This document shows, one piece after another, positions 1-64,000 of a DNA stretch of 64,000 nucleotides. Position numbers and translations under genes: made by a program. The stretch spans positions 6,386,001-6,450,000 of the forward strand of contig OX387606.1 of the NCBI GenBank assembly GCA_947568835.1. The letters are read 5' to 3'. The notes below the pieces were generated by a model that made no database searches, was not told where the DNA came from, and saw only the letters and a list, made by a program, of their open reading frames with translations. Numbering within the stretch: position 1 is the first letter of the stretch; every line of letters starts with the position of its first letter. This DNA comes from Protonemura montana (taxonomy: Eukaryota; Arthropoda; Insecta; Plecoptera; Nemouridae).

Positions 1-3000
1 GATTGACGCAAAATATTGCGCTTAATATTTTCTAGAAAGAGGCCGCCGCCACATGGACATCGAAATGAAATATGAATTCGCTATGCGGAGGGTTGTTTTC
101 GCCCCGTGGGGGGCAAATAAGGATATTTCCTAGAGCACGCTACATCTGCAACAGATAATTCCTCTCGAAATGATCAATAGTCGGGCATGTGAGATGATAC
201 CGTGGATCGAAGATGCATTACACTGATATTTCTTGGTGGCATTTAACATAAGTTAACGAGATTCTAGCTCGAAAGAAAATATCTTTATGCACGCGAGTGG
301 AAAGAAAGAAATTACCAAAGCTTACATGTCATTGAAAAACAACGATAACTTCGTCGGTATTTCTCAAGAAATGAGTAAATTTAAAGCAGGTGTACTGACA
401 CCAACACAATATTGTAAGAAATTGTTATTTTATGACAACAATAATTAAAATTGCATGCTACGTGTTAATAAACACCTGCAATTGTATGGAAAGTGTTTGC
501 AATTTGGCGTTTGAATTATAATTTTTACAGTGCTATAAAATAATCAGAACGATAAAATTCTGACAGATATAAACTATAAAAAGTGTTTAAAATTCTATTT
601 CGAATTCGAATTTCCTAACATTCACAGCTGGAAGTTCTTGTTGTGTCCAATACCAATTCCCCAATTCTATCCCACACTTTTAAGTAGCAAACACCAAGTT
701 CGCGAAGAGTCGTCTCATGCAAATCACATCAAGACTAAGTCAAACACACTTTTTATAAATTCTCTATGTTTTATTCATCGAACATGAAGACAAATAGCTG
801 GGTTTGACCCTTGAGGTCACCCGGCTGTCACTTCTTCAGTGATCTTTTAGTGCAACAAGCATTCTCCAGCCCGGGACGAGGGTGACAAATTGATAAACGA
901 CATCACAGTCGACACGCTTGTACAAAAAGAAATGTCCGAGGGTATCCGTTTAAGCTGGGGTGTGTATATAAAAAACAATATCGATTTTATACGAAGCGAG
1001 GGAAAGACGGCATAGGATGGTCATTAAATAGGTTGTCATAAAATACTTTATTTTGTGTCCTGTGGTTTGCAGGACTTCTAGGAATATAGACTCGATAAAT
1101 TTGTTTAAGGACAATCAATTCTGATTGGGGAATAACGATTAAAAGGAAGGTGGAGACTGGAGAACGGTTTATAGGTTTCATTTAGCTGCTGGCGTAGACG
1201 TTTAATCATGAAATGGGGAAGCAGCTTTATTGAAGTCTGCAGATGACCTCTTTACTGCAAAGAAACTACCCGTGGTCGAGCAAGATGATGCCTGCTTCGA
1301 TGTTTTGCATTTCGTGTAAAATATGTTAAACAGTGTTCAGATGAGAGCACTCTAGTTGAAATGCACTTTGTAAGCGACGCAATGATACCTATAGACTCTG
1401 TTTTCGAGGCAATGAAATCATGCGGGAATCCATTGCCTTTACAATGCAAACGAGCGTGGTTTAGCTTAGGAAAGCAATTCATTCGGAATCTTGTCGAATG
1501 CTAAGAGAACATCTTAAATAAATTGGTAGTTTCAGTTTTGTGGTTTTACTTGATTCGGTTAGGTCTGGTTGTGTCTAGTGTGTGAAAGAATAGGTTATTC
1601 CTTCACGGCAAACTTTCAATGTTAAAAGCAACGTAAAAATGATGGAAAAAATTGTTATAACTAATTTGCTACATCGATGTCATGTATTATTTTTGTGAAC
1701 TTGTATTATGCAATTGAATTTTGGCCATCTTTCCCACGATCAATAAGATTTCGTCTACGTATATTTTTTCCTACGGACAGCAATTTTTTTTTTACACGGG
1801 TACGAATTTATTATTGTCGTTTTATTTATTTGATCGTTTTCTTATTTCTCGATAGATTGACTTTTCAGTCCATAGATAATCGAAATCTGGGGCTTGTCGT
1901 TCACGGGATAACATCACTAGACTGATTGAATTTGATATTTGATTCAATTTCACGACTTTTGTGGTTATTTTATATGAACGTAACGCCAGGAATTATTCTC
2001 GCTCTTCGTGGAGGTTTTTCTATGTGACACACCTGAGGAATATCATAAAATATCTACCACATCAACTACAAGGTAACTTCAAATATCTACTTTTTTCCAG
2101 TCTGACCCTTGAAAACGAAATGGAATTACATTTCCCAACCATATAGTAGCATTATCGAGAAAAATACGTGGCACCAGTGGACCTAAAAAAAGGAACTGGA
2201 CTACTTCAATTAATGTCTTGTCCCTCGGTTGTGATTTAAACCTGTATAATTGGTAATGCTGCATGGACAGAGATTTCACGTAGTTAATTTTCGGGACGCG
2301 GTGTGTAAATATTGCGCGGCACAGAGTTGCATGTCCTGCAGACCATGGTCTCAGGATAGGCGGCCAGACCACTTGTAATCTGTGGCTCAATAAATCAAAT
2401 CTCCGCGCAGCCACTTGGTCCTGTGCTCGGCCACAGAAAGACAAAGGAATGATTTGGGTGACCGTATTGGAGAACTGGTTCCTCAAATATCTTGTGCTGG
2501 CAAAGACGATCAATGACACGCCCATTTTTGGATCTCTGAAAAGTTCCATTGTTTGGCTTGTGAATGTAATTATGGGTAATTAGAATAAGTGCTTGGAATA
2601 CCTCTGATGTATGTACAAAATTAAGTTTGTCGTTGTTACTTGCCACTGAGTTTTCAATGTGTTTTCAGCCATTTTTCATTTATGCTTGGACTATTACTCT
2701 TGGGGTTATGTTGAACGTGTCCTAAAAATTGTCAAATTATGCATAATTAGCCAACGACTGAAATATTATACTGGCCGAGGTGATCTATCGGCCTATGAGA
2801 ATAGACCCTTATAACATAATTGCCTTTATAATATTTATTATGATTTTGGGACAAATTTATAGTGGGATAGTCATAAGTTATTGTAACTGGAAAGAAACGA
2901 GCGGAGCTATATGCATTGCATCTTTACCAACTTCGAGACCCATAATTTCCTTTTTATTTTCAGACCTCACGGAAAAATACTATATCAAGTTGGCTGTGAC

Positions 3001-4890
3001 TAACGTCTTCATCGTGGCTTGTAGTGACAGGCAAATTTCCGAAAGTTTGACTCTGCGCAGCAATTTGAAAACCAAACACGGTTTTTGTGTGTTTCCAAAA
3101 GGTAACAAACTATAATATCCTCTGAGATAATATCCTGCAAGGTGGGAGAACTATATAATGATTAATTCGTATACTACAACCGGAGAGGAATCATCGAGAC
3201 GTTTTTCTTTCTTCTTCAAAACACCGACATTGACAAATTGTCAGCCATTATTCGTCGGTTGACATGTCGTTTATACCCGACCGTGGTCAGTCTGAATATT
3301 CTTCTGAGACAATACTCATTACATTGTTTGAATCTCGTCTTATGATTGGTTGTCCCCGGGCGACATCACGATTTTGACCACATATCATTAACATCTCATC
3401 ATCGTAATACGAAAATGACCTCTCGCTTTCGTTGGGGCGCCCAGTGGTACAATGTCTGCGAGCACCTATACCTACCTGGTTTCTTCAGTCATGGTTCACG
3501 TGGGCGAGACACCTTCGTTTGGTAAACATAGTCATCGTCTCGGTTCAGGCAGGTTGACATGCACGTACGAATACGTATCCATCACCCATGGCGATCACTA
3601 AACGCCCACGCTACTCTTGTCACGAAAATGCCGCGGAAATTTGCATTTTTTATGACAACGCAGTGAAACAAAATTTCTCTACTCCAAAATTGACTCACAG
3701 TGCTTAAAATGCAAAGGACCACGAGGTATAGTGCATAAGGAGGTGGCACAACGTAGCCGACATTTAGTTGCGAGGACCTTTTGGAGTTAGCGAGAACATT
3801 CAAAATAGTAAACCAAAGAGAGTTTACGATTGCTCAAGCGGGTTTTTGTGTGGGGCTGTAAAGCGGTGACGGCGGCAGCGGTGGCGGCATGTGCTTTCGT
3901 CTTTCAACCCTTTTTTCAAAATGAAATAATTCTCGATAGAAAAAAAAAATCGGTGGCAATCGTTGTGTTTGAGATGTCGTCTGCTTTGACTGCTCCGTGG
4001 TGCGGGACCTCGAACCTGGTCTGCCACGCATAGTTTTGTCTCCGTTTCTCGCGGCTTGTTTTCCATTTGCTACACCTTTAGCTGGTCAACTCCCAGACTT
4101 AAACACTGGGCAATAAAATATGTCCATTAACATATTAATAATTGTTAGCCTCTATACTTCGGCTATTAATCAAAAATATTTCAAACACGACTATTTCTAT
4201 TTGGACTTCATTTCTATTATCTTAAACTGATCTGCAGCTTTGTATCACAACGAAACTCGTATTTAACATATTTTATTCACGACTGCTTTAAAAATGTTTA
4301 TTAGATAATGATGGCCGACCTATTATTTATGTATAGGTTTGGTGACTTTCAAACTGATTTTTTACGACGTCCTTAATGACGCCAACCATATACTGCGGCT
4401 CCGTTTCTGTCTCCCTCTAATACACCTCAATAAACACCTTATTATACACATATTTGACCCTCTCTCTCACCGTTCATATAGCACCTCAATAACTCGAACT
4501 ATAAAAGTTAAGATTACCTTTGTCATATTTTGTTGCGACGTCCGACGACCGTCAGATTCTTTCCATTTGAACGCTGCTTGTAAACGGCAGACAAAACGCG
4601 CCGCGATTTTACCATTACCGGATTTCTTGAATTCCACCAACAGCATGCAATAATAGGAGGCGCATATCGACTCTACCAGTAGGCAATAATTTACACGCAT
4701 GCTGCAGCTAGATGCATTATGCGTTGCATTGCATGCACTTCAAGTCCACGTATAACCAAGGAGCAATTTTCACAGCCCATATTCTACTCATGAACAGAGA
4801 GGCCGTTAAAATACTTATTCCTTTGCGAGTAATATTTTTTTTTGGTTTTGCCAGAAGAGTGTTCATCTCTTTGCACCACCATTTTAAAAT
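1..4890. other. Intergenic or distal 3' sequence, no gene recognised
   Basis: AT-rich sequence with only short, overlapping open frames. The longest, minus strand 2079-2549 (156 codons), has no family resemblance and no good splice sites. Near 805-825 TGACCC and AGGTCA half-sites face outward around a short spacer, resembling a nuclear-receptor element. A short GGC/GGT-rich stretch lies at 3860-3890. Nothing else stands out. Confidence 0.5.
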
Positions 4891-4891
4891 C

Positions 4892-5105
4892 GTGACCCGT
4901 CAGATCCAGGCCGCGGCGCTGGACGCCACCATTGTTTTACAGATAGCGTCGCCTGGCGGTGGGCGCTGTTCCTGTCGGTGACGTGGTCACGGTCGTGTGG
5001 GGCCAGTCAGGGCAGGGGACCCAGGCCAGGGGAGGGACTGGCCCATCGAGGAACGGGTGGCATGCCCCCGAAGAGGTGGGGTGGGGTAGAGGGGGACGCA
5101 GGGCT
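4892..5105. other. GC-rich island A
   Basis: A roughly 210-base block rich in G, C and CpG sits in an AT-rich background. It starts near CAGGCCGCGGCGCTGG and includes a GTGACGTGGTCAC palindrome and GGGCAGGGGACC-type G clusters. It has no coding signature on either strand. It could be a promoter, an insulator-like element or a conserved non-coding element. Confidence 0.5.
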
Positions 5106-7204
5106 CAGAAATCACCTCTTGTCATTAATCTTTGTTTAATTACCCCGCCACTCGCGCTACGTGTCTCCGCCAAATGTTCGCCCCGGGCGGCACATAATTA
5201 CACCGACTCAGCCAACCAAACTTTGCTTCTCGCTTCAATTTCCACCCCCTTTTACACAAATGTTCTGATTTTATCATTCCTCATTTTTTTTTCTAAGTGA
5301 TATAATTGGTAAAATGGTTGAAATAACCAATTAGAGTTTGCCCCGGAAAGTTTTTGCTGAAATCGTTTGCATCGCGCGCGAGCCCTGTTTCTCAATTAGC
5401 GTTGTACCTACTATAAATACAATCGCGGTGATACCCGACGGCAAGACACCGCAAAATATTCGAACATTTTCATTCAAATATCCCTGCAAGAAAATTGTCT
5501 AAACGAAGGGATCTTTTTGCAATATGTAAATAAACTTTACGAGCGTTTTTTTTTAAGTAAGAACAATGTTATGATTTATAGGTACAATGGAAATGACTCT
5601 CAGAAAATATCTATCATGACATTGCATTTAAATGAATTTTCTTTCCAGTTGGAAAGTTTAGTCAAGTTGAAAAGTCTATCCTCTGAGGGATTCCCAGAGA
5701 AATGTCAGCGCATGTGATGATTCGATAGGCGGGGACCGGGAGACACAATTCCATTACGTCCAGACTTTTTCACAACTATTTATAGCAACCACCAATTAAC
5801 AACCACAGCGCCAAATGCAAGAAATCGAGTGCTTTCCTTAATGTCTCACCTCCTTAAATGTTAGCGCGGGCAACATCATCTGTGGTCGAGTAAAAACTAG
5901 AAATGCCCAATCCCGAAATGTTGTTGGAGTCTAATTGGCCCCCCTTTATGAGTTGACAGTGCACTAAACCATACCGCGGAGGGCGGTACGCACAACAAAG
6001 GGACCCACCAAACGTTATTGCCGCATCGTGGATCTCCAAGATATTATTATGTGGCAGGATCGGTCGCGTAAATCACTTGAGAGTCTCTTTGAGAGTCTTG
6101 GTCGGTGTGCCTGGTCGAAACATTACCTACTCGGGGTTCTAAGGAGTGGGACTTCGTGATGATTTGATAATCGCTTACTATTTCGTATAAATCACCTGGT
6201 GGTTATCGTTATTTTTACTGGCAATATGTGTAGGTATAACTAGCACAGGGATGCGTAACGTGTGTACACGGACGTGCAATCGCTAACCATGGCTCCGCTT
6301 GAGACCTCCATTTTTCTTCGAGTCTTTTCGCCATCAATGTTTTAATTTCTAGCTCATTCGATATGAAAATATGATGGAGGCTTCTTTTTTCCCTGCAATT
6401 GAATTGCAAGTAGCGACTCATTCCGTCACGGTCCCTCCCAAACACAATGATTCCGCCAATGAGAATCCAGTTCTGGTGTCGAATGTATAATTATTTTAGC
6501 CATACCATGAAGAAACCTACGTTTTTTTTTTCGTATCAAGCTATGATTTTGAATATGATTAGGCTAATCCCGAAACCGTCCATAAATACGTCATCGATAA
6601 CATACATTACCGCGCCGCTCATCGTACGAATATTCCAGGACTTCCTGTTGCTGTCTTACGTTGGTGCCACTGCAATCTAAATTATAGCCGCAGCTCTGTT
6701 GGATGCTAATGAGCGGACGATATTACATAGCATAACCCTTTTCTGTATACGATTGGGGAAAACAATAGTTGTATTATTTTTAATGATATTATGACTTGTG
6801 AATAAGTAATCGGTCGATCTTGAAATGAAGTCAAAAATGAATTATATTACAGGTAGAAATAAATCAACTAATAATTATGATCTTTCAACGCCCTTGTCAT
6901 GTTCGTAGATAACACGATTGAGCCTACAGTGGGTAATGAAATTGAAAACAGGTGACCGGAAAAAGTTGAAGTCTTTAATAAGAGGCCATCTATGCGAAAC
7001 CATCTTCGCGCTCATGATTGGCTTGCCAATAAGCTTTAGTAGGACGTTGAGACGACTTGAGACTTAACTTTCCAAGACACGGCACCTCCACCAGCCTAAC
7101 GCTGACTTCATTGGAGTACCATCGCGACGTTTTGGTGATAAAGTAAAGCTTCGTGTCAAGATTAAGGGTCGTTATTTAGGGGTGCGCAGTCCACGGAGCT
7201 CTCG

Positions 7205-7225
7205 TGACGTCAGAGAGGGGCGGGG
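7205..7225. promoter_or_regulatory. CRE followed by a GC box
   Basis: A full TGACGTCA site (7205-7212) is followed five bases later by GGGGCGGGG (7217-7225), an SP/KLF-type box. The pair resembles a proximal promoter, but no transcript start or exon can be assigned next to it. Confidence 0.3.
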
Positions 7226-9855
7226 TCACGTTTCAGGTTAATAAAATGTCACGGGCGATGATACACCGAGATCACGAATGGAAACGTCACTTCATCAAAG
7301 ACAGCATACGAGTGATGGCCGATCGTAACTGACTAGATTGCCCAATAAAACTCTTGCTGTGATTTATTTTAAGTTTTGCTTGGATGCTGACCACTGTGCT
7401 TTCTGGCAAAGACGTGGATTGGTTCGATATATGAGTTGATGCCGCTTGCATCTTACTGCGTTGCTACCCAAATCTTGTTGTGGTCGCACCAAGCACGTAT
7501 GTTTTTTTTTTTCAATACTTATCGTCGAGCTTATCAAAACGTATTTGAAATACATTCCGAAATTTTGTGTTATTTTTTTTAATACAGTTTAAGTGTAGAC
7601 ATCTTTCCATATGTATAAACGATCTTCTTATACGTCATCTTCGCTCCTTTTTACGTGGGAAACTGGTAAATACGTTGGTATGCATGGTCAATAACAAAGT
7701 GAAAATCTAAAAAATCTAGTAAATGACTTTGTTTTAGATCATATGCATTTATAATTACAAAACTTGAAAGACACTTTGTTGAATATTGGAATTGACAATA
7801 TCTAAATATTACTTAAAAAGTACTATGAATTTTATTTTTGCAAGAAACTTATCGCTGTCACTGTAATTTTCGTGCCGAGCTCGACTGCGAAAGATAACAA
7901 TTGGCAAATCCTTCATTCTGGCTGCTGTCATTGCACTTGTAAGTTTGTGGAGCGGCGGCCGGCTAAGAGTGGCGAGGGGCAGGAGGGGAAGAGATAAGAG
8001 ACATCCCCTAACTCATCCTTCATCCCTAGCGGACCTCATGAATCACACGCGAAAGATGTCTTCGCTAAAACTGATAACTTCCGAAAAGTCACAGGGAAAA
8101 GAATGAGCTTCTTTGGTCTCCGAGGATGAACGTCCACAGCCGTGTTCTCTCTACGTTTCAGAATTCTGAAACTGTATGAACCTTAGACGGCTATGGACGA
8201 GTTGCTGTAGATGATATTCTTCTCTTATCGCTGTTCTATTTTGATAGCATTGTTAAGAGCCATGGATGAAGGTGGATTCCAGTTTTGTGACGGATTACTG
8301 TCGATCCTTCATGGTATCGAATTACTTTTTAATAGTATACTTTATACCAAATTCAGTGAAAACAATATGCTACGAGTTTTAAAGCGTTAGTTTCGGCCAT
8401 ATGCAGCGAAACACGAAAATTGTGTAACTTATAAACCATACCTGATGATTATCCAAATGCATATGGTTTACTATTAGTTACCACGCTTCGGTTTCAAATG
8501 ATAAACGAATTTTTTAATTTAGGGTTATGCTCATGGCCAATAATAACAGGTAGACATTTTGAAAGAAATGTCAGATATGTTTTGCAGTAAATACACGAAG
8601 CCGCTTCTTAAAGGGTCTGTGATTCCATGAGGTTCTCCGACTGTATAATTTCGAAACGATTAATAATTTGTTTAATGCGTCCAGTTCATGGTAAAAATTT
8701 GCTGTACATGCTGCATGACCATGGCATGGCTTACATAGGTGGGAAACTATAGGTACAATATTTTAACGACAATCCATGAGCTATTATTTGCCTATTTAAT
8801 ACACCAAGTAATGAATAGGACGATACACTATCACACTAAATCATAAGATCTCAGACAATTTGTGAAATGCTATCGCATGGTTTGTCACGTTGTTATTACG
8901 TGTTTAAGAAGGCCACGCTTCAAATTATCCTTGTCTTGCAACACAAGACGCTGCATGAGGATTCTGGCGGCGGTTAGTAATGTCTACCGAAAAGTATAGG
9001 TATACAAGAAAAAAAAATGAGTAAGTAAATTACAATATGTCGTGACGATCTCGCAATAAGTCTCTCTACTGCAAGCGCAAGACATATTTTCTTCGGCTTT
9101 TGTAGCTGGTGTACATTATAAGCGTTATAAACAACAATAATAAATAATAACAGAGCAATTCGTTATCTGCCCCAACTATATGCTGACGTCTTATTTCAAA
9201 ATAATTATAATATCTAATTTTGTGCTATATGGCAAGGTATGAAAAGTTCAAGTATAATTTTTCTGTGCTGGATTGTAACTCGATTGCGATCCATAGGCAG
9301 TAAAGTCGAAGAAAAAAAAACAGTTTTCATAAATGGAAAAGCAATTTCATATGACATCCACATACGCTTTTGTATCACATAGTCTGGCAGGACTTATATA
9401 TAGGAGACCCATAACGACGATATGGAAGATAAGGGAAAACAAGGCAAAGAAAATTATACAGCAAGTTAACCCTCTACCAACACTATTCCCTAGACGGAAG
9501 GGTCAAGTCTTTGCCACCCCTTGGAATACAGAGACATACATGGGATGGCTATTTATTGATAACTCACCCCAGTGACACATGGTTCTCAATCGATACCATT
9601 CGATATTACCATAAGCCGTAGGGGCGCAGGCTGTAAGAAACGTGAATGATATGACATTTGAATAGAATACTAAGAATTGATTGATTAAAAAATACGTCAT
9701 CACAGTTGTAATTTCAGTACCGCACACTCGGTATGCGGGTAAGTTTCCAAACCGTAGCCATTAGCATGAAGCAAGATGAATGAAACAGATAGAATCCGAA
9801 AAAAAGTTTATGACAATTTTGGGAGCGGCTATCAATTAATATTCACGTCTTTAAA

Positions 9856-9933
9856 GGCGTGACACCCGTGTGATTCGTGCCACCAAATTGACACGTGATA
9901 TTTTTTTTCACATCACACGTGTCAGTTGACGCC
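9856..9933. repeat. Inverted repeat with paired CACGTG E-boxes
   Basis: AATTGACACGTG (9886-9897) pairs with CACGTGTCAGTT (9916-9927) through 12 positions with one wobble. Outer GGCGT (9856-9860) and ACGCC (9929-9933) extend the symmetry. The loop is T-rich. It could be a small foldback element or a paired bHLH-binding site. Confidence 0.5.
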
Positions 9934-10794
9934 GTTTACACGGTATGCCCTACCCTCACTGTCCGTTGCCAACATCACTGTCTTTAAAATTCAGACACGC
10001 AATCATGATTAATACAATTTCAGCAGGACCAATAAAAATGTTATTTTCTGGTCAGATCCCGAAAAGTGAAATATGCAATATTATCTGTGTGCCTTCCGGC
10101 GATTGTTTCGAAGATTTCGTTGCGTCGATGGCGAAGGGCTTATTTCGCACGGGCGGCACCTGTTAAGACTTGTGTTCGTCAGGACCAAGGGCTTATGGTC
10201 GGCCCTATAGCCCCTTGCGGGGAGATTATTTAAAGTAGTCTAAAGTAGACGCCATGCGAATTTCCATTACTGGACAGCGGTAGTCGGCGGAAAGTTTTCC
10301 GGGCTAAGTCGACTGTAAGATGGAAAAGTATATTTTATTGGCAGCTATAGTTTAGCATATTACATACTAACTGCCGAAAAAAAATACCTGTACATGATGT
10401 GTGGCGATTCTTATCTATTAGAGCTGTGTGTGGCGATAGCGTCATGCTTGTTTTGCTAGCCATGATAACCCGACAGTAAACTTGTTTTCTGTTCGTTAAA
10501 CTGTAATTATGAAAATTAAAGTGAATGTAAAGAAAACAGCGGCGAGTCTCGAAACAAAGCGATGTCTAAAATCCCACCCATCTTGACGGATACATTCTGG
10601 ACTGTTAGTCATTTCCAATGTCGTACAAAGTGAAGACGAACGCATATAACACCGCGGCATATTACCACAGAGATTGGATCGATTAAATGACGTAATAAAA
10701 TAGAAGACGGCACATGCCTTGTGGTATCAAAAACGCCTCCGCGACGATGAATTTCTAACAAGATTTGGTCCAAAGTCATGTTCCTTAATTACTT

Positions 10795-10819
10795 TGTGTG
10801 AGTGTGTGTGTGTGTGTGT
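10795..10819. repeat. TG dinucleotide microsatellite
   Basis: About 25 bases of TG repeat with one A interruption near its start. Confidence 0.9.
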
Positions 10820-12134
10820 CTGCGTGTTTTTTTTTCTATCCTCGGTTCAAAGCTGAAGGTGTACAAGAAAAATGTCTACATTTTGTTCTGACAACCTTAT
10901 AGAGATCAGTCGTGAACGTTTTCAGCGCAGTGACGTCCAAATTACATGTCTGAATCCCACCAGCTTCAAGGTGCTTCATTAGCGGGTCTGGAAAACTTAA
11001 CGCGTTTCATTATCTGGCTTTATGACGCGATGGAAAAAATGTATCACCAACAATACTCGAATCAGCGCTGTTATTGGTTCCGAGTAGTTCTTGATTGAAC
11101 AAATTGTGGTTCAAGATACCGACGTGGCGATATGACGCTCGATTTTTATATACATACCAATTTCAATTCAATGTGTCGTCCTTGGTTGCTAGTGATTTCA
11201 TGAAACGTTCATGATCTTCACGACTATTACTGGTAGACATGCCGTGCGATGGTTTGGGTGTAAAGAAATTTTGAAATTCGTTTCGTGGAAGAAAATTATT
11301 TTGCTTATATTTCGGCGCCCTCAAATGAATTGAAATCTTTAGAGAATTACTCAAGCTCGGTAGCTCTAAATAAGGGCAAACTCTTATTATTTTTATTTTT
11401 TTGGTACCCGACCATTAAAGTGGCAATAACGCTCTGTTATGTGGAACAAAATCTTGCTTTTGAGAATGAGCGCGAAATGAACATATTTGCTACCCTCGAC
11501 CAAGAATTATCCACGGGAGTACAGACAACACTTGACTGAAATCTCTGTGCAGCCATCTCCAATTGCATGGCCAATAAAACCATGTGAAACAGTGACTATT
11601 AAAATCATATCACAAAGTCATAAGGTTCATAAATCGAGCGGACTTCGTGCGTGTCCGTGCGTCTCACATAACAAACCAGATATGTATCCAAGCTTAAATA
11701 TATTCTCCTTCATATCTCTGGAGGCCTCGAGTGTCCTTCACTTCACGCAAGAACCTCGGCATCAGGATGGCATCGCATGCACTGGACCGTGTGCAGCATT
11801 GGACTCAGGACCACGCGATCCTTGGTCGCTCTTTTTTACACCACGATCGAGTCTATCACTGCTCGTCCTCGGGCGATTTAGACAGATGTCCACGTAAAAC
11901 TTCCAATCATAAGCAAACCTCGAGCGACGAAATCTGCATATTCCATCCAGAGACGAAAAGCTGCACGAAAGATGAGCTATCTCGAAGACGGATGGTTCCT
12001 GGGCGAGTTGTCCGATATGGGTATTGGAAAATGCTGGGAGGCATCAAATAGTTCATCCCTGGCACGCGATTCAGGCGACAATGTCTGTCGGTTGTGCTGG
12101 TTTGGAGAGCGACTTGCCCCGAGGAGGATCGATT

Positions 12135-12158
12135 AGCTGGCATTTTTACAAGCCAGCT
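12135..12158. repeat. Short hairpin AGCTGGC/GCCAGCT
   Basis: A perfect 7-base stem (12135-12141 with 12152-12158) encloses a 10-base loop. Confidence 0.4.
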
Positions 12159-12241
12159 CAATACGGAATGAAACGTCCCGCGCTGCAGCCCGAGACATTT
12201 TATCATCCAGCTTTGCCTTTGAGCTTTTCCAGCTCAAGACT

Positions 12242-12260
12242 TGATAGATAGCATCTATCA
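12242..12260. promoter_or_regulatory. Palindromic GATA site pair
   Basis: TGATAGAT and ATCTATCA form a perfect 8-base inverted repeat around AGC, placing two opposed GATA-type sites together. A further AGATAA follows directly. Binding by GATA factors is inference. Confidence 0.3.
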
Positions 12261-12699
12261 TAGATAATCGCAGATACAATCGTTCCTATACCCGACCCTT
12301 TGAAGTTGGTACTTATCGCAAAAATACAAAAATAATTGAAAAAAATAACTACCACCCTGTTACAATTGGCAACAAGTGGAGGAAACAAATTGGAGTCGTC
12401 AGAAATATGAGATGTCTGTTAAGTTTTCAAAGCGGTTTAGTTTTCTTACAACTTTTTGACACGCGCTATCTATCTTCAATCAGTTTATGTCATTTCAATT
12501 AATAAATAATACAATTTTTACCTTACAAACACAAAAAGTCGTTTTCATATAAATGTGAAACCCATCTATCGACACAATATTGCAGCAGAAAATCGTTCTA
12601 TATGAGTGTAGAATTAATGAAGTAGGCGTATTTCCCGCAAGAACCGCCTTCTCTTGAACAAAGCGAGGTGTACCTATGAAGAGCTCGTCGCTGCCGCTC

Positions 12700-12905
12700 G
12701 GCGTTGTTGCAGGTGAGATGCGACGTGTGATAAGCGCCGAGCGTGACATCTGGCGGTGGGGCGGGACGGGCGGGGACTGGAGGTGCGTGCTACACGTGAC
12801 AGGGGTCGAGGGAACAATGGCGGGCCCCTACGTTTTGGGCCCTGGCCTGACCTGCCACCGTCGCCGCCGCCACCGACGCCGCCGCCGTCGTCGCCGGGGA
12901 ACGAA
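12700..12905. other. GC-rich island B with CGCCGC microsatellite
   Basis: A block of about 200 GC-rich bases ends in an imperfect CCGCCG/CCGTCG repeat (12857-12900). It holds GGGGCGGG boxes and a CACGTG E-box. A plus-strand frame from 12676 begins MKSSSLPLG before a GCAG/GTGAGA donor-like site, but its short length and the repeat make a coding role unlikely. Confidence 0.5.
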
Positions 12906-13366
12906 ATAATCATAAAAATGTACGAAAATATGGATCCTAATCGCGTCTACTTATATTGCTGTGTACTTGGTTGATGGTGAAAAACAGCCATGCAATTATA
13001 AATCGGTCTTGAATGAATGCACGTAATTAGACGGGTTAATTAGCGTTAAAGTAGGTACAACGTATTTTGATTGTTGGTTCTTGAGTATGTAAACATAAGT
13101 TCAAATGTCTATCATCTTGTATTCCGGGCGTAAAAGATAGCAGTCTACTTAACTCGCATTATTTCGCATGTAAGAACAATAGGTCTGTTCAAGTGTATAG
13201 TGTATGCTGGCACAAGTATAGGGTTACGATGGTGAGTTCTAAAGGAAACGGAACTACTTTAGGAATCTATTTGGACCACCCACACCAGAATAGTGTAACG
13301 AACGCCGTGTTTTCTATCCACACATCTCACATTCTATTTTAGAATACCAAACATGAGACCACTTAC
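12906..13366. other. Short AT-rich spacer, nothing recognised
   Basis: No open frame, repeat or motif stands out between GC island B and the exon-like segment at 13367. If that segment is an exon, this is the start of its downstream intron. Confidence 0.5.
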
Positions 13367-13522
13367 CTCAATTTTCTTACCTACAGCTTTATCGTCGTTT
13401 CGTTCGATAACTGTACCGTGTAATTTTAGTAGAAATGTGTTGTCCCACGGAACTAGTTGTTCGCGAAGAAAATCTTTTGTTAGCAGCGCCGGGCAGTCGT
13501 CAAAACCGGCACCTCCATCACA
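13367..13522 (-). CDS. Exon-like segment, unknown protein (candidate)
   Basis: I do not recognise this product. On the minus strand a 156-base open segment of exactly 52 codons is bounded by an ATTTTGCAG acceptor and a GAG/GTAAGT donor matching the consensus. A second possible donor (GTAG/GTAAGA) lies 14 bases earlier. The peptide begins CDGGAGFDDC, contains LREQLVPWDNTFLLKLHG and ends GKKIE. Composition is balanced and not low-complexity. It is phase 0 at both ends in this frame. It lies 2.1 kb beyond the stop of the basonuclin-like gene on the same strand, so it could be an exon of a downstream gene that leaves the window, or an alternative 3' exon. It may also be a chance open segment; open frames of this length are common here and only the paired splice sites raise it above background. 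Confidence 0.33.
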
Positions 13523-15643
13523 CTGCAAAATCTGAGCGCTCAACTATATTGTGTGTAGCTAATTTAAATCGTTTTAAGTTGCATGAAAGCGAGCAAAAAT
13601 GTTGAAAAGAGTTTTATCTTTGTTGGTATTCGTAACAGCGCCCTCCGTGGCCAATTTTCTTTGCTAGCCGTTATCGCCCTGTCGTGGCTAAGGCACATTA
13701 CAGGATCTGTGTCCCCTCATGGCTGATTTCTCGCAGTTTCTTGGCACAAGGAAACAATGGAACTAGAGTAGAATTTGGTTGAGTGCTAGCAAGAATTCAA
13801 ATTTCAGCAGATCCTATCGTTTGTGTGGTTTACCGTGATTACTACAACACATTTGAATTTTGTACAAATGCACATAGAGTTTGGAGCATACAACTTCTAA
13901 AAACGGTTTGCAATCAAGTGTAGTTGGAGAGATTTTTTAAGGAATGAATTGGAAGGAGGCGAACATGATTAAAGCTGAAAACTCGAGGCAATTAAGTTGG
14001 TCATATTCAATTTATTTACAATGATTTTTGACATAATAATAATTTAGTGTCACAGCACATTGCATTGCAGATAGATCAACAATCAATTGTTTGGGGAGGG
14101 GACATTTTTTATCCAGGGATAACGCAATGATTACGTCACCAGGTTTACATAGACTTGATCCACCAATTACATAGAATCCAGTAAGTCTATTTACTAATAA
14201 TTTATAGTACAATTAGTAACGATACATGATGACAATTTCAAGATTGCCGTTTAAAATGACAAACTCTGGCTACGTAATGAGCGCAATGAGGTGATTCAAT
14301 TATTTCGATTGCCGCGTTTGTCAAATTCACTTCGATGTCTTACGTAGGATACAATGATTTCGACAATTTACCAAAAAACATTTATTAAGCTGACTTTGAT
14401 TTTCAAAGAGCCCTGTTAATAATTCAGAGAGCGAGTCTTGTGCACGTGGATGAGACCCCGTGAGATGAGAGCTTGTCCATAATCAGCAACCAGTAACCAA
14501 TTGCTCCAATACGATTACTTTTATTAGGTTCTCCAGGCTGGTTCGAAAAATTTGTACAAAAAAAATTACAAAATCTAATTATTTGAATTAAGAAAATTGC
14601 TAGTTTCAGTCAGAGAGAGATAGAGAAATAATAATTTTCAAAAGCGAGATTTCTTTAAGTATTTATAAGAAGCTACAAAAATTGCGCTCAAAGAAATTAG
14701 GTGCATCGATCTCGATTCGTTGACGAACGAAAAAAAAGGAAACTCTGAAGAGAAGAAAATAACAAAACACATGGAATTATATTTTTATAATTTACTAAAG
14801 CAGCCATGGACGTGCATTTAATAGGGCGCTTTACCGCTCGATAGTAATTCCTATAATATGATAATATATTTACGATTAATTATAAATAGTCAAAGATACA
14901 ATCTGATATTTAGTCTACTCGTATACAAAGGGATGGTACATACAATAATTAATTAATATATAATTATATACAGCCATTTCAGTTGCTCCTTGTACGAGCC
15001 ATCATAGTACTTTTTTTTTGCATTTACACCTGCACATTTCTGTGCATTGCTTCTAAACTGAGTATTTAAGGTACAATTAATTCGTTAAATTGCTCAATAG
15101 TTTTTTTTGCATTGTTTTTACTTTAATAATACGTATTTTCCACCATATTTCTTTAGCTTATACGTCAAAGCACGTGACGCAGGCAGCAATTGCAACCGCT
15201 TTTCACGTGCAACTACGCAAACTTGAGAGAGTCACATCCTGCCGCACTTTTTGATCAAGTTATTTGGTTTATTGCACATCGATTACATTGCAGTCAATTT
15301 ATCATTACTTTGCCCGGCAATCAATAACCCGCCAGAATAATTTCCAAATTTCCACTTGTTTTTGCTCATCATATTCACTTTTTTGAGTATTAGTTACACG
15401 AAATTTTCTTTTTGAAAACACTTACTCTACGAATAAGAAACTGTTCGGAGATTTCACAGAAAGCGTTGACGTAAAGGATTTCACCCGAGACCGCCTTGAA
15501 ATTCAGAGAGACTACACTGTCGCCACCTAGCCAGGGAACACTGCACCTAAACGTTGTCATGTGGCTAAATGTCACGGAGCTAGCAATCACCACCACGTGG
15601 GGGGAACGAGCGAATTGTACCGACTTCCGAGTCCACCGTTATG
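13523..15643 (-). other. 3' UTR and AT-rich 3' flank of the basonuclin-like gene
   Basis: No convincing coding sequence is seen. The first 0.4 kb past the stop is probably 3' UTR. Sequence from 14550 to 15150 is strongly AT-rich with poly-T and TAAT tracts, which would suit a longer 3' UTR. A Pumilio-type UGUAUAUA element lies on the minus strand at 14965-14972 and would matter only if the transcript extends that far. A 66-codon minus-strand open frame at 14012-14212 lacks good splice sites and resembles nothing known to me. Confidence 0.45.
15268..15273 (-). terminator. Candidate polyadenylation signal AATAAA of the basonuclin-like gene
   Basis: A canonical AATAAA on the minus strand lies 370 bases past the TGA, in the sequence GTGCAATAAACC, with a TG-containing stretch soon after it. 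It would give a 3' UTR of about 0.4 kb. Other AATAAA/ATTAAA hexamers follow further downstream (for example 14011-14016), so the real 3' end is uncertain. Confidence 0.4.
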
Positions 15644-18600
15644 TCACGAGCAGTTGTCTGCCGAGGTCGCAGACCGCGTCGGTACAAAGGGATGCAGTGT
15701 TTCGTTGTCGCTGTGCATGTTCCTCCGGGTGCGAGAACTGAAGATACGGTCGCAGCCCGGCACCTTGCAGCGGAACGCGTCGGTCACGTGTTGCGTCTCG
15801 TAGTGCTCTTTCAACACCAGGGGGTCGGTCACGCATTTGCTGCAGAACGTACACGGGTACTGGCCGTCCACGTCTACGGCCGGCTTATTTTCCTCGATGT
15901 TGTAGACTAGACTGTTGGGGAGGGACGCCGTCTTCGTGTCCAGCGACGGCGTGGGCGACGTGGGCGACAAGGTGCCCGAGGAACGCTCCTTCTCTCCGTT
16001 CATCGCGGTGATGGCCGACAAGTGATGGGAGAAGTTGTTGAGGTTAGGAAAAGCGAGGCCGCCCAGTGGAGGCAGTAGTAAGGAAGGATGCGGGGGCGGC
16101 AGACGATCGCCGTTCAGGAGCATTTGTTCGGCAAGGCTGCCGGGGGGTGGTGGTAGGCCGAGGTGGGGGTGAGAGTGAGGCAGGTTTTTGAACGCCTCCA
16201 GACTGAGGGGCAGGTTTTGGGACTCGGCGTACAGCCGGGCTAGGAACTCGCTGTGCAGAGCAGGGTTGGCCGACAGGGAGGCGAACGGCGACTTGTCCAG
16301 GAAGAGGCCGCCGCCGGCCCCGCCGCCGCCGCCCTTCTCGGAGGACGACGTCGAGAGCAACTTGCGGTGCAGGTTTAGGTTGGCGCTATGGCGGTCGCGG
16401 CTTCGCTTGCTGGGGAACGCCGCGTTGCATCCGTCCACTGTACATTTATGCATTAGTTTCAGGTGCACGTTTTGAAAGTGAGTCTTCACTCCAAAATGAT
16501 TCTGAAAGATCTTACCACAGGCTGTGCACCGGCGCGGATTGTCTTTGTCGATCGGCACGTGGTCCATGCTACCGATGAACGTGCCCGACTCAGTGAAGTA
16601 CATCTGGGTGTTGTCGTCAGAGTGAGAGTCCCCGTTGGAGTTGTCACTAGAGGCATGAGAGGGAGACGGGCTGCCGGGACCGCCGCCGCCGCCTCCCCCC
16701 ATTAGAAACCCCATTCCCGGAAAGGGCTGCGCCAGCTGGTGCGGAGACTGCCCTCCGACGCCTACGCCGGCACCGACGCCCCCACCGCGCAGCAGATCGC
16801 CGAAGTGGCCGTGCGACAGGCTCTCCAACTGACGCAGAGCGTTTGAAGAGTTAAGGGACTCCTCGCTATTGCGGCTGCTCGACGAACTAGCCGGACGCTT
16901 GCGCTCTTCGCCTTCGTCTTCCTCGCGGTCGTCGCTCTTCTCGGCCGCTTTCTCGCTTTTCTCGCTTTTCTCGCTCTTCTCGCTCTTCACACTTTCGCTG
17001 GATACCAGAGGCATCGGGCTGCCCTTTGCCGCGTCGGCACTTTCTTTTGATTTTGGTCGTTCATCCTCCTTTACTGCTTCTTTGTTTTGCTCTTCTTTTA
17101 TTACTTTCCTCTCTTCCTGCGGCTTCAAAACATCGACATCTTCCTTGTGAGATTCCTTCTCTTCCTTCACTTCAACGGGATGCATTTTTTCGATCACAGA
17201 CGCCTTGTCTTCAGGCGTCCCGACGCTCGCAAAGACTGCATCGTTCGAGTCCTCGTCTGACAGGACGTCGTTGTGTCCGACGGCTGGGATGGCGCAACGC
17301 GTCGGGTTCTGATTCTTGCGCTTGCGCTTTGACGAGAACGTGGACATGTCGACACCGTTCTCCTCCTTAATACTGTGATTGTCGACGACACTCAGAGAGT
17401 CCTCGTTGCTGCCCATGTTGCTGATCACGTCGTCGTCAAGGTCTGACTGCGACAGCTTCACCCTCTTCGTCATCGACACTGGTACGTCTTCGTCGTCTTC
17501 TTCCCCATATTCCTTGCCCATGCCGTTGCGAAGAGGCTCGTAGCCGCGTTCATTGCAATAATCGTCAGCGCCTCCGTCTACCACGATGCCGTCGTCGTCA
17601 TCATCGTCATCGTCGTCATCGTCGTCCATCTGATCCATGTGGCGCATCATGGCGTCGTCCGACGAGGTGGTGTTGTTGTTGCTCATATCCAAACGGCGTT
17701 CGTCGTAGCGGTGCATGCTGAGATCCAGACTGTGCTTCCCGTCCTTCATGTGGTGTCTCATCTCAGGAGGAGGCGTCAGCAACGGGAACGAGCCGAAGGA
17801 CAGAGGGTTGATGCCAGCGGCCGCGAGGGACAGCGCTGACGGCGGCGGGATGATGAGTGGGTGCGCCTGCGCAGAGCGGCCGTCGTGCGGCGAGATCTTG
17901 CGACGCAGGTGCGGTGAGTGCAGCTTCGGGTTGGGGTTGGCGCTGTGACGGTTTCGCGACCGCCGCGAGCTGAACATCATGTTGCACCCCTCGACCGAGC
18001 ACTTGTGCATCTCGCGGAGGTGCACGGCCGAGAAGTGGATCTTGAGCGCGCCCTTGTCGCAGAACGTCTTGAGACAGACGTTGCACTGCACGCGCTTCTT
18101 CCCGGTAGCCGGGTTAATCAGCTGGATGCCGAGGTTGAGCGGCAGGTCCCCGCCGGAGCCCCATTGTCGCTTCATCGGCGTCGAGTTGCGCGAATGGCTG
18201 TGACTGCGTTTGCGCTGCTTCATGACGCCACCGATGCCGCCACCGCCGCCGTCGCGGCTCAGGTTGAGCGCGCTGTGCGAGTTCTCTTCGTCGCCAGAGT
18301 CGTCGTCGGAGCCAAAGTCGCTGCTGTTTCCACCGCTGGTGAAGTCGGTGCCCATCGGCGACTTGCTCCCGATGGACGACGTAACCATCGTGTTGGCCAC
18401 CGAGAATGATACCGGGAACGATGAGGTGGCCGGTGGTGGCGGTGGAGGCGGCAGACACATGTTTGGACTCGTCAAGCTTAGGTTCATCAGGCCCGGAGGA
18501 CTCGTATCGGACTGCTCCGAAGCTCTTCGCCGACCCGCCTGATGGTCGGGGCTGGCGCGGCCTCCCGGCATTCCGGCGAAGCCGCCCATCTTCCTGAAGT

Positions 18601-19219
18601 CGAACGGCTGCATGCTCTGCAGCCGGTTCAGTGGGGAAATACTAAGAGGGCTACTGCTAATGCTACTCGGTGGGGACGACGTCGTGCATGGCCCGTTCGT
18701 CGTTGGAACATTCGGGGGTAGTTTGAGGAAGTTTGTAGGAGGTTGCTTCTGCACCGGCGACATCGGTGGTTTTGGCGGCTTGGGCTGCGACACTGGCGAC
18801 GGCGTCGGATGATGCAGACCCATGCTCAGCGGATGCGGATGGACCAAAGACGCTACGGTCGTGGTCGGCGGCGAAGGCCGTCGCGACGGTGACGACGCCC
18901 GCTTGTGCGTCCGATGAGGCAAGTGCTGCATCGCAGGGTACGGAGTCAACTTACGATCTTCCGAGTCTCCGCGATCTTTGCCACCCGGCCGCGTGTTGCG
19001 TTCGATGAACTTCTTGATGTCCGAGTCGATGCGCAGCTGGTGGAGGTGCGCCCCCGAGATCTGGTTGTGCGTCGCCGTCGCCATCAGCTCTTGCTGGGCG
19101 AGCAGCAGCTGCTGTGTGATGGCGCGCGTCTCGCCGAACCGGAGGAACTGCTGGAGCACCAGCGGCTCTTCCTCCGGACTGCAAATATTCCAGCGATCCA
19201 GGACTCCGCCGTGAGGTTC
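15644..19219 (-). CDS. bnc: Basonuclin-family zinc-finger protein, terminal exon with three zinc-finger pairs
   Basis: This 3576-base exon encodes about 1191 residues and ends at a TGA at 15644-15646. In order it holds the VLDRW and LQQFLRFGET block, a DSDIKKFIERN block (18995-19035), Ser/Pro-rich sequence, and zinc-finger pair 1 (17918-18085). Then come 12 Asp codons (17591-17626), a basic KRKRK nuclear-localisation-like stretch (17300-17340), a Lys-Ser-Glu repeat (16927-16990), pair 2 (16367-16528) and pair 3 (15692-15853). Each pair is C-x2-C-x12-H-x4-H followed by C-x4-C-x12-H-x6 or x8-H, with HSANPNPKLH or HSANLNLH endings in pairs 1 and 2, the basonuclin hallmark. LDLS-like motifs (SLDLS, ALNLS) could bind the corepressor CtBP; that is inference. 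The acceptor is a tandem CAGCAG; I chose the second CAG because LQ-EPHGG-VLDRW then matches the vertebrate length. The visible protein (about 1304 residues) is longer than human BNC2, mostly through low-complexity insertions. Confidence 0.95.
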   Translation of the reverse strand, partial: EPHGGVLDRWNICSPEEEPLVLQQFLRFGETRAITQQLLLAQQELMATATHNQISGAHLHQLRIDSDIKKFIERNTRPGGKDRGDSEDRKLTPYPAMQHLPHRTHKRASSPSRRPSPPTTTVASLVHPHPLSMGLHHPTPSPVSQPKPPKPPMSPVQKQPPTNFLKLPPNVPTTNGPCTTSSPPSSISSSPLSISPLNRLQSMQPFDFRKMGGFAGMPGGRASPDHQAGRRRASEQSDTSPPGLMNLSLTSPNMCLPPPPPPPATSSFPVSFSVANTMVTSSIGSKSPMGTDFTSGGNSSDFGSDDDSGDEENSHSALNLSRDGGGGGIGGVMKQRKRSHSHSRNSTPMKRQWGSGGDLPLNLGIQLINPATGKKRVQCNVCLKTFCDKGALKIHFSAVHLREMHKCSVEGCNMMFSSRRSRNRHSANPNPKLHSPHLRRKISPHDGRSAQAHPLIIPPPSALSLAAAGINPLSFGSFPLLTPPPEMRHHMKDGKHSLDLSMHRYDERRLDMSNNNTTSSDDAMMRHMDQMDDDDDDDDDDDDGIVVDGGADDYCNERGYEPLRNGMGKEYGEEDDEDVPVSMTKRVKLSQSDLDDDVISNMGSNEDSLSVVDNHSIKEENGVDMSTFSSKRKRKNQNPTRCAIPAVGHNDVLSDEDSNDAVFASVGTPEDKASVIEKMHPVEVKEEKESHKEDVDVLKPQEERKVIKEEQNKEAVKEDERPKSKESADAAKGSPMPLVSSESVKSEKSEKSEKSEKAAEKSDDREEDEGEERKRPASSSSSRNSEESLNSSNALRQLESLSHGHFGDLLRGGGVGAGVGVGGQSPHQLAQPFPGMGFLMGGGGGGGPGSPSPSHASSDNSNGDSHSDDNTQMYFTESGTFIGSMDHVPIDKDNPRRCTACGKIFQNHFGVKTHFQNVHLKLMHKCTVDGCNAAFPSKRSRDRHSANLNLHRKLLSTSSSEKGGGGGAGGGLFLDKSPFASLSANPALHSEFLARLYAESQNLPLSLEAFKNLPHSHPHLGLPPPPGSLAEQMLLNGDRLPPPHPSLLLPPLGGLAFPNLNNFSHHLSAITAMNGEKERSSGTLSPTSPTPSLDTKTASLPNSLVYNIEENKPAVDVDGQYPCTFCSKCVTDPLVLKEHYETQHVTDAFRCKVPGCDRIFSSRTRRNMHSDNETLHPFVPTRSATSADNCS

Positions 19220-19225
19220 CTGCTG
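19220..19225 (-). promoter_or_regulatory. Tandem NAGNAG splice acceptor of the terminal exon
   Basis: On the minus strand the intron ends TTTGCAGCAG before GAACC. Either CAG can serve as the acceptor, adding or omitting one Gln codon (LQ-E or LQ-Q-E). The reading frame is kept both ways. The shorter product matches the spacing of vertebrate basonuclins. Confidence 0.75.
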
Positions 19226-20440
19226 CAAACACAAAATTCGGTCACAGTTAGCCGTCGTGATCAAATGAGCGCCAGTTAATTAAAGCGGAATGAAAGAATG
19301 GTCGTAATTAAAGAAGTGTGTTTGCGCAAGGCTCATGTCGTCGTCGTTAATAAAATGAGAGTGCAAACATGTCGTTGCTTCCATGTGGATTCTGTTTGCC
19401 CTACAAAGCTCAGCTACTGCTATGCTTTTGACGTGCAAGAGATGGAAAAACACCGTCCATTTTTTTTTTTGCTGAACGAGTAAAATTCATGAAAACGAAT
19501 CAAGTTTTGCATTCGAGGGAAGAGTGAACAAAGCAATTCGGTACTGTAAACGTCCGCGTGGCTCATCTCTAATTCTCATTCCATACGCGCCGCCTCCAGT
19601 TTATCATCGTGTGTCTTTAGCGAACTTCCTGCGCGCGTATTACTCCATATTTAAAACCCTTTTGTCCTCGCTCCCCAGCCCCTATCGCTGTTCGGCTCCA
19701 GCCTGCTTAAAGCGGGCCTGAAAAACCACAGTTTCCTCACTTCTTTCCGGGATTACGCCGTGAATCCCCGTAGCCCGTATCCCGGGTTTACACCCTTGCT
19801 CCTGCATGCGCTCAGCTACCTGTGAATACTAGGGAATAAGGAGGATAGGATTTTACTCTTCCCTTTTTGCCCCGGTTCTTGAATAATACACCATCTCCTA
19901 TTCCCCCTTCTATATCCATACGAACGTATCCCACCTTCGAAGCATAAAATTCTCCTGCACCCTTTAACTCTCGGGTATTCCTACCTAGGCTGGGATCGAG
20001 ATAGCTACCTATAGCGTTTTCACCAAGCACTCGAAAGTTATTCAAAATTATTCCCCTCAACACACATTTTATGAATATTCACGTTGATGAATATATGTTC
20101 ATATTTCAATTTGGGAATATCACAGCCACTTGACTCGCCAATAAAATTTGAAAAGCTACTCCAATATGTTTATTCAAATGACACAAAGGCGATAGAGGTG
20201 CCGGTTGGCGCCATTTCATATTTCTGTAAAATAAACACATTTACTTGGACCAATACTTTATGGAAACCAGGCTTAACATGGCAACAATACAAATATGTAT
20301 TGATGTTATTTTTGTTCCTTCTCCAATGATAAAGTTAGCGGTTTGCTAGCATACTTAGAAAATTGCAACTCCTCACATATGGCAATATATACCGAGTGTA
20401 AGACCAAATAGGAAACCACTCGGGGCGCATGCCTCTCCCC

Positions 20441-20443
<3 letters not shown>

Positions 20444-20476
<33 letters not shown>
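20444..20476. repeat. Homopolymer run of 33 C
   Basis: An uninterrupted run of 33 C on the plus strand, preceded by CTCCCCCTG and followed by TTCCC. It would be poly-G in the basonuclin pre-mRNA and could form G-quadruplexes. Its exact length is prone to sequencing or assembly error. Confidence 0.9.
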
Positions 20477-20668
20477 TTCCCTTACATTAAAGTGCAGAGC
20501 ACTGGAAACCCAATACGCCACACTACTTATGCCCATCGGAACTCTCCCGATGCTGTTTTTCACCCCTTTTCTTTCGCTGACCGAGTCGGGTCTCGAATCC
20601 CAAACACCTGATTGAATTACACGTTGATGAACCGGCGGCGTCTCAGGGGGATCTTGTCCACTTCACCA

Positions 20669-20682
20669 TTCTGACGTCAGAA
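20669..20682. promoter_or_regulatory. Perfect 14-base palindrome with a CRE/ATF core
   Basis: TTCTGACGTCAGAA is a perfect palindrome around TGACGTCA, the consensus for CREB/ATF-type bZIP factors. It lies in the intron before the terminal exon. Function is inferred from the motif only. Confidence 0.35.
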
Positions 20683-23600
20683 GTGTAACCGAGTCAGTCA
20701 AGCCATTACGACCTCCGGATAGTGTTCCTCATTCTTCCTGGCTCGCTCCAGAATCAATAGCAATGCCAAGGAGCCAGCGGCAACGAGGATGGAATACCCT
20801 TCGCTTACAATTATTAACCTAACGCCAAAGGGTACGTGAAAGAATGAAAATATATTGCGGCTGCTGCTATCGGTATATGAAGCTTTTTAAAAGGACACCG
20901 AGACGTAGGTCTGTATACTTCAGTTAAAGTTTCCAGGTATGTGGTTACCTAATTCGAGTATTAGGGATGATCCGAGTTCAACGAAACATGAATTAAATTC
21001 GTAGCTTGGAAAGATGCCACTATACAATTTCACAAAGCGAATATTCATTTACCCTATATTTTTTTCCAGACAGAAATAAATATATAAAAGATTTTGAGTT
21101 TTTAACCGCTGGTTAATTGATTTAAACGCTGTCTGCATTCGGAAGATCTAATGGAACTGTATAATTTTACATTTAAAAAGGGTTTTCGTGCTTAGAGACT
21201 TTGAAATTGGCCCCTTGAGAAATGACGACAAATTATAGCTGGCATTTGATTATCACTGAAATTATCATCAATAATTCATTAGTTCATTCCTACCTTTCTC
21301 AATCAGAGTATGTCGTTATAAGAGACGGGTTTGAATCAAATCGGATGGCATGCTTTTGTACAAGTCCATGGATGGCGATTCGAGACAGCTTGCCAAAGGA
21401 ATTTAGTTATGATTGCATTTGAGATCTGCCAACTATCAAGTAGCAGGTACCGGGTAATGACAGATAAAAAAGTACTTCTTGATTGCAGTCGTACGGTTCA
21501 GTAATATATGAAGCCGAATGTCCAGCGCACGGCTAAAGGCAGTACTAAGTTAATGATCAGTTTGCGAAAATAAGAGTTTCAGTAGCTTAAACGACGTGTT
21601 TCCCTGGCAGTACTTGCAGCGATCACCATAATCAAAGTACCTTTATAATACCGTTAGCATCGGCCGATTCCCACGGGCTACCTCACATCATTTCGTAACC
21701 ACCTGTATCCATCCGAGCCACGACTTTTTCCCGCCCATACTTGAAAACGACCGTGCCAAACGTGTAATTTACGTTTAAATCTATTTAACAGTCCCGGGTT
21801 TAGTAGACGAAGAATTTAATCAGGCGTAATTTCAGATCATTCGTTTTTGAAAATAAGAGTTTTTCTTTTGTTGTTCAGCGGTGAAAATATACATGAAAAA
21901 TGTAAAACGTCTGTTAGACTGGCGAGTGTCGTTTTGAGACTGCAGAGTGCGCCTGGCTACCCCGTGTTTAGTTTGGGTCCTGGCCGCCGAGGGCGCCAGC
22001 GTAGCGCGTGGTAAACATAGTCGTTACGTCGCTTCACGGTAAACGGGGACAATCTTGAAACGTTTTCGAACATTTTCCTTCGAGTCACGCCCTCTTAAAA
22101 GTCACAGACAAAAACGCGAGTATCTAATTTAAAAATTACCCCCTTTTTTCGGTGGGCATTTATACTGTCTCTAATAAAATCCATCCCATGGTGTAATCTT
22201 GCCACAATAATTAGACGCAGGAGCAGCACCGTCTGAGGAATTGTGAGGCTTCGGACTGGAGTTGAAATCGTGGGTCATTTCACGACGATAATAATTATAA
22301 GGATCGTATTATTTGGCGTACAATTTATATAGCAGCGTACAAAAAAAAAAAGAAAAAAAACTTGTGCGCCGTCTATTTCTTAGCTCTACCTGAATCTCGA
22401 TTAGGCTGTAACTCGTAAAAAGTTAAAGACTAATTTTTAAATGGGTACTTAAATGCTGTCTGAAATTAATTACTACAGATTTACATGGGATAAATTCATT
22501 TGAGCTAGATTTTTAGGACTATAATAAAATATCCATCCCGCGTCTTTTAAACGAAAGGGCTCATTAGCCTTATCCCCGGTCCGATAACCATAATTTTTTT
22601 ATCTGAAAATAACTCTCGTATTGCTTCATTATCTAAAGCAAATTCCATAATCTCCCAACAATTACGAACCGGACGCCAATCGACATGAGTCCACGACTTG
22701 TCGTGAATTCGCCATATTTGCCATGTTTGCCAGAAATTGGGAATGTGCTTGAATTTCACCCGTGGAACACGTGTGCGCGGCTCCTTTGAGTGCCAGTGTC
22801 TGACCATTTACGACCTTTGGGTCAGTGTCGTATGGTCCGGGTCATGTCCCCCCCCCCCCACCTCCTCCCCCAACCAAAGGTCCTTCGAATGGAACTCTCT
22901 TATCTCGACTTCAGACGAGAGCGCGACAGCTCGTTCAGAAAAATCACGACGAGATCTTGCGAATTTCCATCGAAATTTCCAGCCACTGGTAATTTGAATG
23001 TAATATGTACATAATTTACACGGCTATAAATTTGAATAGATCATCTTTTAGTCCTATCATTCTTGAGCAGGAAATCTGTGCTACAAGGGAAATGCTACAA
23101 TTTACAATGGACACGATGATAGAAGACAGCTTCTGATTAGCGAGACAACATATCTGGGACATAATTGTAGGTGCCTCGGTTTTGGCAATTACTCGAGTTA
23201 TAAATATAACAGCCTAATTAATTAAAAAAAGTGCATGTGTGAAAAAAGAAAGAGGTAAAAAAATGTGTTCATAATTTCAAGTGCCTAGTGGGTACCAATG
23301 GTACCTTGCGTGGTAAAGGGTACATGGTCTAGTAACTCCGTGCTCTCACAAGATGGAATCATCTCATTTCCACTCGTTACTTGCTAATTATTAGAATTAT
23401 AACAATTTTATCCCATAATCACGCTAATTATAAAGAATAATTTTGCATGAGCCGTCAATCAAGCAGTTTAAAATTTATTATATGTTGGAATGTCTACGAA
23501 CAACAGCTGTATCTATTTAGTTTACCCATGCATTTAGTAGCTTCGGGGTCATGCCCTACAGCACCAATTTTCTTACCGTTGTTTACGCTACACAAAATGT

Positions 23601-23795
23601 GTTTACTTTTAAAATCTTAGATTGATTTGCTCGTTATTAAACGTTAAAATTTAAAGTTTGACGCACCAATAAGAATTAAAAATATGTCACTAACAACGTT
23701 GACATATATTAAAGATCTTCTCTCAAAGACAAACACAGTACGAGACAAAAACCAAATAAAAATAAACACCAAAAACGATCTGCACGTGCGTTTAC

Positions 23796-24031
23796 CTGTA
23801 AAATATAGCCTCTTGCGTAATCGTCGTGTGTCCACCCGAATCCGTGTAGCACTTGCAGCACCTCTTCCCTCTGGAGCACACTGAACAGCCGGTCGAGCAG
23901 AATCTTCAGTCTGATGGGCAGCGCTTGGCAGCCGTACAGAACGAGACTGGCGATGTCGAACGCCACGTTGGGCTGGACGGGCTCGACGGGGCTCTGGCCG
24001 AACAAGTGTCGGAAACCGAGCTTGTCGAGCG
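23796..24031 (-). CDS. bnc: Basonuclin-family zinc-finger protein, middle coding exon
   Basis: This 236-base internal exon continues the N-terminal conserved domain of the basonuclin-like protein. With the G carried over from exon 62589-62691 it encodes 79 residues, from [11 protein letters not shown] through [30 protein letters not shown] and [12 protein letters not shown] to DYARGYILQ. These blocks match vertebrate BNC1/BNC2 in order and spacing (for example [27 protein letters not shown], DYxRGYxLQ). The acceptor is CTTGTTGCAG before CGCTCGAC; the donor is TTACAG followed by GTAAAC, so the exon ends in phase 0. The exon is more GC-rich than the intron around it. No zinc finger lies here; in the family this domain precedes the fingers. 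No frameshift or stop is seen. The join to 62589-62691 is inferred from phase, strand and a continuous family match. Confidence 0.95.
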
Positions 24032-27000
24032 CTGCAACAAGAGGGGACATCGGTGCTATTTTAGTGAAGCTTTCCTTGTAGGGTGGGAGGTGGCGGTGCT
24101 GTCTCACAGACAGGGGTTGACAGACGCTAGGCTTACCAGGGTGGGTGCAGGGTGGACAGGAATTATGTGGTGTTTTCGATTTTAGAGGGTTGTTTAATGT
24201 TTGGCTCTGGGGATAAACATGACGATGAAAGACGAAGCCGAAATGTTTTTTTTTTTATGTTTATGATTTGACTTATGATTTTGTGACGATTGTTAATATC
24301 TCGTGAAGTTGTGTGACTGGATTTGGTTCAACTATTTTTTTTTGGCACACCTTATAGCAGGTAGAAGTTGACTTTTAGAAGGTTCTTGGGGACAGAATTT
24401 TGCATCAGCAAAAGTTGCGACAGGTTCGAAAAGCGACAACAATCGGAGACCATTAGTTCGTGAATGGTGACACTGATTCTAAGAGGCATTGTGTCGCTCA
24501 CTGAAAGACAACGGCGGAACTTTCTTTAGGCGACAAGGGAAGATGGGGACTGTAGGTAGTGTATTCTCTGAGCAATGCTGTCATAAAATCACACGTTTAT
24601 TGCATTGGCAACGGTATTTTTTATACCCCTTTTGGACGGATCGTGGACACACAATGGACATGTCATCTGAAATATTACGGTAACTCTCCAATTTGCGAGG
24701 AGCCGGTGCCTATCAATGGGGCCACACGTCTGGTATGCGCGCCACATTGACAACACATGTAGTGGTTCTAACCTGACCAACTGAGTGCAATGCACTTTTG
24801 ACAACAACCAAGGCAAAAAATTTTTACTGACGAATCCACTAATTTATCCCGTTTACAAGCGCAATGGTAATTCGTATGTCAAATCAAACGAAGTTACCTA
24901 TACAATTTTTTTTTGACAAATACCGATAATAATCTGATAATAATATCATGGGTAATAAAAAAAAATTAGACCGACTACACGCGGAATGCCTGTACGCGTT
25001 AAATAACTCGTGTAAAACGTTAAAAACGCACAAATTACCGAGACAGGGTAACAGTTACAACAAGTTTACAAGCGTCGGGCCTATAATTATTTTTTTCATT
25101 CGCTATTTGGTCGGGGCGCGTCGTTGTCCAGACCACACCCGCACCCCCTCGCGGCGTGCATACGAACGTGTAAATGACAAATAATTGGCCTAACAACAGA
25201 CAAGTAGACAAGACAAGATATCAACTACGGCTTGGCAAAACAGCGGCCACTGATTATTTATGACCGTAATGCTGGACTAGTCATGACGGCCAACCTAAAT
25301 GGGGGCATGCAAAGCTGTTACTGAGTGATTGAGGGGGATTGGTTTGATTACAGGGATGGATAAAGTGGACATTAAATGGGGGACGAGCAAAAGTATCCCG
25401 TATCAATTCGATATGACACGTAAACCCCTAATTGTATTACTTGAAAAATACAAAAAAGTGAAGCGTAGGTATATGGTGCAGTTGGCCGGGCGCATCACGA
25501 TGTTTAAATTGTCAGTCAAAAATGTTTCAGACCTCAATACTTCAAAATGTGAGCCACCCATAATTTTTGTCGGAGCCGGCCGGGAACGAAGCCGACCTTT
25601 TTTCCCCGATTTTTTTATAGTATAGGTTTTTTTGAAATAGCGAACATAATATGAAAGCAGTTAAATTAATATTATTTTGGTATTGACCTGCTACATTTAT
25701 AATGTTTGCAAACAATGCAACGAATCCGGAACGAATGCGTGCAGACAAACAAATAAACTGGATTTTATTCCAGGTATGTTACAAGGGTATTTGAATACTG
25801 AGGAGTCGGACATACTCGAGTATCTGTCCCATGATTATGTTGTGACTTGCCCCTCGGAACTTAATCAAATTAAACTTCCATTGTGAGTCGAGAATGCGTG
25901 TCAACGTTTTGACTCCCTAATGAAAATATCTTTGAGAGCGAGGCGTTTTTCGTGACCCTCCTTCCTAAACGCACGAGATCAAATGTGACAAACCCGGTCG
26001 GCAATGGATTGCAGAGGAACGCAAAGGCGTAGGCAAATCTTGCCATGCAGCTAGCGAATCTAATGACCGAATGCGATGTACCTACTCTCATATTATTAAC
26101 CCTTTATTATAATCATACACATTTAGTCGAAGCATGCAGGGCGAGAGAACACAAGCGATCCACAGTGAATAAAAAAAATAAATGAAAAAACACGGTGGAC
26201 GCGTTGTTGGATACTCATGCCCGGCCATCTAATAAAGTAGCGAAAGACAATGATGTGGTTTCCAAACTCGAAACCTGTTTTAATTAAAAAATTTCTTCTT
26301 TTCCATAAAGGTTGATTAAGAAAAATTTCATCGTAATTTATGCCCTGCTCACGTCTTAACTCATCTGAAATTGTCTGTCGTGCTAATAGACGCGTGCCCG
26401 GCGCAATTTAATTCAGTTTAAATTAATTGTATTACATTTTGAAGCATGTCGGGCATTAGTACTATGACGATATGGGACCGCTAACTGCGTGATTCTGCGT
26501 CAGATCGAGACGAGAATGAGTCGGTTCGGTCATAACTTCCAGTTGAAACAATTCACTCTTCAAGAGTGTATCCGGCAATTTTCCGGACTAGGTAATATAT
26601 TTCAGAGTTTATGAGCGTCTGGTCAAGAATCGGGAGTTGCTTTGGACGTTTTTACGTGGCTAGCAAGCTGAGATGCATACTGCTTCTTGAGACAGGGGTA
26701 GCTCTGTAGCACGACTTACAAGCAATCCCAGTCAAAGAAAACAAATTGGTTTGGTCTCTGTCCGTCCCAAAGCATGGAAGAAATGGTAATGCCTTCTAAC
26801 CTATGTCTTCTGGTGCCAATGTCTGACCCCCGCATGATTACATTTTAACGGCCTTGTTTTCTCCCCGTTCCATTGTGAGACTTTGTCTAAGAATTGCTTT
26901 TTCGGCAAATTCTGAAAGACACGGGACACTCCCCTTTCCTTTGCGCAAAAATATGTTTGCTCACCTTTTCTCTTGTCGTACTGGTCTGGTCATAAAGTTC

Positions 27001-27489
27001 CAAACGTCGTGATATTTTCCAACTCGGTATTATTTGGGCTCACACATTGATTGGCATAATCTTGCCTCCTGGGCTATAGACAAGACTGAAATGCACCCAA
27101 CTTCATGGGTTTGAATTTATTTCGAGGTGAATTGCATTTCTCAGAGCTAGCGCTCAGACAATGGATTGATGACAAACAGCTTTTTGCGGCATTCGAGAGG
27201 CAGCCAAAGAAAATTTTGACCACTTTAAAAAGATGTAATCCTCTGATTTTAAAGTTAATTCCCTGTCCTGCTGGCCGGCACCCATGGATAAGAAAAGAAT
27301 GGTTCTACAATCCTCTTACAGCGACCAAGAATGCCCTAGCCACACGAAATCCAGACAAGCCTAAGCTAGCACGGCACCTCCACCAGCGCTAATTATCGGT
27401 GTTCCCACATCGTATCCTGGCGTATAATCTCCTTAAGGACATCTGAGGACAAGAGAACTGGAACAGAACTCTACTCTCTAGTGTCAATC

Positions 27490-27845
27490 TCGCCCACACC
27501 GGCACAGAGGAAACAGAGAGAGAGCGAGCGGGGAAGGTCGGGAAGTGGCCACATGTCCTCTGCCCATCTCCTTGGCCGTCCAAGCTGACACGACCCCCGT
27601 TCGCGCGGCACCGACGCAGAAGAAAGCCGACAGACAGTCCCATTCGGTCGGTAATGGCCCGTGTCTAAGATCTCAAACACGCCGTCCGGCCCGCGGGGGG
27701 CTCCGTGACCCCCTCACCCTCCTACCCCACCCCGTACCTGCACTGTCCTCGGTTCGCGTCCCGTAGAGTGACAAACGACATGCGGTCGCACTTATTCGCC
27801 GGACTCTGCGTGCGCGCACCGAGAGATGGCGTTCAAAACCAGCAT
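27490..27845. other. GC-rich island C with GAGA tract
   Basis: A block of about 350 CpG- and GC-rich bases lies within the giant intron. It starts with GAGAGAGAGCGAGCGG (near 27514) and ends with GAGAGATGGCG. GAGA repeats next to GCCAT cores recall Polycomb/Trithorax response elements of insects. This could also be an internal promoter. No coding exon is supported. Confidence 0.45.
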
Positions 27846-30800
27846 TTATTGGAGAGGCTCGATGGGACATTGATTTGGTTTTTGTTGCTTTGAAAGGCGC
27901 TTGCACTGGCAATTGATTAGGGTCAACGTCAAAGATGACACTATTACTTTTCTTGATTCGGTCTAATTTAAGAATACAAAGCGTTGTGCATTGGATGATG
28001 ATATGGGAAACAGAAAGAACTTTTTAGCATGGATCGTTTGACACCAAACAGGCAAAGCAGTCAACAAAAGGAAAGCCGCTAGTTGGGGTTTTTTTGAGTT
28101 AGGTCAAATTTTGAAACGTCATTGTGCATATATATTTTTTCCTGTACCAAATTGTGTTCAGCGAATCTTATGACACTTCTCGCTTGACTGCAACACAGCA
28201 TTCAGAGGTTGGCTGCTTTCTGCGAATCGGTAATTTCGTTTACAATTCACGCTTTTTGTGGACATGCACATCCAGACGCAGACTAGATCAAGTACTACGA
28301 TAATGTTTTATAATTAAACCTACTTAGGGGCTCGCTCGGTTTCCCTGTTATTCCGACAGGAAGCGCTGGCAATCGAATTGCACGATCTGATCTCGGAGTC
28401 GAAATGAAGTGCACGCACAGCAATCATTTCAATCACAAGTCAGAGAATACCAGCGCTCACTTGCATACGATTAGCCAGACTACCATAAGTAAATCTCAGT
28501 TACTAATCATGCCATCTCCAACGCAATTAAAATCACACACCAAAGCAGCTTGCTTGCCTGTAGTTAGCAGACGATTAAAATCTAGACTTTTTTGATGCAA
28601 TGGAATAACTTTTTGAGAAGATTTCACATTTTTTTCGTACAAGAATCAGATCTCGTGCTGGCTGTTAGCTGTGAGTGTGTGTAGGTATACCTATACCGAC
28701 CTCTACTGGTCTCATTAGTTACGCCCAAAGACCAAACTAGAGGTGATTACGATTATGTTAGCCAAAGGGACTTTACTCGCGTTAATAAAGTTGCTAATCA
28801 TATTTAGTTTTGGGAAGTCACAATTTTATTACGCCGTGGTAACCGAGACTTATTTATTCATCAGCCTATATGATCTCTTTAGATAGCGGGGCCACCATTT
28901 AATTTCAAATCCGAATTTACACGCGAAGGAAACTGAGTCATATGTAAAAGTATTACATGAGATAGACATTTTTTTATTAATACCTGATTAAAATCAATTG
29001 GAGAACTGTAACAAGGATGCACATATCCATATTAATTGAGGTAGCTAATGACAATCGTTACTTGTAATTACTTTTCAGAATACTGTTATAGAGATAGAAA
29101 CAAGTTTTTAATCGTTTCATTGTTACTGTACCCGGTGGATGTTCTGAGGACATTTAGTTTGTGGGAAGATGAAACAGGTCCCGGATGCCTACATGGCTCT
29201 TACAAATTAAACCGCCTCTACCAGGGACATAAAGGTTATCGATGATAATTTATTATACGTAATATCACATCAGGTTATCTGTGCTTGGAGCGTATGAGGC
29301 GACAAAGCGTCCATGCAATTCTGCTAGGAATGTCTGGCTGCTTTAGTCGCGTCGAATTGTGTTTTAACAGCGGGTAATCATTAGTCAAACCTATCATTAC
29401 TGGACCCTTGTCAACCGCGGCCTGCGAATCAGGACACGGGGAAGCAAATTAGAAAACAAAACAGCGTCGAGAAGCGACGTGTATAGTGTGGCTACGTGAT
29501 TGCTAGGAGCAAAAAAAAAATGCCACAAAATGTAAGACGAGGACCGACAAGCAGCTAAAACAGTGTTAATAAGAGTCTTCCTGTCGTTGAAAACACTTAG
29601 TTGTCAGCCGAATGTCACTGGAAAAAAAATTTGACAACCGAGAAATGGTGATTCCAAGACAACAATTAGTCGTTATAGCGTGACAATTCGGCATAAAATG
29701 AACGCCTGATCCAATCTCTATTTCTTCTCTGCCTCTGATCATCTTTGTTTCGCCGAGAATGGGACACACAAGCCGATTGTGGACCGGGTTTTAAACACAG
29801 GTGCAGTTTTTTCGGTCCCATGTTAAATGCCTATGCCCGCGCAAAGGTGCCCAAGCCGTGAGTTTTTCTCGTTTGATTTAGCCGTGCTCGGTCCTGCATC
29901 ACATGTAGGTACGACCTTTCAGGTCGATAAGACATGCCGTAGATGCTATCACGACATTTTAAAAGGTTTCATGACAAGTGTTACGAGTCTTTAAAAAAGG
30001 AGATGGCATTTTTAAAAGCAGCGCACCGGTAATAAAAAGGATAATATCACACTTAAACAAAAACGCAAAAAACAGTTAGTCTTGGGTGTTATACAACTCA
30101 ATGACCGCCATAACATTGAGAACATGGATCGTTTGAACGTAATCCCAAACGGGCTCCAGCAGATCAGAGAAATATCCGCGGCTGTTTGAGAAACGAGTAC
30201 GTGACATCCGCGATCTAATTCGCATTCTAATTACATACAGCAGATCCGCCATTTTCTACTGATAATTGTGAGAAGCGTTCTTGAAAATGTCACATCGACC
30301 AATCCGGTTCCCAGCATCGCTCGGCTATTGTTCATTCCCCTTCAGAGCCCACCTAATTCCGACCTGTGACAAATCTCATTCGCAGCCGGGACAAAAAACG
30401 CGTGTGCTCTTTTTGTCACAGCGCCTGCTGAATGGTTCGTCGCTGTCATTTTGTCGCGGCGCCCAATGACAGAAGAGTGCTCCACTCAAGAGACCATAGA
30501 CTGCCAGCTTTCGACAGGATACCGTCAACTATGCCGATAGAGGGTGGACGGATTATGGATTACTCTAGCAAAAGGTAAAAATACGGTAGGGTCTCTTTTT
30601 TAATACAATAGTTCGATGTGAAGTGGATATGTTGGGGTGGTATGTGTACAGATGTTCCATGAAGTGGGGGGAGGTTAAGCCCTTGTGCCCCCTCATCAAA
30701 CTGAAAAGATCGCAGTGTACGGCTCAATAGACAGTGACAGTAGATGGCCCTAACAAGGTCTCTTTATTAGGTCACAATGCACCCCATGGCTAATTCCCAG

Positions 30801-31706
30801 GGCCAGGGATAAAAGATTGCTGACACAGAAGCTGTATGCTGGAGCACATTGACAGAGCCACTCCACCCTTTCCCTGTTAATAATATCATATGTACTTGTC
30901 TGTGTTAACTCTTTCGTCATTGGTGCTTTTTGTTTGTTAAGAACGATGCTATTGGCAGAGGTTTATGTCCACAGCTCAAGTCCTTTTGTCGTTTGAAAGA
31001 AGGACTCGGATTGATAATGGCACCCCCCTTTCGGGAATGTCCGTTTCATTTTTTTATATCAGAGATGGCGTTATTAAATTATATATAATAGGGTTACTAG
31101 AACATGAATTGTGAATTTGTCTATGGTTGCCAAACCGGAAAGGGTTAGATATTGCAGAATTGTTAGGATATATAAGTTGGATGGTGAAAAGTTAAGAGAT
31201 ATTTTCCGGTCTAGAAACTCAATAAAATATGTCTGCGGAAATATGTTTGTGTTCGGGTGAACGGCTGCCATGGGACAAGGCTCGTCTATACTGAAAGTCA
31301 TACTCATACCATTTCGAGTACTCATTGCAAACGTCCTGTCATATCCAACCATACGAATTACCCATTCGGTTGCCTTTTCTGCGTGATTGTCTGCATACAC
31401 ATGCCCGGGGATTACCGTGATTTCGATCACAAACTGAAGAAACGTTACAGCACCATCGAGATCGACGTATGATACCCTGTAATAAGTGTGTTTGCTTTGG
31501 ATTATCGACGATTGCGACGAAGAGTCGAGCATTGCGTGCACGGCCAACGTACTGGACGCGTAATCACCGTCATTACCACGCGGTCGGTCCTTATACTTCA
31601 CCTGTGAACCAAGTGTTCTCTCCAGCCCAACACATCGACTATACAGCTGTCAACGAATGCGTCTCTTGCTTTCAATTGCTCCGACGCACACCATCGCCGA
31701 AATGAA

Positions 31707-31750
31707 TTAGCTTACCTCAAGGGACCGTCTTACCAGGTAAGGGTAGCTAA
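31707..31750. repeat. Inverted repeat TTAGC..ACCT/AGGT..GCTAA
   Basis: TTAGCTTACCT (31707-31717) and AGGTAAGGGTAGCTAA (31735-31750) are inverted copies with a small bulge. Both arms contain donor-like GGTAAG when read on one strand or the other. Confidence 0.4.
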
Positions 31751-34700
31751 AGGGCGGATATAATAACATGCTAGCACCTCAATCCGAGTGGTGTAATGAA
31801 GAAGGCATAAGCCGAGAGTCAAACTGATCCTTCTATCGTTTCGAATCGATAACGATGATGATTTTCTCGTTTCAATGTGTATTTTCTGTAAAGCAATTTT
31901 CTTATAAGTAGACATAGCACACAATTTGAGCGTAATGGTAATCGACTCGACGAGGTGACTTGGGTTGTTCGAGTCACACATTAGAAATGCAAATTGTCGA
32001 CTCGGTCGTGAGATGCGGCATAGAAGAAGCCCGATGCTATGTGTGGGTGAAACCTCCTTGGTACGCTGGTAAACTTATCACGGCGTGATCTAAGGCGTGA
32101 GAGCTCGCAGGACTGTTTACCGCGCGCAATACCTGTGTACAAGAAGTGTACCTCCTTTTGCCTACACATGTGGTATCGTGTCGAGGCGAGGAGTGCTGTT
32201 AGGTGTATCTCTTCTCTGCGTTTGACCTGTGTTTGTTACAAAAGCTTAGTTCAGATTAAAGGCACATTACTTGATAACTCCCTGGTCTAGTTATCGGTGG
32301 GTTGTTTGGCTCGATTTTAACGGCGTGAGAGCGAGTGCATACAACACTCAACGATGGAATCGAAAATATGGATAACGCAGTCCAATACTGTGCTTTTTCT
32401 GACAACACGAAGATGATTCGCTTGAAAATGTAGCTTAACTCGTAAGCATGTCTAGCCCGTGAGAGAAGATACCAGCTCAAGGACTGCCTTCCCAGTGGCT
32501 ACCGACTCATGAATGAAATTTCAGTTAAGATTTTAGTGGCGGAATTGCTTATTATATCTGCAAAATAATTATCAAAATTGTTATAATAAGCATCAAATTC
32601 CTTACTTGTCGAAAAACAAAAGATCTTGGCTCTGTAAAAGCTGCAGAGTAAAATCAAAATGGCGGACAACAGCGGATATGATTTGTTGTGTTTTTTCTTA
32701 TGTCAGTTGGCCCGCATGTCATCCCAAAACGACCGGTGGCGCCCCTACCGGAATAGTATGTTCTCACTTTGAACGAAGTACAAGCACGTGAATAACCCCT
32801 TCGCTATCAAGTTGAAATGGAAACGAGTTGGCTATTGAGCCCTCCGAAGAGTGAGGTTATGAGATTCATTAGCTGCCTTTTGCCGGAAACCGCGTGATTT
32901 CACTGGGCCATGCGCAGGTAATTAATAGATCATTAACACCTCATTAGCAGTACCGCCATGTTGATGGCCATGATGATGTCATTATGGTGAGATAGACTCA
33001 TTTCACTCATGCATATAAAGTTGCATGATGATAGCGATCTGACATTTTTTTAGAGCAAATCTAACAGATTCGAGATGGATTTTCTTGGCTAAATGATGGC
33101 CCACGGTCTGTATGCGATTACCGAGAGCATATGAATCAGGCCAACTATCTCCAAATTGCACGCATCAAAAAAAGTTTTGAAATAATCATGTTTGGGAAGA
33201 GGTATGCCATGATATGACAAAGGGGAAATTATCCACCTCACGACTTCCAGTGAAGACATAAGTTACTCATATCTTAATGTGTGAACTCAGCGAATACGAT
33301 ACGTACACGGTGAATGTATAATACTGTTAATTGACGGCAATATTTTTAATTAGACAATATATACCCTTGCCGGTTATGAGTATCACTCCTGTATAAATTT
33401 GGTTTAAAAAGTAAATTATAATGACTTCTTATATCGTATACAATGAATAGATAGCTCAAGGCTTGTGTGACGAAATAATATTGTTCACATTTTCTATAGA
33501 AAAAAAAAATGACTTGGTTCTTCTTTGACTTTAATTAGTACGGTTGTTCGACTTTGATCAAGATTGCAAGCGTCATCATAAATGCTAATGATGATGGCGC
33601 AAGGAAGGACAGTCAGCGACATGGAACTAAGGGCTTCGGAATCACTCATTGTCGACTCGGATGGAAACTGATTTGCATATTAGCTTTATTAGTCGGGCAA
33701 CAAATAATAATAATAGCGTTTCGCATTGCACTTGGTCGTCACGGGGAGACAGGCGACACGAGGGGTGCACAAAGTAAGAAAAACATGCGAGACCCCAGCT
33801 ACTCTTGTATACGCACTAGTATAGACACCGGCTTTTGAAACTTCTTTCCTTGGCCAAATTATCAACGTGATAATTCCCATGAGAGACAAAATATGTAAAA
33901 TCGCTGGTAAATTCAAAAGTTAATTGTTCCCATTCTCTAGGACGACTTTTAATTACAAAGTAATTACCCGTTGGGCCCGCGAGAATGTCCCATGAGGCCG
34001 GCTCGCCGAATCCGGTCGTGGGTTTCGTCACTCGGACGCTAAAGATCTCGCCTGTTCCAGCGGTCAAGTCACCGCACTGGGGACCCTCTTTGAACGCGCC
34101 CTTAGGCAGCCAGCACCACACGAAGAACACATCGATGCCACCGCGATCCACGATAGTGCGCCCGAGATGACATCAGTGCGGAACCGAATCACAATTATAT
34201 CAATTAGGAGGAAAAGCCGCGACGTTCACGTTGCAATAGCATTACCACGCGGCCATTGTCTCGAATAAAGAAGGCAGGCCGATCGTAATGATAGTAATCC
34301 GAGCTTAATCAACGCGCCTGGATGTTTGTCTTGTTCCGAGAAGGCAGTGTCGCTCTCAGCGCGACCCACATGTCAGCCCAGGAGACACAGGACGGTATTT
34401 TCCTGCACGGACCGGTCAACACTTCTTCGACGTACCTATACACACAGAACACGCGGTGACTACCTATCAGAATTTTAATTAATTTTTAATTTTTTGCTCC
34501 TTTTAGCCGGAGAGACGTTTTAATATGTCTTTGATGACTATTTTTTCTCGAGACCTATTTGGTTTTGATTGCATACAAAGGCGAAGGACACTGTAGACAA
34601 ATAACTGTCTCGCTTCGTTCCATTATGTTGCTGATACTTTCCGAATTGGACCGAGGGGAAATAATTAGGTCTGGTTGACACGTAGCAGTAGTACAGGATG

Positions 34701-36728
34701 TCATTATATTCTGTGTTTCGAATTCTATATAGTTACCTGAATATCAACAGCGGCCACTAAGACATTATCCTGGCGCGGCGCGACGCGATTCATCCATTGG
34801 CAAAGAACCGAAGGAAATAAGGACCATGAAAATGATTACCGTTGTAGTACACCGTGAAAACTACACACCTGTCCTCCCCTGCGCTTCCCCTCGTGACTAA
34901 CTCTGCAGCTACCCTTGTCTTTTTATTGATATATTTGTGTCTCTCCATCCTTCTCCATACCAGTCAATAATTTACCTTGTCCAATGTATACTCTATCCTT
35001 TGTTATGCAGACAGCAAAGATATACCATAATTTTTATTATTACTCGACCAAGCAGCCGCGCGGAGCGGCAAGACGTTCTTTGCACGTCCAATACCGCGAC
35101 CCAAGAACACAACCATTGCTATTACATCACACAATATTAATAATAATTCCATATACTGCATACAAACACCACCACAGAATATAACAAGGTATTGAAATAG
35201 GCCTTCCCACTTTGGTGTCATTGCCATTATATTTCATTGTTTATCTCGCTTTATAATCATCTGCCCCCTCTGTCTTTCTCTCTCCCTCTCGCGCCTTCAT
35301 CGTGTTGATGCCATGTCCCCGCCATCGCAGCACGCTTGTCCCCTATATCTAAATCTTGCCACCCGTGGCCAAATCATTTCCATATCAATGTATCTTCACA
35401 GCAACCCCTTTTCACCTCGACTGGCCTTGTCAACATATTGCGATGCCTTATCTGGCCACGAGTAAATTAATAGACGACGCCGCTGCGGTGCCTATAATAG
35501 CTGAGAACGGGCGCAGTTGCTCAGCGCTGTATGCTTCGCTTTTCTTTGCTAAGGGGCTATTATTATTCACTCTATTGTCGTCTTCAAAGACCTCATGAAG
35601 TGTCTCTAATTTAATATGGTCAAACTGAAACGCGTGGTGTTTAAGTCAACTGTTTGGACTTTTGGAGTGATAACAGACTACGCATTGTGATTGTATAGAG
35701 GGTAATTTGTCGGGTTTCGTGTACGACAACATGGAGACGAGCTGGTTGGGGGTTGTTTTTTCAAGTGATTCATGTCAGATTTCCCGGCGCTATCATTTGA
35801 CACAAGCTATGGTTAAAGTTTGAGGGACATCGTTTTACGTTTGTCGAGCCTTAATGTTTCTTTCCGTCGCGATGTGCTAGACTTTGAAGAGGTTAATTAA
35901 AACGAAATTCATTTGGCTTCAAGGCAGAAAAAAAACAGACTCGAAGTAAATGTCTGGCCACTCCCATGTTCGAATAGTATGGTATGTATCGTATGATATT
36001 AGCATTATTATTTATTTTAGTAACCAGGCATATATGGCCGTTATACCTGGAAGAGCAAATGTTTACTGTGTTTAGCACTGGATGAGTTCGTCTAATAAAC
36101 ATGCCCCAAGCATAAGGAGAGTCCATTCAGTCTCAAAGAAAATCCCTCTCTGGTTGTGAACCGAGGACCGGAGGCTGGCCACTCGCTAGTCAATATTTAC
36201 ACGCTGAATATTGCTAAAGCGTGCTGCGGAGAGGCACAGCACGGGATGCTATGTACGCTGCGTCGGATTACACAGCTCCTCTGTTTAACGAACCGATATA
36301 TTGTATAATCAACCGCAGATTCTGACCAATAAGCAAAAGGAAGGGTTGGAAGAACGAAGATCTACGAAGCAATGTGTAGAAAAAGTTCTGATTCTCCTGA
36401 GGCATTGCTCTGTTACGATATTATGTCTGGGAGATAACTGCTGGCTTATGCATCAGTAACCGCTTGCCAGGATACTGGCGTGATCTAAAAATTGATTCAT
36501 CATTTAATTTATACAATTGAGAATGAAGAGTGAAAAACAGTGATAGAAGATAAAAGTTGACAGTTTAATTAGATTGATTCTTGGTACGCGATATAAAAAA
36601 AACGCACGTAAAAAACACATACGTGGCCCAAGAACTTATTGGAGGAGGAACCCGCAGTGAAGCCAACAATATTAAAGCTAAAACAAAAGAAATTCCATTA
36701 AGGAAGCCGGCAAACAATGATCAATTAA

Positions 36729-36770
36729 AAGAATGAAGAGCAATTGTTAGAAATCTGTCTCTTCATTCTT
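36729..36770. repeat. Perfect 12-base-stem hairpin
   Basis: AAGAATGAAGAG (36729-36740) and CTCTTCATTCTT (36759-36770) are perfectly complementary around an 18-base loop. A further direct copy of GAATGAAGAG lies about 200 bases away, near 36523. The stem is shorter than a typical animal microRNA precursor. Confidence 0.6.
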
Positions 36771-39700
36771 GCAGGCGTCCAAGTTCTTAGAAATCAAGCG
36801 CTTAAACAGCGTCGGTCGATGCAAATTTTGAAATAATCTCGTCAATAAATAAATCATTGCATTGCGTTGCAGCCGGACACAATAATGAGTACGTACGACA
36901 CTCCTACCTGGTCGTTATTGCCAAACTGACTTTGACACCGGGTTTGCCGTGGAGATCTCGATGCAGATAGTGCACTGGTCGCGTTGTGAAACCCATCGCA
37001 AACGACCACGAGGTAATTGCTTTCACCTTGAACGTGCTAGGGTTCGGTAGAAGATCGTCGCCCATTCGAGTCCGTTCAGTGTTATATTTTCCGATATCCA
37101 ATGTTATCGACACATGCCCTACGGGAGTTGCTGATGTTAATTTGCTGTAATTAACCGAGTCAGCAGGGAGATGTCGATCTATTGACATCGTCATCAGTCC
37201 TGCACGACCAGGGAATTCGCCGGAAGTTCCGGTCGGACCGACTAACGTAGCCCATTTAGGACAATTACAAATGTGAATTATTGATTTGCTGATTTTAGAT
37301 ATGACTTCAAATCAAAATCGGACCATTCGCTTGACACATTGAGAGAGTTTACAATAGTTTTGAGTGTGCCTTTGTTTTGGAATAGAGAACGATGACTGAG
37401 GAAAAGTTTGGCTTTCAAGAAGGCGGTTGGAGATGTCAGGCTGATTGAGAGCTTGTCGTCGGCGCAAGGGAAATAACTTGATTGTTTGAAGTTAGGTCCG
37501 GGGGATGATGTTGATGGCACAAGCCAGGTGGCATGCGAGACCTTCGCCCGATGGCTGTTGCATTTGAAATAATTTACCTTTCTCGACAATCGGACGAGAC
37601 GATTCTGATTTATTTAACGTTTTATTTTTTTGCTGTCCGTACAGTCCGATGCACCTTTCTGTTATTGCGTGCGGCCGAAAATGTTTTAACCATGTCATAA
37701 TATCCCTGAAATGGAACAACGAAATTGCGAAACTTATGCTATGTCCACCGAAATGCGATAAAGCTCATGGCGAATAGTTATATTACCTTTAATTTTCGCT
37801 ATCTTTGTAAAATCAAGAAATTTTTAACTGAGCATGAGTGAGATAGTCGCATATATAAGAAACAATTCTGAGCCGACGAGCCAGAAAACACTAAAATAAT
37901 TTTAATAAATTAACTAAACAATGTGTGTGTGATAGCCAGCTGGGGGCTTGCGCACAAGGCAGATGAACTTCAACAAAGAAAGCTCACGCACAAACCAGAC
38001 ATAAAGGGGTACGCACAATAAAAGATGGCGGGGGCAAACACGCACGCGCTTACATTGTGCAAACAATGTCGATTTTTCTCAACTAATAAAATAATTAAGC
38101 GTCCCGACGGATATTGGCATACACCTAGTTAATTAAAGATTCCCCCCCGCTCACGAGAAGAATTTTTTGGGGCTTCTACCCACGCATTGGAAAAAAAGAT
38201 TCCGGCTTCCGAAATATTTGGTCGACGAATAAATTGGTGAAAGAAATGAGATTTTTTTTAGCAAGGCTTCACCAATGAATTCACATCGTGCATAAAAAAA
38301 AAACGCCCATATCTTTGCGATCGAATGGTTGATTCTCGGATGGCCGAGCACGTAGATGCACACCAGTGTACTTCGTATTAAAAGGCAGCCAACAATTACG
38401 ACGAGAGTGCACGTGGATTAGAGGCGGCCTGCGTTGACCCCAACGTTGCGGATGACGGTACAGAGTGGGTGGCTTATGCAAGGGGTGCAGATGACCATGT
38501 CAGCTTGCCGAGATTAAACTCATCCGAGCCGAACGGCCTCTAATGTTTTGCGCCCGTACACAAATGAGTCAGTTATTAACCCCATGCCATGTTGTTATGG
38601 GCCTGCAGAGCTCGCGTTTTCCGTATTGCGGGGCTGAGATGGAAAAATTGAGCCATTAGTGCGGACCAATATTCGATGTGATGCAAGCAATCTTTGCGTT
38701 GCTTTACAAACACTGGTCTATCTGGAGGATGGAGAGCTGAGTTCCTAAGATTTGTGGCGAGGGACGGAAGGGAATATTCATTTTTATGTTCTTAATATCT
38801 TTTCTAGAGACACTTAAATATTCACTGTTTTATTATGGGCTTTTACTAGATCAACACATGGATGATGCAATACATCTTCACTGATTAAAATACTATAAAA
38901 ATTTCAACACCATAACACTGGCAGGATTAAGTTTGTAATCGTGATATTGGCATCATGCACCATAATTATATTCGTCCTATTTTTTTGTTGCCAATTTCAA
39001 AGTACGTAGTCAAGTTTACTCAATCGATATTGTACCTTTTAGTAGAGCCGCTCTAGAGGAAATCAGAAAGTGCCAAAGTGAATTATCTGGCGTACTTTTA
39101 ACATGAAGTTGCAATTCGTCTTTTTCGCTCTAAGCCACTTCACAATTTCGGTTTTGTTCATCGTGATCGCATTCTCCAACACTAGCTAAACTTCGATTTA
39201 TCTTGAGAAATAATGGCGCTTTGACGCTCTAATTTATTAAGAAAAAAGTGTGAGAGCTTTTACAGTCTTAATCAGGAAAACAGCGTTGTTTGGAAGCTTT
39301 TACACTTTGAGGTCACTTATAGCAACAGGGGGCTCTTTGTGCAAACCTCAATCATTCTCAGTATGAAATGGAGTGTAGTTAAAAATGACCGAACGACTGC
39401 CCACAAGTAGCAATATAACGTGAACGTAATTTCGAGCTCCTAGGACTCGGCAATATTGTTACTATCAAGATCGTGTTGCATTCATGATGATACCTTTCGT
39501 GTACTTCGCTATCTCACTTTCACCTACGTGCCGGGAGGGATAATTCCATACTCTCGTCTTGCTCTTTTTATATCGCGTATCAAAAATAATCGCGCGCGTC
39601 CTCACTGCTAGCAGTGGACATTATTAAGGATCATTATTGTCATGTAGAAGCAGGAGTTTTCGACCTTCTGTGCTCGACGTGCCTTGTAATTGTTGGATTG

Positions 39701-40794
39701 TTGGATGTGGGGAGAAAATTAGGGAAGGGTTGTGGTCGGAGCTAGAGAGAGTGAAACATAGTCATTATTTTTATGTGATGCTGGGAGAAGTAAATTTAGA
39801 GTATGGTCGCTTTGTATACTCACTTTCCGATACAGAAACGTAAGACGAAAAAGTGATTTATCACGATTTCTGCATGGATATACTTAAAAATTGTTTCATA
39901 TCGAAACAGACAAACATGAAGTACTTCTTGGTCTTGACTTGAGTACAATTGTAATTCTCATTTATCATATTTGGCAGTGTACGCCATCTGGCAATTAGTT
40001 GATTGACATTTTTTTTGTTTCCACATGTTTAAAGTTCCCATGCAATTGCGACAGGAGCATACACATATGCTAAGCCGTCTGATGTCGCCCCGACATTTCG
40101 TTGGGGATGAAACGGCTTTCCATTCCATAAACGCCGCGTGAAGATTGTTTGCCAGACAGAAATAGAAAATACTGTCGAATAAGTTGCGGGATGTATGCTG
40201 AGTAGTTTTTTTGGTCATGTGTGGTTTTTGGCTCATGCTCCTTGAAAATCTACCATTTTTATAAAAAGACATTGTGTCTGCCAAGACAAAACATTTAGGT
40301 ATTTGTGAATATTTTATTTATAAAAAAAAAATATTTTTGGCAAATTGTTATACTATTATATCCCATTTATGTTAGATAATGGAACTAAAATTTGGTTGCA
40401 AATGGCATCCAATAAAATGGCGTGATTAGTGAAAGAGAAGAATATAAAGGAGAGAATAAATACTATAATAAAGACAATTACCCCAAAGCAAACAATACAT
40501 TGATTCAATTTCATTAAAACTCACTGTTAATTTTATAAAAATCGTTTCATGTTTTCCCGCTCCACAAGTTTGTCATTTAATAAGAATAAATGTAATCAAA
40601 AGTAATTAAAAATTACAAATACAAAAAAAAGTCAAAGCAGACATCGAATTTTACATGCCATTCCGTTATTGCCACCTCCAGCAATTCAATTGACAACTGC
40701 ACTGTTTGAAATGTCACTTCTGTGTGGAACGCGTCTCTCCTTAGGGGCTCTCACTGGGACGCTCTGACACTGACGTGCCCCCACCCCAAATATA

Positions 40795-40820
40795 GGGGGG
40801 GGGGGGGGGGGGGGGGGGGG
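40795..40820. repeat. Homopolymer run of 26 G
   Basis: An uninterrupted run of 26 G on the plus strand follows CCCCCACCCCAAATATA. It can form a G-quadruplex on the plus strand, or a hairpin with the nearby C-rich stretch. Length may be unstable or mis-assembled. Confidence 0.9.
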
Positions 40821-43800
40821 TGACGCATCATAAAACGTATCGGTGTAGTCTCGAAACAAGGCGCGCCGTCAATGCCCCTCACCGTATTAACATTTCAAAT
40901 TGGGCGACGCCAACCGTTTTTGAAGGGCGCCTAAGGGACCTCGGAGGCACAATTGGAGACGACACATTATCATTTTTGGCAAAACATGCAAAAGACCTCG
41001 GCACTGAAGTGAAAGCAGTTTCCATATTCTAGAGAAATTCGAGGAAATTGACTCAGAAAATGTACGGGCCTGGTTGTCAAGAAACTTACTGTGGCTGTTG
41101 ACGAAATTAATTCACGTATCAATTTAAGTCTTTTCTTCTCTCCCGTTTGATTATGTGTGGTGCTGCTAGGCATGGGATAAATTGGCATGCGTAGCTTTCT
41201 ATCAAGGGTTGTGCTCGGATGGGGTTGCACTAAGGGGTTGATTATTTGATTGGGTTATTTTCCCTGCGGGAAGACTTCGGGACCCCATGCTCATAACCAA
41301 TTCCTTCAATCTTGTCGATTGCGAAGCCAGAGCTGTCTGTGACACAGGATATGCGGTGTCATACTCGACTAAAAATTAAATTACTCGAAATGTGTTTCGC
41401 GGGAAAGCAATTTACAAATTATTGGTGACTATCCTCCAATTTAAAGGACCCCGTATTTTTTTTTCACAAAGGGCATATGCATTAAGGGAGGGTGCACGGA
41501 GACCCTGCATTAAAACAAGGGACACAGACCTCATTTCAAACGCAAACGGAAACTGTGTGCATATAAAAGTTTCTTTTTATGACACGCCAACCAATCTTAA
41601 CCTTCTCAAAATCTCGGCCATGGAATAAATTCACCCAAGACGATGTAATTAAAATATAGGCACTTTTGTATCACTGACAAAAACTAATTACTCTTTTCCG
41701 AGTCTGCTACGCTCATTGTTGTTATATCGTGACATGTCTACTATTATTAGCTTTTAATATTATTCAGAAGTTTTCAACTTAAAGTATTTTTTATCATGCG
41801 CTTTGACGAAGTAATGACTGGAAGCCAGCTGACGCTCTATCGTCGATTCAATTTTCACTTCATTTAACCTCACTGAAATGGTGTAGTAGACACCGACCAC
41901 TATTTTGTTTAATTTTGTTGTACGCCTCGAGTCTTATTTAAAGATAGTCATTATCACTGTGTTGTCACTCTATTAAAAACTGTTTGAAAAGCTTTATATC
42001 AATTTCATTTCTATTAGTGAATATAGACCACATCTAATAGATTTCGATTGCGTTTAACCTTTGTGTTTGGCTAGGTCGCATGTCATCATGTATAGTGGCA
42101 GCTTACCTCAGGATAGGTCGTCTGCAGGATAAACCTTGCCCGAGGCCTTATTTAGCTGCCATGCCCGATGATTATGGGCCCTCCTGCATCTGGCGCCCAG
42201 CATGGCAAATGTCCATGGCTATCGTTTACCCATTGTTATAATTTGTTCATGTTTTACAATGGATTACCACGAGAGCTAGGCTTTTATTTAATAGTTTTGC
42301 GGTTTTTTTTTAAGCACATGCGAGCAAACAGTCGCTGCGGAACTAGAATACAAAAAAAACGCGATCCAACCTTATTTGATATTTGTATATAAATATTAAA
42401 CGAAAACACAGGTAAACCTGCATAAACTTAACATTTTCGATAGATTATCAAAACTCATAAATGCCCCTGAGTATGAGCAAAATTTCAAAGTGTTATTTCT
42501 AAAAAAAAAAATGTTCTGTTCTCATCCTTGGAAATATGCAAGATACCTGCAACGCACGTTTAATTTACCATGCACGTCTCCCACGGCAGCTTGTCACACA
42601 TCTAACTATTCGTCTTGGGGAAGATTTATCTCCAATCCAGCACCCGTCCCGACTCCGGCTCTGGAGCCGCATGATAGTCCAACCACCGATCCATGCAAGT
42701 CACCTCGGCGTGAATAGCGATCACTTGTCTTTCAACTGTCATAATGACAACATGTTTCCGCCATCCAGCGAGCCGGAGCTGCAAGTTTCATGAATAATTC
42801 GGGACATATTTACTGTCAAAGCGGAAACTCGAGTGACATGGCGCGACTTTGAGAGGAGGGGAGGGGGTCGCCTCCAGTGGTGGCGTTTGCCGTGAAATGC
42901 CCGGCGTATGTATCATGAGCCCAGTAAGAGTCATGGGTGCATGCTGGCGCGCTTTACGAGGGAAACATTGCTGCGTGAGTGAATAATGGAAAAGGGGTAG
43001 TCGAAAATTTTATGTTCTCGGTGCAAAAATGCGTGAACGTGGAAATGTCATTGTGGCGTGGTTGGAAAATAAAATAAAATATCTGCGAATAAATAATTTC
43101 GGGTGTGAATTCTTGTTTGTTTAAATTTGAAAAGCGGAGGAACTTAGTAAGTGTGGCTTCGGCGATGCAAAGATTGTGTATGTTTACTCGTTTAACGTCT
43201 TGATTGAGACCTGGCACTTGATGCTGGAAGCCTAGATTTTCACAAAAGATGAACTTCGTTCTGCACCGCAGGAAAATGAGTGCACGAGGCTTTAAAAAAA
43301 ATCCAACTGCACAGAGGAAACTGCTCGTGGTTCTTGGTATCAAATCAACAGATGTAGCGAATGAACTGCAAGTCTCATCTGTTCACGTGTCTTTCTATAT
43401 TGGGCGAGCGGCTTTATTATCTTCAAGGGTGCTTCCCGAATCACTCCTATTCAGCGTAAGGTTCCCCATAGAAGACGTCAGTCGCGGTGCACCTTTATTT
43501 TGATCTTGTTATCCACATCTCATTCAATTCTATTGAAATACTTGGAAATATGAAATTCTGAAGTAAGTACTTGATTAGGGGTTGGAATATGACGTAGAAA
43601 AAATATGCTACGCGAAGAGATTCTGCAGCTAGTTTTTGTTTGTCCGATGAATGTGAAAAGAGTGGGCACATGTTTGTTTTGCTGATTACGTTCGCAGTGT
43701 AGTCAAATTTTAATTATGGCTCAACATGATTTTTTTATTCGAGTCGTCTTTTTTGCCATGCAGATTTTTGTGATGTGTGTGGTTTGTGATTAGGCCCGCG

Positions 43801-45644
43801 CGTTCTGCGGCGCTGGACCTTCTGTTGTTCGGCCTCGCGTCCAGTTTTTCCCCAGGATTGCTTTTATGTGCGGCCACAGAGCGCATGGAGCGTCGGTTCC
43901 GCCAAATCTACGAGTGCTGTTTGCGCTCTGTCGGGTTTTTACTTTTTTTTTTAATACTTCAGGTCTTCATTCACGATTCAGAAACTGTGTGCTTCGTGGT
44001 TTAATTTGACCGAAAACAGACTCCTTCGGGAGCTCAAAAGCCGAGCGCATACAGCGCCATATATATATGTGCTGAGGGTATATAGCCCCAAACAAACTTT
44101 AGCCCAAGTAAGTTAGGATCTCAAGCTAGAGCAGAGCAAGGAAAAGGTGCTGCTATCGCCAATTTGAACTGAAAATGATGCGTCAGTGACTTGATTTCTG
44201 AATCTGACAAATTACGGGGGATTTCGTGAGCGAGTCATCACCGTCCTGCTTGTTTGTGGGACATTATTTGGAACCCCCTGCAGCACTGCGATGCTAATTT
44301 CACCTCGTGTACTAGTGAAGGTGGTCTTTATATGGCCGCATCTTATTTCACCCGGCATAAGAATGTGGTTACCCACAAGAAGAATGTGTCAATGCGATTT
44401 CCAAGAACCTTTCTGACGATTTAATAGCCGTTAGTTGGGCACAAGAATGCATGTTAATCGAGTTTAATTTCGTCAAGGTGGTATAAAAGTGTTTGCGCGG
44501 CTGCTCGCCATGGTTCTTCTGTGTCCAGCTCATAAATGCAAAGGTGTTTGGGCTGTCGGTCTGCCGCATCTTTGATCTAGCCGCCCATTTCTCTGAAATA
44601 AGTTAATCTTGTGTAACCATCGTTTCGTCACGCAAAAACGATGACAAAATGGTGACGAGAACACGCCTGATTGGTTGTTTTTGGGGGACGATATGACGTT
44701 TTTATTATTTCAATCGTGAGGTACGCTTTGACTTTAGGTGTATAAAGGCATAAATTGGCTGTCTTCCGATGAATTCACGACAATTTCACGGATTTTGGCC
44801 AAAAAAATCGATTTAAATCTGTTTCGTAAAGAAAACAAATATCCTTATCAAAATGATTGACAACACAGAAGTAGACAATGAACTTTTCAAAGACATCAAA
44901 GAAAGTGACTGAATGGAGAGGAGCGAATTTCACTTCGCGGTCATACTAGATCTCGAGTCTTCGACACTGCCAGAGGTGCAAAGAAAACAATATGAGCATG
45001 ATTCGATGGTCTGAGAGTGTCACATGTTTTATCTGCAATGAGTGTCCTCCTAGCGATGCAGTAAGTGAGCACATGTCGTCAGTTGAGCTCATTACGACGC
45101 CTATTCTGGACGATGATACGGCCAAAAGCGTCCCGCTATGGCAGCTAGCTTGGTCGGCAGGGCCAAACCTTCGACAGCCAGGGTCTGACTGACTGCATTA
45201 GAGCTCTGTTCTTTCAGAAGCCCGCAACACCGACACTCGATGACTTGACACATTTGCAACAGAAGCCATCATTGCATTCACATGACTGCCATCCGAGTCA
45301 GCCCTTTCAGATCGAGCCCACAGCCTCCTTTGAAATGCCATCGCGGGCCCGGTCGATTCGGTCGATTCCCGCATGATTAACTATCCATTGCGGAAAGGTA
45401 GATACTAGATACAATCGAACAATATTCTAATGACGGCGACAACGCGGCGAAAAAGTGTTTATGGAGACTTGATTAGGGGCTCTAAAAAAGATGATTTGGG
45501 CAGGAGGAAAAAAAGGCAACATTAATAATCGTAATATTATTGAGAAGGAGGCGGTAAAGAGGACCCGTCACCGTGTTAACATGCATTGAAACTTACCGGG
45601 CCGCAGTGACGATTGCGGGTAACAAGTTGAAAGAAGCGAAACCG

Positions 45645-45681
45645 ACTTACCTAGAAAAAAGAAGACAACGCACAACATTAG
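45645..45681 (-). promoter_or_regulatory. Candidate recursive-splicing ratchet point in the 38.6-kb intron
   Basis: On the minus strand (the sense strand of the gene) a branch-like CTAAT with its A at 45678 is followed by a pyrimidine tract (TCTTCTTTTTTCTAG) ending at 45651. A consensus donor, GTAAGTCGG, begins immediately at 45650. An acceptor joined directly to a donor is the zero-length-exon structure used in recursive splicing of very long introns, described in Drosophila. It would divide the intron into steps of 16,938 and 21,619 bases. This rests on sequence only. Confidence 0.5.
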
Positions 45682-46029
45682 AATTGTAAAATAGTATGAC
45701 ATAAGAGTTTTTTGGTCGCAGGGCTACACACTTAACAGATAATTTTAAAGCCATTTGTGTGGTATCTGATCACAATTTGATGCAGGAATTTTTAAAGTTG
45801 GTGGTAGGAAAGACACCATAATAACAGAGGCGGACGCTGCAAAGACCAGCGCGGGGAGAAGGGAAAGAGACCGGGGAACAAACTATTAAAGGTGACATTT
45901 CAAAGGTAGCGACAAAAAGGTATTATGTATTTTTTTATTGAGATCGATATTTTTTAAGTGGAAAGATGACTTTAAGTGTCCCCTCAGGGCTGTCTTTTTC
46001 CTCGCTGCCACGTATACACAATCACTCGG

Positions 46030-46085
46030 TCTCTTTCGATCTCTTTGAATCTCGCTCCGTCTCTCTTTCCATCTCTCGGCTGAGA
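46030..46085. repeat. CT-rich (GAGA-type) low-complexity tract
   Basis: A run of TCTCTTTC, GATCTCTTTG, AATCTCGC and CGTCTCTC-type units reads as repeated GAGA motifs on the minus strand. Such tracts bind GAGA-factor-like proteins in insects; its role here is unknown. Confidence 0.45.
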
Positions 46086-47804
46086 TCGCTCCCTCCGGAC
46101 GCAATCTGCTACCCTCGTTATTGCGTCTTTGCGCGTTGACTTTTTTATCCGACCCATCCCTGCGATGCCATCGAGCCGGGACAGTGGGGGATGACATTCT
46201 CTCCTCCCGCATAGTGGCACACTTGTTGAATGCCAACCAGAGAGCCTGTCGTGGAAGTAGAGGCAATCAGGTGGCCGATCGCTCGTCTCGTAAACTTAAC
46301 ACAACCGTGCAAAGTTCAAATTCATAACCGCTCGCCTCTCAAAGATCGCACGGTTTCCTGCTCGTGTCAAACGCACTCACATTTTTTTTCTTTCCAATCG
46401 AAACGTTTTACGAAGCACATGGGATCTCTATTTTGTTATTGATTACATTTTTCTCTCACGACTGATGGCCATGCGATTCCCAGTGACCACTTGACGCCAA
46501 TGGTAATCACCGCTGCGGGCGACGCCGCAAGCGCTTTCTAAGATTGAGGTTATGGGACAACATCGTGATGGGAAACTCGGCCCAGGAATCCAACGCATTT
46601 TAACTTATTGCAGGCGTGACAAAGATATGTTACTCTTGTAAAAAAAGACACGGAGGAGTATCGCGAGAGGACGATATATCGCGTGGAACGGCTATGGTTA
46701 TTTATGAGCATAAGTAGATTTCTATTGATTGGCTAAAACATTAAACACTCGATTGACATACAAAGTATAAATGGATGTTCTGACAGTAAAATTGTGCTAA
46801 TTTTTAATGCAACGTCTGGCCTCGAGCTCGTAGCTACAAAAAGTGGCAGTGTTTCACACGAAACCGACTGGAAACTCGCATAATCAGCTTTCGCATTACC
46901 CATGGCCGGTGCTTGAAAGTGCACAGGTATGGAGATAGTATATATATATTTTAGATACCTCCACCACGCGAGTTATCACAGGTATTTGCAATACGAGACA
47001 AAATCAGAGAATCCAATTTGTCCAAGATGATCACCGACTGCCATGCTGGTACACAGCTCGGTACGTGCGCGAGGTACCACGACCATGAGAACAATTCCTG
47101 TCCATAAGCAATCATCGCAGCAATGATGATCATTATCTACGGTTCTTGGAAAACATTGGTCCTAATCACACTCTCAATTATTGGGGACATGGCTGCAAGA
47201 AGTGGTAAGGGAGATGACATTCCGAGACCCACGTACGATCATGCAGTAGTGAGTGAGGAAGATGGCTAGGCGGTGATAATCTCACGCTTCAATGGTAATA
47301 GCATGTCCAGGGTTCGGAGGTCTTCTGTCTGCAGAGCTACGATATGGACCATGTCTTGTTACTGCACGTCCAGCAGTGGACGGCCATTGTTCGATAGCAC
47401 TGAGATATCAGAGGCTCAGAAAAAGAAATAACGATTTGGTCGCGAGATTTGCTAGGTACAAAAAGAATAAGATGTGTCGATGGAGCTGCCGGGTTGATAT
47501 TTAAGCTTGGGCAGTGTGCCTAATGATTTAATTGCTTAAACAGTAGAAAATCAAAGTCAGCGGCTGAAATTGAAGCATTAGACTATTTCAAAACAACAGT
47601 CATCAGCATCAAATGAATCTAGTCTGACTAATTCAATGTTGTATAAAACAAACTTTAATATTAGACTTTGGCAAAGCAAAGCAATTTTTTCCTAGTTCAA
47701 AAAGGGAAATTGTTGGCCCTTAGGGGTTGTTATATCCATTTGAGAACAATGTTCAACTATAAAGCTATTGTGGATCTCTCTCTCTCTTGCTATATACGTA
47801 TATA

Positions 47805-50240
47805 TAGAACACGAAACTATACGAGCACGATGATGTAGCACAGATGGATGAAACCCTGTGATCGCTCATCTAGAAAATGATCAAGTATGCAGATGATTAA
47901 ATTTCAACATAATTGTAACAGAAACCAAACCGCCGCCGTAGCCGCCTGCCATGGGAACGCTACCGGGAACACGAATGACGCCCTCAGGAGCCGCGTGCAG
48001 ATCCCAGCCTTGCTCCCGTGTATCGTATTTGAGCCCAAGCCGAGCCGCCCAAGCCTGTTATGTGCAGCGATACCTTGACTTTGCTAATTGCAATGGGACG
48101 CTCACATTAGGAACTCACTCATGTTGTCGGGAGTAGGTACGTGGTGGGACCGGGGGTTATCGCGGTGAAGGCTTTGTCGTGGCATGCCGTTTGGTGGAGT
48201 AATGCGCCATGGAATTATCATTCGGCGAATAATTATAAATTGAAATTGCCGCTGTGAAAAGATTCGAAATCATCGTGAGAGTCATAAGTTAGCGTGCACA
48301 AAAGAAATTCGGAGTTTATTTAATTTTCGAGTTTCTTTCTTGCGAGAGTCCGTTTTTGAGGACTTGGGACTTCACGGGTAGGCGAACCGAAAATGTATTG
48401 AAAATAATAATAAAATACGAGATTGTTACATGGAATTATAAAGAAAAATGATGCAGATAATAGAATTATTTTTCAAATCTTGTATCAATAGAAAAATGGT
48501 TCTGTTGGGTCGTTTAAGTATCGTTGTGGGGATGTATAGGATGATGCGGAACAGAATAGCGGAGACTGTCTCATTTTTGAGAGCCCTTCTGTCATACTTT
48601 AAAATTGAATGCAGCCGAAAAAAACCTTCTGGCAAAATTCACGAAGCAGAAAATGTTACCAACATCGTTTGCCACGCTGCAGTGGCTATTTTATACGATC
48701 ACATCTTTGAAATATAGTTTTTAAAATTGAAAATATAAGCCATTGTGTGTTAGAAAATGTGATAGTACTTGATTCAATTCTATATTATTTTCGTGATGTC
48801 CATCCTCTACCTGCGTCGATTTAATTCACCGAGATGGCTGAACTATATTCACCTGTTGATCTCCTAGGCATTCATAAAACCGATAAAAAATGTTCAACCC
48901 AGATCGTAAAAAAAAATAAGCAGACCGCATTGAGGCATTAGCTTCTTTTTCCTCGTTCGTACACATGGCTCTTGCTAATTATCTACGAAACGACATTTTC
49001 TGATGATTGGAAGAAAGGACACTACTCATCTCGGATGATGAATCTCAAGAAACATGTCTTTCGATTGGCTAACAAGCGATGTTCTAACCAATCGTAATCA
49101 AGCTTACATATCCATTTACCAATGTCATGATGGTGGGACAAAGACGACATTGTTCCTACTGGCTGAAACAACGAAGGCCATTCTTGTCGCTCATCTACCA
49201 ACATATCTGAAGCACGCTTTCTGCGCGCTCCACTACGGTGCCTTCCCTCAACATCAATTACATAATCTTATCGCTAATAACTTCTAATTCACCTATAATT
49301 AAAATTAATACAATTTAGTTATAATCTGTTGAAAAGTAGACCATTGTGTGTGCGTAATTCCCTAGTGCTATGTGAAGAGAGTTACCGCTGAAAGTAATAC
49401 CCAGACTTGGTGGTAACTTGTTACCCTTGAAAAAGAATAGGTTATGAATAAATTATGTTAATGCAGGTAACATAATTAGGAATTGTAATTTGCTTCCTCG
49501 CGATGGATGGATCGTTGGCGTATGTGCAACTGTTTTATTGTCTTTATTCGCATGAGTTATTAGATGCTATTTCCAAGCGAATTGACAATTATATGAAGCG
49601 AAAAACTGTGTACGTCATTGGTGAATCACATTTTAAAATAAAAAAATGCGGACAATTTATCACACGCAGATATCAAAGAGCCGTACGTGCAACCTGCAGC
49701 GAGTAAATTGTTTTAAATAAAAGAAATCTAGTGTCATTATTGAGCTACGCTCTGCTCGTGTCAATAGGGCAGGAGGTTTGCAACAATAGCAACGGCGTCG
49801 ACTACGAACGTAGGGCGTCGCGGCGCTCTATTTGCGAGCAAAACCACGAAAAGACGTCGAACAAAAGGACGCCATTCAATGTGTTCGCGTTGTACACACG
49901 AGATTGCGAGACAGCGCCGAGATTTTCCACGTTTGTTTTAATAACAACGAAGTGCAGACAAGGGTCCGCGAGTTCGTAGACAATGGCAGCGAAAAACGAC
50001 AACAATAGTTACTTATTTGTACAGTACATGTATGTAGTAACACAGGAGACGCTATATTTGAAAATGTGACCATGTGTATGTTTTAGCCAGCGAAACGGGC
50101 GCAATTCATTTCGACCAGCGACACTTTTCGTGCCATGCCTAAACGCCTAAGTTATGCATGCAATTAATTTAGCATAATTTGCTTGAGACCGCGCAGTTGT
50201 GCCTCCGCTCCTGCGCGCTTGTCGCGTTGGTCTGATTACT
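47805..50240. other. AT-rich intronic stretch, nothing recognised
   Basis: No open frame with splice-site support, no repeat of note and no RNA gene was seen. Open frames of 60-90 codons occur on both strands at the background rate. Confidence 0.5.
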
Positions 50241-50247
50241 AAGTTAA

Positions 50248-50267
50248 TCAATCACAGCAGTGATTGA
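50248..50267. promoter_or_regulatory. Palindromic TGATTGA (PBC/Exd-like) site pair
   Basis: TCAATCAC and GTGATTGA form a perfect 8-base inverted repeat around AGCA, following TTAA. TGATTGA resembles the core bound by Exd/Pbx homeoproteins. Regulatory function is inferred from the motif. Confidence 0.3.
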
Positions 50268-50649
50268 GTATAGAGTATAATAAGTAAAATAAGTTCTTTT
50301 TATCGTTTGACTTAATAAAATATTTTAAAGCTTATCGCTCAATCATATGTCGCTAATTATTGCTCGACTCCAAGATGACACTCACATTTGCACGGTAATT
50401 TTTCTTAATATATATTTTTTTTTTTGTAAAAAGGGACATTATTTTTCAGCCAATTGCAAAAAGTGCTTCGTTATTGCATTTAAGTACATTAGCAATGAGT
50501 CGCCTCGTTTTTGGAAATGCTTATCAAAGCATCACACATGGAAGTCAAAGAATTAAAAAATGAACGCCGTAGAGATTTTTCACAACTTCGTTAACAGCAA
50601 TCACATAGAAGGAATATGTTTTCTGTCTAGTTCATAACGCATTTGCTTG

Positions 50650-50960
50650 TACATGTATAATGATGACGGTGGTGGCGGTGGCGGTGGCGGCGGCGGTGCA
50701 TTAGAATGTAAATTGGCCGCGGTTGACGGATGACCACCGCGCCGTGGACGGCCAAGTGACCCGGGGCGCCTGGCCAGCCAGGGATGGGCCCCGTCCCGAG
50801 CCACTCGACGGAGGACAATGCTCATTTAGACATGGCGCGAGCATCATCGGTCCACAACGTCGTCCCGGGGGCCAGTCGAAGCCACGCCACTTTATTAAAG
50901 ACATGTCGGCCCGTTAAAACAAAACCAAGATATGCTGGACGACCGGCCACCATCACATTT
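50650..50960. other. GC-rich island D with GGTGGC microsatellite
   Basis: A block of about 300 GC-rich bases in the giant intron starts with an imperfect GGTGGC/GGCGGC tandem (50667-50698) and continues with CpG-rich, GGCC-rich sequence. It resembles islands A and B in composition. No coding exon is supported on either strand. Confidence 0.5.
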
Positions 50961-53900
50961 GTCCTTGGTGACTTGGCACACACATCAGAACCACCATTAA
51001 AGGACAAGTTATTTTTTTTTCGTAATAATTTTTAAAACTAACCTTAACGACTGGCATGCATAGTAATTTTGGAGAGATAAATCATATTTTCTGGTCTTCA
51101 CCCATGTAATTCGTCGGTGGTGGGTATTGTAGCCTTAGAGCGGTGTTGTCTTGACTCTTGTTTCTAGAGCGAGCGACCAATATGTGTATGGCGCGGGACG
51201 GCCGATGTCCGATTTCATATGTGTCGATGAGCCTGAGATGATAAGCGGCATGTCGAGTTATCGATGAACTTTCGTAATCCTGTCACCACGTCAAACTTGT
51301 CTCCTTGACGTAGTATCGCTCGCGGATGGGTTGACCTTTTGACATGGAACGACTTGACTTTTCATTGAGTCTTGATATAAAAAGTGTTTCAATATTTCAA
51401 AGACTGTCGTCAGGCGCCGACAATTGAACTTAACGTCGGTTTGATCGTTTCTGTGCTGTTGACCGAGGGTATCAAAATGATAACCGGATAGGTTATACAT
51501 TTTTTGCAAAAATTTGGTTACTGGCACGAAAATAAGCGTATAGGTGATGCCAAAAAAATAGTAAGAAAATCACGTAAAATCTAGGCATGCATAACAGAAC
51601 TCGGTTTTATCATTTATCAATCAAGCCGTATTTAGTGAATACATATCGCAAACTGGGTGAAGGTTAGCAACGTTAAAAACTAGTCGGATCAGTTGATCGG
51701 TTTAATCATGATTATTATCCATATTTTATAAGAACACAACGTGGAGAGAGGACAATCAGAAAACTGAATGAACATGCGCATTTCGCTAAACATTCTCTCA
51801 TTTACGCATGCTCGTTGTAAACGTGCCAAGTTGGCGATTATACCGGATCGATGACATATAGTGCGACCTTTATTTGAAAATAATTAACCGTTAATTGGCC
51901 TAAAGCGTTCATTTTATTGTTACATAAAAATGGCATAAAGAATCTATAAAGATTATAGATAAAAAACCAACTGTTACATATAGTTTTAGATTTTAAATTT
52001 GCCACGCTCACGTTAAATCGATCATTTTTTGCGATAACCAAAATATAATTTAATTTTAATGACTATTTAAACATTTGTAACACGAGCAGAACCGAGATTA
52101 ACATAAGTTCGAAGAGCTATTATCATTAATATTCCGTCGTTTGGCTGGAGATCCGTCTACGGGACAGAGCATAATTACGCGACGGCAGCGACGGTTCATT
52201 TTGGCGGCGCCAATTTTTCACCTGTCATCTTCACTGCCGCGTCTCTGCTCATCTTGTGTCGGTACCTAGTTCACCAAGCGGTCAACGGATAATCACAACG
52301 ATCGAGAAACTGTTTGTGTCGTTCAAAACACCGAAACATACAGAATTTCTGACAGCTACGCCCTATTTTTTTCAAGAAATTTCACTACAATTGGCGTCCA
52401 GGTGTGGGATTGACTTTCCATGTGTGATTTCACAAACCTACTACACTAAAAAATATATAAATTCATGTATATTATGGCACAGTCATTGCTATGATATTTT
52501 TTCAGGTAGTCATTTTAATTTATTCTTAATTCAATATAAATTATTTTCACGATTTATGACATGCTTTTTAACTACCGCTAGTTGTTAGTCCAATTATAAT
52601 AATTTAAAAATATTTACATATTAAATTAATAACTTCCTCTGGCTAAGGTTTTGAAAGTGTTATCGTGCTACACGTTATATTTTTGTCACAACTTATTGTG
52701 GTTTCACATATTAAAATACAATGCGTGGCAAGCCATATTTTTTGCCTGTGACAAATAACATGCAGGCGACAAAAAGTTTAATTTTTTTCAATCAGATAAC
52801 ATTTCGGCACTTTGCTTGCACCTATCTTTTAATGGAAATCACTCTGGATGACCAAGTCACTTCTGTTGCAACCTCCTTCCTTAGGTGGACGCACAGCTTC
52901 TCGAGTCGACAGTTAGCAGTCAGCAAAGACCGCTATGGAGCCCTCTTCGCTAGCCTTTACCAACCTGTTCCAACTCGTAAGACCACTCTATCTAATTGTG
53001 TTCATGAAGAAATGTGAATGACAGATCGGGAATTGGAGAGCGTTGGGCTATCAGCCAATAGCGGAATGCTTTGGTCAAGTTACAAGTGTTCAATATTGAT
53101 GAGAGGGAGGGACCTAAAGGTACACACTGGATGCTGGTGTCAGATCAACACCGAGATATCTTCAATTTTAACCAGTGAGAACAATGAAGAAAGTGGTAGT
53201 AATCAATTTTTTTAATGGAAGCATCACATTTTATACTATCCATGATGGCGCCAGCTGCAACGTTTGACGTTGTTTCTAAACTATACATGGAAAGACTTTG
53301 AACATTTTTCTAGAATGTTTTATGGACTATTGTTAAGTCACTTGTGTTTGCATGCAACGAACATTACAATATTCTTTCAAATATTTATGGTATAAATATT
53401 CGAAGTAAGACTCAAATCTTTCCATCTTGAGATGTCTTTCTACGTAGAGATATATTCAAGAGACTATCCTTCTCATCTTACACAAAATGAACGAACATTA
53501 TTATAACCAAAGCCTTGGGGAAATTTTGACTCTGTTAATTTTTCTGTTTGATCGTTTAGACTAACCCTTAAAGACTAATTACGGCAGGATCTCTGTTACA
53601 TCATCAAGCTCCTAAAACAAGCCGAGTCAGGAGTAATATATAAAGTTAGAAGATTTTTAGGCCCCTCGAGGGCATTTCTTTGTCTGTATTCTTGAGACTC
53701 TAGTGAAAGAGCTAAGCTCTGCAGTGTTAAAAAGGGAGGAGGCATCTTTGTAATTGCCATTGAGAACTCTAAGGACAAATACATCCTCGAGGGATGAAAA
53801 TGTATATCTACTCTTCTTTTAGGTGAAGAAAGGGGTACATTATCAAGCTATCTTCATAAGTAAAGCGTAAGTCTGCATAAAAGAACATCAGAAATGTGTG

Positions 53901-55484
53901 CAAGACTTCTGAATACGGCTCCTCCATCGCCGCCAAGGTATTTTTCCCCCGTACTTCCCCGGGTGGGATTTTCGCCTCGTCAAAGTTTGACTTGACAACG
54001 AGTTTTTGCAAAGTTTTCCATCTCTATAACCTAGTCAAGTTGATTTAGCATAAGATTGAAACCAATTAAAATATTACGATGCCAGCGAAGCGAACGTGGT
54101 CTTAAGGTATAATGAAATATTATGCAAGGAACCCTGTGCCAATTATCAACTAATTGATCACTTTACGACTTAACCCGTCATTAATTGCCATCGTCTTCCG
54201 AGTGAGCGATATTGAAGAACGTGGATTTTTTCTTCTAATTTAAAAAAACCAACTTTATTTTCCTCTCTTTTGAATTGGTAAAATCTTGTTGCTTTCAAAA
54301 TACCGGTAATAGCGACCCACGCATTTAATATGAAGTACGTACGACAGGGTTTTACGTTGATTTTTTTTTAAATTATTAATGGTAATTAGCGTAGTTAGCC
54401 AGCGAACGTTGAAGTCTGAATTTCGATTCGAACCGATCTGCTATAGAGGTGAGATGCACTTTTTAGTTCGGATCCGATCCGATATTTGACGGATAGTCTC
54501 GTTTGGGGCCGATGCTTTCTGCGAACGTTTGATAGAACTAGAATCAGACTAAAGTTCCCTCCGAACAAGGGTGGCATCCATTATCGGGTAGCCGCGCGCG
54601 GTTCATCTTCATCGACGGTGAGGGGGGGCAGAGCAAAGCGGAAACGCAAACACTCAACTAGCTATGTACGCTATGTTGCAAGAGTTTAATGAAATAGTAT
54701 AGGCCTATGCTCCCTGTGGACGAAATTATGATAAGTCTGGGGATAAAGCGACATTGTTTATAAGGTTACAAGTTATTTGCAAACTGAATCTCTGTGTTTG
54801 TTTTTGAGAAGCAGTGGCATCTAATTGTTTGCTCAAGATGAGGAGATTATAATATTATTATTTTAGGGGGAAGGTTCTCTAATGGAAAGCAAGTATATAT
54901 AAATAATGGGCCCGGTGCAACTTGTGAGCATACTGTGTGTGTTCGTGTGTGTGTTGTTTTTTTTTTGCTTTTAAATGATAACAGATTGCCAATTAGAAGA
55001 CAAAATCTCAAATATATTTGCATAAAACAAGTCAAGTTCAAATATTCTCCAACGATTTTAATTAATATCGCGAGGCTGTGGCGCCTTTTCTCATTCTCCT
55101 TCTCTTTTTCTTGGCTTGACCAGTTAACTTAGAAACAAAGTTACTTTTTTGGCTAAAGAAAACTCGCAGTTCAATCAAATTTAAGTTTGATGTGTATTCC
55201 AACAAAATATCGAACCCCTCCCAAGGATGCTCAATGGTTCAGAATGATGAGCACTATGAAATATTAACCCCGCTAATGAAGTCAAGACAGGCAGCAACCC
55301 CTTCTCAGTTGCTTAGCAACAATAGAGAATAATCTATTGACCATCCCCTAACAGAAATGACGTCACACAATATTCATATTGTCTACCTGATGAAATGCTA
55401 ATCTTATGATGTTGTAGTCAAGGAGACTGAACGCTGGAACGACCGAGTCGACGACACAGCCTCGGCGATGTCAGGGAAGATGAG

Positions 55485-55523
55485 AAGGGGTGAGCGGGAG
55501 AAGGGGTGCGCGGCGAAGGGGTG
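55485..55523. repeat. Short tandem repeat around AAGGGGTG
   Basis: Three copies of AAGGGGTG start at 55485, 55501 and 55516, spaced 15-16 bases apart. Confidence 0.6.
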
Positions 55524-56027
55524 TTGTTCTAACTTGCTAATTATTCAGCGATGCCATACGCCATCATAATATTATGGGGAGAAATTTCAAAACCGAGAGA
55601 GAGACATTCTACTCTTGTACCGGGTGATTCGCGACTAGCGGCACAAGACACAAGCAGTCTGGCAAACCAAGGAAACTTATATCAACGCTGTTTTGATTTT
55701 TCCACAGGTTGTACCACTGTAAATTAGGGTTGCCGGAGAAAAATACCCATAATTTTAGAGATGGAGGTTAGAATTTGTCAATTCAACAAGTTATTGAACT
55801 CTCTGAAATTTGTCTCAATTCTTAATTAATCCCGCGGTTCAAATTCTCGGAGCAACAATTACACCGAGCAGCGAGGGGTGATAATAATTAGTATGCATGA
55901 CTGTGACATTGCTTGTAAAACAATTAGCGCTCCTGACAACATGCTCGACTTAATTACGGTGTAATTGTCTTGTAATTATGCGACTTAGCGTCAATTCCGG
56001 CATGATAGGCGGGCGGGTTCGTTGTAT

Positions 56028-56132
56028 GACACTGGTAAAAGACACATTTTGTCAGTGTTATCTGACAAACAAACGTTTAACACGTTTTCATCACGCATAA
56101 GTGTGACTGTCATGTCGTGTCACTTTTTATGC
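56028..56132. repeat. Two adjacent imperfect hairpins
   Basis: ACACTG (56029-56034) pairs with CAGTGT (56053-56058). GCATAAGTGTGAC (56095-56107) pairs imperfectly with GTGTCACTTTTTATGC (56117-56132). They could be remnants of a foldback element. Confidence 0.3.
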
Positions 56133-57146
56133 CACGAATAAAACACTGGAGGCACGGCATTTTTCACAGGTGGAGGTGCCAGACTCAAGTCGTTTGGTAT
56201 TTTTTTTTTGGTTCGGCTAATTTTCTATTAAAATAAAGTGGTGTTGTTAGTCGTTAGTCCTTTCGGCTGTCACATTTCGTAATTTATTGTCCGCTGATAT
56301 CGATGTAGGATGTAATCGATTTGAAAAAACAACAAAATGTAATTGGCCTCGCTGACTTTTTGATCTTTGACACGGAATCGATGACGAATTTACAGTGTCA
56401 CCATGAAGCCATATCTATACTTAAGACGCGCTTCATAAATCATGTGTTTTTTTAACTGAGATTGATGTTTGTTTTTTAAGTGACGAATCTGGGAAATATT
56501 ATTTTCTCAAGTGGTTTGAAATACAGGTCAACAAATTCTTAAGATGCACCTTGTATTTTTTTTATTTTTTTTCTTAATAAGTGTACAGAAATATTACTCT
56601 TTGGAAAGCTAAGTCAAATGTCAGTACAGAACAAGAGCATATAGTGCATTCCCCATGTTTATGTCTGGATCAGATCGGTGAACTTCCTGTAGGAAAGTTC
56701 ATGGGTGGGCCATGTCTGTTCAATGTAACATACTCGTGACATGTGGAAGAAGTAAAAATGAATGCACGTAGTTAATTACTATTATGAAATAATTATCAGG
56801 TGCAAGCAATGATCCATTTAATTGATTTTTACTATAGTGGAGTTCAGGATTTCTTCGTCACAACCGCTTTTCAGTTTTAAACGAAAGCCATTTTCTTAGA
56901 TGGGGATGATATCCTCAAGTGCTCCTTATCTAATTTGACACATGCCAAAGAGTCATTATATATTATTTTCGGTGTAAATTAACACGCTTAACCTAATTTC
57001 GGGGATGGGTTTCTAACAAAAACGCACACTCTCTTCCTAACGAGACTCTGGAATATGTAGCCTGGTTGTCGGAACGCATCCTGTTTTGACGGCGCGGGCT
57101 AGTACTGTGTCTGCAAGCGTGTCACTGCCATGGCGGTCACGGCTGG

Positions 57147-57179
57147 CTGACACGGGACTGACACGGGACTGACACGAGC
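57147..57179. repeat. Three-copy 11-base tandem repeat
   Basis: Two exact copies of CTGACACGGGA are followed by a third, CTGACACGAGC. The surrounding 100 bases are GC-rich. Confidence 0.8.
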
Positions 57180-59546
57180 ACGGGGTGGGGAAAGGGTGAC
57201 ATATGCCGAGCCCGGGTCGGCGAGGACGAACACGAGTAGAGACCTCGGAAGGTTGGAGGACAATCACTGCCACTGTCTTCTGATCAAGGAGCGGGGTTCA
57301 GAGATTCAAGACGGTTTTTATGTTGACTTTGGCGCGCCTCTCTTAAGAGTGGTCGCGATGGTTAGTTCTAAGAAATTACATGAGTATAGTGTGTTTCGTA
57401 AAGTATTTGGACTGGAAAAAAATGAATTATATTTGTATGTGGCTATATGCTCGCGATTTTCTAAATCGAAACTTCTTAATTGCCGGACAATTCTTTTGTT
57501 AGCGTATTTAGAGTAGCGATAATTTGTGACTCGGCAAGTGTACTTGGCTTTAATGCGATGCCGAGAAAGTTATCCGTCGACTTATCTCAAAATGATGGCA
57601 AATCTAATTACGCTTACAAAATGTCATTCCACACTTCCGTATAAAACTTTTTTTTTTATTTCTAATTCCATTTCGCTCATTACAACGTATTATTTATTGT
57701 GTAACGCCGACAATTCCTTGCGCAATTAGATAATGTACGCTGCACACGTACTTCAGAAGTTATTAACCGTGTAAATTGTCATATAACGAACCTATTTGCC
57801 GACGTCGAATCGGCGAAATATTGCATCAAAAAGTCTCATGAATTTTAGATTCTTGTGTCATATCGCTTGTAATCCGTTCGCATCTGTGAATGCTCCATTA
57901 GAATAACGGCTGCGTAACCTCATTTGATTCCCCTTTCCTTTCGACCCCTCGCCGCTGACGTATCGCCGGGCATTTGTCAAAACGAAGCTCAACCATTCCG
58001 ACCACGAGATGGTCATCAGATGGCCGGCTCAACTGTTGCATACCAAACGCGACTCGTGTATCGCGAGAATGATACTACACGTGTTTTTGCTTTTCAAATT
58101 TTCTTGCGGCCCGGCTTCACTGCAGCAGGCAAGTGGCCGCAGAGAAATGAACGCATTTACGTGAATTATTGAACAGGAGTCGAAATGACCTTTTTTTCTT
58201 GTTGTTAAAAAAGACAATCTTGCAGTTGTGCAGTTATTGTACTCTCGGATCGGATACCGAAGGAAAATCACGACACGACTCGCAGATAACTCAGATTGAA
58301 GCGGCACAACACTCGGTTCACCAGTGTGGACCACGAAAATTTTAATTTCACCGTGGCATATGATGCAAAATCTTTGATGAGCAGCGGAAATTGTCAAACA
58401 TCTTCTCAAAGTCGAGGCCTATTTCGTGAATCAATGACTTCCCAAGCGGCAAGCGGCTGACTGCAGGAGTACACACAGTGCTTAACAAGGTTTAGTCCAA
58501 GGGTGGAATTACAGCCCTGTTCTGTGATATCAAGGGTGTCCGGGGAATACCAGTCGGACAGAAGGGATATGAATATTTCAGAAGTCTATCTAGTCTGGAC
58601 AGTAGCTATTTGAAGATTGAGTGACCCTTTATTCTGTAGGGACTCAAATGCCAGTAATCACGGGCGTAAGAAGATTGATGGTACATCATGCATCGAGATC
58701 TAGGTGGAAACCTGGGGACTACATGGAGGAAACTTGGACGGAACCTTGTCAGAGAAGGTGTTTTCGCAGAGGTTCGTAGCCAATTCCCGGGAGCTTTCAA
58801 CTTTCGTTTGTCGATGTCGCACGTCATGTAATGCTCGTGTAACTAATGTAATTGCCTGGCAAGCAATGAATTACATTCAATAATTACTCAGAAGACTGTG
58901 GAGTTACATTGTCTTAAAAAAAAAAGCAGGAAGTTGTCAGAATGAGTAGGTTTACAGTTCATAAAACAGGTCTAAAAAAAAAGACGAGCAAAATTCTGAT
59001 AGTGTCGTGAATCATGATATTGAGTGTGTGTTATGTTAATCCATGTAATTTCATTATTATCTAGGCTTCTTGTATAAAGACAAGAACGTCATGCAGGATA
59101 AGACGGTAATTGTTGGTCTGACGGGCAAGGAGGTTCATTTTAAACGACTTCCTCGGCTATGGAAACAGCAATTGCTGAATATATTTAACACATCTCCCCG
59201 TTCTGGTCGGTTTGGCGACACGCGATGCTAAAGTCCAGTCCACCTCCTACACAGCCAACCAAAGACCCACAGTATCGAGCAGCAAACACCGATCAAAGCG
59301 TATAAATAGTCGAGTAATTTATGTATTTTATATGTTTAGTTGCGCAATTTCGGGGTATAGTACGAAAAATGTTTGCCCACTCGGAACTGAGACAATCATT
59401 TTTGATTGTTTTAATATGTCGTGTACTCGTATGGCCGGAGCTTCCTTTCGCGGGCAATTACGTGTCTTGTTATAGTGTTTGTACAAACTAGTAAAATGGA
59501 GAAAAGACCGAGAATAGAGAAAATTAAGATTTAAGTCGGGCGGAGT

Positions 59547-59576
59547 GGAAGTCGACGTACGATTCGGTCGACTTCC
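59547..59576. repeat. Perfect 10-base-stem hairpin GGAAGTCGAC/GTCGACTTCC
   Basis: The arms 59547-59556 and 59567-59576 are perfect inverted copies around a 10-base loop (GTACGATTCG). Each arm holds a GTCGAC palindrome. Confidence 0.6.
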
Positions 59577-60300
59577 TGACTTGTAAAGCAGCTAATGCCG
59601 GTTTTGCACTAGCGAGTGTGCTGGTAGTTGTGCCGGTAAGAGTATAGGGCCCATACGGATCGCATTTTGTCGAACGAAATTGTAGATATTTTGCATTCAA
59701 GATGGCTGTTATTATGAAGCAATTATTTACATAGCCATAGGAGGATCGTTCGAAAATTATGTTAGGCCATAAGCCCTCTGCAGTTCACCCCTGACGTTAC
59801 AGCTAACGAAAATGTAAAAATCTTTGTGCATTACATGTAGCTCTACTTATCACATGTTTAATTTTCTCGGACAAGAAACAATTTTTGACTCAAAAGATTC
59901 ACGATTTCAAGCACCAATAACGTATTACATTAAATAATAACCGAATGACGTGAACCAAACCCATCTCAAGTTACCTACAAGATTGTAAATTTGTAAAGTC
60001 GCTAAAGATAGAATCAAATTTAACACGATCGAGGTGGATTCTGGTCTGCGTCGGCCTCGGAGCTTGACGCATCTATGCGACGACGCCGCCTTGCTACATA
60101 CTGCAACAGAGTCTCGAGACGCCCCGCCGTGCCAAATCACCAGTTAATCAATCCCAAACGTTTGTTTCTCATTATAAAAATTTTAATAAAATGTTATTTA
60201 TGATTCGTCGCCCCTGTAATTCACACAACGCGCAGCGCACACAATGGGATGGCTTCAATGCTGACGAGTTAATTAAATTATATGGAAACATATCGACTTG

Positions 60301-60317
60301 ATATATATATATATATA
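60301..60317. repeat. AT dinucleotide microsatellite
   Basis: About 17 bases of uninterrupted AT repeat in AT-rich intronic DNA. Confidence 0.9.
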
Positions 60318-60647
60318 CTGCATTGTTTCACGCGTCACAGATTGTGTCAATCATTTTCATTCAGGAAGCTGTTTCTGCACCAGAATGTGACCATTACTGG
60401 AATTGAAATCTTCCTTAATGATACAGGGCGAACGAAATGATTGGCAATTGCATTCAATTGCGAATCGCATCGGAGCTCAAGCAGAGTAACCTGCACTCGT
60501 ACGAGGCAAGGCGTGCCTTCGGTTCGTTGGCCCGAGCCAAATCATCATCGAGTCATTGTCTAATATCGCGGCATTTCTTTGAAAAAACGAGCGTCCGTGA
60601 ATATTAACACCTTTTACCCGCTCCACATTCGGTTCAGATGAACTTAC

Positions 60648-60702
60648 CACGTCCGTAGCTCATGGACGCGATGGGAGACACAGTACCACCTGCGGATCTC
60701 AT
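60648..60702 (-). CDS. bnc: Candidate alternative exon of the basonuclin-like gene
   Basis: Inside the 38.6-kb intron, 1.9 kb after exon 62589-62691, the minus strand shows an ATG followed by 18 open codons (MRSAGGTVSPIASMSYGR) and one G, then a strong GTAAGT donor. It ends in phase 1 with the same base as exon 62589-62691, so splicing to 24031 would give ...YGR-ALDKLGF in frame. Two readings fit. It could be an alternative first exon, making a protein without the N-terminal Cys-rich motif. Or it could be a 42-base cassette (60648-60689, after GATCCGCAG) adding 14 residues between WVPH and ALDKL without a frameshift. The cassette acceptor has a poor pyrimidine tract. No homology is known to me; the phase match could occur by chance about one time in three. 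Confidence 0.28.
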
Positions 60703-62588
60703 TATCGAGAGCTTAGTCAAATTTGATTTCTCTCGGAATGAGACGATTATCCGACTTCCTTTGCGTCTGCTCTTCGGAGAATGATGATTTTATCAAAAAA
60801 GTTGGACGGTTATGAAACATTACACAGTGTTTTGTTCGGTGATTGTTCAGTATTTTACCCGGTAAAAGTAAAAGGTAAAAGCGTGTCGCGCAAGGACGGA
60901 TTGTGAATACCAACCGAGCAATTATGAAGTGATTCGGGCGCAGGAGTGACCAGCTAGGTAACCTTTTGATAAAAAGCAAACTGGCGCCACTCACAAGACA
61001 ATGATAAGGAAAGTGTGTTTGTGTGTGTGCTAGTGAATAAATGCCAAGCTGAGATTGGTGGATCCCGGACAGCGGCTCATGCGGATAGACCTGCATACTC
61101 CCGAGTGTGTCGTGAAAAGTGGACAACGTTTTTGATTGGTTTCACGGCGGGTGGCGGCACTAGGTGGTATCACAATTGTGGCCAGCTTAGAGCCTTTTGT
61201 GTCTCGGCATTCATCACCGGTTCAACGCTGATCAATAATCAGCTGCGACATATTGTAAGGTTTTCAACAAGTTACTCGCTTTCCGAACATGGCGTTTGGA
61301 AGGAACGGAATGGCATGGTCGCGTTCAGGTATAGGTGTTTATTAGAGACACTACAGGGTGATCTCCAGCAGCGCTTGAAATTGTTAATTTTCTTCTTTTT
61401 TTTCGTGGTTGATACAAGACACTGTCTGCAGTTTAATTCATTAAGTTTAAAAAAAAACTATCAACTCTCCTCGGCAGCAAAGAACAACTCTATACCTTAG
61501 CGTGTAACATGTTTGCATTCTTCGCCATCCACTTGTTTCTCTAACCGTGTGAATCGATCCCACCACGCATCGAAAAGACGAAAAAAAAAATCAATTAATA
61601 ATATTTAGTGCGAAAAAGTATTTAGAGCTTCATGGGTTGGATGGATTCATTTCGTTTGGCCACGGTTGGCACTTTTTTAATGGACGATACACGATTTAAC
61701 ACAACGATTCCCCTCAATGTAATTTACCCCATGTAGCTTTACTCCTATTATCAAATCCCCAGCCTACCATTCTTCGAGACCCCTTATTAATACCCGAAAA
61801 GTCGACACAGTTTTTAGACCTTGGCAAGATTAGTCGCATAAAGGATTGCGGTAAAGAGCCTGTTTCTCATTTCCAGGCGAGTCCCAGGACCGACACTTTT
61901 CTCTCCGCTGGTCCCTTGAGGGAAATTAGGTGAACTAAACGCTAGCCTTATTCAACCCCCTTAAGTCGAGGGAGTGCCACACCTTTGCACTACGACGCGT
62001 TGCCTGAACGTCTGTGAAGAAGGCTTACGCGGCAAGGAGTTAGTTATGTTCATGTGTATGTGGCTATTCGTATCTCAAAGATCTCAGGTGAAGTGGTCGT
62101 ACTGGGTATCGCGTCTTTATGCTAAATAAAACACATCGACGGTTCTCGGTTCTTTGCAACAAAAGAGAAAAAAAAAAACATGAAGCCGAAATTTTACATT
62201 TTTACAAAAGTAGCGTCGTTGTAGCCGAGAGATGGATGGATGTCAAAGGACGGAAAACTCGTTCGATCTCGCTTTACATCTTACAGTTCACCATCGCTCT
62301 GTCTCGCTCTGTCTCATGATAAAATGCAGCCGAGAAAATGAGCTGCCAAACTCAGACGAGTTATTGATATATTTTTAAGTCCCGTGGGTTGATTTTTTTT
62401 CTCTCTTTATTTAGTCATGAATAAATTTACATTTTACGTGATCGATATTTCCTCGTAAACTATCGGATGCGTCGTAAATTGAAAATGCGTGGCGAGAACA
62501 CGCGGTGCGTTATGGATCAGGTAGAAAGTGAAACGAGTTTTCTGTGCGTCGTCGATGGTTGAACGACGAATCTGCTGAGATGACTTAC
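60703..62588 (-). other. Start of the giant intron, 5' portion
   Basis: Non-coding sequence between exon 62589-62691 and the candidate exon at 60648. A plus-strand 161-codon open frame (61015-61500) and a minus-strand 137-codon one (60713-61126) overlap each other and resemble no known family. A 10-base tandem repeat (CGCTCTGTCT, twice) lies at 62295-62315. If the 60648-60702 exon is a first exon, its promoter would be in the low end of this stretch; I see no clear TATA box. Confidence 0.5.
62295..62315. repeat. Two-copy CGCTCTGTCT tandem repeat
   Basis: Two exact head-to-tail copies of a 10-base CT-rich unit lie about 300 bases inside the giant intron from its donor. Confidence 0.6.
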
Positions 62589-62691
62589 CATGTGGCACCC
62601 AACTGTGGTTGCAAGTATCGCAGTATCTGATGTTCATCTTTCCAGGGGTGAAGCATTCACAGGAACAGCTCGGAACGGTACACCTGATGGC
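62589..62691 (-). CDS. bnc: Basonuclin-family zinc-finger protein, N-terminal coding exon (first exon visible)
   Basis: This is an internal coding exon of a basonuclin-type transcription factor, a nuclear DNA-binding regulator related to vertebrate BNC1/BNC2 and fly disco. It has 103 bases and encodes 34 codons plus one base, beginning AIRCTVPSC and ending NHSWVPH. That is the N-terminal basonuclin signature: a Cys-rich C-x4-C-x-C-x-C cluster, a PGK turn, then C-x2-C and the HxWVxH ending. The acceptor is TTTTTGCAG followed by GCC, and the donor is CATG followed by GTAAGT. The exon starts in phase 0 and ends in phase 1; its final G joins CG of exon 23796-24031 to make the Ala of ALDKL, exactly as in vertebrate basonuclins (WVAHALDKL). 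The next exon lies 38,557 bases downstream. The start codon is not in this exon. Identity is very secure; the bnc symbol is a family label because orthologue names differ between phyla. Confidence 0.93.
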
Positions 62692-64000
62692 CTGCAAAAA
62701 CAAAGGACAGATGTTCTCATTAGCTTGTTGACAAAGTTGGTTCCAATAAAAATGTTGAGTAATCTTTAAAAAGTGCTACTAGATGTTTCTGGGCCCACTG
62801 TTACAGTCCCATTGGCAGGCCCTCGTGCATGTTCGAGCGGGTACCTTGGGTGCAAGCGACGTGATTATTGCTCTAATTGCCAACGAGATCATTAAGTTTT
62901 AGGCAAGAAATCACTCGGTCAAATCTTAATTGCGTTTTTTTTTTCAAAGAGAGAAAGGTGCCATAAAATGGTTTTATTTCGATATCCCGCACAAAGACCA
63001 TCGTGATCCACTCAAACTATAAGCCACTGCGGTCAAATCGCCTCTTACTTCCTTTTTCCAAAGATTTTCCTCGAAGAGCCTCAGGGGTTCAATATTTACA
63101 GATGACGTCTTCAAAAAAATTCCTAGTTTTTTTTCTTCTTATTTTCCTCTTTAGAAAAATCCATGTCAAATATATTCAAATTGAGCCTCGTTAAGCTCTC
63201 CCAGCGGCCACATTTAGGGTTGACTTCAATTTCTCCGACATAAAACAATGGGCCGCAAATATAAAGAGGGTTTATGAATATCCCTCGAGGGTATTGCACG
63301 CGGTTCACCCTTGTCTTATGAACTTCACACCCAGCCTTTGGCGAAAATCTCCTAGTCCACCATTGGCTGTTTTCGAATTTGGTCACTCTAACCGCAGTAG
63401 CTCTCTTTTAGGAATAATTTAGCGCCACCTAGTATTTCTGCGCTCACCTTTACATCCAACGCGAATGCACGAATAGAAAGAAATAAAATGACGTGCTTTC
63501 TGTCAAGGGAAATGAAAACATGAATACGTTTCAAAAGAAAATGCAGGCTATATACAAGTCTTATTTGTTCGACTGCACCATCTGGATGCAAGTGCAATGC
63601 TACCCGCTCGTCCCCAGGGGATCTTGCCGAAAGTTCGTTTCCGCTTGAAACAATGTGCATCTTTTGGCCTCGAACGAGAACCCCTGCATGCACGTGTGTA
63701 TCGCCCGCTATGAATTTTAAAGCTAATTTTCCACTGCCCAACTGTCTGGGGAAATATCGAGATGTAGCGTCCAAGCGAAACGACTTTCCCATAAAGCGAA
63801 CCGGCGCGTTTGGTCATCCACATATCAATCGGCTACATTCAGTGAGCGACAATTTCTTCCAGTTTTATGGCATCGATCTACGAACGGTATATGTATAGGA
63901 ACAAATTGAATTAACATAACCTTAACTATATAAGGCCGTGGACAGCTATTGTTACGGTGTCGATTAATTTATGTAAACGTACTGCTACGCTGATCGTTAA
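62692..64000 (-). other. Sequence upstream of the first recognised exon
   Basis: The acceptor ending at 62692 shows that this sequence begins as intron. Apart from the weak candidate exon at 63448-63499 I see no start exon, promoter or other gene. The remaining 5' part of the basonuclin-like gene probably continues beyond 64000. Confidence 0.55.
63448..63499 (-). CDS. Weak candidate exon upstream of the first recognised exon
   Basis: On the minus strand a 52-base segment is flanked by a pyrimidine-rich acceptor (TTTCCCTTGACAG) and a consensus AAG/GTGAGC donor. Read in the frame that ends with complete codon AAG, it would encode about 17 residues ending RAFALDVK and join exon 62691 in phase 0 across a 756-base intron. 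The open frame continues upstream to an ATG at 63792, so a larger first exon (63448-63792) is also possible. The peptide is hydrophobic and does not resemble basonuclin N-termini I know. The true 5' exon may equally lie beyond the window. Confidence 0.2.

Follow-up and report, generated by a model that had tools for sequence, protein, structure and literature searches.

The question raised by this locus is whether an acceptor and a donor that abut each other deep inside a very long intron form a genuine ratchet point for recursive splicing. All positions refer to the window, the whole 64,000-nt stretch of DNA that was analysed. The host gene lies on the minus strand, and the following parts of it frame the site.

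62589..62691, minus strand: upstream coding exon of 103 nt, ending in phase 1, donor ATG/GTAAGTCAT, encoding 34 residues plus 1 nt
62588-24032, minus strand: host intron of 38,557 nt, GTAAGT...TTGCAG (GTAAGTCATC...CTTGTTGCAG)
23796..24031, minus strand: downstream coding exon of 236 nt, reading ...DYARGYILQ, donor CAG/GTAAAC at 23795
15644..19279, minus strand: stop-to-stop frame that includes the host gene's large 3′ exon, with three C2H2-type finger pairs identified by eye; the frame extends upstream of the true exon start

Joined directly, 62691-62589 and 24031-23796 keep the reading frame and give ...WVPHALDKLG..., a reading without insert as in vertebrate basonuclins, and the host is presumably a basonuclin/disco-type gene. 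A Pfam search of the host gene gave one zf-C2H2 match, below threshold. Homologs of disco have 4 to 6 paired fingers, and human BNC1/2 correspond to disco/disco-r (PMC2889900); three finger pairs are given for BNC2 (PMC13304701). The joined N-terminal exons and the three finger pairs seen by eye, read with these two sources, thus point to a basonuclin/disco-type gene. A paralogue with a ratchet point of its own was considered and rejected, the best other genome match to the N-terminal exons having an E value of 0.44 (query one residue short). Elsewhere in the window, the plus strand holds a 175-aa open frame at 60973-61500 with a sub-threshold Pfam match to the DNA polymerase beta thumb (E 0.003), probably by chance, and two uninterrupted homopolymers, 33 C at 20444-20476 and 26 G at 40795-40820.

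Within the intron, the site itself is made up of the following elements.

45681-45677, minus strand: branch-like CTAAT, read in the sequence
45678, minus strand: presumed branch A, lying 27 nt from the final base of the acceptor AG
45651..45670, minus strand: polypyrimidine tract and acceptor CGTTGTCTTCTTTTTTCTAG, ending TTCTAG, with its AG at 45651
45642..45650, minus strand: ratchet-point donor GTAAGTCGG, abutting the acceptor

The minus-strand sequence across the site reads ...acaattCTAATgttgtgcgttgtcttcttttttctAG/GTAAGTCGGtttcgc..., with the AG/GT boundary between 45651 and 45650, and presents the juxtaposed (Y)nNYAG/GTAAGT acceptor and donor that characterise a ratchet point. It stands on the sense strand of a long intron (38,557 nt) whose flanking exons and frame match, and CTAAT starts 31 nt ahead of the GT, a normal branch distance. 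The sequence-only reading had described this succession of CTAAT, a pyrimidine tract running to TTCTAG and a donor, and both the coordinates and the sequence were confirmed on the minus strand. It had also placed the site mid-way in a 38.6-kb intron, which agrees with a position 44% along 62588-24032, and had called it the sole sense GTAAGT, among those it found, with an acceptor attached. Indeed, GTAAGT occurs six times on the sense strand of the intron, the intron's own donor included, and only the copy at 45650 is preceded by AG; on the antisense strand it occurs five times, never with AG ahead.

The strength of the site was measured with a position matrix with weights taken from general splice-site knowledge and not trained on this species; score thresholds were chosen in the course of the analysis, and p-values are descriptive. 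On this scale the composite site scored 20.8 bits (acceptor 11.9, donor 9.0), compared with 11.0 for the runner-up among the 108 AGGT sites of the sense intron and 13.1 for the top-scoring of 109 antisense sites. None of 300 dinucleotide shuffles reached 20.8, their maximum being 18.5. The acceptor ranked first among the 107 sense-intron acceptors scoring at least 6, and exceeded the true acceptors of the flanking exons (10.7 and 11.4). A search of the 258-Mb genome with the 301-nt region around the site, in which simple repeats and very common words are skipped, returned only the region itself; with this uniqueness, no Rfam family at threshold in the window and no tandem repeat at the site, a transposon origin was rejected.

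A chance juxtaposition of acceptor-like and donor-like sequence, unused in splicing, would draw on the many decoy sites that long introns contain (here 107 acceptors and 67 donors of at least 6 bits), and such sites occur on the complementary strand of bee introns at one quarter of their sense-strand frequency (PMC2773006). The shuffles and the next sense AG/GT, roughly 10 bits lower, argue against chance, and so do the sequence downstream of the site and the genome-wide counts, both given below.

Downstream of the ratchet-point donor lies a second donor at 45596, which the sequence-only reading overlooked.

45597..45650, minus strand: putative RS-exon of 54 nt, open in the gene frame, reading GKSVSLLSTCYPQSSLRP
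45588..45596, minus strand: RS-exon donor CCG/GTAAGTTTC (CCG/GTAAGT), 54 nt downstream

This CCG/GTAAGT closes a short exon in the manner of an RS-exon. It is the only donor of its score or better in the sense intron, or 0.003 per 120 nt, and the antisense strand of the intron also holds one donor of that score. For the chance reading, a strong donor 54 nt downstream would be an independent coincidence. Paired with the acceptor at 45651, it makes the best exon-like pair (25-200 nt) on either strand of the intron, at 22.9, the next pairs scoring 18.2 on the sense and 18.3 on the antisense strand. The second-best sense pair, at 41003-40883 on the minus strand of the window, spans 121 nt (TTTCACTTCAG ... 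ACG/GTGAGG) and is possibly an alternative exon or a decoy. The second donor also alters the earlier description of the site as a zero-length exon: the ratchet-point reading stands and gains the support of the RS-exon donor, and "zero-length" applies to the usual product. Most likely the splicing machinery recognises the site as an exon of 54 nt and re-splices it at its first bases, in line with the RS-exon model for Drosophila (PMC8605326).

Could the GTAAGT at 45650 instead close an upstream exon of 186 nt (45836-45651), with the pyrimidine tract as exonic sequence? A moderate acceptor does end at 45837, and with it the GTAAGT forms the third-best pair of the sense intron, which at 18.0 is 4.9 bits under the RS-exon pair. 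Such an exon would terminate in a branch, a pyrimidine tract and TAG, and it contains stop codons in all three frames, on which ground it was rejected; we regard it as hardly credible.

The 54-nt element could also be an ordinary or alternative cassette exon that begins with GTAAGT by chance and enters some mRNAs with no recursion. Its length is divisible by 3, its frame is open and its donor does not score below the regenerated one, all of which would suit such an exon. Frame preservation has a chance of 1/3, and among the RS-exon candidates in the genome 5 of 12 likewise have a length that is a multiple of 3; because of this proportion, it was not taken as evidence of coding. Across the joined flanking exons WVPHALDKLG is read with nothing inserted, and a perfect GTAAGT at the first base would be unexpected for an ordinary exon. 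With that GTAAGT in place, moreover, recursion would be possible anyway. We therefore consider a plain cassette exon improbable.

The motif and its downstream donor were also surveyed genome-wide, as a control. The survey covered the window's own 258-Mb genome (34 contigs), and loci were counted without intron annotation. The strict pattern Y10NYAGGTAAGT gave 23 matches, compared with 4 for the reversed pattern; its AC-for-AG version gave 1 match and the reversed control of that version 11, an excess over the pattern's own count which indicates that controls vary by several counts. The branch-containing pattern CTAAYN(9-24)Y5NYAGGTAAGT matched 19 times versus 4 reversed, and the near-exact window motif with one mismatch allowed 10 times versus 2 reversed. 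Loci of the one-mismatch motif were left out of the donor counts. The other two patterns have 7 loci in common, which were merged, giving a union of 35 loci from which no other row was dropped.

A donor of at least 8 bits lay 15-99 nt downstream of 14 of the 35 loci, compared with a mean of 1.72 and a largest value of 6 in other 100-nt bins, and of 0 of 35 in the antisense control. The branch-defined set showed the same feature (11 of 19, versus bins averaging 0.64 and not exceeding 3), as did a matrix-free count of G-GTRAGY at 15-104 nt (11/35 versus a mean of 0.52 and a largest value of 2), which became 10/34 with the window site excluded. Among the 23 loci picked irrespective of branch, 9 had YTAAY entirely within the stretch 30-16 nt ahead of the GT, the far bins having a mean of 1.02 and a maximum of 5. 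The 16 of 35 loci outside the CTAAY pattern showed little donor enrichment (3/16 at 8 bits versus 1.08; descriptive p 0.09), and that part of the list is thus probably mixed. In all, 21 of the 35 loci have no donor of 8 bits 15-99 nt downstream. One locus, L043, looks by eye like an ordinary exon end and was retained in every count.

The over-representation of the motif and its pairing with downstream donors count against chance at the window site as well. The chance reading was rejected on the results from the shuffles and the antisense strand, together with the reversed and AC-for-AG controls run across the genome, and we hold it to be very improbable.

Several individual loci of the survey may be noted on their own account. 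Near-perfect RS-exon donors occur at L031 (CAG/GTAAGT, 72 nt downstream), L012 (CAG/GTAAGT, 118 nt) and L023 (GAG/GTAAGT, 62 nt). Three pairs of motifs lie on the same strand: L012/L013 at C1:12046259 and 12061500 (plus strand), 15 kb apart; L031/L053 at C15:6799701 and 6851764 (minus strand), 52 kb apart; and L048/L049 at C13:5608925 and 5710111 (plus strand), 101 kb apart. The two motifs of such a pair might serve a single long intron or gene as consecutive ratchet points.

Taken on these results, the ratchet-point reading is supported as the best explanation of the locus. Judged by its sequence, the site is very probably real, and we think it highly likely that 45651/45650 acts as a ratchet point for recursive splicing of the intron, with a short RS-exon attached. 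What was read from the DNA directly comprises the motif with its position and strength, the downstream donor, the frame, and the genome-wide association of motif and donor; from these we infer use in RNA, the order of the steps, the donor that would win and conservation. The two segments that the model predicts to be removed recursively, with their computed lengths, are as follows.

45651..62588, minus strand: first predicted recursive segment, 16,938 nt
24032..45650, minus strand: second predicted recursive segment, 21,619 nt, acceptor CCCCTCTTGTTGCAG

In the proposed mechanism, the spliceosome would define the 54-nt exon 45650-45597 by its two strong splice sites, acceptor 45651 and donor 45596. 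From its donor at 62588, the upstream exon would then be joined to 45650 with loss of 16,938 nt, and the junction would rebuild a donor, CACATG/GTAAGTCGG. The regenerated donor would be spliced to 24032, taking out 21,619 nt with the RS-exon included. Since the RS-exon would leave with the second segment, the usual mRNA is predicted to carry no trace of it. Should the RS-exon donor win instead, 18 codons would be inserted in frame.

How well does this model fit what is described in flies? Single recursive sites there sit near intron midpoints, with which the position at 44% agrees, and 63-70% of fly introns longer than 40 kb carry a recursive site (PMC6110457); the present intron is a little shorter. 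Two observations speak against the model. Its segments of 16.9 and 21.6 kb exceed the 9-15 kb given as typical of fly recursive segments in PMC6110457, and the RS-exon donor slightly outscores the regenerated donor (11.1 versus 10.2), the reverse of the general pattern in PMC8605326. There, the regenerated donor of intronic ratchet points is generally the stronger one and the exon is generally out of frame.

The balance between these donors bears on the fate of the 54-nt exon. The RS-exon donor scored 11.1 and the regenerated donor ATG/GTAAGT 10.2, a small difference on a general matrix, and the 54-nt exon, open and a multiple of 3 in length, would place an insert GKSVSLLSTCYPQSSLRP between H and ALDKL. 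Mutants of Bx use the donor that is stronger (PMC8605326), so that donor competition would permit inclusion of the exon here, in the manner of the 51-nt Ubx microexons. In the same source the exon of hth is skipped although its ratchet donor is the weaker, and the ratchet donor is the stronger in seven of seven reporters of expressed RS-exons; for these reasons donor strength alone is not decisive. A regulated 54-nt microexon, its inclusion set by near-equal competition between the regenerated and the RS-exon donor, is an unlikely, though realistic, outcome. If true, a transcription factor of basonuclin/disco type would gain 18 residues (GKSVSLLSTCYPQSSLRP) directly behind its N-terminal cysteine-rich motif, in parallel to Ubx m1/m2.

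The closest known systems are those of Drosophila. In PMC8605326, a ratchet point heads a short cryptic RS-exon, variable in length and around 50 nt, which has to be recognised first and is later lost through use of the regenerated donor. The intronic ratchet points with cryptic RS-exons described there (kuz, Bx) share with the present site a joined acceptor and GTAAGT donor, a long intron, a developmental-type gene and an exon of about 50 nt with a downstream donor. Here, in contrast, the frame is kept and the RS-exon donor is not below the regenerated donor, and the case is known from sequence. The Ubx m1/m2 RS-exons, 51 nt each in the same source, resemble it in that they are short, keep the frame, start with a donor and sit within the long intron of a gene for a transcription factor; those microexons are expressed and ultraconserved, whereas the 54-nt exon is putative.

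Beyond flies, the RP-sites of bee, beetle and mosquito have the same composite motif, enriched in long insect introns (PMC2773006). The densities given there per 100 kb, for introns longer than 50 kb on the sense strand versus the complement, are 2.196 versus 0.101 in fly, 1.029 versus 0 in mosquito, 0.484 versus 0.122 in bee and 0.807 versus 0.101 in beetle. That work counted motifs in introns above 50 kb, whereas the present intron is 38.6 kb long and has an identified RS-exon donor. The literature searched held no paper with both "recursive splicing" and "basonuclin", and no RNA mapping of ratchet points was found in the accessible portions of the literature searched on recursive splicing in Apis mellifera or Tribolium. 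The phenomenon, two-step removal of long introns, is thus already known, and this site is very probably a new example of it.

As a candidate, the site has a complete anatomy of branch, acceptor, regenerating donor and RS-exon donor, and is clean and testable. Its near-equal donors and open frame make it a good locus for the question of donor competition. The genome-wide survey makes a modest but useful addition: the ratchet motifs of this genome carry downstream donors at the Drosophila spacing. Should the species prove to be no fly, this would point to an RS-exon mechanism that is not confined to flies.
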